This document shows positions 1 to 64,000 of a DNA stretch of 64,000 nt, piece after piece (position 1 is the stretch's first letter; each line of letters opens with the position of its first letter). The position numbers and the translations under genes are program-made. Origin of the DNA: Entoloma clypeatum (lineage: Eukaryota; Basidiomycota; Agaricomycetes; Agaricales; Entolomataceae); NCBI GenBank assembly GCA_963565915.1, contig OY751492.1, forward strand, positions 3,906,001-3,970,000, given 5' to 3'. Below the pieces are notes generated by a model. That model saw nothing but the letters and a program-made list of their open reading frames with translations. It was not told the origin of the DNA and did no database searches.

Positions 1-377
1 CAACACATATTTATTGACATATGATACTCTGCTACATAATTGATATAGTCTGTAAGCTGACTTCCTCCTGTGTAGCCATATTAAGGAGAAATGCGATGTT
101 TTTTGAGTTTGTTTACATATATTTGACACATTTGATGCACGCGTGATGCACGTCATCCAATGTCGAAACGACGCATCCACCCATTGCTGACTCTGCAATG
201 AGGGGCACAGATGCTGAAAAGACCAGAATATATTTATAGATTTTATTTATAATCTGTCTACTTGTGATCGAGGCAGGAGGGAGCATGCACACACACCTTT
301 TGTGTTTTTTTTTAAATGTGCCTATTTGGGAAGTGGAAAAGTTGTGATGTAGAATGAGTGTGATGCACCAGTTATAA
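1..377. other. AT-rich sequence without a recognisable gene
   Basis: No long reading frame, LTR end or structured repeat is visible here. The stretch is AT-rich with short homopolymers, for example near 308-316. It is the flank outside the Nest 1 insertion and was contiguous with the sequence now starting at 36510 before element A inserted. Confidence 0.5.
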
Positions 378-466
378 TGGATGTGTGGCTCAGTTGGTTA
401 GATAGATGACTGAAGTAATGTTCTGTACTATAGAGGTTGTGAGTTCAATTCCTTGCAAATGGCACA
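378..466 (+). repeat. tRNA-like box A/box B segment, possible SINE head
   Basis: Positions 386-397 read TGGCTCAGTTGG, a full match to the polymerase III box A consensus. Positions 442-452 read AGTTCAATTCC, close to the box B consensus GGTTCGANTCC with two differences. The spacing is that of a tRNA gene. The T-arm does not pair and no clean acceptor stem forms, so this is not a functional tRNA. A tRNA-derived SINE head is the best reading. The downstream block at 531-655 has a diverged inverted relative at 39217-39342, as a dispersed repeat would. Confidence 0.4.
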
Positions 467-530
467 AATTTTGCACATTGCCGTTTCGTGATCTTGATTT
501 CCATTCCTCAGATTGTTCTGTGGAAAAGAC

Positions 531-655
531 CGGTTTAAACCTGTTCAAACCGGACTTTGGCCGAGGACATCTGGGTATTGGAAATTCCCACAAGTCCCAC
601 CCATCCCAGGGACTCATGATTTTGGGCGGGGCAGGTATATACATGTTTCTAATTA
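531..655 (+). repeat. Dispersed repeat, diverged inverted partner of 39217-39342
   Basis: The core shares GGAAATTCCCAC, the block CCCATCCCAGGG and the tail GGTATATACATG (GGTATGTACATG in the partner) with the reverse complement of 39217-39342, in the same order. It lies outside both retrotransposon nests. It may be the body of a SINE whose head is the tRNA-like segment upstream. Positions 656-761 hold nothing recognisable. Confidence 0.45.
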
Positions 656-766
656 CTGTATTAAACATCATTCATGGGTTCAAAGATGTCGGCATCAGTG
701 TTGACGTCTTCCACTTCGACTGCAAGCACTCTGAGACAGACATCTTTTGCCAGGAGAACTGCAACC

Positions 767-1323
767 TGTTACAGCGATAGCCTACAACAGCAAGTCCAAG
801 GATGGGATCACATGGGTTCGAACTGTTTCCACAACAAGTCCCTCAATAGGTCGACTTGGTCAAGATCAGCGAGCTCCTCAAGAGGACGGCTTGGTTCGGT
901 TCAGCAGAGCTAAGTCCTTGCAAGGCACTTAGTTTGAGAGTGTTCGAAGATAAGACAAGGTGAGCGTTGTTTGCCTAGGTCAAGCTGAGGACCTCTACTC
1001 TAAGGTTACAGGTCTTATATACGTTATCCTATGGCTATAAATAAGTATGTGCTGCGCAGGAGCTAAATAGGCCATTGGTTAGATAGATGTTTCAAGGAGG
1101 CTGTGGCATAGGAGTCAGAGATAAGGCCTCAAGGTCGTGAGTCAGAGATAACAAGTGAAAATGTATCTAAAAGGGGAATCGTCCGAGTTGATGTGAGTCA
1201 TAGCGCTGATAGGGGGGACACGTGTCCCAGGGTTGTCAGAGTTAAGTGAAACGGGATTTGATAAAGATCAAGGGTTGAGGGGTCGTGTGAAGGCACAGAG
1301 GAAGAGGGTGAAAAAGTGTAACA
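767..1323 (-). repeat. 3' LTR of element A
   Basis: A 557-bp copy of 35948-36504. On the minus strand it begins TGTTACAC just after a purine-rich polypurine tract (1324-1336, read as AGACAGGGGGTAA on the minus strand). The TSD CAACC lies at 762-766 on its outer side. Confidence 0.92.
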
Positions 1324-1348
1324 TTACCCCCTGTCTATGCTTGAAGTC

Positions 1349-1890
1349 TGTCATAACCATACGATTCACATCCGTCTTATCCGACGACTCCGATGATTCA
1401 TCCGCTCCGACATCCGCTCCAACAACATTCTATTTATATTGATTATACTTCTACTATGTAACATCTCAACCATACTTACAAGTAGACATATGTTGTTCAC
1501 TTTTCATTTGCTACTCTCCATACTCCGAATGTTCCGATGGTCAACTCCGATATCTGCACATCACTTATAGTAATGCTGATCATTCTAGTCTACTATAAAT
1601 AGTGTACAAACCTGTTGTAGAACCTCAGTTCAAATATCATACGTTACACCTCATTCACATCCGTCTCTACTTGCCTTGAGCATTCTCTCCGTCACCTCTG
1701 CTCATCCGCTCATCTGCTCATCCGACATCCGCCAATCTGAAATCGAGGACCACGTCAAAGAGTGGGGCGCAACGCACAAGTTGAAGCCAGGTCCTTTCTG
1801 CCAACATCGCACTTACCGCATTCTGCTCCTCCGCTACTCCGCTCCGACTCGTCCGACGTTTTCCGATGTTGAGAAACACGCTACGTGACA
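1349..1890 (+). repeat. 5' LTR of F1
   Basis: Starts TGTCATAACC and ends CTACGTGACA. It contains a TATA box (TATAAATA at 1594). The predicted transcript start is at 1627, 33 nt downstream, where AGTTCAAATAT begins. It differs from the 3' LTR at about 19 positions by eye, nearly all of them C/T or G/A at CpG. Confidence 0.92.
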
Positions 1891-1892
1891 GT

Positions 1893-1903
1893 ATATTTGA
1901 ACT
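1893..1903 (+). promoter_or_regulatory. Self-priming primer-binding site of F1
   Basis: ATATTTGAACT, 2 nt after the 5' LTR, is the exact reverse complement of LTR positions 1627-1637, which lie 33 nt after the TATA box. This is the arrangement of Tf1/sushi elements, whose mRNA 5' end folds back to prime reverse transcription. No tRNA 3'-end complement is seen. Confidence 0.75.
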
Positions 1904-1941
1904 ACCACCATTCTTTGATTTACCCAACAACCTCTACCCAC

Positions 1942-3234
1942 ATGTCTCAAACCCATAATACAGTTCGAACAACTAGGACTGCTCGTGCAGCAGCAGAACG
2001 TTCATCCTCCACACCACGCTCTGCTTTTCTTCAAGGAACACGCAATGTAACAATTACCCCTTGAGGAGCCACAGCATCATCATCCGCTCCTACCCCCGGA
2101 CCATCCGTTCCTCTGCCCTCTTCCGACTCTCAGCTCCCACCACTTCCTGCCAGTCCTCCACTAAACCCACCAACGGAACCCTCCGCACCTCTAAATTCTG
2201 GCTTATTCGGCGGACCTCCAGGAGGATCTCCTCCTCCTTCCGACGGTAGTTTACATGGAGATTTGGACGACTCCAATTCCAATCCAGATCAGGAACCCAA
2301 TCTAGCTGAAGCCATTCTGCTCATGACCAAAGAGTTGAAACGTCGAGATACAAAGAAGAAAAAGTCGTATGCCAACGAACCGGATACCTTCGACAGATCC
2401 GATCCACGCAAACTCTCCGCATTCATTTTACAATGCAAACTTTACTTCTCCGACAACGACAACTTCGACTCAGAACATTCCAAAGTCAACTTTGCCATGT
2501 CTTACTTCCGAGGCACAGCACTCGAATTTTTTGAACCCTTCATTCTAGATGATGATGAACCCAATTGGCGGGGTTCTTTCCCCGAGTTCGTCCGGCTTCT
2601 CCGCTCCGAGTTTGGTACCATTGACCCTCAGGGCGAAGCCGAAGAACAGTTGGACAACCTATGGATGAAGGAAAATCAAAAGATATTGAAGTACAACGTT
2701 GAATTCCAACGTCTTGCTACCAAGACTGACTGGGATGAAAACTCCCTCCGACACCGCTACTACGTCGGACTTCCGGATCGGATCAAGGACATCCTCTCCC
2801 AACAACCCAAGATCAAGTCTTTACCAGACCTATGATCCGCGGCTCATACTATTGACACTCGCTACTGGGAATGTCAACGAGAGAAATCCAGAACCGATAA
2901 ACCCACTCCCAAGTCCGACAAGAAACAATCCGCTCCGAACCAATCCACTGCACAAATATCATCAACCAAACCCTCCGCTCCCGCTACCGCTTCCGCTTCC
3001 ACATCCGCTCCGAAACCCGATCTCTCCAGTAAATTAGGCAAAGACGGCAAATTGACGTACCAAGAACGCAAATGTCGTTTTGATAATAACCTTTGCTTAT
3101 TCTGCGGTAGCGTCGGACACGCTGTCAAGGACTGTCCCAAGTCCACCTCCTCCGCTTCCAAGGCTAAAGGGAAAGCCGCCCAAGTCGGCACTCAAGCCAA
3201 GGAAAAAGGTAAGGAGATCGAGTCAAAACAATAG
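1942..3234 (+). pseudogene. gag: F1 gag, with nonsense mutations
   Basis: Gag starts at ATG 1942 (MSQTHNTVRTTRTARAAAE) and ends at TAG 3232. Copy F2 shares the frame but is truncated at its N-terminus. The order is a Pro/Ser-rich N-terminus, a retrotransposon capsid domain (about 2380-2830) and a CCHC zinc knuckle (CLFCGSVGHAVKDC, 3100-3140) that would bind RNA. In-frame TGA codons at 2062 and 2833 replace CGA codons of F2. The slippery site before the stop is spoiled: 3225-3231 reads AAAACAA, against seven A residues in F2. Without frameshifting, pol could not be made from this copy. Confidence 0.85.
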
Positions 3235-5367
3235 GCAGTGGTCCTCATGAAGCACGGTCTGAGGACTGCGTTGACTCTCTCCATGCCTCCGCTCCCATCC
3301 GACTTAACGCGTCCGCTCTCTCCGATCCGAACTCTTTACGTATCAATATCTCATCTTCTTTTTTCTCTTCAGATTCTGTCCCAGCACTTATTGATTCAGG
3401 ATCTACTCACTGTTTTATTGACAATAACTTTTCCTCCGCCTATGATCTTCCGACCTCCGCTATTCCACCCTTAGAACTAAAGCTTTTCGATGGTTCTTCT
3501 AACGCGTTTATCACTCAAGTTGTAACAATACCTATATGTTTTCCTTCAGGTGAATCCTTTGAACAGGATTTTTATGTTACTCCGCTCGACTCCGCTTCTT
3601 CCATGGTTCTTGGATACAACTGGCTCACCCGCCACAATCCTATGATTGACTGGGTATTGGGCAGTATCACTTTCCGTCCACAGATGCAAAAAGAGCCGTT
3701 TCCGACATCGACATCGACCTCCTCCCAAGGTAGGACAGCTACGCTTCCTCCTCCGGAACCTCCGATCGTACCTCCGCAGATTTCACTCATTAACGCAGCC
3801 GCATTTATGAGGGCATGCAAATTGCCTGGTACACAATCCTTTCGACTTCACCTTTTGACTCCCTCCGTTTCCGCTCACTCCACATCCGCTTCCGACACCC
3901 CCGACTTGACAAACGTAAAGAATACCACAACTATGCTGACGTCTTCAGTAAAGGAAAAGCAGACACTCTTCCACCCCACCGTCCCTACGACCTCAAGATC
4001 AAACTTGAAGAGGGCTCCGCTCCTCCGTTCGGTCCGATCTACTCCCTTTCACAAACCGAACTCAATGCCCTCCGTGAATTCATTGACGAACACCTCACCA
4101 TTGGATTCATCCGACCCTCTTCCTCCCCACACGGTGCTCCCGTCCTTTTCATTCGTAAAAAGGATGGCTCCCTTCGTCTTTGCGTCGATTTCTGTGGTCT
4201 TAACAAAATCTCAAAGAAGGACCGATATCCGCTTCCGCTCATATCCGACCTTCTCCAGACCGCTGGAAAAGCCAGTGTTTATACGGCTCTCGACCTCCGA
4301 CACGCCTATCACCTCGTCCGCATAGCGGAAGGAGATGAATGGAAAACCGCCTTCCGCGCGCGCTACGGGTCTTTTGAATGGCTTGTCATGCCATTTGGAC
4401 TCACCAACTCCCCAGCCGTTTTTCAATGCTTCATGAACGACATCTTCCACGACCTGCTTGATAAGTATGTTACCATATATCTCGACGACATCCTCATCTA
4501 CTCCGACTCTCCCTCCGAGCATCGGAAGCATGTCCGCGAAGTCCTCCGACGTCTCCAACAACACAGCTTATACGCACGCTCAGACAAATGCGAGTTTTCT
4601 ACAGATACTGTTGAATACCTTGGCTTTATCCTCTCTCCGACAGGCCTCTGCATGTCGGATAAGAAAGTCAAAATTATTCAAGATTGGCCTGAACCAAGGA
4701 AGGTCAAAGACATTCAGTCTTTCTTAGGTTTTGCCAATTTTTATCGACGATTCATTCCTTACTACTCTGAAATCACTGTTCCGCTCACTTGACTCACCCA
4801 CAAAAACACACAATGGCACTTCTCCGACTCCGCTCGCGAATCTTTCAAAACTTTGAAGAAAGCCTTTACCACGGCACCTGTTCTTACGCATTGGATTCCC
4901 GACAGCCCTATTATCGTCGAAACCGATGCCTCCGACTACGCTTTGGGTGCAATCCTCTCCATCTGCACCTCCGACGACGAAATCCATCCAGTCGCTTTCC
5001 ACTCCCGCACCTTTACACCTCCCGAGTTAAACTATGACACCCACGACAAAGAACTATTAGCGATCCACGATGCATTCAAGGTTTGGCATCACTACCTTGA
5101 AGGCTCCGCTACTCCGATCAATGTCGTAACGGACCACAAAAATCTTGAGTACTTTTCTACTACCAAGATTTTATCACGTCGACAAGCTCGTTGGTCCAAA
5201 TACCTCTGCCAGTTCAATCTCGTCATCCGCTTCCGCCCTGGCCATTTAGGTACGAAGCCCGATCTTTTAAGTAGATGATGGGACGTCTACCCTAAAGAGG
5301 GAAATAGCGACTATTCGTCCGTCAACCCAAGCAACTTCAAACCCATCTTCACACAAGAACAGCTCAC

Positions 5368-5656
5368 TGTTATGATCGTATTTTCACTTTTCACTTTATC
5401 TTATCTTATCTCGATCTTATCTTATCTACATCATATCATACATGAGGACATCTTATCATTATCGCGCAGCATGACGCTGCCACAATGCAGCCTCATGGAA
5501 TTTACATATATAAGTAGGGTACTTTCACTTGTATTCGATGCTTTGTTCTCTTGAGATTCCCGCTGGGTCTCTTGGCAATACAGTTCTCTTATCATCTTTC
5601 CACTTCGTTCCTAAGTTTGGGCTCGCGACGTCGTTTGACTTAGCGTCGCCTCAACA
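5368..5656 (+). repeat. Probable 5' LTR of H
   Basis: Starts TGTTAT and may end TCAACA at 5656. TATATAAG at 5507 gives a predicted start near 5540. Two nt after 5656 the sequence AGAACAAGC pairs with GCTTTGTTCT at 5540-5549 if one T bulges, a weaker version of the self-priming site of the other families. An alternative LTR end at 5765 cannot be excluded. Positions 5657-6241 are leader with no gene seen. Confidence 0.5.
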
Positions 5657-6241
5657 GAAGAACAAGCTCTTTCTATTCGCCCGCCCAAACACACACTTCC
5701 CACTCCATCATCACTATCCCCGCCGTTTCGCACTTTTGCGTTAAAAGTCGCACTTCGTTATTACATGCGGACCCTAGCATTAAGGGGGATCTCCCAGACT
5801 TCAGGGATAAGAAGAGAAACGCTTGGTGCACCCACTATATCTAGCGTTGCCGTTTGAGACACATAGGGAAACATTGAGCCCGTCCCGTGTTGAGGTGACC
5901 AAAGGCCGACGCAACTAACCTTCGGGAAAGCTGCTGGCGCGTGTGACGGTTGGAGAGAGCAGACCGTATACGTCTAAGATCGCAAAAGGTGTTCCAACCC
6001 CCAACCCTATTTCAGGATATCAACCAGTCCAGCGCACATAGGGGATCTGACCGTGTGGACTTCATTTTTCCTAGATCTTCCTTTGCTCAGGTAAATCGGC
6101 TACCTGGGTAAACAGATCGCTCTTTGGGTTTTTCTTTTAGATTTTTTCTTGCCTAAGCGTTAGAACAGGGTCGCGCGCCCGACGCAAGGCACTACTGTTC
6201 AAAAAAAAAAAAAAAAAACCACTCCCCCTCATCACACCATC

Positions 6242-7070
6242 ATGGCCGAAGGCACCAACGCCCAATTCGATGAAGAATTTGAACAACACCACGCACCATC
6301 ACCCTTACCTCCGGTACCGCTATTCAATCACCTCCCCCCCACAAAATAACAACCGCGGAAGGAAATTAGAAGTCACCGCGGATCCCGGCAAATACAATGG
6401 ATCCAAAGCAACGTTCACAGTATGGTGGACTAAAATGCTTGCATGGCTCAGGGTCAACCGAGAGCTATTCAATGGAGAAGAAGAAGGTTGCATTGCAGTG
6501 TTTTCGTGTTTGGACGGTCCCACAGCAGGAGTCTACGGGGAAACCCGTTTGAATCAATGTATGGAATCGGAAGACTGGCCAACGTACCGAGAGCTAGTCG
6601 GCAAAATCACAACAAGGTTTCTTCCCACCACTGAGATCGAATGGGCCCGATCCAAAATCGAGAGCTTTAAGCAAGGTTCAATGAAGACCGATGATTGGAT
6701 TACGCAATTCGGGACCCTGGTGATCAAGGGCAAGATCGAGGAAAGGCACGGTGTAACCCTTTTGGAAAGGAACACCAAGGAATCTATCATGCAACAACTC
6801 TTCCAGCAAGGGAGGAGAAAGTCCACGGTGCAGGGCACCTGTGAAGAAATTTTGGCAATTGGCAGAGCGGAAGAGACCTTCGCAGCAAGACCAGGCATGA
6901 GGACTGGCAATAACTTTGGACAACAACGTAACACATGGGGCAATCGGCCCGCATATGGACAACAGCAGCAACAGAGGCCCTTTGGGCAACAACAGAATGG
7001 GGGGTACCGTCCTCAACAACAAAACGGTCAACAACAACAACAGCAGCAACCACGACAGGATCCAAATGCA
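6242..7070 (+). pseudogene. gag: H gag, frameshifted and truncated
   Basis: An ATG at 6242 opens MAEGTNAQFDEEFEQ but stops at about 6349. From about 6340 a second frame carries the rest, so one frameshift, probably in the C-run, separates them. The conserved core contains WWTKMLAWL and retrotransposon-gag-like helices. It is followed by a Gln/Asn-rich tail (6950-7060) with repeated QQQ. No zinc knuckle is present, and the frame is cut at 7070 where it fuses to F-family pol sequence. It does not resemble the gags of A, B, F, G or J beyond general type. Confidence 0.7.
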
Positions 7071-7351
7071 AACCGATGCCTCCGACTACGCTTTGGGTGC
7101 AATCCTCTCCATCCGCACCTCCGACAACGAAATCGCTGGATCGTGAATGAAGCAGGTTATCTACTCCACAATGGACGTATCTATGTTCCCGACTCATCCG
7201 ACCTCCGTCTCCGCATCCTCCGCAATAAGCACAACCATATCCTCGCTGGACACCCTGGTCAAAATAAGACTATTAGTCTTATCCAACGAGAATACACTTG
7301 GCCTGGAATGCGCGACTTCGTCAAAAAGTATTGCAAGTCATGTACCACTTG

Positions 7352-7927
7352 TGTCATAACCATGCAATTCATACATCCGACACATCCAATGACTCCGACG
7401 TTTTATCCGGTCCGACATCCGATGATCTTCATAATAGTACTTATTGACATCTCTACTAGTTAACATTCTAATTATGCTGACAAGTAGACATCTTGATGTT
7501 GATTTTGCATTTGCTCCTCTCCGTACTCCGATTGCTCCGATGAGTAACTCCGACATCCACACCTTACCTATAGTAGTTACTGACCCACTTCTGGTTTACT
7601 ATAAGTAGTATGAATTCTGTCGTAGTTCCTCAGTTCGAATATTATACGTCACTATACGTTGCCATACGTTCCACCAATCTATTCCTTTGCCTTTCGTCCT
7701 CATCCTCCTTCTCACGTCTCCACCTCCGCACATCCGCTCTTCTCACCCTCCGACATCTGCCAATCCGAAATCTAGGACCACGTCAAAGAATGGGGCGCAA
7801 CACATAAGTTGAAGCCAGGTCCTTTCTGCAAGACGTCGGACTTGTCGCATCCGTTCATCCGCTACTCCGCTCCGACTGCTCCGACTCATCCGACGTTTTC
7901 CAACATTGAAAAACACGCTACGTGACA
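7352..7927 (+). repeat. Solo LTR of an F-related family in the F1 integrase
   Basis: A 576-bp sequence, TGTCATAACC...CTACGTGACA, is flanked by the perfect TSD ACTTG (7347-7351 and 7928-7932). It splits the codons just after the integrase finger (KSCTTC). It resembles the F LTR but is clearly diverged from it. No internal region remains, so the element was reduced by LTR-LTR recombination. Confidence 0.9.
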
Positions 7928-9895
7928 ACTTGTATGCACGCCAAACCCCAACGTCATAAACCCTACGGTCTGCTTAAACAACTCCCTATTCCTGAACGTC
8001 CCTGGCATTCTATTTCCATGGACTTCATTGAACCCCTTCCGACATCCGCTGGCTCCGATGCGATTCTGGTCATTGTAGACCGCCTCACTAAACAAGGCAT
8101 ATTCATCCCTACCACCATTAATTGCACATCCGAAGACCTAGCAAACCTTTTCGTGCTTCACGTCTTTTCCAAGCACGGAGTTCCGCAAAACGTCACATCC
8201 GATCGCGGACCTGAATTCGTCTCCCGTTTTTTCCGCTCTCTTGCAAAAGCCCTCAATATGAGACTTCACTTCACTTCTGGATATCACCCTGAAGGCGATG
8301 GTCAAACCGAACGCACCAACCAGACACTCGAACAATACCTCCGCATTTTCTGCAACTACCAGCAAGACAACTGGTCCGCTTTGCTTCCGCTTGCGGAGTT
8401 CGCTTACAACAACACTCCGAGTGCCACCACAGGTGTATCACCATTCTTCGCCAACAAAGGTTATCACCCCGACATTACACTCCATCCGGAACATGATCTA
8501 GCATCCGATAAAGCTCGACAATACATCGTCGACTTAGATGAATTACATCAAGAACTAAAGACTGCTGTCGCAGAGGCACAACAACGTTATCAAGGCCCTG
8601 CGGACGTCCGACGTTCTCCGCCTCCCCCGCTCCGCGTCGGACAAGAAGTCTTTGTTAAAGCCAAGTTCTTCCGCACCACACGACCCACCCAAAAGTTATC
8701 TGACAAATATGCTGGCCCATTTGAAATCATAGCCCAACCCGGCACGCACTCCTTTACACTACGTCTACCCGACACTATGCGTGCTATACACCCCGTCTTC
8801 CACATATCCATGCTCGAACCAGCAACTCCTAACGAGATTCCAAATCAGATACAATCTCCTCCGCCTCCACTCGAGATGGACAGAGAAACCGAATACGAAA
8901 TTGCGGAAATCATCGACTCAAAGATCGATAAAAGACGACGCTGCAAACTCCTTTACCTCGTCCGCTGGTTAGGTTATGAAGACACCAGTGAAGAGTTTTC
9001 TTGGTTACCCGCATCTGAGCTTGAACACGCAGCGGATACGGTAGCGGACTTCCACTCCGCTCAACCAACTAAGCCAGGCCCCTTATCGCGCTTGTAACAA
9101 AAAGAAAAGAAAATCTATTAAAATTTTATACTAACAAAAAACTACTTTCGCTGTTTTTTGTTAGATACCCCCTCCGTCTCCTCGTTCCACTCCGATCCGG
9201 ATTCCTCTTCCGCTTCCTCCATCCGCTTCCGCTTCTTCGTTTCTTCTTCTTTTTCTGCTTCTTCTTCTACCTCCCTTCCCAACTCCTCCAATACCCTATC
9301 ATACTCCTCCACATCCTCGTCCTCGTCGGATCCCTCCTCCGAAGCCTCCGAATCCTCCCTCCACGCGATAACCGTCAAAAGCTCCTTGATCTCCCGCAAT
9401 TCCTTCAACTCCACCTTTATCAGCCGCATCTCCCTTATCATGCTCCTAAGCCCTCTCACCACCTCCGTGCCTATGACCACCTCCGGCGGACCAAACCCCT
9501 CCGGCATGAACTCCGGCTCCTCCGACGCTGCGGCTATCCGCGATCCCTCCGCGGTCCCCTCTCCCTTGGACGATCCCGCCTTCGCGTTCTTCGTCGCACC
9601 ACCTGCCACCTTAGCCTTTCCGACCCTCACCGCCTTGGTCATCCTCCGCTTCACCTCCGACTCCGCTTCCGCTCCCGTTCTGCAGCTTCGTTTTAAACGC
9701 TGGCACCGCCAGCACGACGAAGCATTGTCATTCCTAAAGAACAAGTTAATAACGAAGCGTATAAAGAAATAGGAAAAACTCACTCCGATGGCCAAAAACA
9801 CAAGTCCCCCGCTTTCAAGCAGGAGGTGCAATCCTCCTTCCCCTGCTCGTAACTCGCAGGCATATTCTTGTAAACCCCCTGCAGCCGGACCTTCT

Positions 9896-10265
9896 TGTTA
9901 CGGACTAACGACTACGGACATATACGCTTACTTTTTCACTTTTACTCATCGGCCCCCGCTTAAACATATCGTATTATACTTTATTTCCTTTAGTATACTT
10001 CGCTCCCGTGCTGACTCGCTTTCCGCAGCTGTCTGACTCATTCCGCAGTCAGCTTACTCATTAGTACATAGCCTTCCGCAGTCGCCTTACTCATGCGCAC
10101 TGCCTTCCGCAGTTACTGACTCATTCGCTACCGCTCATAGTCAGTACTATATAAACCTCATGTACCATAGCTACATTCCTTAGATTTAGCAATCACATTG
10201 CTCTTCGCCTTTCCACTTTCCTGCATACTCTGCCCAAACCTTGGAACGGTTTGTTAAGCATAACA
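9896..10265 (+). repeat. 5' LTR of G1
   Basis: 370 bp. TATATAAA starts at 10149 and the predicted transcript start, AGATTTAGCAA, begins at 10182, 33 nt later. Short tandem-like blocks containing TTCCGCAG and ACTCATT recur between 10020 and 10130, upstream of the TATA box, and could be promoter elements. Confidence 0.93.
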
Positions 10266-10267
10266 AG

Positions 10268-10278
10268 TTGCTAAATCT
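10268..10278 (+). promoter_or_regulatory. Self-priming primer-binding site of G1
   Basis: TTGCTAAATCT, 2 nt after the LTR, is the perfect reverse complement of LTR positions 10182-10192, the predicted 5' end of the mRNA. Confidence 0.75.
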
Positions 10279-10325
10279 CGTTAGGTTCACCCAGAGCGAA
10301 GAGAGCAACTACCAGACAAGTCAAG

Positions 10326-11507
10326 ATGTCGCGCTTCTTTGAAGACTTCACCAGTAACCCATTCGCCTCACCAGAAGCCCGACAGGAGAGACTTGACCCC
10401 TTCTCGCGACCAACAGACGCGCAGGAACAGAGATTCCTTAGAGATCTACAGAGGAAATACCCCGAACGTTTTGCCACCGATTCCGCCGACGAGTTCCCTG
10501 ACGAATTTACTTTTGACTCCGCGCAGTCAGATACCGAACAGACGCCTAGAACAGGGACTAATTTTCAACCCCTACCTGTATCCCGAACCCCATCTTCATT
10601 CCAACAACCCGACACCTCTCCTACTCCGCAGGTTCTAGACATGGCAGAAGCACCGACAGTGCAAACGATGGATACATCCAAGATCATCAAAGATCCTGGG
10701 ATGTTCAAAGACAGACACACCTTTGACGAGTGGTGGAAAGCCACCAAACTATACATCAGATTCCAGAAGGGCCTGTCCGACGATCAGAAGATCCTGGCGG
10801 TGTTATCCCGCATGATGGAAGGGTCCGGTAAACACTGGGCCAGCAACAAGTTAGACGATCTTGCCACCGATGGCGAGAACATCACCTGGTTAGGATTCTC
10901 AGACGACATCGCTACGCGATTCTCTATTGCCAACAAGTCGGCAGCGGCCAAGGCGAGACTCGAAGTCCTGAAACAGGAGAAACGCACCATTGACGAATTC
11001 TTGGACGAATTCGAAGAGCTCTTGAAGCTGTCAAACCTTGGCGAAGAAACTGGGAAATACATCCTGGAAAAGAACGTCAACCGCAGAATTTCTGAACAAG
11101 TGGCTAGCGATGGCAAGACGTACACCGATTATGCAAAGGAGATCCGAAACAAGGGACGACAGATAGAGGGACATGCATTAGTCATCCGAGGGGGTGGCGA
11201 CACACGCACCGGATCAGGCACCACTTATGGTGGTCAAGGCAAAGCCATGGAGATCGACAAAGCAGGAGTAGCCCGTTGCTCCAACTGTCAGCGCTTTGGT
11301 CACCTTGCCAAAGACTGCAAAGCCCCAAAGAAGAAAGATGGTCGTAAGTGTTTCAACTGCGACCAAGAAGGACATATCGCGCGCAACTGCCGGAAGCCCA
11401 AGAAGAACTCTGGAAAGATTAGGAAGGTGTCTGATGGAGATACCGATGATGATGAAACCATCACCATAGAGACCGATGAGAAGGATTTTCCCGAAGGGTC
11501 CGATTAA
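10326..11507 (+). CDS. gag: G1 Gag
   Basis: A 393-codon frame from ATG 10326 (MSRFFEDFTSNPFASPEA). The capsid region runs from about residue 115 to 270. Two CCHC zinc knuckles follow, CSNCQRFGHLAKDC and CFNCDQEGHIARNC (about 11275-11395), then an acidic tail. The protein would form the virus-like particle and package element RNA. It ends at TAA 11505. The heptamer at 11483-11489 lies shortly before the stop and would shift ribosomes into pol. The sister copy in G2 is broken by Copia E. Confidence 0.9.
   Translation: MSRFFEDFTSNPFASPEARQERLDPFSRPTDAQEQRFLRDLQRKYPERFATDSADEFPDEFTFDSAQSDTEQTPRTGTNFQPLPVSRTPSSFQQPDTSPTPQVLDMAEAPTVQTMDTSKIIKDPGMFKDRHTFDEWWKATKLYIRFQKGLSDDQKILAVLSRMMEGSGKHWASNKLDDLATDGENITWLGFSDDIATRFSIANKSAAAKARLEVLKQEKRTIDEFLDEFEELLKLSNLGEETGKYILEKNVNRRISEQVASDGKTYTDYAKEIRNKGRQIEGHALVIRGGGDTRTGSGTTYGGQGKAMEIDKAGVARCSNCQRFGHLAKDCKAPKKKDGRKCFNCDQEGHIARNCRKPKKNSGKIRKVSDGDTDDDETITIETDEKDFPEGSD
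11483..11489 (+). promoter_or_regulatory. Probable -1 frameshift site, G GAT TTT
   Basis: The heptamer is in register with the gag codons (GAT at 11484). The -1 frame is open from 11480 and runs through protease into RT. GGAUUUU is an established slippery sequence in some plant RNA viruses. The same heptamer sits at the same place in J (60501-60507). Confidence 0.55.
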
Positions 11508-14500
11508 ACGACGCTAAGTCGCGACCCTTATCCATTAAACGAACTCGCTTGCCTGGTGCAGCTACAGACAATATAACTTATGTTATCCCTGCAAAGCGAG
11601 CCGTTGCGTCAACTAAGATTGTCAAGGGAGATAAACCTCCGAAACGACGAGAGATCAAGCTGCAAGCTCAGATCAAAACACGACGAGGACCAAAGGCCAT
11701 TCGACCCGAGGTTGATAGCGGATGTGAACGCACATGCATCCATCCCAGAATAGTACGCGAACAGAACCTCCCCACGCAAGGAATACCGCCCATAGCAATT
11801 CTAAATGCGGATGGATCACCAAATCGACAACAAAAAGCGAATCAACTTGCCGAAGTCAAGCTGGATTTGGGAACACATCAGGAAACCATGGAAGCGATGG
11901 TACTGGACATTGGGAGAACAGACATGCTCTTGGGACATGACTGGTTGGTACACCACAACCCTATGATCAATTGGACAACCGGCGCTGTAACGTTCAACCG
12001 GTGCCCAACAACATGCCGAACCAAACATTCGGAATTCAGGGTTAACCTTGATGGTCGCAAACACCGGGTTCGCATGGTTGAGGTGCGCGACAAAGATGCA
12101 CCCAAGAAGTCGGATCAGAAATGGAAGCCTGGAGACCCTATATTGGAAGCTGTCACTCCCACACCACCTCCCACAACCAAACGACCCTCATATGTTGATC
12201 GGTTTACTCACCTCTTCGAGAAGGAGAACTTTGATAAGATCCCAAAGGAGAGGAAATGGGACCATGGTATTGAACTTACACCGGACGCACCAAAGGAACT
12301 AGGGGGAAACACATATCCCATGACGCAAAAGGAACAGGAGGAATTGGACGCATTCATTGACGAGGGTCTAGCAACTGGAAAGATCCGCCCGTCCAAATCC
12401 CCTTATGCTTCTCCTTGCTTCTTCATCAACAAGAAAGATGGTTCCAAACGATTGGTACAAGATTACCGCATGGTCAACAAATTCACGGTCAAAGACAAAT
12501 TCCCACTCCCTCGCATCTCCGATCTCTTAGACGTGCTGAAAGATGCAGTCTACTTCAATAAGATGGACATCATGTGGGGTTACAACAATGTCCGGATTAA
12601 AGAAGGCGATGAATGGAAGGCTGCCTTCCTTACCAGTTGAGGATTGTTTGAACCATTGGTCATGTTTTTCGGCCTTTGCAACTCCCCGGGAATGTTCTCT
12701 CGGATGATGGCTAGTCTATTCCGGGACCAGATCCGCCGACGCATCTGCGTGATCTACATGGATGACATCGTGGTTATTGGTAAAACCAAGGAAGAACTCG
12801 CGCGAAACACCGAAGAAATTCTGCAGATCCTATCGGACAATGACTTGTTCCTAAAGGAGAAGAAGTGTTTCTGGGAAGTAACGAAATGCCCCATATTGGG
12901 ATATGTCGTTGGTGAAGGACGTGTCGAGATGGAAACCGAGAAGGTGGACACGATCCGAAACTGGCGAGCACCCACATCAAAAAAGGAAGTCCAGAAGTTC
13001 CTTGGGTTTGCTAACTTCTATCGGCGCTTCATTGAAGGATACTCAAACATCGCGAAACCACTTACCGCGCTCACAGGCGGCACTGCGTTTACTTGGGGAC
13101 CAACGGAACAAAAGGCATTTGAAGGTCTCATACAGGCGATCACATCGGCACCAGTCTTGGCACTACCAAAACCAGATGGACAGTTCAGGGTCGAAACCGA
13201 TGTATCGGGCTATGCAATTGGGGCTGTACTCTCCCAAAAACAGGACGACAAATGGCATCCTATCGCGTTCTTGTCGCTGACCATGTCCGCGGCCGAACAA
13301 AATTACGAGATATACGACAAAGAGCTCTTGGCAGTCATGGAAGCACTAAAAGATTGGAGACACTATCTGCTCGAAGCCAGGGAACGCTTCGAGATCTTAA
13401 CTGATCACAAGAACCTGGAGTATTTCCGCCGTGCTCAGGACCTAAATCAACGACAAAGGCGCTGGAAGATGAAGTTACAAGACTATGACTTCGAACTACG
13501 GCATGTGCCTGGCAAGACAAATGCAAAAGCGGACATCCTGTCGCGCTTACCCTGGTATGAAACAGAACTCGAACCGCAAGACAGTGACCAAATGCTCAAG
13601 GAGGGACTATTCTTGAAACGATTGGAATCAGAAGATGTGGTACAAATGGAGATGTTCACGGAGGAACAATTCTTTGAAGGGGGTGAAACATCTGATTCCA
13701 TCAAAATTGGAAACGTCACGACCATCGAAAATCCGTGGATTGCACACATCAAGGATTCAAACCGCATGGAGACAGAAGTAGCCCAGGGTCTAAAGAAGAA
13801 TCCTCATTGGTATCAACAGGAAAACGGCATCACATATGCAGGCAAACGAGTCTATGTCCCGCCAGACCCACAACTGCGTCAAGAACTAATGTTTGAGTCA
13901 CACAATGCACCAGTAGCTGGACATCCAGGACAGTATCGAACACACGAACTCCTCACTCGCACCTACTGGTGGCCTACCATCCTGCATGATGTAAAGAAGT
14001 ACGTAAAGGGTTGCGACACCTGTCAGCGCAACAAGATCAACAGACAGAAACGACATGCTCCGCTACACCCCCATGCAGCACCAAGTCATCCATGGGAAGA
14101 CATAGGGATTGACGTCGTGGGACTGATACCAGAGTCTGATGGAAAGAATGCGATCCTGGTCATCATGGATAGACATTCGAAGATGCTTCATCTCATTCCG
14201 ACAACCGTGGAATTATCGGCTGAAGGATTAGCCAAGATCTATCGGGATCAGATATGGAAGCTCCACGGAATCCCCGAGAAAATCATCAGTGACAGAGGAC
14301 CACAGTTCGCCGCGAAGTTCATGGAGATACTTTGCCGCATGTTAGGGATCAAAAGGAATCTGTCCACCGCATACCATCCACAGACGGATGGACAAGCCGA
14401 ACGATCGCATCAGGAAACAGAAGTGTTCTTACGAAACTTTGTTAACCATCTGCAAGATGATTGGGCTGAATGGATCGCAATCGCCGAATTCCAGTACAAT

Positions 14501-15157
14501 GACAAAGAACATCAGGCGACGAAGCACACACCATTCTATCTCAACTATGGCTTACATCCTTGGAAGGGAGAACTTGTGTTGGAAGACACCAACCCGGCTG
14601 CCAACAGCTTCTTGGAAAAACTCAAACAAGCACGAGAAGAAGCCAATGCAGCACTGAAACAGGCACAGGATCAGATGAAGAAGACAGTTGATACACGACG
14701 GAGTCCGTCTCGGGACTACCGCATCGGAGACAAGGTGTGGCTGGAAGGGACTAACATCAGGACTAACCGTCCCTCGAAGAAGCTTGACGCACTCCGACAT
14801 GGACCATTCAAGGTCCTAGAGAAGAAAGGAGCTAGCACGTACCTTCTTGATCTTCCGAAAACTTGGAAAATGATTCACCCTGTGTTCAACGAGACCCTGT
14901 TGTCACCTTACGAAACCCCAAAGTACGCCATCCAGAAGAAGAAACCAGCCCCTGATCCGATCATCGTCGAAGGACGAGCAGAGTATCATGTGTCCACAAT
15001 CCTAGACTCTCGAAAGTTCCGTGGAAAGATCCAGTACCTCGTCCAGTGGGAAGGATATGGCCCAGAAGAGAACACATGGGAACCTCGAGCTAATGTTCAG
15101 AATGCTCAAGATTTGATCCGTGATTTTCATCGGCAAAATCCATCGCGTCCACGATAA
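11489..15157 (+). pseudogene. pol: G1 Pol, one nonsense codon in RT
   Basis: The -1 frame runs from the shift site to TAA 15155. The protease has VDSGCERTCIH (about 11713). RT spans about 12270-13000 with the catalytic YMDD at about 12757. RNase H has [11 protein letters not shown] and the HHCC finger has HPGQYRTHE...CDTC (about 13920-14030). The integrase core has a D,D,E pattern ([13 protein letters not shown], and E in the HQETE region). A C-terminal chromodomain (about 15025-15140) has [17 protein letters not shown], which would bind chromatin marks for targeting. TGA at 12638 replaces an Arg codon in TSRGLFEP and is the only stop, consistent with CGA to TGA. Confidence 0.88.
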
Positions 15158-15273
15158 AAGATAAACCGCAAAATCCATTTTCCATACCGATTTCTGTCAC
15201 ATCGAGTTCCCCGCTCCAACTCTTCTCGCCCAACACGCCGTTCTTCTTATACTTTTCGAACCTCATCTCCACC

Positions 15274-15639
15274 ATGTCCAACATCACCACCTCCACCGAC
15301 GCTTCCGACATCAACCCCACCATTACCACCCTCATTGGCGAAGCGCTCTCCATGCGCGACCAGATCCATGCGCTTGAAACCTCCGTCGCCAACATCCTCC
15401 ACCGACAGATGCACATTCGTCTCCACACCCTATCCGACTTGCCAACCGCTCCCACCGCTGAGGAAAAACTTATCCTCAAAAATTATACCAACACCCTTGC
15501 CATCGAAAATCGACGCCTTCGCCTCGCCGTTTGAGGTTTAGAGTTTGCCACGGCGGTAAACGACGAACTGATAAAGGACTGGGGCAACCGGGCTGATCCT
15601 ACCTGGACCGATCCAAACGGCAACGATGGATGGGAGTAG
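15274..15639 (+). pseudogene. G1 third ORF, small helical protein with one stop
   Basis: ATG 15274 opens MSNITTSTDASDINPTI. The frame reaches TAG 15637 but has one TGA at 15532. The G2 homologue (59485-59856) is uninterrupted. The centre is predicted helical (SMRDQIHALETSVANILHR) and the C-terminus is Trp/Asp/Asn-rich. There are no cysteines, membrane segment or known domain. Many differences between the copies in this helix are synonymous, which suggests past selection on the protein. It lies 116 bp after pol, in the env position. Function unknown. Confidence 0.7.
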
Positions 15640-15676
15640 GTAGTCTGTGAGGACACAGACCTTGAGGAGAGGAACA

Positions 15677-16046
15677 TGTTACGGACTAACGACTACGGAC
15701 ATATACGCTTACTTTTTCACTTTTACTCATCGGCCCCCGCTTACACATATCGTATTATACTTTATTTCCTTTAGTATACTTCGCTCCCGCGCTGACTCGC
15801 TTTCCACAGCTGTCTGACTCATTCCGCAGTCAGCTTACTCATTAGTACATAGCCTTCCGCAGTCGCCTTACTCATGCGCACTGCCTTCCGCAGTTACTGA
15901 CTCATTCGCTACCGCTCATAGTCAGTACTATATAAACCTCATGTACCATAGCTACATTCCTTAGATTTAGCAATCACATTGCTCTTCGCCTTTCCACTTT
16001 CCTGCATACTCTGCCCGAACCTTGGAACGGTTTGTTAAGCATAACA
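15677..16046 (+). repeat. 3' LTR of G1
   Basis: Pairs with 9896-10265 and is followed by the TSD CTTCT at 16047-16051. Confidence 0.93.
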
Positions 16047-16435
16047 CTTCTTCACCTCCGCATTCGCCGCATCCACATCCGCATCCGCACCTGCACCCGC
16101 AACCGGTTCCTTCACCTTCGCCTTCTCTGCCTTCCTCTCTGCTCGTCTCCGCTCTTTTGCCGCCCTCTTCGCCTCCACGCGCTCTGCATCTTCCTTCGTG
16201 CGCTTCTCTGCCTCCTGCAGCTTCCTCTCCAACTCCTCGGTGACCTTCTTCTGGCGCTCCCTTTCAGCACGGAGAGTGGCGAGGGGTGAGTTCTCAGCGG
16301 ACATAACAGATAGGCGTCGGGATAGATGTTGTGGTTGGGTGACAAGAGAGAAAAATCATGCACAAAGCTTTTCAACCAATGGTCACATGGATTACCTCAT
16401 CTGGGCCTCAGGGTTCGGCCCTAAGAGGGAAATAC

Positions 16436-16977
16436 TGTCATAACCATATGATTCACATCCGACTTATCCGACGACTCCGACGATTCATCCGCTCCGACAT
16501 CCGCTCCAACAACATTCTATTTATATTGATTATACTTCTACTACGTAACATCTCAACCATACTTACAAGTAGACATATGTTGTTCACTTTTCATTTGTTA
16601 CTCTCCGTACTCCGAATGTTCCGATGGTCAACTCCAATATCTGCACATCACTTATAGTAATGCTGATCATTCTAGTCTACTATAAATAGTGTACAAACCT
16701 GTCGTAGAACCTCAGTTCAAATATCATATGTTACACCTCATTCACATCTGTCTCTACTTGCCTTGAGCATTCTCTCCGTCACCTCCGCTCATCCGCTCAT
16801 CCGCTCATCCGACATCCGCCAATCCGAAATTGAGGACCATGTCAAAGAGTGGGGCGCAACGCACAAGTTGAAGCCAGGTCCTTTCTGCCAACGTCGCACT
16901 TACCGCATTCCGCTCCTCCGCTACTCCGCTCCGACTCATCCGACGTTTTCCGATGTTGAGAAACATGCTACGTGACA
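16436..16977 (+). repeat. 3' LTR of F1
   Basis: Pairs with 1349-1890 and is followed by the TSD AAGTC at 16978-16982. A purine-rich tract, AAGAGGGAAATAC, immediately precedes it. The same tract precedes the 3' LTRs of B and, in a slightly changed form, I. Confidence 0.92.
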
Positions 16978-16998
16978 AAGTCACTGGCTTCAATGTTT

Positions 16999-17900
16999 TC
17001 AGGTTGCCATGTTATGCACGGTGTCGTCGTCAAATTCGTATGGTTCGCCCTCGAGGTCTGCGTAGCCAGAGCCAAGACATTCATGGGTATAATGTCCGGG
17101 CGCCTTCTTTTCACACTTCTCGCACAAATAAAGCACGCACTGACACTCAATATGTCCCTTAGCTCCGCACAGGCCGCACTGGCGCCCTTTGTCAATGTGT
17201 GGCCATCCTGCAGGACGGCGCCAAGGTCTGCTCAGAGAATGAGCACGCCCGTGTGTGTCAATTTCATAGCCAACACAATCGGGTTCGTTGGTGAGGTCGA
17301 TGGGGATCTGGTATAAAAACCATGCCCGAGTGGGACAGACATGATCGTGCATACAGTTTTTCTTCTGGAGCATTTAGCAACTCCAAGGGACGGTACGTCA
17401 GTCCTGACGCTGGAAAGACTTTGGTTGCTGGTTAAGGGCGACGCGGATTCGGCGGGGGAAGGGGTAGTCGGGGGATCGGGGTTTCTGATGACAAGGGGGA
17501 CTGGGTTAGGGACGGGGGTCGGTTCAGGGATGGGTTCAGGTATGGGGACCACCGGGGTGGGAGATCTTGGGGCGGGATTTATGAGTGCGAGGTCGGGGTA
17601 GTTGGAGCGTGTGGGGAATAGTCTTTCAAAATGTCGGTAGACTCCTCTGTCTACTAAGAGATCGGCGTGATTGTCAATGAGGCAGGCGATAGAGGCGGAA
17701 GTGTTGTAATGGTACTCCCGGATAGCAATGAGTCCATACAATGCGTTGACCAGGAACTGGTCTGTTTCATCTTCAAGTCTTCCGAGGACGTTGTTCTCGT
17801 CTTCGGGGTTGGTGAATAGGTTTAGGAGTCGGGACCATCTGGTGTGTCTGTCGGTGTTGAAGCGCACTTCTTTGGGGGAGGCGATGCGGAGGTTGGACAT
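16999..17900 (-). pseudogene. Element A third ORF with C-terminal zinc knuckles
   Basis: Located downstream of pol, on the sense strand of A. The best start is ATG 17900 (MSNLRIASPKEVRF). A helical N-terminus is followed by a Pro-rich repeat region (PIPEPIPEPTPVPNPVP, about 17480-17560). A frameshift near 17375 moves the frame to one ending at 16999 that carries CGLCGAKGHIECQC (CX2CX4HX4C) and a second CX2CX6HX4C motif. The zinc knuckles suggest nucleic-acid binding. It occupies the env position but has no signal peptide or membrane segment. It is unrelated to the third ORF of G or to the antisense genes of F, B and I. Confidence 0.65.
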
Positions 17901-17929
17901 GGTGATGAGAAGATGTGGATCGTTGGGGT

Positions 17930-19910
17930 TCAAAGGTGGTGGGTCTGTTTGTAAAGACCCAGTGTTTCCTGAGCTCTTTTTAAGTTGGATTCCGGTTCCC
18001 ACATGTTATCGCTTGATGGGTATCCCATCCACTTGACCAAATACTTGTACCCTCTGCCCTGTCGCTTGTGGGTAAGGATCACTTCTACTTCATACTCGTG
18101 TTCTCCTTCAATCAGATCAGGAGGTGGGTTGTGGAAGTTCAGTCCGTGTGTGTCATTTTCCCAATAAGGTGTCAACAAGGAGGCGTGGAAAACGGGTGGA
18201 TCTTCCATTGTTCTGGAAGTTTCAGCTTATACGTCAGGGGCCCGAGTACCTCAGAAATGGTGAAGGGTCCTTCTCTTTTGGGTGCCAGTTTTCTGGAAGG
18301 GTATCCGATTCGGAGGTTCTTTCCTTCTAGCCATACCTGTTCTCCTTTTCCAAACAGAGTGAAGCCTCGTGTTGATCTTTCTGCCATCATCTGATGGGCC
18401 AGTTCGTGCGCTGCCAGCGCTTCATCTCTTGCTTGCTTTAGGTCTTTGAGCCGTTCCTCTATGCTTGGCACGTTCATCTTGTCAAATGCCAATGGTATGT
18501 CTCTTGGTTCGTATCCCATCATTAGATAGAATGGGGATCATTTTGTCGTGGAGTGGGTTCTCTCGTTATGACAGAACTCCATTGTTGAGTTGTGATCGTG
18601 CCATGTTTCAGGATTATTTGAACAGAACATCTGGAAATAGATCTTGAGTTCTTGATTCGCACGTTCCGTTTCTCCATCAGTTTGGGGGTGGTAAGCTGTA
18701 CTCATCATCAGTTTGATCCCTAGGAGTCGTCCTAATTCTCTGAAGACCTGAGAAGCGAATTGTGGCCCTCTGTCAGACAGAATAGAGTCTGGGAGTCTGA
18801 ATCTTCGGTACACGTGGTCCAAATAAAGTTTGGCGGTGAGGGTCGTGTCGGTGGTTTTGGTACAAGGGATGGAAATTACCCCCTTCGTAGAACCATGGTC
18901 TACTACGACCATGATACTGTCAATTCCATTGCTCTCGGGTAGGTCCATGATGAAGTCGATCATTGTCTGGGAGAATGGTCTGGCGTCCTTTTGTGCCTTG
19001 ATCGGCATCAATCCAGGGTTTGTGGGGTGTGTGTTGACTTTCATTTGTTGGCAGGTTGCACATCCTCCAACGTAATTCTTGATAAACATGTACATTCCTG
19101 GCCACCAATAGTTTCACCTAACCAATTCCAAGGTTTTTAGATGTCCTGGATGTCCGCTTGGTAGGGAGTCGTGATATCGTTTCGTTATTTCCCGGCGCAG
19201 AGTCTCATCTGGCGGTACGTAACATCTGTCGCAGAAGAATAATATTCCGTCTTCTGTTCTCCATTCTGATAAATGGGATTTAATCGGTGGGGTCCTGGAT
19301 TCTTTCAGGGCAGTGATGGCTTTTGAGAAGAGCTCATCATTTTCAGTTGCTTTTAGAATATCTCCTTGTAGCTCAAGGTCCACTGTCTTGACGAAGATGT
19401 CATCTGGTAAAACAACGATGTCTTTGTTGTCTGTATCTTCTTCAGGTATATGGTCCGGTCACCTTGACAAGGCATCAGACTGGATCATCTTCAATCCTGG
19501 GGTGTGTACTAGTTTGAGTTCAAACTCGGAGAGATACAATCTCCACCGTGCTTGCCGTCTGTTCAATTTCTGGGGTTCCCGGTAATATGTCAGGTTCTTG
19601 TGATCTGATAGAACAACCGTTGGAAATGGTGACCCAAGGAGGTAATGCCTCCAGGTTTCCAGTGATCGGATAATTCCCAAGAGTTCCCAATCATAGATCT
19701 CATGTTCCGTTCTGCCGCAGAGAATGAGTGCAATATATATCCGCAGGGGTGCCAGTCTCCATTCGCATCTTGTTGGCGCAGTACTGCTCCTGTCACCCAT
19801 TTGGATGCATCAGATTCTATGATGAACGGCTTGTCAGTGTTTGGCATTAACAATACCGGTGATTCCGTGAATTTGTCCTTTAACGTGTCAAATGCCATTT
19901 GGCAGTCCTC
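17930..19910 (-). pseudogene. pol: Element A pol, 3' half
   Basis: This continues the RT/RNase H frame that stops at 33021. RNase H ([14 protein letters not shown], about 19800) is followed by the HHCC finger (HPGHLKTLE...CATC, 19150-19050). The integrase core has [11 protein letters not shown] and [13 protein letters not shown] (about 18970-18750). The chromodomain YLVKWMGYPSSDNMWEP is at about 18000-18060, and the stop is at 17930. Several stops and at least two frame changes, near 19700 and 18200, break it. Domain order and wording are typical of Ty3/Gypsy chromoviruses. Confidence 0.88.
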
Positions 19911-20383
19911 TGTTATATCCGTCTCTGAATCTCCGATCCACTCTGATTGTCCTCCGACATTCCGGACATCCGTTACCTCCGCATCTCCGCATGTTGCCAT
20001 CATGCATGTTGAAGTTCCACCTGGGCGCTAGCCGCAGGTGTACTGAGCAACATAGCTACAGTGGAAGTACTCTACGATACCGCTATGGTCACTTACATGG
20101 TTTGGAGGGGGTAAGGCTAGTGAGAGCGGTTGAGGCTGGTGAGAGCGATGGAGCTGGTTAAGAGTCAAGAGACAACTTGTTGGTATTGACAGTTTCCTGG
20201 TCTTATATACCATACTACTGTTTGTACCAACCAAACAAGTATGTAAGAAAGATATGTAATGGTCACGTGATGTGATCTAATCTAAATCTAATCTACGTGA
20301 TGGGAAAAGTTTCAACACCCCCCCATATTTAGTACATACTTCTAAATACATCTTATTTTTCCCATATAGGTACTTTTCTTTGT

Positions 20384-23300
20384 CTAGTTTTTTAGTAATC
20401 CGAAGTACGGGATAAACTTGTTAAAGAGGATTTTCCCCAGATTCTTAGTTAAACGATCTGCAGGGTTATTCACTCCTTCAATGAATTCGACCGTGATGAT
20501 GCCTTCGGATACTTTTTCTCTGACAAAGTGGAATCGCACGTCGATGTGCTTGGATCGCTTCTCAGTTACAGGGTTGGATGCGATAAAGATGGAGCCGTTG
20601 TTATCTCCATAGATCGGTACTGATCCGATCTGCATTCCAAGTTCGGCAAGCATGCTTCTCAGCCATGTTGCTGCGCGACTGCAATCTGATAGCGCCATAT
20701 ACTCTGCTTCTGTAGAAGAGAGGGCAATGGTTTTTTGCGCCGATGATACCCATGTTATTGCTCCAGACGCCAGTGATATGAAGAAGCCGGTGGTAGACCT
20801 CCTTGTGTTTTCATCTGACGCCCAGTCGGAGTCTGTGAATGCATAGATCCCTTTCCCTGAGTCCCCATCATACATGATCGCATAATCTTTTGTTGCCTTC
20901 AAATATCTGCAAATATCCCTAGCCACTTCTAAATGACGTTTGGTGGGATTCGTGGGAAATTGGGACATTTTGATTACAGCAAAGCAGATGTCAGGCCTCG
21001 TTCCAATCATCAGATATAGGAGTGATCCGATGACGGATTGGTACTTGGATTGGAGTTCCGCATTGGGTTCATCTTTGGATGCCATGGGTTTGTAGCCCGT
21101 AGGGAGTGGGGTATGGGTTGCATTGGATTCACTCATCCCCATGCGTGTGAGTATTTTCTCAAGGTAAGGTACTTGATCAATGAAGATCCTCTTCCCATGT
21201 TGCCTTATCTGGATCGAAAGAAACTCTTTTGGTTCCCCACCAGGCACGAGGTGCCCTAGGTCCCTACATTCCCATGTGGTCATGAAGGCCCTCTTTTTCC
21301 CTAGCGTATATTCCCGGTTTGTGCCGAGAAAAGCAGAGTCGTCGACATAGATGACGGCGATTACAATTTCCCCGTTGGTACTTTTGTGAATGAAAACACC
21401 CGCATCGGAGTGAAGCTGGACAAAGCCGAGCTTTTTCATGGAGGAATCAAGTTCTCTCCACCAGGCTAGTGCAGCCTGCTTAAGTCCATATAGGGCTTTG
21501 TATAGTCGGTACACGAGGTGCTCTTTCCCTTTTACTACGTAGCCCTCAGGCTGTCGCATGTAGATGACCTCACAGAGCGTTCCATAGAGGAAGGCTGATG
21601 AGACGTCCAAAAGTGTCATGGACCACCCTTCAAGGGCTGTCAATGCCAGTATTAATCGGACAGTTTCATATCTTACGACTGGTGAGAAGATCTGATCAAA
21701 GTCGATCCCTTCTACCTGTGAGAAGCCTTTTGCGACGAGGCGCGCTTTCAGACGCCCGTCGGACTTTTTGTTGTAAACCCATTTGTTCCTTAGAGCTTTC
21801 CTCCCTGCAGGCAGGGGTACTAGTTCCGTGATCACCCCGCGGCGTTTGAGCATGTCTAGCTCTTTACGTTCAGCCGCATACCAGTCTTCTCTATTTGGAA
21901 GAGGGTATATGTCTTTATGGGACATTTCAACGATGCCAACTTGGACTGATATTGCCTCCATCAGGAGGTCATTCATCCATGCCGTTTGACCGCCCAATCT
22001 CCATCTTCGATGTAATTTTTCAAGATCAGACGCTGGAGTGTCTTCCCCATAGATGCTTCCTGGCATCTTCCGAACTCGTCGTTCCCTGATCGGACGATCT
22101 GGTACTTGCTCGGGTTCCGGAGTGGGTACTCGTGGTTCGTCATCAGGCTCACTGGCAGGCAGTTCATTGTCTGATTCAGGTTGATCCTGTTCAATGGGAA
22201 CTGGGTCATGAGGTATTTCATTGTGACTTTCGTCGTCGTTGCTGCCAGGGATGAGATCCTCAAACTCATCAGCCGGCTCTGGGTTTTCCATTTCTGGATG
22301 GTTCTCTGGCAAAGGGTCGATGTGGCATCTAGGGTACTTGCTTTCATCAAAGATAGCTTTCCCACCCATGAAAATTGTATTAGTCTCAGGATCCATGAAA
22401 CGGTATCCTTTGACCCCTGGCTTTGATCCAAGATAAATCATCAATCGAGATCTAGACTCCAGGGAATTTCTACGTTTTTCTTTTGGGATATACACATATG
22501 CCTGACATCCGAAGACTCTGATGCTTGACATATCGGGGGTCTCATTGGTCACCCTGAAGTAAGGGGTATTCCATTCGAGACGCTGCATGGGGGTTCTGTT
22601 GTAGAGAAAAACTGCATGTTCCAAACAGAATTCCCACCACATAGGTGGTAAGCACGCGTCGAAGCGCAAGGCCTGAGATTTTTCCCACAGGGTTCGATTT
22701 ATCCGTTCTGCTCGACCGTTCTGCTGGTGCTGATACGGGAGCGTGACGTCGATCAGAATTCCATGGTCGGCAAGTACATCCTTGTATTCGTTAAATTCTC
22801 CACCTCCATCAACTCGCCATTTCTTAGGAGTGGCGGCAAATTGATTCTGGATCATCGCAAGGAATTGTCGTAGTGCCATGACAGCATCCGACTTCTTCCT
22901 AAGCAAGACGACCCAGATGTGGGATGAAAAATCGTCCAAAAACGTAAGGAAATATTTATATTTGTGGTATGATGCCGTGGATATTTGTTTAAGATCGGAA
23001 TGGATCAGATCAAAGGTTTTTGTTGCCCTTGTTATCGAATTGGGATATGACTGATTCGGCATTTTCCCTTTGAGGCAACCTGTGCAACTTTCCTGTGATT
23101 TCTCATGTACTAGTGTTTCAGGTACCCCTTTGGTACTGGTGGGAATCTTTCGGAGTGCTTGATCATTTGGGTGACCAAGGCGCTTGTGCCATGTTTCAAC
23201 AGTGATTTCGCTCGAGATCGCATGGATCTGGTCATAGCGTATTTCAGTGTCTAACCAGTAAATGGTTTGTCCCATGAAATGAGGCGAAAACTGTATTTTG

Positions 23301-25083
23301 TTCAGCCCTTTAGAGATATTAATTTCTCCACGCATTCCATCAACTTTGTAACCATGGTTAAGGAAGACGCCTAGGGACAATAGACGTGTGTCCATATCCG
23401 GAATATAAAATACCGGTCGTAGGAGATGGGTTTTAGTTTCCCCATTTAGGGTATGTCGTACTGGAACGGCCCCAACTCCGAGAATTTCCAGTTTCTTTCC
23501 CTTTGCAGCTGTTTGCACAAATCGCTTAGCCTTGAGAGGCCTGTAATACGCGAAGTCTTTGAACTCATGGGTAAAGTGTAATGATGTGCCGGAATCTAAG
23601 ATCCACTGAGCGCGTTCTCTCTCTTTGCAGTGTGTGCAGGACGCGGAATGTTTGATATATTTTTTGTACAGATCATCACTAAAGAGATCTATACTATCTG
23701 CATCGGTACTAGCTAATATGTATTCAAACGTCTGTGCGTGATTATTAGCATTTCCCATTTGGTCAAGTTTGAGAGAAATATGTGACGAACCGTCAAGTTC
23801 AATCAGCCCATCTTCGAATTGTTCCGGCCCCATCCGCTCGCTTTGATGGTCTATGTCCATCATCTTCAGCGATTCTTCTATCGACGGGGCTACGCGACGC
23901 TGTTTAGCCGGCCTTTCGTCGATGTCAGGAATGATGGTGTCTAGGATACGAAGATTCGATCCTGAGGGGCGAGCACCAATGCCACGCGCGAGTTTGCGGA
24001 CATGGTCGTTCTTTTTCCACACGGATGGTTTTCCAGAAGGAAGCCCGGTGTACTGTGACGGAGGGGGGTTCATTCGCTGAAGGAGCGACTGCATCTTTGT
24101 GGAATCGGGCTGGGCGGTACTTGTCATTTTCCCGTGACCAGTGACGGTGGTGAAGGACGGTGCCGGGAGAGGGGGGAAGTGAATGGCAGGAGCAACAAAC
24201 TCAACTGTTTCTTCCACATGGTCGGACGTGTTGTCCGCATTGTTAGCGCTTTTCTTCTGATTGCGCCAACGTCCCTTTCCCTTCTTCTTCTCAGAAGCGG
24301 TACTTGGATCGGCTGAGTTAGGCTGCTCGTCAGCATCGTTCTGCGAGGTACTCGGCTTTTGCTGCCTTTCTCCCGGAAATTTTCCGGGCCTGCTCATTGG
24401 ACGCACGAGTAGACCCGACCGAATACTTGCGCCTGTACTCCGAGATGATGCTTTCGGCGACGGCTTTGTAGGTGAAATCGTCGGCGTCGTAGACTTGGAA
24501 AAGGGCGGTGGAGAGTGACGACCAGGCGTCGGGAATCGCATTGGCCAGGATCATTGCCTGCATCAGGTCTGGGACGACAAAGCTCGAATCGGCGAGCCGG
24601 GCAAAAAGAGACCCCAGGCGTTCAATTTCAGGGACGGGGTCACGTCCAGACAGCTTTTAGGTGGCGGCGGTCTTGAAATCGCCGAAGATGACAGCCGGGG
24701 ATACCTTGGAGTAGGCATCCTTTAGCGTTTTCCACGCGTTAAGTGCCGAGGTGCTGTCTTTGATGTGTCGTCTGATTGCCTCAGAGACCTTCAGGCGTAT
24801 CGCCCCGAGAGCTACGTCGTCGTCCCTGATCCAGGCTTTTTCTTCCTTGCGGAAACTGGGCTGGTCAACTGTAGTAGCCAGCACAGGGGGAGCGGCAGCA
24901 GTGGCACCAGGGGTGGAGACCGTGGTGGTGAAGTCGGCGATGACAGGGCGGGTGATGTCGCCAGAAACAAGGCGCCAGACTCCTTGATGGAGGAGGTAGG
25001 ACTTCATTTTTTCGGCCCAGCTTTGGTAGTCGATGCCGTCGAAGGGGGTGATGGTATCAAGAGCAGAGCGAGAAGTAGACATT
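20384..25083 (-). pseudogene. gag-pol: Copia C gag-pol, nonsense plus frameshift
   Basis: Homologous along its length to the intact frame at 50001-54728. It starts at ATG 25083 (MSTSRSALDTITPFDG). A TAA at about 24657 replaces TAC. About 35 bp missing near 24370 shift the frame, after which 20384-24541 stays open. Protease WILDSGTSLHFTHE, HHCC finger WHKRLGHPN...CTGC, integrase core, RT with YVDD and RNase H FTDSDWASDENTRR are all present. It cannot make a full polyprotein but could be mobilised by an active relative. Confidence 0.9.
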
Positions 25084-25429
25084 GTAGATGAATCTAAAAG
25101 GGTTCCCAATCAGTGATGTGTTATGAATATGATTCAAGAAAACAATTAAATGATTCCTTATGACTTATTCCCTTCAGGAATAGCGGTCACGGGAAAACCC
25201 TTTATATGTCAGAAACATATAAGGTGCGATCAACGTTTCCACATGGAGTGTACTAGGTCAATCCCCTTAGGGACATCTCATGATAGGTACTTGTCGTAAT
25301 GATGTTCCCAGGTTCATATGTGAAGAAGTAAGACTCAGAACCTAGATCTTTCGATCGGTTCTTTGCCAACCAGGGTAGAGTGGGCAGGTACTCGCTGTTG
25401 CCAGCGTTTCCCAAGTCCCTCTGCTATCC

Positions 25430-25442
25430 GGGGCCCATAACC
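25430..25442 (-). promoter_or_regulatory. Copia C primer-binding site for a half initiator tRNA-Met
   Basis: On the minus strand GGTTATGGGCCCC directly abuts the 5' LTR. Its complement, GGGCCCATAACC, matches the anticodon loop region of eukaryotic initiator tRNA-Met. Priming by an internal tRNA fragment is known from Drosophila copia. The same site is at 49638-49650 and 42552-42564. Confidence 0.7.
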
Positions 25443-26377
25443 TGTTGAAGTTCCACCTGGGCGCTAGCCGCAGGTGTACTGAGCAACATAGCTACAGTGG
25501 AAGTACTCTACGATACCGCTATGGTCACTTACATGGTTTGGAGGGGGTAAGGCTAGTGAGAGCGGTTGAGGCTGGTGAGAGCGATGGAGCTGGTTAAGAG
25601 TCAAGAGACAACTTGTTGATATTGACAGTTTCCTGGTCTTATATACCGTACTACTGTTTGTACCAACCAAACAAGTATGTAAGAAAGATATGTAATGGTC
25701 ACGTGATGTGATCTAATCTAAATCTAATCTACGTGATGGGAAAAGTTTCAACAATGCATTTCATATTCATAACTCCATGCCTTTATGCATTTCATATTCA
25801 TATTCCCGTTTACTTATGCATCGCCTTTTCCGCATGGTCCGTTGACCGACATCTCTGAGGTTCGTTACAGTCGCTGGCAACTTACGCCACAACTCCGGAC
25901 CTACTCTGACCATCTCCGTAAAGTAATATCATTTAGGTATTTAAGCTCGTACCATACCTGTAGTTCCTCAGTTCGAATATCAACAAAGTTCACTCCTCTA
26001 CTCCCCGTTCATGCCAGAGATCCTTGCTGTGGTACAATACGCCGACGACATTCTCATCTACTGCTCTTCCTCCATCGTTACCCTTCGACGAGCTCAGTAC
26101 TGTGTCCGAGTCACAACTCCGACGTCGTCCGACCACTTCCACCTCAATGTGTCTCTCACTGAGATCTCTCCGAGGACCTCCACACCTCCGACCTCTCCTC
26201 CGACCTCCTGAAATTGGGACACCTTATCCAACAAACGGTGGCGCAACACATACATTGAAGCCATGTCCCTCCCCTTTGTCGTTCCTCCGCATTTCCAGAG
26301 TTCCGCTCCGGTCTCAGTCCTACGTCTGACCTCCGACGGACTCCGATGAAGCTCCGACTTTTCACCTACTTAACAGT

Positions 26378-26388
26378 ATATTCAAACT
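26378..26388 (+). promoter_or_regulatory. Self-priming primer-binding site of B
   Basis: ATATTCAAACT, 2 nt after the LTR. It pairs with LTR positions 25970-25980 (AGTTCGAATAT) at 10 of 11 positions. The mismatch is at C25974, a T in the ideal partner, and may be a CpG-related change or drift. Confidence 0.65.
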
Positions 26389-26415
26389 CAAACCGTTTTT
26401 GGATTCCTGCTAGTC

Positions 26416-27573
26416 ATGGCACTCCGAAACACCAAGACAGCAAAAGCCGCAGAAGCTGGCACTTCTAGGCAATAGGTTCTACAAAATGTCGAACAACGTT
26501 TAACAGAACTATCCCCCATAACTCCCACTACTCCGACACCTCCGAGTTTTTGGCCCATCACACCTCCGCATAATATTCCGATCCCCACTTCCCCCATAGA
26601 ATCTGCACCCCTGTCTCCTCAGAATATTTTTGGCCCACAAGCCCTTGCGGATGCTTTCGTCTTAATGACCAATGAACTCAAACACAGCAAAGGTCACAAG
26701 CATCACAAAAAGGCTAAGGATCCGGACACCTTTGACAGTTCCGATCCCCGGAAACTGAACCAGTTCATCCTCCAATGCACATTGTTTTTCCGCGACAACT
26801 CCGAGTATGACGATGACTCTGCCAAAATCACTCTTGCCATCTCTTTCCTCCGAGGCACAGCTCTCAATTATTTCGAGCATTTCATCATCGAACTGGACCC
26901 GGACAACCCCCCGGACTGGAACGAAGATTGGTCCGCATTCCTCCGCATGCTCCGCATGGAATTCGGGGTCATCGACCCCGTTGCGGATGCTGCCGACTCT
27001 CTGGACAATCTCAAAATGTGCGAAAACCAATATATTCTCAAGTATAATATCGAGTTCACATGCCTTGCTGCCAAAACGCACTGGGACAGCTCCGCCCTGC
27101 ATCACTGGTACTACTCCGGGTTGGCGGAGCGGACTAAAGATGTCCTTGGGACTCAAGCAAAGCCAAGCACATTACCAGCACTTAGGGAGCTAGCACAGAC
27201 TATTGATGGTCGCCACTGGGAACGTCATCGCAAGAAGTCCCGCTCCGACAAATCCGCATCCAAATCTGACAAATCCGAAGCTAAAACCCCCTCCGCAAAC
27301 TCCAATAAAAACTCCAAAGCCAAACCGCAGACACAGAACCAGGGCAAACAGTCGAAGCCTTCCTCCGCTCCCAAGTCTGACATCTCCGACAAACTCGGAA
27401 AAGACGGAAAGCTAACTCCGGAGGAACGCAAACGCCATTTTGACAACAACCTCTGTATGTTTTGTGGCAAAGCTGGACACGTCGCGAAAGATTGCCTGAA
27501 GTCTTCGTCCTCTGCCTCTAAGGCTAAGGCACGCGCTGCCCAAGCCAAGACCACGGACGAAAAAAAAAATTAG
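26416..27573 (+). pseudogene. gag: B gag, one early stop
   Basis: ATG 26416 (MALRNTKTAKAAEAGTS) is followed by TAG at 26473. The frame then stays open through the capsid region (26665-27250), a Ser/Lys-rich linker and the CCHC knuckle CMFCGKAGHVAKDC (about 27455) to TAG 27571. Its capsid and knuckle are close to those of F. A run of ten A residues (27560-27569) just before the stop provides slippery heptamers for the -1 shift into pol. Confidence 0.85.
27561..27570 (+). promoter_or_regulatory. A-run -1 frameshift site of B
   Basis: Both A AAA AAA and A AAA AAT are available in the gag register immediately before TAG 27571. The -1 frame continues into protease. It is positionally equivalent to the A7 heptamer of F2. 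Confidence 0.6.
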
Positions 27574-30500
27574 CGGGCAGTCCACAGGACTCTGTACAGC
27601 CTGAGGACTGTGTTGAACCCATCCGTACTACCGCTCTACTCAACGCTTCCGCTCTTTCTGATCCCAATTCCCTCCGTGTCCGACTTACATCTCCACTTAT
27701 CTCCAATTCTTCTCTGATAGCTGCCCTTGTGGACTCCGGCTCTACTCATTGTTTTATTGACTCCCGTTACGCTTCATCCTATAAACTCCCTTTCACCTCC
27801 ATACCTCCGATCAAACTTAAATTATTTGACAGAACATCCAACTCCGTCATTACTCAGGCGGTTGATCTCCCTGTATACTTTTCCTCCAGTGAATATATGG
27901 CCATTACAGCCTACGTGACTCCGCTCGATTCCTCCTGTTCTATGGTTCTTGGATACAACGGGCTCACCCGCTACAATCCTATGATTGACTGGGTATTGGG
28001 CAGTATTACTTTCCGTCCACAGCTCTTGAAGGAGTCTCCGACCTTGACGTCTTCTGCCAGGTCAGCTCCGCTACCTCCGCAGACCTCTCCCGATACTCTG
28101 ACCTCCGACTCCGGCACACCCGCTGCTACTCCGGACGTTGTCCCGAATATTGCATTGATAAATGCAGCCGCATTTGTGCGCGCTTGCAAACTTCCGGGTG
28201 CCCAATCTTTCCGAATTCACCTCTCCGACCACACAATCTCCGCCCAATCCGTTTCCATGTCTGAGGAACCTCCGGACCTCTCCCATATCCCAGAGGAATA
28301 TCACGATTTTGCCGATGTTTTTAGCAAGACAAAAGCAGACACCCTCGCTCCGCATCGTCCGTATGACCTCCGCATCGAGTTAGAAGATGGATCGACTCCC
28401 CCTATTGGCCCTATGTACTCCATTTCACAATCCGAACTATCTGCCCTGCGAAACTTCATAGATGAACATTTGGCCATTGGTTTCATTCGCCCCTCCCGCT
28501 CTCCGCACGGCGCTCCGGTCCTTTTTGTCCGAAAGAAGGACGGTTCCCTCCGCCTGTGCGTCGACTATCGGGGCCTGAAAAAGTTACCAAGAAGGATTGA
28601 TACCCTCTTCCGCTCATCTCCGACCTCCTTTCCACTGCCGGAAAAGTGCGCGTTTATACCACTCTCGATCTCCGGCATGCATATCATCTTGTCCGCATTG
28701 CCGACGGAGAGGAATGGAAAACCGCTTTCCGCACTTGTTACGGATCGTTTGAATGGCTTGTCATGCCTTTTGGACTATCCAATGCCCCTGCCGCTTTTCA
28801 GCGATTTGTGAATGATATCTTCAGTGACCTCCTCGATGTTACAGTGGTGGTCTACCTCAATGACATCCTCATTTACTCCGATGACCCCGCCAAGCACCCC
28901 GACGATGTCAAGGAAGTTCTCCGACGTCTCCGCAAGAACGGACTTTATGTCCGCTCTGACAAGTGCAAATTTTCTGTCGACACAGTCGAATATCTTGGTT
29001 TCATCCTTTCTCCCTCCGGTCTCCGCATGTCCGAAACCAAGGTGAAGACCATTCAAGAGTGGCCTGAACCTCGAAAAGTGAAGGACGTACAGTCTTTCCT
29101 TGGATTCGCGAATTTCTATCGATGTTTCATTCACAGTTATTCGGACATCGTTGTTCCGCTCACCCGACTCACCCGGAAGGGTACTCCATTCCATTTCTCC
29201 GACTCCGCACGGAGTGCGTTCAACAAGTTGAAGCTCGCTTTTACCAAGGCACCAGTCCTCACTCATTGGATTCCTGATCGACCTATCATCATCGAGACGG
29301 ATGCCTCCGACTACGCACTTGGTGCTATTTTGTCCATCCGGACCTCCGATGAGGAGATACACCCAGTAGTGTTCCACTCCCGCACCTTCACTGCCCCGGA
29401 ACCCAACTACGACATGCACGACAAGGAGTTACTTGCTATCCATGAAGCATTCAAGGTATGGCGACATTACCTTGAAGGCTCTGCTGCTCCGATCGACGTT
29501 GTCACGGACCACAAGAACCTGGAATACGTCGCCACTACAAAGGTTCTCACCCGCCGACAGGCCCGGTGGTCCGAGTTCCTCTCTCAGTTCAATCTCTTGA
29601 TTCGCTTCCGCCCTGGACGTCTTGGTACCAAACTGGACTCTTTGACTAGACGATGGGACGTCTATCCCAAAGAGGGGAATAGCGACTATGCGTCGGTAAA
29701 CCCAAGCAACTTCTGACCAGTCTTTTCCCAAGAACAGCTGTCCGCATCTCTCCAAGCTACGGAGCTGTTCACCCCTGTTCTCCACGCCACAGTCATAATG
29801 GACATTAAACAGTTGCACTCCGACATCCTCCGCTCACTCCCATCCGACCCAATCTATGCCGACCATCTCAAGGAGCCCAAACCACACTGGTCCGTAGACT
29901 CTGACAGTTTCCTCCGTCATAGTGGTCGCATTTATGTCCCCGACTCCGATAACCTCCGGCTCCGCATCCTCCGCAACAAGCACGACCATATTCTCTCCGG
30001 ACACCCCGGACAGAACAAGACAGTTAGTCTTATTCAACGAGATTATACTTGGCCTGGTGTTTGAGACTTTGTCAAAAAGTACTGCAAATCCTGCACCACT
30101 TGCATGCGCTCTAAACCTCAACGCCACAAGCCCTATGGTATGCTGAAGCAACTCCCAGTTCCGAACCTTCCGTGGAACTCCATATCCATGGACTTCATCG
30201 AGACACTTCCAACCTCCGGCGGTTTTGACGCAATCCTTGTTATTGTTGACCGAATGACAAAACAAAGCATTTTTGTTCCGACTACGATCCACTGCACCTC
30301 CGAAGATCTAGCCACCTTGTTCATCCTGCATGTGTTCTCCAAGCACGGAGTACCGGAACATGTCACCTCCGACCGAGGCCCGGAGTTCGTCTCCCGCTTT
30401 TTCCGCTCCCTCGGAAAAGCCCTCAACATGACTCTGCACTTCACCTCTGGCTACCATCCTGAAGGCGATGGTCAAACCGAACGTACCAACCAAATCTTGG

Positions 30501-31267
30501 AACAGTACCTCCGCATTTTCTGTAACTATCAACAGGACAACTGGTCCGAACTACTTCCGCTTGCGGAGTTCGCGTACAACAATGCTCCGAGTGCTACGAC
30601 CGGGATCTCGCCCTTCTTTGCCAATAAAGGTTATCATCTGAACCTCTCCGTCCATCCGGAGCGCGACCTCGCATCTGCCCGTGCCCGACAATTTGTCGTA
30701 GACCTGGACGAGCTTCACCAAGAACTCAAATCTACAATCCTAGAAGCTCAACGACGTTATCAAGGCCCCGCCGATCTCCGGCGTGCTCCGCCCCCTCCGC
30801 TCGAAGTAGGACAGCAAGCGTTTGTGAAGGCTAAGTTTTTCCGCGCTACACGACCCTCCAAAAAGCTGTCTGAAAAGTACCTTGGCCCCTTTGACATCCT
30901 TGCCAGGAATGGTACACACTCTTACATCCTCCGACTTCCGGACACCATACGCGGTGTTCACCCCGTTTTCCACATCTCCATGCTGGAGCCATCTGTTCCG
31001 AACGACATTCCAAACCGGACAGTAACTCCGCCTCCTCCAATCGACATTGAAGGAGAAGTGGAATATGAAATCGCCGAAATCCTTGACACCAAACTGGATC
31101 GTCGGCGTTCTTGCAAACTGCTCTACCTAGTCCATTGGCTAGGCTATGAAGGAACCGATGAGGAACAGTCCTGGCTACCTGCCACGGAACTCGAACACGC
31201 GACGGACTTAGTCGCGGATTTCCACTCCGCATATCTGGAGAAACTGGGCCCCTTATCATGCCTATAG
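27570..31267 (+). pseudogene. pol: B pol, frameshift, stops and altered RT active site
   Basis: Protease ALVDSGSTHCFID is at about 27730. One missing base near 28578 changes frame within RT, and TGA follows at the codon for Arg in KKDRY. The RT catalytic motif reads YLND (about 28856) instead of YLDD, which alone should abolish polymerase activity. RNase H (ETDASDYALGA) precedes stops at 29714 and 30062. From 30104 the integrase core and chromodomain are open to TAG 31265 (LLYLVHWLGYEGTDEEQSWLP). It is close to F and I in sequence. Confidence 0.87.
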
Positions 31268-31331
31268 AACCACGCAAGACACTCATATTGCAAAATAAAT
31301 AAAATAAAAAAACAATTACAGGGGGGAGGGG

Positions 31332-32193
31332 CTACTGGGTTTTGGCCTTTTTGGCCGGCGGACCGTCATCCTCTGACTCTTCCTCCGGTTCTCCCTCCGC
31401 CTCCTCTTTCTCCGCTTGCAGTTCCGCAAGCTCCCCGTCTGCCAACCCCTCGACCTCCCCCTCGTCTTTTTCCTCGTCCTCTTCCTCTCCTTCTTCCTCT
31501 TCTCCGTCCTCCGTCTCTGACTCCGGAGCCGCCGCCTCCAGCAGGAAATTCCGGTAGGCGAGGTGGTTGTTCATGATTTGTACCTGCCGGAGCAGCGCCC
31601 AACCGACCCTCGCCGACTGCTCCTCCCTCTCTTCCAGAGCCTCCCGGAGCCCCCGGAGCTCCTCCGCGACCCCTGCGCCGCAGCAGTTTTTCGCCCCGCT
31701 CGCAACAGCTTCCTCTGTCCTTCCCCGCTTCCGCTTCGCCCGCGTCTCGCCGGCCCTCAGGCATACCCGTTTGCCATCCTTGCACCGCTGGCATGCAGTG
31801 CCTTTTCCCTGCCTAAGGAGATTGTCAGTAGGAAAAAGAGAATGGAGAAGTGGGTACTCACAATGCCCACTTGCATTCCACCTTCGCCTGCACACAGGCC
31901 TGACACGCCTCCCCCCGGACCTCCGATTCCTCTGCTCCGCTCTCCGCCCTCTGTTTCCCCGCCTTCTTCGCCCTCTTCTTCTCCGCCTCCGCCTTTGCCT
32001 CTGCCTTTGCCTCAGCCTCTGCCCTCTTCTCCGCCTCTGCCTCCCTCGCCCTCCTCTTGGCCTCCGCCTTTTTCCTTGCCTCCGCCTCCTCCTTCTCCTT
32101 GCGTACCTGCGCCAGACAGCGCAGGAGCTCCTCTTTGGAGTCGTCGAGGTTGGCGCTGGAGCACGCGGGTTGTGTGTTTGAGTCTTGGGGCAT
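31332..32193 (-). CDS. Antisense spliced Zn(II)2Cys6-like protein of B
   Basis: Exon 1 runs 32193-31862, the intron 31861-31813 (GTGAGT, branch-like CTGAC, TTAG; 49 nt, phase 2), exon 2 31812-31332; 270 residues. An Ala/Glu/Lys-rich coiled coil precedes CQACVQAKVEC. Splicing adds CQRCKDGKRVC, giving CX2CX6CX10CX2CX6C. A helical domain, a long acidic stretch and the basic end PAKKAKTQ follow. It converges with pol, with 64 bp between stops. An upstream in-frame ATG at 32286 is possible; 32193 was chosen because its distance from the LTR matches F and I. A nuclear DNA-binding role is inferred from the cysteine spacing and basic tail only. Confidence 0.7.
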
Positions 32194-32312
32194 GTTGGTG
32201 GTAACTGGAAGAAAACCCTTGGGCCGCTCATCTCCGTTAAATAACCGAGACCACATGACCTTGTTTATTTTCTCGCGGTCTTCCATGGGTGTCAGACCTA
32301 AGAGGGGAATAC

Positions 32313-33015
32313 TGTTATATCCGTCTCCGAATCTCCAATCCACTCCGATTGTCCTCCGACATTCCGGACATCCGTTACCTCCGCATCTCCGCATGTTGCC
32401 ATTGTGCATTTCATATTCATAACTCCATGCCTTTATGCATTTCATATTCATATTCCCGTTTACTTATGCATCGCCTTTTCCACATGGTCCGTTGACCGAC
32501 ATCTCCGAGGTTTGTTACAGTCGCTGGCAACTTACGCCACAACTCCGGACCTACTCCGACCATCTCCGTAAAGTAATATCATTTAGGTATTTAAGCTCGT
32601 ACCATACCTGTAGTTCCTCAGTTCGAATATCAACAAAGTTCACTCCTCTACTCCCCGTTCATGCCAGAGATCCTCGCTGTGGTACAATACACCGACAACA
32701 TTCTCATCTACTGCTCTTCCTCCATCGTTACCCTTCGATGAGCTCAGTACTGTGTCCGAGTCACAACTCCGACGTCGTCCGACCACTTCCACCTCAACGT
32801 GTCTCTCACTGAGATCTCTCCGAGGACCTCCGCACCTCCGACCTCTCCTCCGATTGGGACACCTTATCCAACAAACGGCGGCGCAACACATACATTGAAG
32901 CCATGTCCCTCCCCTTCATCGTTCCTCCGCATTTCCGGAGTTCCGCTCCGGTCTCAGTCCTACGTCCGACCTCCGACGGACTCCGACGAAGCTCCGACTT
33001 TTCACCTACTTAACA
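32313..33015 (+). repeat. 3' LTR of B
   Basis: 703 bp, preceded by AAGAGGGGAATAC and followed by the TSD TCCTC (33016-33020). Confidence 0.93.
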
Positions 33016-33020
33016 TCCTC

Positions 33021-34760
33021 ATTCCATTCCCATTCCTGATCCTTTTTGGTTAGATCATTCAGGGGTTTGGCAATGTCCAAGTAGTGTCTGATAAACCTCC
33101 AATAGAAGTTTCCAAATCCAAGGAAGGATTTGACCTGTTTCACAGTCACAGGTTCCGGCCATTTTGCTATCCCCGATAACTTAACAGGGTCCATCATGAT
33201 TTTGTTTTCTTTGATAATCAGTCCGAGGTATTCGCATTTCCTGACTCCAAATTCGCATTTTTCCAGGTTGAGATAGAGATCGTTCTCTTCCATTTTCTTA
33301 AGTACGCGGAGTGTCCGTTCAGTGTCGATTTCATCATTGATCGAGAATATGAAGATGTCATCCAAATAAATGAACAACCATCCCTCTTCAAGTTCTTCTT
33401 TGAAAATTTCATTCATCATCGCCTGAAACGTGGGGGGCATGCCTGCCAGTCCAAAAAAGGCAACCAAGGGTTCATACAACCCTCGATTGGTTTTGAATGC
33501 AGCCTTCCACTCATCGCCAGGTTTGATCTGTACGTTGTTGTATCCCCAATGCATGTCCAGTTTGGTGAAGACCTTTGCTCCTTTCAGTTTGTCCAGTAAA
33601 TCTCTGACCAGGGGTAACGGGTATGCGTTCTTCACCATTCCTTCATTCAATCGCCGATAATCCTGACATGGTCTGAGTTTGTCTGAGTCCTTTTTTGCCA
33701 CGAAGAAAAAGGGTGATGCCATTGGTGATTTCGAGGGTCTGACATATCCTTTTCGAAGGTTCTCATCAAGGAACTCGTCCAATTTTGTTTGTTCTTCTGG
33801 TGACAAAGGATAAACCTTACAGTCTTTCAGGGTGAAGTCCGGTTTTAAGTCAATTGGATGGTCCCATGGTTTATGTCCCGGTAATCTCTCAGATGCCGTT
33901 TTCTCAAACACCTTCTGATACTGATCATATCGTTCTGGTAGTTCTTTCCTTGGTTTGTCCGTGGTGTCCGTATTGTGTGAGAGGTTCTGGGAGATCGAGG
34001 TTTTGGCTTGGATCCAAATATCCTCAATGGGTTCGTCTGTAGCGACACATGTCCCAAATAGGTCGAGGTCATCGTCTGATTCTTCATCTATCCTTTTCAG
34101 GATAGGTCCATTTGCCGGTAGAGCCTCCTTTTTTTGGTTTAAGGGTCTCTTCATCACTAATTTCCTCTATCATCGCATAGATCTTTTGTTCGGGTTTTTC
34201 TTTCATCCATGCAGCAATTGCAATGGGTTTCTTGTCTTTTGATGCCAAGAGCTTGTCAAATTTCTTCCTCATGACTCCTGCTAGGGTCTTCTTGAACCTG
34301 ATATTTCAATATCCAAGGTTTCTTTTTCCCAATCAATCTTCGGGTTGTATTGTTTCAACCATGGTAACCCCAAAATGGCGGTTTCCTTTCCAAGTCCAGT
34401 GACCAAGAATCTGACGTTGAGTTCTTTGTCATCAATCCAGATCTTCTTCCATGTGCAATGGGTGATCGTTCCTTCTTTGTTCTTTGTTCCGTCCACATTG
34501 AACACACAAATGGGCTTTAGTAATGGAATAAGCTCCATTCGGTTGGCTGTGGCGAACTTCTGATCCAAGAAGGTTCCTCCTGCTCCTGAGTCTATCAGGG
34601 CGTTTATCTTTAGTTTCTCATCAATGCTTTCTCCTTCTCCTGACATTGAAATGGGGATCGAAAAAGATTTGTCATTCATGTCGGCTACAGTTACAGGGGA
34701 TAGGGAGATTGAAAACTGAGCGGGGGCTGACATCGGTACAGGCCACTTTATTGAAAACCC
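33021..34760 (-). pseudogene. pol: Element A pol, 5' half: protease and RT
   Basis: After the -1 shift the frame gives protease ALIDSGAGGTFLD (about 34600). It meets TAG 34281 and another stop, continues in a different frame (34272 to about 34130), then returns. RT spans about 33860-33120 with intact FIYLDDIF (about 33370). The frame is cut at 33021 by B, inside RNase H, and continues at 19910. Protease, RT and RNase H wording is typical Ty3/Gypsy. Confidence 0.88.
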
Positions 34761-35671
34761 TGTTTCTCCATCTCGGAGATTAAGGTGTCTTGTTCTTCAT
34801 TTGGTAAGTCTTTAAAAATGCCTCGGATATGGGCATATGCATCGGAAGCTTTCTTGAACGTGTTGTTCGCAGCCGGGGTCTTTCCTCCTTTGTGTGCATC
34901 AGCACGATGTCCTGCCTGATGGCAGACGAAGCACAACCCTTTCTTGAAGTGGTCGTCTCTCTCTTCAGCAGTTAGCCGGTCAATGTCCATGGCATTCGGA
35001 TCTGGGGCGAAGTGCGTGTTTCGGGGTGCAGGGTTATAGTTAACCTTGAACTTCTTCTTTCCCCCATCGGGCCTAAGCCTTTGAGAGACCGCTCTGGCTC
35101 TCCTCCACTGGTTGTCCAATCTGGACGCCATGGTGTACCATTCGTCAACTGTTCCTGGGATCTTGTCCAGGCCCAGGATCTTGTCTCGGAGCGCGTGTGG
35201 CAACACCTCCATGAAATAATCTTTGAGGGATCGCTCCTCTGTGATCAAACTCTCTGCAACCCATAGTTTGAATTTTTCAACAAATTCATCGGCTGTCATG
35301 CCTTCCATCTTCTGCATTTTCATCATAGTCAACGCATCTCCTTCTTTGTCAACCGGGGAAAATGGTTTCCTCAGTTTTTCAATGAAGTCTGTGTACTTCG
35401 GGTAGGTGGGTACTCCGGCGGTGGTGATGTCTCTGTACCAAGACTCTTTCCACAGCCTGGCCGTTCCTCCTTTCATGTATGAGACCGTGAAGAGGATTTT
35501 CTTTTTATCGGAGTTGTAGATGTCGTCGTTCATTTCCAAATATAAGTTTGCATCGAACAAAAATTCTGACAGCTTTCTCCTGTCTCCATTGAAGATCGCC
35601 GGTGGGCTGATCTTGATCTCTTTGTCTGGGGTTCTTGCCTGAGAAGTCATTTCTACAGGTGCTGGTTTCAC
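34748..35671 (-). CDS. gag: Element A Gag
   Basis: A 307-codon frame from 35671. The capsid domain spans about residues 20-190 (FNGDRRKLSEFLFDANLYL and later helices). One CCHC-like finger has CFVCHQAGHRADAH, in which the final cysteine is replaced by histidine. The true start may be ATG 35816 (MTTADTVQKSNLLF): the gag frame stays open upstream to about 35805 and would join it through a single-base shift. Located between the primer site and pol. Confidence 0.8.
   Translation of the reverse strand: MKPAPVEMTSQARTPDKEIKISPPAIFNGDRRKLSEFLFDANLYLEMNDDIYNSDKKKILFTVSYMKGGTARLWKESWYRDITTAGVPTYPKYTDFIEKLRKPFSPVDKEGDALTMMKMQKMEGMTADEFVEKFKLWVAESLITEERSLKDYFMEVLPHALRDKILGLDKIPGTVDEWYTMASRLDNQWRRARAVSQRLRPDGGKKKFKVNYNPAPRNTHFAPDPNAMDIDRLTAEERDDHFKKGLCFVCHQAGHRADAHKGGKTPAANNTFKKASDAYAHIRGIFKDLPNEEQDTLISEMEKQGFQ
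34754..34760 (-). promoter_or_regulatory. -1 frameshift site of A, G GGT TTT
   Basis: The canonical heptamer GGGTTTT is in register with gag codons, one codon before the gag stop TAA (34750-34748). The -1 frame reads on through the ATG at 34733 into protease. Confidence 0.65.
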
Positions 35672-35933
35672 TGGGGTGTCTGGGGTCTTTGGTCTGGGTG
35701 CAGCAACAGCAACAGCTGGCGTTGGTAATCGTCTCGGGGAGAGGTAAGAGGGTGATGTGGGGTTGACTGGTACGAAAGAGGAGGTTACTCTTCTGTACAG
35801 TGTCGGCGGTTGTCATGGTGTGATGGGTGCGTCAACGAACTCCTGTTTGTCTTCTGAGTCGGACGAGACTCCAAAGGTTGATCATCGGGGAGGAATCTTT
35901 GTGTCTAAAACCGTGGTGGGTTGACGATGTAGA

Positions 35934-35945
35934 TCAGCTTGACCT
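35934..35945 (-). promoter_or_regulatory. Self-priming primer-binding site of A
   Basis: On the minus strand AGGTCAAGCTGA, 2 nt after the 5' LTR, is complementary over 12 nt to the LTR transcript segment at 36169-36158. That segment starts 33 nt downstream of TATATA (minus strand, 36202). Confidence 0.75.
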
Positions 35946-35947
35946 TT

Positions 35948-36504
35948 TGTTACGGCGATAGCCTACAACAGCAAGTCCAAGGATCGGATCACATGGGTTC
36001 GAACTGTTTCCACAACAAGTCCCTCAATAGGTCGACTTGGTCAAGATCAGCGAGCTCCTCAAGAGGACGGCTCGGTTCGGTTCAGCAGAGCTAAGTCCTT
36101 GCAAGGCACTTAGTTTGAGAGCGTTCGAAGATAAGACAAGATGAGCGTTGTTTGCCTAGGTCAAGCTGAGGACCTCTACTCTAAGGTTACAGGTCTTATA
36201 TACGTTATCCTATGGCTATAAATAAGTATGTGCTGCGCAGGAGCTAAATAGGCCATTGGTTAGATAGATGTTTCAAGGAGGCTGTGGCATAGGAGTCAGA
36301 GATAAGGCCTCAAGGTCGTGAGTCAGAGATAACAAGTGAAAATGTATCTAAAAGGGGAATCGTCCGAGTTGATGTGAGTCATAGCGCTGATAGGGGGGAC
36401 ACGTGTCCCAGGGTTGTCGGAGTTAAGTGAAACGGGGTTTGATAAAGATCAAGGATCGAGGGGTCGTGTGAAGGCACAGAGGAAGAGGGTGAAAAAGTGT
36501 AACA
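35948..36504 (-). repeat. 5' LTR of element A
   Basis: 557 bp, paired with 767-1323. The TSD CAACC is at 36505-36509. Confidence 0.92.
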
Positions 36505-36509
36505 CAACC

Positions 36510-36936
36510 TTGCAGTATTTCTTGAGCTTAGCTCTAACAATGGCAAGGGCTGGTACTTCAATTCTTCGATTGCAGAGCAGACCAACATTTGGCTTGGTGG
36601 TTATCATGCAATCTGTCGCTAGATGCATGTCAACAAGTATACATTTTTTTTGGATGAAATGATTTTGTGGAGGAATCGGGCAACCCTCAAGAAGCTTCAG
36701 AAAGAAGGGTGTTCACCCCAGACATGGCCAAGATCGTGATATAACATAGAAAGTAATACAATTCGTAACATCTAAAATAAGTGAGAGTGAGGCGAACAAA
36801 ATACATATCGAGAAAATACAAAGACAAGTGGTACACAGGCAACAAAGAGACAAATAGACCAGATACACATCGAAAGAAATACAGATAGGAAGAGGAAAAT
36901 ACAGGCAGGACGATATAAAAAATGGTCAAGAAGGTA
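36510..36936. other. Sequence between Nest 1 and the GRF pseudogene
   Basis: No supported gene or element end is visible. Before A inserted this sequence adjoined position 766. Confidence 0.4.
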
Positions 36937-38755
36937 TTAAACCTTTACCTTTCGCCTACTGGTAGTAAGAGGCTTGCGAAGTGCTGTCTTCAAGACAGGT
37001 TTATTCTGTGTGGTTGATTTATCATGAGCAAGAAAAACAGACCACAGCCCAGCAGGTGTATGGCTGGCTTTGAGCATTCTATCCCGGAGCGACTGACTAG
37101 CCTTCTCCCATCGTTCACGGTGTCAATAGAATGTCGTGCTTCGAAATGGAACATCAAACATATCTTCAAAAGCTTGGGCAACATCGCGGCATGCACGGCG
37201 TGCAGCCTCACATTGTGCAAACCCTCGAACAACATCAACAACATAGAATGCTGCGGGCCAAATTGGAACATCCTCGTCAATGCTGATAGAATTTTCCACA
37301 CTCTCCCCAGGTGGTGGTGATGGTGAGCGAGAGGCGGAAGGGGAGCGTGACTTGAAAGATGATGCCGCCGAAGATGACAAGGAAGACCTGCGACGCTTGG
37401 AGGCGTGAGGGCGAGCAAACGACTTGATCACATTGAGAGGCGCCGGAAAGGTATCATTGTCTTTGAGTTCAGGTTTACTAGGTGAAGGTGAAGCTGCATC
37501 GTTGTCCGATGATAGCTCGATCGATGAGGTGACAGGTTTGTGAGGAAATGTTCATGACGGAGGGGCAGGAGCTATTGGTGTCCTTTGTGAGCTGGTTCCA
37601 TTCAACGAGAACTCATCATCATCACTCTCAGAGAGGGGGAAGGCATTGGGCTGCTTTGACGACAGCTTCTTGCATGCAAGAGCTTGGTGGAGATATGCAC
37701 GTTCTTTGGGAAGCTGGTCACGGAAGTGGAACTTAACACTGTTGTGTTTCGCCTTCTGAAGGAGTTTGTCGAAGTCCTTGCAGTCAATCACATCAACTGC
37801 TTTGAGAAAAACACGGTCACCATCTCTGAGGGTGATGACGTGGCCTAGGCAAACTTTAGTCCATACACAAAGGGTCGGGTTATAGCGTGGGGGGATGGTG
37901 TCAGAAGAAAGGTCGAGGTCCGCTAAGATATCAGCAGTCAGCACAAAATGCGGCCACTTGAAGCCGCCCTGGAACTCAAAGATTGTTGGCAGGGATCCAT
38001 CCTTCAAAAGTAGTCAGTGTGGGCGTCATTCAATGTCATTGCTAACATACCTTTGCCCACCCATAGCCAACCACATGATCCTTTGCCTTTTGGATATTGG
38101 CAAGGCGCTCTGCATCCAATGTCCTGCGCTTTTCCTCCATCTCCTGTTCAAGTGCATATTGCTGGGTAAAAACGGCCGGCATTTGCGAGGCATATTGAGG
38201 GTGCGCAAAGGCGTCCCTGTGACTTTGATGAGAGGATGTGGTCACCACAGGATTTGGTGGATGCTGGGCAGTGGGAGATGGAGAACGCGAGATTGACACT
38301 GCTCAGCCTTTTCCATTGTCCTGAGAGGGTCCTGCTGGTCCTATTACGACACCCTGTGCTCCAATGCGGCCTTTTGCACAACACCTGCCCTGCTCGATAC
38401 AGTGGCAGCGGCATCTTGTCCAGGAGCAATTGGGATGGATTCATGATGATGTACACCCGGTTTTATGACACGTGCCACTCTTCGAAACTATGGGGAGTAG
38501 GGTTGGAAGAGGAGGTGGTAGATTAGGAAGGGTAGCGCTTGGTGGAAGACTTGGCAAAGGAGTGGGACTCATCCAGCGAAAGAAGCGACAAGCTGCCCCG
38601 TCTGCGTCAAGATAACTGCAGTGTGCAAAGAGGCGGCCTTGGTTGCCATTTTGATTAGACTGGCAGGTTTGCACTTGAACAGGCTGCCTGCACTTCTGAC
38701 ATGCTATGAAGCGGGGCAAGGTGTTGGTGGGGGTTACGCGGGGACTTTGTGACAT
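36937..38755 (-). pseudogene. Degenerate GRF-zinc-finger protein gene
   Basis: ATG 38755 opens MSQSPRVTPTNTLPRF. Next comes CQKC...NGNQGRLFAHC...CRFFRW (about 38710-38560), the pattern of the GRF zinc finger, then a Cys/His-rich segment (HPNCSWTRCRCHC). An intron at 38050-38002 (GTATGT, CTGAC, AAG; 49 nt) links to a second exon reading to TAA 36937 with Ser-rich and Lys/Arg-rich parts. About 590 codons in all. In-frame TGA codons at 38441, 38303, 37552 and 37123 break it, each explicable as CGA to TGA. An acceptor-like TTTTACAG at about 38775 suggests an upstream exon. It is the only non-LTR gene recognised here. Role unknown. Confidence 0.6.
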
Positions 38756-38775
38756 GGCAATGATCTTGCTAGGGT

Positions 38776-39216
38776 ACTGTAAAACAAGTAAAAACAAATT
38801 TCTAAAGTTTTTGCCATTAGAAAGTTCATTCGTTATGAAATGGAGGATACACGCACAATTTTAGTAGAGGCGAGAGGCTGTGAGCTCGACTAAGAGGCCC
38901 AGTGGCAACCCAACACCCAAAGTTCCTGAGATTGATTGGAGATTAAACAAATCAAACAAGCCAAAGAGGAACACTCACATCATACATGAAGAAAGTGTTA
39001 CATACATAAGTGAGCAGAGCGGGGAGGTAGTGTGATGTGGTTGTCGAGTAAACGAGAGGGAAAGTGCCTCCGACGGCCAATCAACAAGGTTACGTGTTGA
39101 TCAAACACCACCAAACAAGTTGACGTCAACCATCCTGGCGCCGGCCAGGTCGGACCTATAGTTATTTGCAAGCACCATAGCGCTTCCACAGACACTCAAA
39201 CATTGAATGCATATTG
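38776..39216. other. Stretch without a recognised gene
   Basis: Short frames only. It may contain the upstream exon and promoter of the GRF pseudogene, but none can be delimited. Confidence 0.4.
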
Positions 39217-39342
39217 GAACCATGTACATACCAACCAGGCCCAAACCCTGGGATGGGACAGGTGGGACTCATGGGTGAGACTCGTGGGAATTTCCAGATC
39301 TCGGATTTCCTGCTTTGGCCAGTCTTTCAAATTCCGAAGTTT
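39217..39342 (-). repeat. Dispersed repeat, inverted partner of 531-655
   Basis: The reverse complement carries GGAAATTCCCAC, CCCATCCCAGGG and GGTATGTACATG in the same order as 531-655, with extra intervening bases. It is found outside both nests. Positions 39343-39716 show no gene. Confidence 0.45.
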
Positions 39343-39716
39343 GGAGTGAACCAAGGACCAGCGTGATCTGAAACCTTAAAAACCGAGACCGGCGGTCCAG
39401 TCTTTCATCAGTTCGGTTCGATCTGGTCTCAGTCTAATTCACACAAAAGTAAACTGGACCTTCGAACACTACTTTCGCTCACTATACTCCATGGGCCGAC
39501 TATCAATCTGCAAGGTGACACATGTGGCCAATTCACCTCCGGCAGAACAGAGGGCACATTGCGTAGATCCTGGGGAGAATCTGGCTTTTTGTCGCCGGGC
39601 GACAAGTATAAGGTTTGTGATCTTTGTACTTGATAATATGCATAAACCCATACCATGGCTACTTGTAGTTCTTCCTCTGGGGTACCCAGCTATCTCAGCT
39701 GGCTACTGTAAGGGCG

Positions 39717-40140
39717 ACCTTACAATCCAAGACTCGAACTCAGATACTTGCAAGGGAGATCCAAAGTTTAGATTGAGCAGTCTGATAAGTAATACAACAC
39801 ACACCTTGCAAGGGAGATCCAAAGAGAAAGTTCTAAGGATTCCCCTGCAAGCTAGCGAGATAAATAGTAAAAATGAGATATGAAATAAGAGATAAAACGA
39901 GACGCATGAATGATGAGCAATGATTGGGAGTAGGGATGAAGGATGAATGGAAACAAGATGAATGATAGTACCTGCGATCCGACATGCGGAGTAGCGGATG
40001 GGGGCGGAGTTGTCGGATGCGGAGAGGTGGATAAGATGTCGGAGACAGCGGATATGATCAGAGGACGTCGGAGATGGTGGAATAGAAAGGAAAGGAAGAA
40101 AGGAAAGGAAAAGTGAAAAGTGAAAGTGGTTGCCCTTACA
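39717..40140 (-). repeat. 3' LTR of element J
   Basis: 424 bp with a perfect 9-bp terminal inverted repeat, TGTAAGGGC...GCCCTTACA. On the minus strand the tract AAGGGGGGTGA precedes it. The presumed outer TSD copy is GCTAC (39712-39716); its partner is outside the window. Confidence 0.85.
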
Positions 40141-40150
40141 TCACCCCCCT

Positions 40151-41765
40151 TCAACGCACAGTGTCTCGACGTGTCAGGCAAAACGAGTCGAATATCGCGG
40201 CGGCGATCCGCCGCGGAGCTCCCAGATGACATCGGTAGAAGTCACGGACTAGGCGCGGAGCGTGGACATTGTCTTCTGCTTCCCAGGAATTCTCTTCGTA
40301 GCCATATCCCTTCCATTTGACCAAGAATTGAAGCTTGCCTCGATGCAGTCAGCTGTCCAAGAGGTTTTCAACATTGTACTCCAATTCTTCTCCGACTACC
40401 GTTGGAGGCGGAGGAGAGCGGACTTGGCATTGGAAAGGGTCGTCGGGAACTGGTGAAAGTTTGACGACATGGAATACTGGGTGAACACGGGACATGGAAG
40501 GGGAAAGGCGAAGTTCGTAGGCATGTGTTCCGACAGGTCGGACCACTGGGAAAGGGCCTATGTATTGATGTGCAAGTTTTTTTGTGAGTCGGGTGGTTTT
40601 GAGGTCTGATGAGTCTAAAAAGACCTTGTCCCCCGGGCAGAATGTTGGAGTGGTGCTCTGATGCTGGTTGTAGTATTGCACCATGTCGTCTTTTGCCTTT
40701 GTCAGTGCTGCGCGAGCCTCCTCTAGAGCGGACTTCATCCGCTGGCTGAAATCTGCTATCGCCTCGATCTCCATCTGCTTCTCGCGAGGTTCGAATCCCA
40801 TGCGCAGATGGTGGCCGGTGTCAATGTAGAATGGAGTTTGACGTGTCGATGCATGAACATGGTTGTTGTATGCAAATTCAGCCACGACAACCTCCGCCAC
40901 ACTATCCTCCAGTAACCCCTCTTGGATTCCCTGTCGGACCTGGTGGAGGACGTCGCGTTCTTCCCTTTGAACAGTTACCCCACACATTGCTCGCACTGCA
41001 AACAATTCTGGTCGAAGAAGGATGATGTTTTCATTGTCCCGCGATCCGTCTCCATGGTCTGCTCATTGGGACAAAGCGTCGGACTTGCCCATTGACTTGC
41101 CAGGTTGATGGTGCATTTTGAAATCGAAACGAGCGAGGTATAAGGACCATCTAGCCTGTCGTCAATTTAGTTTTTGAGCTGTCATGAAATACTCAAGATT
41201 TTTGTGGTCCGTCCAAATCTCCACTGTCTTCTCCGCTCCTTCAAGGAAGTGCCTCCACTCCTCCAATGCGTGGACCACCACCAACATCTCCTTGTCGTAG
41301 ATCTCATAGTTGCGTTCCACCAGACTAAGGCTTTTGGAATAGAATGCGACAGGGTGCCACTTACCGTCCTCTGTTGGTTGGGACAGTACTGCTCCGGTTG
41401 CAAAGTCCGAGCTATCCACTTCTATCCGCCACTCCTTTCCATGATCAGCTAAGACCAGGATCGGAGCGGATGTAATCCTCCGCTTCAACTCCGCAAATGC
41501 GGACACTTCTCCCTCCCTCCAAGACCAGAGTTGCCCTTTCTTTGTGAGCTCGAAAAGAGGGCACACGATGTCTGAAAACCCTTCAATAAAACGGCGATAG
41601 AAGTTAGTGAATCCCAGAAAGGACTGTACTTCTCGGACATTTGTCGGAGCGGGCCATAAATGACCCTGTTGCCCCGCTGTCGAGTAAGGCCTTTTGTGAT
41701 AGTGTGTCTTTGGTGTTGGTAGTTTCAAGAACTATGTCTAGTTCAATAGAATTGGGGGAGTGAGC
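40151..41765 (-). pseudogene. pol: J pol with internal deletions
   Basis: One frame with three TGA stops (41162, 41063, 40349). It starts in protease (ALLDSGATG, about 41680) and jumps directly to the end of RT (TNVREVQSFLGFTNFYRRF), so the catalytic half of RT is gone. RNase H follows (EVDSSDFATGAVL). Integrase is reduced to its C-terminal part (VAEFAYNNHVHASTRQTPF), missing the catalytic core. A chromodomain (LQFLVKWKGYGYEENSWE) ends at TGA 40151. Each internal TGA falls where Arg is expected. Confidence 0.82.
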
Positions 41766-41899
41766 TGTTACGGACTCTATGGTATGAGGACCACGTCATA
41801 TCTTTTACTTATCGGCCCGACTCGGCGCCCTCTTACGAACTCACTATGTCTAATGTCTACTTTCGCAACGTTTGATTCCCAGTCTGACTCATTACATTA
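41766..41899 (+). repeat. Truncated 5' LTR of G2
   Basis: Matches 59891-60024 of the 3' LTR and then diverges abruptly after ATTACATTA. Confidence 0.88.
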
Positions 41900-42177
41900 A
41901 TGCTCGTCGTTGTCTAGTTCTTTGTCCAGATCGCGCGTTACAACGCCTGACAGAACGAACTCGAAAGCTTTCGCGTTCAAGAAGGACCTCAGACAGGTCG
42001 GATCACAGAGATCAGAGAGTTTATCGGTGTCCAGACAACCGTTATCAGAAGATTGATTAGAACGCTCACATCGAGACATCCCAGAGCCACATCATCACAT
42101 CTTACTTGAAGCAGCAGATCTACGCCCACTTCGCCACTGAAGAACAACAGACCGAGTACAACTGTTGGGCACGAAAC
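41900..42177. other. Replacement segment in the 5' region of G2
   Basis: 278 bp with no similarity to G1 or to the G2 3' LTR. It replaces the rest of the 5' LTR, the primer site and the first gag codons. Gag similarity resumes at about 42178. No domain recognised. It might be leader or gag of an unidentified element acquired by template switching or gene conversion. Confidence 0.55.
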
Positions 42178-42240
42178 GAGAGGCTTGACCCCTTCTCACG
42201 ACCAACAGACGCGCAGGAACAGAGATTCCTTAGAGATTTA

Positions 42241-42657
42241 TGTTGAAACTTTTCCCATCACGTAGATTAGATTAGATTAGATTACATCACGCGACCTTTA
42301 CATATCTTCATTACATACTTGTTTGGTTGGTACAAACAGTAGTACGGTATATAAGACCAGGAAACTGTCAATATCAACAAGTTGTCTCTTGACTCTTAAC
42401 CAGCTCCATCGCTCTCACCAGCCTCAACCGCTCTCACCAGCCTTACCCCCCTCCAAACCATGTAAGTGACTATAGCGGTATCGTAGAGTACTTCCACTGT
42501 AGCCGTGTTGCTCAGTACACCTGTGGCTAGCGCCCAGGTGGAACTTCAACAGGTTATGGGCCCCGGATAGCAGAGGGACCTGGGAAACGCTGGCAACAGC
42601 GAGTACCTGCCCACTCTACCCTGGTTGGCAAAGAACCGATCGAAAGATCTAGGTTCT
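42241..42657 (+). mobile_element. Copia E: left end (5' LTR, primer site, leader)
   Basis: LTR 42241-42551, PBS 42552-42564 and leader to 42657, where F2 begins. The left flank ATTTA (42236-42240) matches the flank after the Copia LTR at 54806-55116. The two LTRs look identical, including variants absent from the LTR at 49328. They are therefore the two ends of one element. Confidence 0.88.
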
Positions 42658-43190
42658 TGTCACGTAGCGTGTTTCTCAACGTCGGACGAGTCGGAGCGGA
42701 GTAGCGGAGGAGCGGAATGCGGTAAGTGCAACGTTGGCAGAAAGGACCTGGCTTCAACTTGTGCGTTGCGCCCCACTCTTTGATGTGGTCCTCGATTTCG
42801 GATTGGCGGATGTCGGATGAGCGGATGAGCGGATGAGCGGAGGTGACGGAGGGAATGCTCAAAGGCAAGTAGAGACGGATGCGAATGAGGTGTAACGTAT
42901 GATATTTGAACTGAGGTTCTACGACAGGTTTGTACACTATTTATAGTAGACTAGAATGATCAGCATTACTATAAGTGATGTGCAGATATTGGAGTTGACC
43001 ATCGGAACATTCGGAGTACGGAGAGTAACAAATGAAAAGTGAACAACATATGTCTACTTGTAAGTATGGTTGAGATGTTACGTAGTAGAAGTATATTCAA
43101 TATAAATAGAATGTTGTTGGAGCGGATGTCGGAGCGGATGAAATGTCGGAGTCGTCGGATAAGTCGGATGTGAATCGTATGGTTATGACA
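42658..43190 (-). repeat. 3' LTR of F2
   Basis: On the plus strand TGTCACGTAGCG...GGTTATGACA, the reverse of the F1 LTRs. Confidence 0.92.
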
Positions 43191-43321
43191 GTATTTCCCT
43201 CTTAGGGCCGAACCCTGAGGCCCAGATGAGGTAATCCACGTGACCGTTGGTTGAAAAGCTTTGTGCGTGATCTTTCTCTCTTGTCACCCAACCACAACAT
43301 CTATCCCGACGCCTATCCGTT

Positions 43322-44340
43322 ATGTCCGCTGAAAACTCACCCCTCGCCGCTCTTCGTGCTGAAAGGGAGCGCCAGAAGAAGGTCACCGAAGAGTTGGAGA
43401 GGAAACTGCAGGAGGCAGAGGAGCGCGCGAAGGAAGATGCAGAGCGCGCGGAGGCGAAGAGGGCGGCGAAAGAGCGGAGACGAGCAGAGAGGAAGGCAGA
43501 GAAGGCGAAGGCGAAGGAACCGGTCGCGGGTGCAGGTGCGGATGCGGAGGCGGATGCGGATGCGGATGCGGCGAGTGCGGAGGTGAAGAAGGTCCGGCTG
43601 CAGGGGGTTTTCAAGAATATGCCTGCGAGTTACGAGCAGGGGAAAGAGGATTGCACCTCCTGCTTGAAAGCGGGGGACTTGTGTTTTTGGCCATCGGAGT
43701 GAGTTTTTCCTATTTCTTTATACGCTTCGTTATTAACTTGTTCTTTAGGAATGACAATGCTTCGTCGTGCTGGCGGTGCCAGCGTTTAAAACGAAGCTGC
43801 AGAACGGGAGCGGAAGCGGAGTCGGAGGTGAAGCGGAGGATGACCAAGGCGGTGAGGGTCGGAAAGGCTAAGGTGGCAGGTGGTGCGACGAAGAACGCGA
43901 AGGCGGGATCGTCCAAGGGAGAGGGGACCGCGGAGGGATCGCGGATAGCCGCAGCGTCGGAGGAGCCGGAGTTCATGCCGGAGGGGTTTGGTCCGCCGGA
44001 GGTGGTCATAGGCACGGAGGTGGTGAGAGGGCTTAGGAGCATGATAAGGGAGATGCGGCTGATAAAGGCGGAGTTGAAGGAATTGCGGGAGATCAAGGAG
44101 CTTTTGACGGTTATCGCGTGGAGGGAGGATTCGGAGGCTTCGGAGGAGGGATCCGACGAGGACGAGGATGCGGAGGAGTATGATAGGGTATTGGAGGAGT
44201 TGGGAAGGGAGGTAGAAGAAGAAGCAGAAAAAGAAGAAGAAACGAAGAAGCGGAAGCGGATGGAGGAAGCGGAAGAGGAATCCGGATCGGAGTGGAACGA
44301 GGAGACGGAGGGGGTATCTAACAAAAAACAGCGAAAGTAG
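43322..44340 (+). CDS. Antisense spliced Zn(II)2Cys6-like protein of F2
   Basis: Exon 1 is 43322-43698, the intron 43699-43748 (GTGAGT, ATTAAC, TTTAG; 50 nt, phase 2), exon 2 43749-44340; 322 residues. The N-terminal half is a Glu/Arg/Lys/Ala coiled coil (RERQKKVTEELERKLQEAE). The first triad is CTSCLKAGDLC. Across the splice comes CWRCQRLKRSC, giving CX2CX6CX11CX2CX6C, the fungal binuclear zinc-cluster spacing. After it lie a basic patch, a helical region, a strongly acidic tail (about 44140-44300) and the basic end NKKQRK. The gene is antisense to F2 and converges on pol (44 bp between stops). DNA binding is inferred from cysteine spacing alone. Confidence 0.75.
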
Positions 44341-44384
44341 TTTTTTGTTAGTATAAAATTTTAATAGATTTTCTTTTCTTTTTG

Positions 44385-47300
44385 TTACAAGCGCGATAAG
44401 GGGCCTGGCTTAGTTGGTTGAGCGGAGTGGAAGTCCGCTACCGTATCCGCTGCGTGTTCAAGCTCAGATGCGGGTAACCAAGAAAACTCTTCACTGGTGT
44501 CTTCATAACCTAACCAGCGGACGAGGTAAAGGAGTTTGCAGCGTCGTCTTTTATCGATCTTTGAGTCGACGATTTCCGCAATTTCGTATTCGGTTTCTCC
44601 GTCCATCTCGAGCGGAGGCGGAGGAGATTGTATCCGATTTGGAATCTCGTTAGGAGTTGCTGGTTCGAGCATGGATATGTGGAAGACGGGGTGTATAGCA
44701 CGCATAGTGTCGGGTAGACGTAGTGTAAAGGAGTGCGTGCCGGGTTGGGCTATGATTTCAAATGGGCCAGCATATTTGTCGGATAACTTTTGGGTGGGTC
44801 GTGTGGTGCGGAAGAACTTAGCTTTAACAAAGACTTCTTGTCCGACGCGGAGCGGGGGAGGCGGAGAACGTCGGACGTCTGCAGGGCCTTGATAACGTTG
44901 TTGTGCCTCTGCGACAGCAGTCTTTAGTTCTTGATGTAATTCATCTAAGTCGACGATGTATTGTCGAGCTTTATCGGATGCTAGATCACGTTCCGGATGG
45001 AGTGTAATGTCGGGGTGATAACCTTTGTTGGCGAAGAATGGTGATACACCTGTGGTGGCACTCGGAGTGTTGTTGTAAGCGAACTCCGCAAGCGGAAGCA
45101 AAGCGGACCAGTTGTCTTGCTGGTAGTTGCAGAAAATGCGGAGGTATTGTTCGAGTGTCTGGTTGGTGCGTTCGGTTTGACCATCGCCTTCAGGGTGATA
45201 TCCAGAAGTGAAGTGAAGTCTCATATCGAGGGCTTTTGCAAGAGAGCGGAAAAAACGGGAGACGAATTCAGGTCCGCGATCGGATGTGACGTTTTGCGGA
45301 ACTCCGTGCTTGGAAAAGACGTGAAGCACGAAAAGGTTTGCTAGGTCTTCGGATGTGCAATTAATGGTGGTAGGGATGAATATGCCTTGTTTAGTGAGGC
45401 GGTCTACAATGACCAGAATCGCATCGGAGCCAGCGGATGTCGGAAGGGGTTCAATGAAATCAATGGAAATAGAATGCCAGGGACGTTCAGGAATAGGGAG
45501 TTGTTTAAGCAGACCGTAGGGTTTATGACGTTGGGGTTTGGCGCGCATACAAGTGGTACATGACTTGCAATACTTTTTGACGAAGTCGCGCATTCCAGGC
45601 CAAGTGTATTCTCGTTGGATAAGACTAATAGTCTTATTTTGACCAGGGTGTCCAGCGAGGATATGGTCGTGCTTATTGCGGAGGATGCGGAGACGGAGGT
45701 CGGATGAGTCGGGAACATAGATACGTCCATTGTGGAGTAGATAACCTGCTTCATTCACGATCCAGCGTGGATTAGGATTGTCGAGGAAAGAGGTATAAAT
45801 GGGATCAGTCGGAAGAGCGGAGAGGATGTCGGAGCGGAGCTGATCTGTATCCATGATGATTGTGGCACGGAGGACGGGTGTATATAACTCTGTTGCGCGA
45901 AGTGAAGTGGTGAGCTGTTCTTGTGTGAAGATGGGTTTGAAGTTGCTTGGGTTGATGGACGAATAGTCGCTATTTCCCTCTTTAGGGTAGATGTCCCATC
46001 GTCTACTTAAAAGATCGGGCTTCGTACCTAAACGGCCAGGGCGGAAGCGGATGACGAGATTGAACTGGCAGAGGTATTCGGACCAACGAGCTTGTCGACG
46101 TGATAAAATCTTGGTAGTAGAAAAGTACTCAAGATTTTTGTGGTCCGTTATGACATCGATCGGAGCAGCGGAGCCTTCAAGGTAGTGACGCCAAACCTTG
46201 AATGCATCGTGGATCGCTAATAGTTCTTTGTCGTGGGTGTCATAGTTTAACTCGGGAGGTGTAAAGGTGCGGGAGTGGAAAGCGACCGGATGGATTTCGT
46301 CGTCGGAGGTGCGGATGGAGAGGATCGCACCCAAAGCGTAGTCGGAGGCATCGGTTTCGACGATAATAGGGCTGTCGGGAATCCAATGCATAAGAACAGG
46401 TGCCGTGGTAAAGGCTTTCTTCAAAGTTTTGAAAGATTCGCGAGCGGAGTCGGAGAAGTGCCATTGTGTGTTTTTGCGGGTGAGTCGAGTGAGCGGAACG
46501 GTGATTTCGGAGTAGTAAGGAATGAATCGTCGATAAAAATTGGCAAAACCTAAGAAAGACTGAATGTCTTTGACCTTCCTTGGTTCAGGCCAATCTTGAA
46601 TAATTTTGACTTTCTTATCCGACATGCGGAGGCCTGTCGGAGAGAGGATAAAGCCAAGGTATTCAACAGTATCCGTAGAAAACTCGCATTTGTCTGCGCG
46701 TGCGTATAAGCCGTGTTGTCGGAGACGTCGGAGGACTTCGCGGACATGCTTCCGATGCTCGGAGGGAGAGTCGGAGTAGATGAGGATGTCGTCGAGATAT
46801 ATGGTAACATACTTATCAAGCAGGTCGTGGAAGATGTCGTTCATGAAGCGTTGAAAAACGGCTGGGGAGTTGGTGAGTCCAAATGGCATGACAAGCCATT
46901 CAAAGGACCCGTAGCGCGTGCGGAAGGCGGTTTTCCATTCATCTCCTTCCGCTATGCGGACGAGGTGATAGGCGTGTCGGAGGTCGAGAGCCGTATAAAC
47001 ACTGGCTTTTCCAGCGGTCTGGAGAAGGTCGGATATGAGCGGAAGCGGATATCGGTCCTTCTTTGAGATTTTGTTAAGACCACGGAAATCGACGCAAAGA
47101 CGAAGGGAGCCATCCTTTTTACGAACGAAAAGGACGGGAGCACCGTGTGGGGAGGAAGAGGGTCGGATGAATCCAATGGTGAGGTGTTCGTCAATGAATT
47201 CACGGAGGGCATTGAGTTCGGTTTGTGAAAGGGAGTAGATCGGACCGAACGGAGGAGCAGAGCCCTCTTCAAGTTCGATTTTGAGGTCGTAGGTACGGTG

Positions 47301-48068
47301 GGGTGGAAGAGTGTCTGCTTTTCCTTTACTGAAGACGTCAGCATAGTCGTGGTATTCTTCGGGTACGTTTGTCAAGTCGGGGGTGTCGGAAGCGGATGCG
47401 GAGTGAGCGGAAACGGAGGGAGTCGAAAGGTGAAGTCGAAAGGATTGTGTACCAGGCAATTTGCATGCCCTCATAAATGCGGCTGCGTTAATGAGTGAAA
47501 TCTGCGGAGCGGACTGCGGAGGTACGATCGGAGGTTCCGGAGGAGGAAGCGTAGCTGTCCTACCTTGGGAGGAGGTCGACGTCGATGTCGGAAACGGCTC
47601 TTTTTGCATCTGTGGACGGAAAGTGATACTGCCCAATACCCAGTCAATCATAGGATTGTGGCGGGTGAGCCAGTTGTATCCAAGAACCACGGAAGAAGCG
47701 GAGTCGAGCGGAGTAACATAAAAATCCTGTTCAAAGGATTCACCTGAAAGAAAACATATAGGTATTGTTACAACTTGAGTGATAAACGCGTTAGAAGAAC
47801 CATCGAAAAGCTTTAGTTCTAAGGGTGGAATAGCGGAGGTCGGAAGATCATAGGCGGAGGAAAAGTTATTGTCAATAAAACAGTGAGTAGATCCTGAATC
47901 AATAAGTGCTGGGACAGAATCTGAGGGGAAAAAAGAAGATGAGATATTGATACGTAAAGAGTTCGGATCGGAGAGAGCGGACGCGTTAAGTCGGATGGGA
48001 GCGGAGGCACGGAGAGAGTCAACGCAGTCCTCAGACCGTGCTTCATGAGGACCACTGCCTATTTTTTT
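44385..48068 (-). CDS. pol: F2 Pol, intact
   Basis: The -1 frame runs from the A7 site to TAA 44385, about 1225 codons without a stop. Protease ALIDSGSTHCFID (about 47890) is followed by RT with [11 protein letters not shown] (about 46790) and RNase H ETDASDYALGA (about 46340). The HHCC finger has HPGQNKTIS...CTTC (about 45650-45550). The integrase core has SIDFIEPLP, TSDRGPEFVSRFF and HPEGDGQTERTNQ. The chromodomain has LLYLVRWLGYEDTSEEFSWLP (about 44500). All catalytic residues I can check are present. This is the reference copy of family F in the window. Confidence 0.93.
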   Translation of the reverse strand, partial: KKIGSGPHEARSEDCVDSLRASAPIRLNASALSDPNSLRINISSSFFPSDSVPALIDSGSTHCFIDNNFSSAYDLPTSAIPPLELKLFDGSSNAFITQVVTIPICFLSGESFEQDFYVTPLDSASSVVLGYNWLTRHNPMIDWVLGSITFRPQMQKEPFPTSTSTSSQGRTATLPPPEPPIVPPQSAPQISLINAAAFMRACKLPGTQSFRLHLSTPSVSAHSASASDTPDLTNVPEEYHDYADVFSKGKADTLPPHRTYDLKIELEEGSAPPFGPIYSLSQTELNALREFIDEHLTIGFIRPSSSPHGAPVLFVRKKDGSLRLCVDFRGLNKISKKDRYPLPLISDLLQTAGKASVYTALDLRHAYHLVRIAEGDEWKTAFRTRYGSFEWLVMPFGLTNSPAVFQRFMNDIFHDLLDKYVTIYLDDILIYSDSPSEHRKHVREVLRRLRQHGLYARADKCEFSTDTVEYLGFILSPTGLRMSDKKVKIIQDWPEPRKVKDIQSFLGFANFYRRFIPYYSEITVPLTRLTRKNTQWHFSDSARESFKTLKKAFTTAPVLMHWIPDSPIIVETDASDYALGAILSIRTSDDEIHPVAFHSRTFTPPELNYDTHDKELLAIHDAFKVWRHYLEGSAAPIDVITDHKNLEYFSTTKILSRRQARWSEYLCQFNLVIRFRPGRLGTKPDLLSRRWDIYPKEGNSDYSSINPSNFKPIFTQEQLTTSLRATELYTPVLRATIIMDTDQLRSDILSALPTDPIYTSFLDNPNPRWIVNEAGYLLHNGRIYVPDSSDLRLRILRNKHDHILAGHPGQNKTISLIQREYTWPGMRDFVKKYCKSCTTCMRAKPQRHKPYGLLKQLPIPERPWHSISIDFIEPLPTSAGSDAILVIVDRLTKQGIFIPTTINCTSEDLANLFVLHVFSKHGVPQNVTSDRGPEFVSRFFRSLAKALDMRLHFTSGYHPEGDGQTERTNQTLEQYLRIFCNYQQDNWSALLPLAEFAYNNTPSATTGVSPFFANKGYHPDITLHPERDLASDKARQYIVDLDELHQELKTAVAEAQQRYQGPADVRRSPPPPLRVGQEVFVKAKFFRTTRPTQKLSDKYAGPFEIIAQPGTHSFTLRLPDTMRAIHPVFHISMLEPATPNEIPNRIQSPPPPLEMDGETEYEIAEIVDSKIDKRRRCKLLYLVRWLGYEDTSEEFSWLPASELEHAADTVADFHSAQPTKPGPLSRL

Positions 48069-49327
48069 GACTCAATCTCCTTACTTTTTTCCTTGGCTTG
48101 AGTGCCAACTTGGGCGGCTTTCCCTTTAGCCTTGGAAGCGGAGGAGGTGGACTTGGGACAGTCCTTGACAGCGTGTCCGACGCTACCGCAGAATAAGCAA
48201 AGGTTATTATCGAAACGACGTTTGCGTTCTTGATACGTCAGTTTGCCGTCTTTGCCTAATTTACTGGAGAGGTCGGGTTTCGGAGCGGATGTGGAAGCGG
48301 AAGCGGTAGCGGGAGCAGAGGGTTTGGTTGATGATGTTTGTGGAGTGGATTGGTTCGGAGCGGATTGTTTTTTGTCGGACTTGGGAGTGGGTTTATCGGT
48401 TCTGGATTTCTCTCGTTGACGTTCCCAGTAGCGAGCGTCAATAGTATGAGCCGCGGATCGTAGGTCTGGTAAAGACTTGATCTTGGGTTGTTGGGAGAGG
48501 ATGTCCTTGATCCGATCCGGAAGTCCGACGTAGTAGCGGTGTCGGAGGGAGTTTTCATCCCAGTCAGTCTTGGTAGCAAGACGTTGGAATTCAACGTTGT
48601 ACTTCAATATCTTTTGATTTTCCTTCATCCGTAGGTTGTCCAACTGTTCTTCGGCTTCGCCCTGAGGGTCAATGATACCAAACTCGGAGCGGAGAAGTCG
48701 GACGAACTCGGGGAAAGAACCCCGCCAATTGGGTTCATCATCATCTAGAATGAAGGGTTCAAAAAATTCGAGTGCTGTGCCTCGGAAGTAAGACATGGCA
48801 AAGTTGACTTTGGAATGTTCTGAGTCGAAGTTGTCGTTGTCGGAGAAGTAAAGTTTGCATTGTAAAATGAATGCGGAGAGTTTGCGCGGATCGGATCCGT
48901 CAAAGGTATCCGGTTCGTTGGCATACGACTTTTTCTTCTTTGTATCTCGACGTTTCAACTCTTTGGTCATGAGCAGAATGGCTTCAGCTAGATTGGGTTC
49001 CTGATCCGGATTGGAATCGGAGTCGTCCAAATCTCCATGTAAACTACCGTCGGAAGGAGGAGGAGATCCTCCTGGAGGTCCGCCGAATAAGCCAGAATTT
49101 AGAGGTGCGGAGGGTTCCGTTGGTGGGTTTAGTGGAGGACTGGCAGGAAGTGGTGGGAGCTGAGAGTCGGAAGAAGGCGGAGGAACGGATGGTCCGGGGG
49201 TAGGGGCGGATGATGATGCTGTGGCTCCTCGAGGGGTAATGGTTACATTGCGTGTTCCTCGAAGAAAAGCAGAGCGTGGTGTGGAAGATGAACGTTCTGC
49301 TGCTGCACGAGCAGTCCTAGTTGTTCG
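48059..49327 (-). CDS. gag: F2 Gag, N-terminus replaced by Copia LTR sequence
   Basis: Open from 49327 down to TAG 48059. It has a Ser/Pro-rich region, the capsid (about 48990-48450), a linker and the CCHC finger CLFCGSVGHAVKDC (about 48195). The first native codons are cut off by Copia D. Translation could in principle begin inside the Copia LTR (ATG 49348, MMGKVSTRTT), which happens to stay in frame. The last codons form seven A residues before TAG. Confidence 0.87.
   Translation of the reverse strand, partial: RTTRTARAAAERSSSTPRSAFLRGTRNVTITPRGATASSSAPTPGPSVPPPSSDSQLPPLPASPPLNPPTEPSAPLNSGLFGGPPGGSPPPSDGSLHGDLDDSDSNPDQEPNLAEAILLMTKELKRRDTKKKKSYANEPDTFDGSDPRKLSAFILQCKLYFSDNDNFDSEHSKVNFAMSYFRGTALEFFEPFILDDDEPNWRGSFPEFVRLLRSEFGIIDPQGEAEEQLDNLRMKENQKILKYNVEFQRLATKTDWDENSLRHRYYVGLPDRIKDILSQQPKIKSLPDLRSAAHTIDARYWERQREKSRTDKPTPKSDKKQSAPNQSTPQTSSTKPSAPATASASTSAPKPDLSSKLGKDGKLTYQERKRRFDNNLCLFCGSVGHAVKDCPKSTSSASKAKGKAAQVGTQAKEKSKEIESKK
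48062..48068 (-). promoter_or_regulatory. -1 frameshift site of F2, A AAA AAA
   Basis: Seven A residues (minus strand) in gag register, directly followed by TAG. The -1 frame continues IGSGPHEARSEDCVDS into protease. The site is altered in F1. Confidence 0.7.
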
Positions 49328-49637
49328 TGTTGAAACTTTTCCCATCACGTAGATTAGATTAGATTAGATTACATCACGTGACCTTTACATATCTTCATTA
49401 CATACTTGTTTGGTTGGTACAAACAGTAGTACGGTATATAAGACCAGGAAACTGTCAATATCAACAAGTTGTCTCTTGACTCTTAACCGCCTCCATCGCT
49501 CTTACCAGCCTCAACCGCTCTCACCAGACTCACCCTCTCCAATCCATGTAAGTGGTCAGAACGGTATCGTAGAGTACTTCCACTGTAGCCGGTTGCTTCA
49601 GTACACTTGCGGCTAGCGCCCAGGTGGAACTTCAACA
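49328..49637 (+). repeat. 5' LTR of Copia D
   Basis: TGTTGAAACTTTTCC...TTCAACA. It carries variants (for example CACGTGACC, and changes near 49490-49600) not shared with 54806-55116 or 42241-42551. Confidence 0.9.
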
Positions 49638-49650
49638 GGTTATGGGCCCC
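49638..49650 (+). promoter_or_regulatory. Primer-binding site of Copia D
   Basis: GGTTATGGGCCCC abuts the LTR and is complementary to the anticodon region of initiator tRNA-Met. Positions 49651-50000 are an untranslated leader without a gene. Confidence 0.7.
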
Positions 49651-50000
49651 GGATAGCAGAGGGACCTGGGAAACGCTGGCAACAGCGAGTACCTGCCCAC
49701 TCTACCCTGGTTGGCAAAGAACCTATCGAAAGATCTAGGTTCTGAGTCTTACTTCTTCACATATGAACCTGGGAACGTCATTACGACAAGTACCTGTCAT
49801 GAGACGTCCCTAAGGGGATTGACCTAGTACACTCCATGTGGAAACGTTGATCGCACCTTATACGTTTCTGACATATAAAGGGTTTTCCCGTGACCACTAT
49901 TCCTAAAGGGAATATGTCATAAGGAATCATTTAATTGTTTTCTTGAAATCATATTCATAACACATCACTGATTGGGAACCCTTTTTTAGATTCATCTACA

Positions 50001-53000
50001 ATGTCTACTTCTCGCTCTGCTCTTGACACCATCACCCCCTTTGACGGCATTGACTACCAAAGTTGGGCCGAAAAGATGAAGTCCTACCTCCTCCATCAAG
50101 GAGTTTGGCGCCTCGTTTCTGGCGACATCACCCGCCCTGTGATCGCCGACTTCACCACCACGGTCTCCACCCCTGGTGCCACTGCTGCCGCCCCCCCTGT
50201 GCTAGCTACTACAGTCGACCAGCCCGGCTTCCGCAAGGAAGAAAAAGCCTGGATCAGGGACGACGACGTAGCTCTCGGGGCGATACGCCTGAAGGTCTCT
50301 GAGGCGATCAGACGCCACATCAAGGACAGCACCTCGGCACTTGGCGCGTGGAAAACGCTGAAGGATGCCTACTCCAAGGTATCCCCGGCCGTCATCTTCG
50401 GCGATTTCAAGGCCGCCGCCACCTACAAACTGTCTGGACGCGACCCAGTGCCTGAAATTGAACGCCTGGGGTCTCTCTTCGCCCGGCTCGCCGATTCAAG
50501 CTTTGTCGTCCCCGACCTGATGCAGGCAATGATCCTGGCCAATGCGATTCCCGACGCCTGGTCATCACTTTCCACCGCCCTTTTCCAGGTCTACGACGCC
50601 GACGATTTCACCTACAAAGCCGTCGCCGACAGCATCATCTCTGAATACCGGCGCAAGTACTCAATCGGGTCTACTCGTACGTCCAATGAGCAGGCCAAGA
50701 AGATTTCCGGGACAAAACGAAAGGGGCAGGACCCCAAATGGGAAAAGCAGCAAAAGCCGAGTACCTCGCAGAACGATGCTGACGAGCAGCCTAACTCGGG
50801 CGACCCAAGTACCGCTTCTGAAAAGAAGAAGGGAAAGGGACGCTGGCGCAATCAGAAGAAAAGCGCTAACACTGCGGACAACACGTCCGACCATGTGGAA
50901 GAAACGGTTGAGTTTGTTGCTCCCGCCATCCACTTCCCTCCTCTCCCGCCACCGTCCTTCACCACCGTCACTGGGCGCGGGAAAACGACAAGTACTGCAC
51001 AGCCAGACTCTCAGCGGATGCAGTCGCTACTTCAGCGAATGAACCCGCCTCCATCCCAGTACACCGGGCTTCCTTCGGGCAAGCCGTCCGTGTGGAAGAA
51101 AAACGACCATGTTCGCAAACTCGCACGCGGCATTGGTGCTCGCCCCTCAGGGTCAAACCTTCGCATTCTGGATACGATTATCCCAGAAGAAGACGAAAGA
51201 CCGTCCAAGCAGCGTCGAGTTACTCCGCCGCTGGACCAAACCCTTAGGATGATGGACATAGACCATCAGAGCGAGCGTATGGGGCCGGACCAATTCGAAG
51301 ATGGGCTCATTGAACTTGACGGTTCGTCATCTTCCTCTCCTGAATCTGACCAATTAAGGAAAGCTAATAACACCTCCTTACAGACGTGTAAAATATTAGC
51401 TAGTACTAGTGCAGAATGTATGGATCACATTGACAACGATCTATATAAAAAATATACAAAGCACTTTGCGTCATGCACACACTGTAAGGAGAAAGAACGC
51501 GCACAATGGATCTTAGACTCCGGTGCCTCGTTACACTTTACCCATGAGTTCAAGGACTTCGCGTACTACAGGCCTCTCAAGGCTAAGCGATTTGTCCAAA
51601 CAGCTGAAAAGGGAAAGAAACTGGAAATTCTCGGAGTTGGGGCCGTTCCAGTACGGCATACCCTAAATGGGGAAGTAAAAACCCACCTTCTCCGACCTGT
51701 ATTCTACATTCCGGACATGGACACACGCCTATTGTCCCTAGGTGTCTTCCTTAATCACGGATACAAAGTAGACGGAATGCGTGGAGAAATCAACATCTCC
51801 AAAGGACAGAACAAAATACAGTTCTCGCCTCACATTCTCGGACAAACCATTTATTGGTTAGACACTGAAATACGCCTTGACCAGATCCATGCGATCTCTA
51901 GTGAAATCACTGTCGAAACCTGGCACAAACGCCTTGGCCACCCAAATGACCAAGCGCTCAATAAGATTCCCACCAGTACCAAAGGAGTACCCAAAACGCT
52001 AGTACGTGAGAAATCACAGGAAAGCTGCACGGGGTGTCTAAAAGGGAAAATGCCGAATCAATCTTATCCTAACTCAATGACAAGGGCTGTCAAACCCTTT
52101 GATTTGATCCATTCGGATTTGAAGCAGATATCCACGGCATCGTACCATAAGTACAAATATTTCCTTACCTTTTTGGACGATTTTTCATCCCATGTCTGGG
52201 TCGTCTTGCTTAGGAAGAAGTCAGGTGCCATCACGGCGCTGAAACAATTCCTTGCGATGATCCAGAATCAATTTGCCGCTACCCCTAAGAAGTGGCGGGT
52301 TGATGGAGGTGGAGAATTTGACGAATACAAGGATGTACTTGCCGATCATGGAATTCTGATCGATGTCACGCTCCCATATCAGCACCAACAGAATGGTAGA
52401 GCAGAAAGGATCAATCGAACACTATGGGAAAAATCTCAGGCATTACGCTTCGATGCATGCTTACCGCCCATGTGGTGGGAATTCTGTTTGGAACACGCAG
52501 CATTTCTCTACAACAGAACCCCCATGCAGCGTCTTGAATGGAAAACCCCTTACTTCAGGGTGACCAATGAGATCCCCGACATGTCTAGTGTCAGAGTATT
52601 CGGATGTCAGGCATATGTATATATCCCAAAGGAGAAACGTAGGAACTCCCTGGAATCAAGATCCCGATTGATGATTTATCTCGGATCGAAACCAGGGGTC
52701 AAAGGATACCGCTTCATGGATCCTGAGACCAACACGATTTTCATGGGCGGGAAAGCTATCTTTGATGAAAGCAAGTACCCTAGATGCCACATTGACCCGT
52801 TGCCAGAAAACCACCCAGAAATGGAAAACCCAGAGCCGGCTGATGAGTTTGAGGATCTCATTCCTGGCAGCAACGATGACGATAGTCACAACGAAACACC
52901 TCATATCCCAGTTCCCATTGAACAGGATCAACCTGAATCAGACAACGAACTGCCTGCCAGTGAGCCTGATGACGAACCACGAGTACCCACTCCACAACCC

Positions 53001-54728
53001 GAGCAAGTACCAGATCGACCGATCAGGGAACGACGAGTTCGGAAGATGCCAGGAAGCATCTATGGGGAAGACACTCCAGCATCTGATCTTGAAAAATTAG
53101 ATCGAAGACGGAGATTGGGCAGTCAAACGGCATGGATGAATGACCTCCTGATGGAGGCAATGTCAGTCCAAGTTGGCATCGTTGAAATGTCCCATAAAGA
53201 CATATACCCTCTTCCAAATAAAGAAGACTGGTATGCGGCTGAACGTAAAGAGCTAGATATGCTCAAACGCCGCGGGGTGATCACGGAGCTAGTACCCCTG
53301 CCTGCAGGGAGGAAAGCTCTAAGGAACAAATGGGTTTACAATGAAAAGTCCGATGGGCGTCTGAAAGCGCGCCTCGTCGCAAAAGGCTTCTCACAGGTAG
53401 AAGGGATCGACTTTGATCAGATCTTCTCACCAGTCGTAAGATATGAAACCGTCCGACTAATACTGGCATTGACAGCCCTTGAAGGGTGGTTCATGACTCT
53501 TTTGGACGTCTCATCAGCCTTCCTCTATGGAACGCTCCGTGAAGTCATTTACATGCGACAGCCTGAGGGCTACATAGTAAAAGGGAAAGAAAACCTTGTG
53601 TACCGACTATACAAAGCCCTATACGGACTCAAGCAGGCCGCATTAGCCTGGTGGAGGGAACTTGATTCCTCCATGAAAAAGCTTGGCTTTGTCCGGCTTC
53701 ACTCCAATGCGGGAGTGTTCATTCACAAAAGTACCAACGGGGAAATTGTAATTGCCGTCATCTATGTCGACGACTCTGCTTTTCTCGGCACAAACCGGGA
53801 ATATACGCTAGAAAAGAAGAAGGCCTTCATGACAACATGGGAATGCAGGGACCTAGGTCACCTAGTGCCCAATGGGGAACCAAAGGAATTTCTCTCAATC
53901 CAAATAAGGCAACGTGGGAAGAGGATCTTCATTGATCAAGTACCTTACCTTGAGAAAATTCTGGCACGCATGGGGATGAGCGAATCTAACGCCACCCATA
54001 CCCCACTCCCTACGGGCTACAAACCCATGGCGTCCGAAGATGAACCCAATGCGGAACTTCGATCCAAGTACCAATCCGTCATCGGATCACTCCTATATCT
54101 GATGATTGGAACGAGGCCTGACATCTGCTTTGCTGTAATCAAAATGTCCCAATTTCCCACAAATCCCACAAAACGCCATTTAGAGGTGGCTAGGGATATT
54201 TGCAGATATTTAAAGGCAACAAAAAATTACGCAATAATGTATGATGGGGACTCAGGGAAAGGGATCTATGCATTCACAGACTCCGACTGGGCGTCAGATG
54301 AGAACACGAGGAGGTCTATCACCGGCTTCTTCATATCACTGGCGTCTGGAGCAATAACATGGGTATCATCGGCGCAAAAAACCATTGCCCTCTCTTCTAC
54401 AGAAGCAGAATATATGGCGCTATCAGATTGCAGTCGCGCAGCAACATGGCTGAGAAGCATGCTTGCCGAACTTGGAATGCAGATCGGATCAGTACCGATC
54501 TATGGAGATAACAACGGCTCCATCTTTATCGCATCCAACCCTGTGACTGAGAAGCGATCCAAGCACATTGACATGCGATTCCACTTCGTCAGAGAAAAAG
54601 TCTCCGAAGGAATAATTACGGTCGAATTCATTGAAGGAGTGAACAACCCCGCAGACCTTTTAACTAAGAATCTGGGAAAAATCCTCTTTTCCAAGTTTAT
54701 CCCGTACTTCGGATTGATAAAAAACTAG
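50001..54728 (+). CDS. gag-pol: Copia Gag-Pol polyprotein, 1575 codons, intact
   Basis: ATG 50001 (MSTSRSALDTITPFDG) to TAG 54726 in one frame, so no frameshift is needed. The Gag part spans about residues 1-250. I see no CCHC knuckle, only CTHC before protease. The protease motif is ILDSGASLHF (about 51510). The HHCC finger is WHKRLGHPN...CTGC (about 51920-52040). The integrase core has IHSDLK, VDGGGEF and ENGRAERINRT-like wording (QNGRAERINRT, about 52390). RT has VYNEKSDGRLKARLVAKGF, LLDVSSAFLYG and IYVDDSAFLG (about 53760). RNase H has FTDSDWASDE and SSTEAEYMAL. Potentially functional. The recombination junction with E lies somewhere in this frame or its flanks. Confidence 0.95.
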   Translation: MSTSRSALDTITPFDGIDYQSWAEKMKSYLLHQGVWRLVSGDITRPVIADFTTTVSTPGATAAAPPVLATTVDQPGFRKEEKAWIRDDDVALGAIRLKVSEAIRRHIKDSTSALGAWKTLKDAYSKVSPAVIFGDFKAAATYKLSGRDPVPEIERLGSLFARLADSSFVVPDLMQAMILANAIPDAWSSLSTALFQVYDADDFTYKAVADSIISEYRRKYSIGSTRTSNEQAKKISGTKRKGQDPKWEKQQKPSTSQNDADEQPNSGDPSTASEKKKGKGRWRNQKKSANTADNTSDHVEETVEFVAPAIHFPPLPPPSFTTVTGRGKTTSTAQPDSQRMQSLLQRMNPPPSQYTGLPSGKPSVWKKNDHVRKLARGIGARPSGSNLRILDTIIPEEDERPSKQRRVTPPLDQTLRMMDIDHQSERMGPDQFEDGLIELDGSSSSSPESDQLRKANNTSLQTCKILASTSAECMDHIDNDLYKKYTKHFASCTHCKEKERAQWILDSGASLHFTHEFKDFAYYRPLKAKRFVQTAEKGKKLEILGVGAVPVRHTLNGEVKTHLLRPVFYIPDMDTRLLSLGVFLNHGYKVDGMRGEINISKGQNKIQFSPHILGQTIYWLDTEIRLDQIHAISSEITVETWHKRLGHPNDQALNKIPTSTKGVPKTLVREKSQESCTGCLKGKMPNQSYPNSMTRAVKPFDLIHSDLKQISTASYHKYKYFLTFLDDFSSHVWVVLLRKKSGAITALKQFLAMIQNQFAATPKKWRVDGGGEFDEYKDVLADHGILIDVTLPYQHQQNGRAERINRTLWEKSQALRFDACLPPMWWEFCLEHAAFLYNRTPMQRLEWKTPYFRVTNEIPDMSSVRVFGCQAYVYIPKEKRRNSLESRSRLMIYLGSKPGVKGYRFMDPETNTIFMGGKAIFDESKYPRCHIDPLPENHPEMENPEPADEFEDLIPGSNDDDSHNETPHIPVPIEQDQPESDNELPASEPDDEPRVPTPQPEQVPDRPIRERRVRKMPGSIYGEDTPASDLEKLDRRRRLGSQTAWMNDLLMEAMSVQVGIVEMSHKDIYPLPNKEDWYAAERKELDMLKRRGVITELVPLPAGRKALRNKWVYNEKSDGRLKARLVAKGFSQVEGIDFDQIFSPVVRYETVRLILALTALEGWFMTLLDVSSAFLYGTLREVIYMRQPEGYIVKGKENLVYRLYKALYGLKQAALAWWRELDSSMKKLGFVRLHSNAGVFIHKSTNGEIVIAVIYVDDSAFLGTNREYTLEKKKAFMTTWECRDLGHLVPNGEPKEFLSIQIRQRGKRIFIDQVPYLEKILARMGMSESNATHTPLPTGYKPMASEDEPNAELRSKYQSVIGSLLYLMIGTRPDICFAVIKMSQFPTNPTKRHLEVARDICRYLKATKNYAIMYDGDSGKGIYAFTDSDWASDENTRRSITGFFISLASGAITWVSSAQKTIALSSTEAEYMALSDCSRAATWLRSMLAELGMQIGSVPIYGDNNGSIFIASNPVTEKRSKHIDMRFHFVREKVSEGIITVEFIEGVNNPADLLTKNLGKILFSKFIPYFGLIKN

Positions 54729-54805
54729 GCGAAACAGAGTACCTATATATATATATGTGGGAAAAAGTAAGATGTATTTAGAAGTATGTACTAAATATGG
54801 GGGGG

Positions 54806-55116
54806 TGTTGAAACTTTTCCCATCACGTAGATTAGATTAGATTAGATTACATCACGCGACCTTTACATATCTTCATTACATACTTGTTTGGTTGGTACAA
54901 ACAGTAGTACGGTATATAAGACCAGGAAACTGTCAATATCAACAAGTTGTCTCTTGACTCTTAACCAGCTCCATCGCTCTCACCAGCCTCAACCGCTCTC
55001 ACCAGCCTTACCCCCCTCCAAACCATGTAAGTGACTATAGCGGTATCGTAGAGTACTTCCACTGTAGCCGTGTTGCTCAGTACACCTGTGGCTAGCGCCC
55101 AGGTGGAACTTCAACA
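54806..55116 (+). repeat. 3' Copia LTR (from element E)
   Basis: 311 bp, apparently identical to 42241-42551. The following ATTTA (55117-55121) matches 42236-42240. Confidence 0.9.
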
Positions 55117-56084
55117 ATTTACAGAGGAAATACTCTGAACGTTTTGCCACCGATTCCGCCGATGAGTCCCCTGACGAATTTACTTTTGACTCCATGCAGT
55201 CAGATATCAAACAGACGCCTAGAACAGGGACTCATTTTCAATCCTTACCTGTATCCCGAACCCCATCTTCATCCCAACAACCCGACTCCTCTTCTCCTCC
55301 GCAGACTCTAAACATGGCAGAAGCTCCGGCTGTACAAACAATGGATACATCCAAGATCATCAAGGATCCTGGGATGTTCAAGGACAGATACACCTTTGAC
55401 GAGTGGTGGAAAGCCACCAAACTATACATCAGGTTCCAAAAGAGCCTCACAGACGATCAGAAGATTCTTGCGGTGCTATCCCGCATGATGGAAGGGTCCG
55501 GCAGACACTGGGCCAGTAACAAGTTAGATGCTCTTGCCGTTGACAATGAGAACATCACCTGGCTAGGTTTTTCCGATGATATCGCCACACAATTCTCCAT
55601 CGCCAACAAGTCGGTCGCTGCCAAAGCAAGACTCGAAGTCCTGAAACAAGAGAAATGCACTGTTGATGAATTCTTGGATGAATTGAAGAACTCTTGAAAC
55701 TGTCAAACCTTGGTGAAGAAACTGGGAAATACATCCTAGAGAAGAACGTCAACCGCAGAGTCTCTGAACAAGTGGCTAGCGATGGCAAGACGTACACCGA
55801 TTACGCAAAGGAGATCCGAAACAAGGGACCACAGATAGAAGGACACGCACTGGTCATCCGAGGTGGCGGCGACATGAGCACCGGATTGGGTACCACTTAT
55901 GGTGGTCAGGGCAAAGCCATGGAAATCGACAAAGCAGGAGTAGCCCGTTGCTACAACTGTCAACGCTTCGGTCATCTGGCTAAAGACTGTAGCGCTCCAA
56001 AGAAGAAAGATGGTCGCAAGTGTTTCAACTGTGACCAAGAAGGCCATATTGCGCGCAACTGCCGCAAGCCGAAGAAGAACTCCG

Positions 56085-59000
56085 GAAGGGTCCGATTAAA
56101 CGACGCTAAGTCGCGACCCTTATCTATTAAACGGACTTGCTTGCCTTGTATGACTGCAGACAATAGAACCTATGTCATCCCTGCCAAGCGAGCCACTGCA
56201 TCGACTAAGATTGTGAAGGGAGATAACCCTCCGAAAAGACAAGAAATCAGGCTGTTAGCTCAGCTCAAAACACGACGAGGACCAAAGGTTATCCGACCTG
56301 AGGTTGACAGCGGATGTGAACGCACATGCATCCATCCCAGAATAGTACGCGAACAGAACCTCCCCACGTGAGGAATACCACCCATAGCAATTCTAAATGC
56401 GGATGGATCACCAAATTGACAACAGAAAGCGAGCCAACTTGCCGAAGTCAAACTGGATTTGGGAGCACATCAGGAAACCATGGAAGCAATGGTACTGGAC
56501 ATTGGGAGAACAGACATGCTCTTGGGACATGACTGGTTGGTACACCACAACCCCACAATCAATTGGACAACCGGCGTGGTAACATTTAACCGGTGCCCAC
56601 CAACATGTCAAACCAAACACTCGGATTTCAGGATTAACCTTGATGGTTGCAAACACCGGGTTCACATGGTTGAGGTGCACGACAAAGATGCACCCAGAAA
56701 GTCAGATCAGAAATGGAAGCCTGGAGACCCTATTTTGGAAGCTGTCACTCCCACACCACCTCCCACAACCAAACGACCCTCATATGTTGAACGATTTGCT
56801 CATCTCTTCGAGAAGGAGAACTTTGATAAGATCCCAAAGGAGAGGGAATGGGACCATGGTATTGAACTTACACCGGACGCACCAAAGGAACTAGGGGGAA
56901 ATACATATCCTATGACACAAAAGGAACAAGAGGAATTGGACGCATTCATTGACGAGGGTCTAGCAACAGGAAAGATCCGCCCATCCAAATCCCCTTATGC
57001 CTCCCCTTGCTTCTTCATCAACAAGAAGGATGGCTCCAAACGATTGGTACAAGATTACCGCATGGTCAATAAATTCACGGTCAAAGACAAGTTCCCACTG
57101 ATACAATTCGAAACTGGCGAGCACCCACATCAAAAAAGGAAGTTCAGAAGTTCCTTGGATTTGCTAACTTCTATCGACGTTTTATTGAAGGGTACTCAAA
57201 CATCGCAAAACCTCTCACCGCGCTCACAGGCGGTACAGCATTTACTTGGGGACCAACAGAGCAGCAAGCTTTTGAAGGTCTCATACGGGCAATTACATTG
57301 GCACCAGTCTTGGCATTACCGAAACCAGAGGGACAGTTCAGGGTTGAAACCGATGCATCGGGCTATGCAATTGGAGCAGTACTCTCTCAGAAGCAAGACG
57401 ACAAATGGCACCCCATCGTGTTCTTGTCGCGGACCATGTCCGCGGCTGAACAGAATTACGAAATATACGACAAGGAACTCCTGGCAGTCGTGGAAGCATT
57501 GAAAGATTGGAGACACTATCTGCTTGAAGCCAGGGAACGTTTCGAGATCTTGACTGATCACAAGAACCTGGAATATTTCCGTCGTCCTCAGGACCTAAAT
57601 CAACGACAGCGATGCTGGAAAATGAAGTTACAAGACTATGACTTCGAATTACGGCATGTGCCCAGCAAGACCAATGCAACAGCAGACATCCTGTCACACT
57701 TACCCTGGTATGAAGTGGAACTCGAACCACAGGACAGTGACCAAATGCTCAAGGAGGGACTATTCTTGAAACGGTTGGAATCAGAAGATGTGGTACAAAT
57801 GGAGATGTTCACGGAGGAACAATTCTTTGAAGGGGGTGAAACATCTGATTCCATCAAAATTGGAAACATCACGACCATTGAAAATCCGTGGATCACACCC
57901 ATCAAGGGTTCAAACTGCATGGAGACAGAAGTAGCGCAGGGCCTAAAAAAGAATCCTCATTGGTATCAGCAGGAGAATGGGATCACCTATGCAGGAGAAC
58001 GAGTCTATGTCCCGCCAGACCCACAATTACGACAAGAATTGATGTTCGAGTCACACGATGCACCAGTGGCTGGACATCCAGGACAGTACCGGACACATGA
58101 ACTCCTCACTTGCACCTACTGGTGGCCTACCATACTGCATGATGTGAAGAAGTACGTGAAGGGTTGCGACACTTGTCAACGCAACAAGATTAACCGACAA
58201 AAGCGACATGCTCCGCTACATCCCCATGCAGCACCAAGTCACCCATGGGAAGACATAGGAATCAACGTCGTGGGACCGATACCAGAATCTGATGGAAAAA
58301 ATGCAATTCTGGTCATCACAGATAGACATTCAAAGATGCTTCACCTCATTCCGACAACCGTGGAACTATCAGCTGAAGGATTAGCCAAGATCTATCGGGA
58401 TCAGATATGGAAGCTTCATGGGATCCCCAAGAAGATCATCAGCGATAGGGGACCGCAGTTCGCCGTGAAGTTCATGGAGATACTCTGCCGCATGTTAGGG
58501 ATCAAAAGGAACCTGTCCACCGCATACCACCCACAGACTGATGGACAGGCCGAGCGATCGCATCAGGAAACGGAAGCATTCTTATAAAACTTTGTCAACC
58601 ATCTACAGGATGATTGGGCTGAATGGATCGCAATCGCAGAGTTCCAGTACAATGACAAAGAACATCAGGCAACAAAGCACACCCCATTCTACCTCAACTA
58701 CGGTTTACATCCGTGGAAGGGAGAGCTCGTGTTAGAAGATACTAATCCGGCTGCCAATGACTTCTTGAAAAAACTTAAACAGGCATGAGAAGAAGCCAAT
58801 GCCGCGCTGAAACAAGCACAGGATCAGATGAAGAAGCCAATGCCGTGCTGAAACAAGCACAGGATCAGATGAAGAAGACAGTTGACACACGGTGAAGTCC
58901 GTCTCGGGACTACCATATCGGAGACAAGGTGTGGCTGGAAGGGACTAACATCAGGACCGATCGCCCCTCAAAGAAACTTGATGCACTCCGACATGGACCA

Positions 59001-59351
59001 TTCAAAGTCCTAGAGAAGAAAGGAGCTAGCGCGTACCTTCTTGATCTTCCAAAGACTTGGAAGATGATTCACCCTGTGTTCAACGAGACCCTGTTGTCAC
59101 CATATGAAACTCCGAAGTACGCCATCCAGAAAAAGAAACCAGCCCCTGATCCGATCATCGTCGAAGGACGAGAAGAGTACCATGTGTCTACAATCCTAGA
59201 CTCTCAAAAGTTCCGCGGAAAGATCCAGTACCTCGTCCAGTGGGAAGGATATGGTCCAGAAGAGAACACATGGGAACCTCGAGCTAATGTTCAGAACGCT
59301 CAAGATTTGATCCGTGATTTCCATCGGCAGAACCCGTCTCAACCACAATAA
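56085..59351 (+). pseudogene. pol: G2 pol, RT core deleted
   Basis: Protease VDSGCERTCIH is at about 56300. TGA at about 56370 and 56418 break the frame. At about 57100 the RT catalytic region (about 440 bp of G1, including YMDD) is missing and the frame shifts. RNase H is open again from 57298 (ETDASGYAIGA). The integrase finger and core follow, then TAA 58585 and TGA 58785. A 41-bp tandem duplication (58789-58870) and TGA near 58894 come next. The chromodomain [17 protein letters not shown] is intact to TAA 59349. Non-functional. Confidence 0.87.
58789..58870 (+). repeat. 41-bp direct tandem duplication in G2 pol
   Basis: Units 58789-58829 and 58830-58870 differ at one base. G1 has a single unit. 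The 41-bp addition shifts the frame. Confidence 0.85.
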
Positions 59352-59484
59352 AAGACGAGTTCTCAAAACCCATGGCAGTATCAACCTCATCAGTCAAACA
59401 CACACCGAGTTCCCCGCTCTAGTCTTCTCCCTGCCCAATATAGCCACCCCATTCTTCTTTTACCTCTCAACCATCCTCACTGCC

Positions 59485-59856
59485 ATGTCAAACACCATCG
59501 TCACCTCCACCTCCACCACCGACATCAACCCCGCCATCGCCGCCCTCATGAACGAAGCGCTCTCCATGAGAGACCAAATCCATGCCCTTGAAACTTCCCT
59601 CGCCGATCTCCTTCATCGCCAGATGAATATCCGACTTCATTCATTGTCCAATCTCCCCGTCGCCCCGACTCCCGAAGAGAAACAAATTCTCGGGAATTAC
59701 ACCAGCACCCTCGTCATTGAAAATCGATGCATTCGGCTGGCCATCAAAGGCCTTGAACTCGCCGTAGCCATCAACGAGGAGTTGATATATGATTGGAGCC
59801 TCAAGGAAAGTCCGAACTGGTCTGATCCCGGCAACAACGAGGGATGGGGACAGTGA
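59485..59856 (+). CDS. G2 third ORF, small helical protein
   Basis: A 123-residue frame from ATG 59485 (MSNTIVTSTSTTDINPAI) to TGA 59854. It aligns along its length with the G1 third ORF, with conserved SMRDQIHALETS, LPVAPTPEEK, the central helix and the C-terminal pattern GW near the end. There is no cysteine, signal or membrane segment. It is uninterrupted although G2 pol is ruined. Sense strand, after pol. Function unknown; coiled-coil formation is plausible. Confidence 0.75.
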   Translation: MSNTIVTSTSTTDINPAIAALMNEALSMRDQIHALETSLADLLHRQMNIRLHSLSNLPVAPTPEEKQILGNYTSTLVIENRCIRLAIKGLELAVAINEELIYDWSLKESPNWSDPGNNEGWGQ

Positions 59857-59890
59857 CTCTGTGAGGACACAGAGCTTGGAGAGGGGAACA

Positions 59891-60292
59891 TGTTACGGAC
59901 TCTATGGTATGAGGACCACGTCATATCTTTTACTTATCGGCCTGACTCGGCGCCCTCTTATGAACTCACTATGTCTAATGTCTACTTTCGCAACCTTCGA
60001 TTCCCAGTCTGACTCATTACATTACTTCATCATCCCCTTCAGTATACTTCGCTCCCACGCTGACTCGCTTTCCACAGTCAGCTTACTCACTGTACATAGC
60101 CTTCCGCAGTCGCCTTACTCATGCGCACTGCCTTCTGCAGTACTGACTCATTCGCTACTGCCTATAGTCAGTACCTATATAAACCTCTTGTACTGTAGTA
60201 GATTCCTTAAATTTAGAAATCACTTTGCTCTTCGCCTTTCCACTTTCCTGCATACTCTGCCCGAACCTTGGAACGGTTTGTTAAGCATAACA
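59891..60292 (+). repeat. 3' LTR of G2
   Basis: 402 bp, TGTTACGGACTC...GCATAACA, followed by the TSD TGAGC. Its second half resembles the G1 LTR more than its first half does. Confidence 0.92.
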
Positions 60293-60814
60293 TGAGCGGA
60301 GGCGAGGACATATTGTTTTGGAAGCCGACGCTTCCATTTAGAGAGGCGAAGGCGGATGGGATTTGCGGAGTTGGGTGTGACTATGGGATTGTTTGCAGGC
60401 TTAGAGATGGAGGGTATAGGATCATATTGTTCCATAAATAAGGCAGCATAACAATTTTTAGCAGACAACGAGGGCGCACTGTTCACTCGCTGTGGGGAGG
60501 AAAATCCTCCTGTCCTTCCTCCGACTCCGCAGACTCCATGGGCAGAACGGAGTTGCCTTCCACTGCGTCCTTGACCACAAGTTGTTCCATAACAAACTCG
60601 TCCTGCTCCTCCGTTGTCATGAAGTGAACGTTGAAGCAAAGGGGGCATTCACGACTAAAGTGCCCTGTTTTGTTACATCTGAAGCATGCATTGGCATTCT
60701 TGCCTTTGACATGTGAAGTATCAATGTCCATTGCATTAGGGTCCCTTGTCGGCAGAGCGGAGCTGTACTTGGAGTGAATGGAATGTAGGGGCAAGGGAAT
60801 ACTGAGGTGCCAGG
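60293..60814 (-). pseudogene. gag: J gag C-terminus and start of pol
   Basis: Gag (from 60814, interrupted upstream by I) has NAMDID, the CCHC finger CFRCNKTGHFSREC (about 60690-60650) and an acidic end, with TGA 60483. The -1 frame opens across this stop (SAKNCYAALFMEQYD) and runs to 60293, then resumes at 41760 beyond G2. Shift heptamer G GAT TTT is at 60507-60501. Confidence 0.78.
60501..60507 (-). promoter_or_regulatory. Probable -1 frameshift site of J, G GAT TTT
   Basis: In gag register, six codons before TGA 60483. The same heptamer and geometry as in G1. Confidence 0.5.
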
Positions 60815-61290
60815 TGTTAAGAACTGATCAACAAAACATCGGAGCTACGTTGGACGCGTCGGAAGGTCAGAAGGTCGGAGCGCGTGCAATGTAGGGGCAA
60901 GGACTTGGCTTCAACTTGTGTGTTGCGCCCTCGCTAATACGTTGGTGTCCTTATTTCGGAGGATCGGAGGTCGGAGGTCGGACTCAAGTTAAGAGTCGGA
61001 AAGAGGACGGGAGGTATGATGTCGAATCTAAGTTGATATTCAAACTGAAGCCAATACACGATTCTACATAAGTTTAAATACTATGTCGGAGGATGTGTGG
61101 CTTCGTTGGAGTCGGATAACGAGTGGCTGTCGGAGATTCTTAACATAAGTAAAATGGTCGGATGTAAGTAATGTACATAGTAACGAGATTCATAACAGTA
61201 AGTATGCATAATAAGTATTAGTCAAAATGTCGGAGGTGTCGGAGGTGTCGGGATTGGTCGGAAATTGTCAGAATTGATTGGAATGTAACA
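60815..61290 (-). repeat. 3' LTR of element I
   Basis: On the minus strand TGTTACATTCC...TTCTTAACA. It contains TATTTAA and, about 33 nt later, AGTTTGAATAT (about 61048-61038), the predicted mRNA 5' end. Confidence 0.85.
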
Positions 61291-61454
61291 GTATTTTCCC
61301 CTTAGGGCCGAATTCATGAGGCCTAAGGACCTAGGTGGTTGGTGCATGTGAACTGCGTCATGTGATGCATTGGTTGAAAATACCGTCCGAGTGGTTCTTT
61401 CTTCTTGTTCCCCCATTCTCTTTTCGTTTCAAACTCTTCCGAAAAAACCTCAAT

Positions 61455-62357
61455 ATGTCGGCAACCGATTTTCAAAAGAAGATGGAGGTGCTGCAGGCTA
61501 AGCTCGCGGAGGTGGAGGCGAAGAAGCGAGCAGCGGAGGAGGAGGCTGCGAGGAAGGCTGAGGAGGAGCGGAGAGTGGAGGAAGAGAGGGCTGCGGAGGC
61601 GGCGCGGTTAGTGGAGGAGATGCGGGTAGCGGAGGAGATGCGTCGGGCGTCAGAGCTGGCGGCTCAGAAGAAGAAGGTGATGAAGAAAAGGAAGGTAGAG
61701 GAGGTGACGGCGACGGTCGGAGAGGGGTCGGGAGTCGGGATCAGGGTCGGCACCTGTGATAGGTGCATTGTGAAGGGCGTTGAATGTGAACGCGATGAGT
61801 AAGTTCTTCTTTGGTTCGTCTCTTCTGTTTTAACCTTTTGTTTTAGGAATAAGTCGTCCTGCAAGGGTTGTGTCAAGGACAAGAAGCAGTGCGAGGTCGG
61901 AGCGTCGGAGGGAAAGTCGGAGGTGAAGGAGGTGAAGAAAACGGTGAAGGTGATGAAGGGGAAGAAAAAGGCGTCGGAGATGCCGTCGGAGAGTGGGTCA
62001 GAGGACACCGTCTTGGGTGTCCTCAAGATGATACTGGCGGAGACGAGGCAGGTGAGGCGACTGCTAACAGCAGTCGAAGGCTCGGTGAACACCGAGTATC
62101 AACCCAAGTCGCCAGAGATGTCGGAGGAAGGGTCGGAGTCGGAGATGGATACAGCAGAGGAGACGCACGAGTTGAGACTGGAGAAGAGGATCGCAAGAAG
62201 GATTAGGAAGGATCTTGTGAATAGAAAGAGGTTGGAGTTGCCGGAGCTGTCGGACGATTCCGACATGTCAATTTCGGAGCCGTCGCAGAAGGCAGAGTCG
62301 GAGGAGGAGTCGGACAAGGAGGAGGGTCTGTCAAACAAGAAACAACGTACTAAGTAG
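61455..62357 (+). CDS. Antisense spliced Zn(II)2Cys6-like protein of I
   Basis: Exon 1 is 61455-61798, the intron 61799-61846 (GTAAGT, TTTAAC, TTTTAG; 48 nt, phase 2), exon 2 61847-62357; 284 residues. A coiled coil (EEERRVEEERAAEAARLVEE) leads to CDRCIVKGVEC. Splicing adds CKGCVKDKKQC, giving CX2CX6CX8CX2CX6C. A helical region (LKMILAETRQVRRLL), an acidic stretch and the basic end NKKQRTK follow. The order of parts matches the F and B genes though the sequence outside the motif is well diverged. Its stop is about 28 bp from the convergent pol stop. Confidence 0.75.
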
Positions 62358-62384
62358 ATAGAATAGTACTTGTTTTTTCTTGTT

Positions 62385-64000
62385 TCAGAGCGATGTGAGC
62401 GGACCCGGTTTGTCAGGATAAGCGGAGTGAAAGTCGAAGACAAGCTCGGGGGCGTTTTCCAATTCATTGGCTGGTAGCCAAGAGAATTCTTCATCAGTGT
62501 TTTCATATCCTAACCAACAGATGAAATATAGTAGCTTGCAGCTACGTTGTCGGTCGATCTTTGAGTCGACTATTTCAGCGATCTTGTACTCAAGTTCTCC
62601 GTCAATGTCAATCGGAGGAGGTGGAGGTTGGGTCTGATTCAGAATGGTGTTCGGAGTTGCGGGTTCAAGCATGGAGACGTGGTAGACGGGGTGAACACTG
62701 CGTAATGTGTTGGGGAGTCGGAGGGTAAAGGAGTGTGTGCCGGATTGTGCAATGATCTCGTATGGTCCCAAGTACTTTTCTGAGAGTTTCTTGGATGGGC
62801 GTGTTGTGCGGAAGAACTGTGCTTTGACAAAAACCTGTTGTCCAACAGAGAATGTCGGAGCTGCGATCCGATCATTGTCGGAGGACTTTTGGTAACATCG
62901 TTGAGCGTCGGAGATGGTGGATTTCAGTTCTTGGTGAAGTTCGTCTAAGTCGGTCACAAAGGATCAGGCTCGGGAAGAGGCAAGGTCTCGTTCTGGGTGA
63001 ACAGTAATGTTTGGATGGTAACCCTTGTTAGCAAAGAAGCGAGATATGCCAGTGGTAGCACTAGGTGCGTTGTTGTATGCGAACTCTGCAATCGGAAGGA
63101 GAGCGGACCAGTTGTCCTGTTGGTAGTTGCAGAATATCCGCAAGTACTGTTCGAGGGTCTGGTTAGTGTGTTCGGTTTGGCCATCGCCTTGGGGGTGGTA
63201 ACCGGAGGTGAAGTGGAGGGTCATGTTTAGAGTCTTTCCGAGAGATTGGAAGAATCAGGAGATGAATTCGGGGCCGCGGTTGGAGGTGACATGTTCGGGG
63301 ACGCCGTGTTTAGAGAAGACATGTAATACAAAGAGTATGGCAAGGTCTTTGGAGGTGCAGTGAATGGTTGTTGGAATGAAGATACTTAATCGGTCAACGA
63401 TAATGAGGATGGAGTCAAAGTTGTCAGAGGTCGGAAGGGTCTTGATGAAATCCATTGAGATAGAATTCCAAGGACCGGGGATTGGGAGCTGTTTGAGTAG
63501 GCCATAAGGCTTGTGTCTTTGTGGCTTCGATCGCATGCAAGTGGTACATGACTTGCAATAGTGTTTAACGAAATCTCGTATTCCGGGCCAGGTATAATCA
63601 CACTGAATGAGACTGAGTGTCTTGTTCTGACCTGGGTGTCCAGCAAGCATATGATTGTGCTTGTGCTGTAGGACTTGGAGTTGGAGGTTGTCGGAGTCGG
63701 GAACGTATATCCGATCGTCATGTCGGAGGAAACCATCGGGGTCGAGAGACCAGCGGGGTTTAGGATCTTTAGAAAGAGTGTCGTAAAGAGTGTCGGAAGG
63801 GAGTGCTGTGAGTATGTCGTGGTGAAGCTTTTCTGTGTCCATGATAATGGTTGCACGGAGGACAGGCTCAAGGAGTTGAGTCGTGCGAACTGAAGCGGAG
63901 AGCTGTTCTTGCGAAAAGACTGGTCGGAGGTTGGTCAGATTGATGTCGACGTAGTCGCTATTTCCCCCTTTAGGGTAGACATCCCAACGTCTAGTTAGAG
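62385..64000 (-). pseudogene. pol: I pol, 3' part, two stops
   Basis: One frame throughout, broken by TGA at 63255 and 62964, both where F has Arg. It enters from the window edge in the RNase H tail (TRRWDVYPKGGNSDY). The HHCC finger has HPGQNKTLS...CTTC (about 63640-63540). The integrase core has SMDFIKTLP, TSNRGPEFIS (the second catalytic Asp reads Asn here) and HPQGDGQTEHTNQ. The chromodomain is LLYFICWLGYENTDEEFSWLP (about 62530-62470), and the stop is at 62385. Close to F and B. Confidence 0.87.

Follow-up and report, generated by a model that had tools for sequence, protein, structure and literature searches.

Several LTR retrotransposons carry an additional open reading frame (ORF) that lies between pol and the 3′ LTR and is read in the antisense direction. 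Members of this group, termed aORF-3R, include gene23 of Grande and the corresponding ORFs of RIRE2, Retand and PvRetro13, and the available excerpt of the report describing them treats what such antisense ORFs do for LTR retrotransposons as a matter still to be settled (PMC7264820). The same excerpt notes that the PvRetro13 ORF has an SMC domain and that GENE23 is nuclear (PMC7264820). The first-pass annotation of the DNA examined here mentioned antisense ORFs from some plant Gypsy elements. Such ORFs are indeed known there, but the group is not restricted to plants, as the fungal element Boty also has an antisense additional ORF (PMC7264820).

Two other systems are close enough to merit comparison, again as presented in excerpts of the cited reports. 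In Arabidopsis VANDAL transposable elements (TEs), the element-encoded protein VANC co-evolves with short motifs that stand in arrays (PMC5735166; PMC10398659). HTLV-1 HBZ and APH are antisense, spliced and mostly nuclear, and are driven from the 3′ LTR (PMC10186651).

Here we describe ORF2, a predicted antisense gene of a Gypsy element (F2) within a stretch of 64,000 nucleotides of Entoloma clypeatum DNA (hereafter, the window). ORF2 resembles the aORF-3R group in its position, orientation, presence in many copies and hints of nuclear or DNA-binding function, but the excerpted description of that group includes no zinc cluster, no conserved intron in an antisense ORF and no matching word in the element (PMC7264820). 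As with VANC and VANDAL elements, a TE-encoded protein is paired with tandem short motifs in the same TE, and the arrays depend on the family (PMC5735166; PMC10398659). Unlike that system, F2 is a retrotransposon rather than a DNA transposon, ORF2 is Zn_clus-like, the core word CGGA is common to three families, and anti-silencing is at this point only proposed. Like HBZ and APH, ORF2 is an antisense gene, predicted to be spliced and proposed to encode a mostly nuclear regulator of its provirus (PMC10186651), but no Pfam match to a bZIP domain was found in ORF2 and its DNA-binding motif is different. Finally, ORF2 shares with GAL4/LAC9-type Zn2Cys6 factors two CX2CX6C halves, a conserved lysine, coiled-coil-like regions, an acidic tail and CGG words, and it departs from them in that the halves are reversed, the cluster follows the coiled-coil-like region, and the protein is encoded by a retrotransposon.

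Searches of titles and abstract openings in the open-access literature yielded no Gypsy element with an antisense gene for a zinc-cluster protein and no half-swapped Zn2Cys6 domain, nor did they yield an antisense Gypsy ORF whose intron is conserved or whose element contains a corresponding DNA word. Antisense additional ORFs are known, and what appears to be new here is the zinc cluster, the conserved intron and the matching DNA word. The swapped half-clusters, the excess of CGGA and the counterpart genes in two other families of the window go beyond the first-pass annotation.

A predicted spliced antisense gene in a Gypsy chromovirus

ORF2 is located between the chromodomain Gypsy pol and the 3′ LTR, on the strand opposite to pol. 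Exon 1 (377 nt; 43322-43698, plus strand) encodes a coiled-coil-like region, a basic stretch and a first half-cluster, CX2CX6C. The predicted intron (50 nt; 43699-43748) is in phase 2, reads GTGAGT...CTTTAG and includes a TTAAC branch-like site. Exon 2 (592 nt; 43749-44340) encodes a second CX2CX6C half-cluster, an invariant lysine (Lys140), a helical middle, an acidic tail and an SNKKQRK end. Joining the exons gives a protein of 322 amino acids in which the motif CX2CX6CX11CX2CX6C occupies residues 111-143. Because this motif spans the exon junction, neither exon alone contains it. The 50-nt GT-AG intron, the 322-residue frame opposite pol and the cysteine motif created by the splice agree with the first-pass annotation, the coordinates of which are exact. 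Pfam matches in ORF2 comprise a Zn_clus-like match plus weak unrelated ones only.

The pol frame (44385-47690, minus strand) is convergent with ORF2, and the two stop codons lie 44 nt apart. RVT_1, RNase H, integrase core and Chromo profiles all score above their Pfam cut-offs, and the domain order of reverse transcriptase (RT), RNase H, integrase and chromodomain is that of a Ty3/Gypsy chromovirus. The 3′ LTR (42658-43190, minus strand) ends in TGTCA...TGACA, and gag (48059-49327, minus strand) encodes a CCHC knuckle that does not reach the Pfam cut-off. The F2 copy under study is truncated at its own 5′ end, on the gag side, where Copia sequence begins at 49327. A second F2 copy, with both LTRs present, is found at 1348-16977, interrupted by other insertions. 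When the F2 family was searched at the DNA level, 40 of 145 candidates were scored; all 40 exhibited 92-100% identity, and 12 of them round to 100%, which makes recent activity of the family likely.

The 131-nt gap between the LTR and ORF2 (43191-43321, plus strand), which may supply an antisense promoter and 5′ UTR, also holds a polypurine-like tract on the sense strand. Mean divergence among copies is 0.022 in this gap versus 0.039 in the LTR. The stretches upstream of ORF2 in F2 and in a related family (family 3; 61290-61454) have the words CTTAGGGCCGAA and TTGGTTGAAAA in common. The first of these, a word of 12 nt, lies near the polypurine-like tract, and both are possible antisense promoter words.

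Counterpart genes in diverged families

Two further, diverged Gypsy families within the window carry a counterpart antisense gene with an intron at the matching place and phase. In family 2, exon 1 (31862-32193, minus strand) and exon 2 (31332-31812, minus strand; CQACVQAKVECKWALQGKGTACQRCKDGKRVC) are separated by a 49-nt phase-2 intron. In family 3, a 48-nt phase-2 intron separates exon 1 (61455-61798, plus strand) from exon 2 (61847-62357, plus strand; CDRCIVKGVECERDENKSSCKGCVKDKKQC). The intron sits between the two cysteine triplets in all three families, and the linkers between the half-clusters measure 11, 10 and 8 residues in F2, family 2 and family 3, respectively. The charged, coiled-coil-like start, the six cysteines, Lys140, the acidic tail and the basic end are common to the three families. 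A scan of nine further loci, which looked specifically for motif-spanning splices, revealed a possible splice across a complete cysteine motif in eight of them, the exception being locus L073.

The pol DNA of families 2 and 3 is 72-74% like that of F2, and pol identity among the three families is 67-78%. The ORF2 proteins are beyond the reach of ordinary BLAST: with composition correction on, comparisons between families gave no match beyond 9 residues (E 0.12). ORF2 therefore evolves much faster than pol. The low E-values between ORF2 families that are obtained with the correction off reflect charged, low-complexity sequence, and we disregard them.

Searches with residues 96-255 of ORF2 returned no protein homologue at E 1e-3 among 421 candidates. 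A profile search, which scored the 7992 candidates with most words in common, identified a single protein, P0121 of the polypore Pilatotrama ljubarskyi (E 3.8e-3). This protein, annotated as hypothetical, has the ORF2-like layout of a charged helix, a half-swapped Zn2Cys6 motif and a long C-terminal helix. The best match of the ORF2 profile in the PDB (E 0.02), to helical stretches of ribosomal protein L9, was taken as chance. The protein collection does contain elements of this type, because a control search with pol returned 142 relatives at E 1e-10, with identity of up to 75% among the 120 listed; organisms are named for two of these 120, and both are mushrooms. No relatives of F2 pol were found in the viral contigs searched.

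Purifying selection on ORF2

ORF2 protein searches of the genome gave at least 160 matches for F2, at least 258 for family 3 and at least 163 for family 2, totals that count exons apart and are not copy numbers. From the best-scoring ORF2 protein matches we took 60 copies, one of which is the window copy described above. None of the counts uses loci L069-L072 and L074-L079, and L001-L008 duplicate later loci. The GT..AG splice sites are intact in 60 of 60 copies, the ATG in 59 and the cysteine motif in 52; the exon sum is a multiple of three in 53, and the ORF2 frame is wholly intact in 42 of the 60, although these counts lean high because copies were chosen by ORF2 protein score and elements without ORF2 were not counted.

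For the selection analysis we used 59 copies, leaving out L024, which is cut at its start, and grouped variants by the number of copies that carry them. Singleton variants probably represent, for the most part, changes that followed insertion, and variants present in many copies would have passed through active elements. Purifying selection across copies had been set beforehand, in the first-pass annotation, as a refutation test, and the signal is present: omega for ORF2 is 0.88, close to neutrality, among singletons (88 N, 38 S), 0.71 among variants in 2-5 copies and 0.31 among variants in six or more copies (33 N, 40 S; p 5e-4). Excluding CpG sites gives 0.88, 0.63 and 0.23 for the same three classes (p 0.006), and for pol, as a comparison, the values are 1.33, 0.79 and 0.33. 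Residues 1-100, which lie outside the query used for picking copies, yield 0.70, 1.11 and 0.22 (singletons versus common variants, p 0.023). For residues 101-322 without CpG sites, omega is 0.91, 0.71 and 0.33, a fall that is not significant by itself (p 0.12). Between subfamily pairs, ORF2 dN/dS is 0.38 in family 3 and 0.24 in family 2.

Indels point in the same direction. Lengths divisible by three account for 18 of the 23 distinct events in exon 1 and for 8 of the 10 in exon 2, whereas the LTR has 13 such events among 70 and the pol part has 39 among 137. When the six frames of the spliced stretch were compared, the selection signal was confined to ORF2's own frame and its mirror frame on the other strand, which gives the same signal because the wobble positions of the two coincide. 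We favor the plus strand as the coding strand on account of the cysteine motif, the splice sites and the conservation among families.

These patterns support the conclusions that ORF2 is under purifying selection across copies and that it is a real gene on the antisense strand, predicted to be spliced. They also bear on the possibility that the antisense RNA itself is the product, a regulatory transcript in which the frame is incidental. Ty1 provides a precedent, being regulated by antisense RNA according to the excerpted report (PMC12786077), but the low dN/dS, the in-frame indels and the conservation of splice sites and cysteines in three families are coding signatures that appear largely to refute this explanation, and we give it very little credence.

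A putative zinc cluster with its halves swapped

The consensus spacing of Zn2Cys6 domains is CX2CX6CX(5-12)CX2CX(6-8)C, and the lysine-rich half is the first half. The six cysteines of F2, family 2, family 3 and eight of the nine further loci conform to the consensus spacing. In ORF2, however, the lysine-rich half is the second one, and residues of this second half match positions 2-15 of the Zn_clus profile.

The first-pass annotation had assigned ORF2 to the Zn(II)2Cys6 class, and an HMM search against Zn_clus was among the checks that it proposed. The spacing bears out this assignment, but identity with the canonical domain does not stand. Against a curated cut-off of 21 bits for Zn_clus (PF00172), the F2 protein in its native order scores 9.5 bits as a whole and 15.8 and 16.5 bits as a cut-out domain. 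The native-order scores of family 2 (14.3 bits) and family 3 (12.5 bits) likewise fall below 21. P0121 in native order scores 18.6 bits whole and 23.2 bits as a cut-out domain.

The reverse order of the half-clusters probably accounts for the low native score of F2, as indicated by a test in which the domain was written twice in tandem, so that a second half precedes a first half. F2, which scores 16.5 bits as a single domain, then passes the cut-off with 26.0 bits in a match that crosses the join. The P0121 domain rises from 23.2 to 42.6 bits and, in its tandem form, aligns across the join to LAC9 (E 0.0044) and GAL4 (E 0.02). As a control, two hand-made scrambles that keep the cysteines score 13.9 and 13.6 bits. 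The tandem domains of family 2 (14.3 to 18.5 bits) and family 3 (12.5 to 16.8 bits) improve and still lie under the cut-off, which counts against the reading that we prefer below.

Lys140 is invariant in the three families and occupies the position that is the counterpart of GAL4 Lys18, as aligned for P0121. In the excerpt consulted, GAL4 Lys18 contacts the GG of CGG, and the Zn2Cys6 class typically reads CGG (PMC5559640). A single-sequence structure model, built for P0121 only, contains two long, mostly confident helices (residues 22-96 and 260-325), and the block-mean pLDDT of the cysteine region is 46-58, too low to be informative about the cluster. Taken together, the profile and alignment data make it likely that the ORF2 domain is a rearranged, half-swapped Zn2Cys6 cluster rather than a canonical one. 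If this is true, then a rearranged Zn2Cys6 cluster exists in nature.

A directional CGGA word throughout the element

Counts in the LTR (42678-43190), made on the ORF2 strand, gave 22 CGGA and 0 TCCG, versus 3.1 and 0.9 in dinucleotide shuffles. On the sense strand, TCCG ranks first of all 4-mers in the F2 LTR and also in a solo LTR (7353-7927, plus strand) that belongs to another, related family, is inserted in the second F2 copy and is TCCG-rich on its sense strand. The excess extends into coding sequence, as judged by synonymous-codon shuffles: F2 pol has 74 TCCG versus 38.5 expected (z 9.1, rank 1 of 255), and TCCG ranks 1 of 248 in F2 gag. The word also ranks 1 of 249 in the family 2 pol part and only 4 of 201 in the short family 3 pol part. 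The direction of the word is unchanged within ORF2, even though ORF2 is encoded by the opposite strand (CGGA ranks 5 of 194 there).

In four frames of other Gypsy elements TCCG ranks 178, 14, 41 and 6, the last being a fragment (41162-41728) with a modest excess (5 versus 2.1, z 2.6). Sense-strand TCCG density is 15.8-24.8 per kb in all five carrier segments (a single F2 copy supplies two of these), versus 1.8-6.9 in all nine other segments. These nine include Copia copies and other Gypsy elements rather than host genes, some of them may have an ORF2, and the sense strand is established for only part of them. Sense-strand CGGA density is 3.0-7.6 per kb in the carriers and 2.6-6.3 in the nine others. 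Three of the nine show a weak lean to one strand (p 0.04), with ratios of 2.0, 2.5 and 0.4 and a low density of the word.

One explanation for this distribution is that the word and the gene are two separate things, such that UCCG in the genomic RNA is a packaging or localization signal read by Gag, and ORF2 encodes an accessory protein that serves in nuclear import or as a nucleic-acid chaperone. The bias does follow the sense strand through gag, pol, the LTR and ORF2, and gag has its CCHC knuckle. Moreover, a strand bias of this kind fits an RNA signal more readily than it fits a site in double-stranded DNA, unless the polarity of direct repeats matters. We nonetheless consider this explanation unlikely, as it leaves unexplained both the match between a CGG half-site and the motif class encoded next door and the tandem 8-nt arrays with family-specific units.

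These arrays are highly directional. Four CGGA words at 8-nt pitch occur at 158 places genome-wide, and the reversed pattern occurs at none. We compared the locations of arrays and ORF2 matches within a radius of 9 kb, using the first 100 of the 158 places as listed, which collapse to 74 sites. Of these 74 sites, 57 have a listed same-strand ORF2 match of F2 or family 3 nearby (random expectation: mean 3.4, highest value 10 in 500), one is near an other-strand match only, and 16 have no listed ORF2 match nearby. Moreover, the array unit is family-specific. Among the listed sites, CGGATGAG-like arrays are found by F2 in 38 of 49 cases, by family 3 in none and by neither in 11, and of the 23 CGGAGGAT-like arrays, 17 have only family 3 nearby, one has both families and five have neither.

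Repeats with an 8-nt unit could also arise by drift, through slippage of CGGATGAG-like units on a background of biased composition, with no reader of the word at all. Among the 70 distinct indel events in the LTR, six are of 8 nt and four are of 16 nt, as slippage would produce. We also tested among copies the idea that binding protects the CpGs within CGGA, and protection was not seen: CpG retention in the LTR is 0.791 within CGGA and 0.790 at other CpGs. Two observations oppose drift. First, TCCG has the rank-1 excess in pol under synonymous shuffles. Second, the F2 LTR and the solo LTR at 7353-7927, which are 77% identical, have kept 16 of 22 CGGA words versus 39% of all 4-mers (p 0.0016). 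In light of these observations drift seems improbable to us, slightly more so than an RNA signal.

A proposed self-recognition mechanism

The main argument that the ORF2 protein recognizes its own element is that its motif class typically reads CGG and the element is full of CGGA, so the encoded motif and the element-wide DNA word point at each other. The explanation that we prefer, and to which we give roughly even odds, is that the antisense ORF2 protein works in the nucleus as a DNA-binding factor, uses a half-swapped Zn2Cys6 cluster to bind the CGGA words of its own element, and thereby recognizes and de-represses its own family. The antisense transcript would begin within the 3′ LTR or immediately inward of it. 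The ORF2 protein might pair via its coiled coils, Lys140 would read CGG, and the direct-repeat CGGA arrays might be filled cooperatively. The bound protein would then protect both the LTR and the body of the element from host silencing and so hold them open, as VANC proteins do for VANDAL elements. The first-pass annotation had proposed that the element encodes its own regulator, perhaps acting on LTRs or counteracting silencing. The CGGA arrays lend unexpected support to an action on LTRs, and the premise of a canonical Zn2Cys6 identity is not supported.

The direction of the effect on transcription can be weighed against a second precedent. A nuclear antisense protein could bind the CGGA arrays of the LTR and act as a brake on sense transcription, as HBZ and the APH proteins do, which would curb damage or set the timing of expression. 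The same logic of place and strand applies to HBZ and APH in the excerpted report (PMC10186651), and CGGA arrays are present in the LTR. On the other hand, CGGA is not limited to the LTR, and selection for a brake would presumably be hard to maintain on a many-copy element. We regard a brake as unlikely, about on a par with the RNA-signal explanation. Anti-silencing is favored because CGGA covers the whole element and because VANC offers a precedent for co-evolution of protein and motif, one that the family-specific array units also fit. As in VANC-type systems, a short motif is enriched and tandemly arrayed in its own element, F2. Against a VANC-like role, CGGA is not confined to noncoding regions and fills coding sequence too, with an excess in gag and pol, unlike VANC motifs as the excerpted report describes them (PMC5735166).

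The antisense placement of ORF2 offers a rationale for its intron, which would survive each round of copying because splicing from the genomic RNA is prevented. If this is true, antisense placement explains how an intron is kept by an element that is copied through RNA.

A broader version of this proposal, which we advance more tentatively and consider somewhat less probable than not, is that LTR retrotransposons have a form of self-recognition, in which an antisense, intron-shielded gene encodes a circularly permuted Zn2Cys6 protein. This protein would read a one-direction CGGA barcode, spread over coding and noncoding sequence and including a family-specific LTR unit, and would free the family from silencing. 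If so, a retrotransposon is a case in which selfish DNA came to recognize itself in a sequence-specific way through a protein fold other than that of VANC.

Neighboring elements in the window

Pieces of other Gypsy elements are present at 33006-35671 and 40349-41728 (both minus strand), and show little or no CGGA excess. A Copia fragment (42241-42657), consisting of an LTR plus about 106 nt, adjoins the outer end of the F2 3′ LTR, and a different Copia copy meets the gag end of F2 at 49327. A Copia-type element (50001-54728, plus strand) has a single open frame of 1575 amino acids and 311-bp LTRs at 49327-49637 and 54806-55116; a CGGA excess was not found in this element or its copies. More copies of the Copia element with the 1575-amino-acid frame are found at 20007-25753 and at locus L088.
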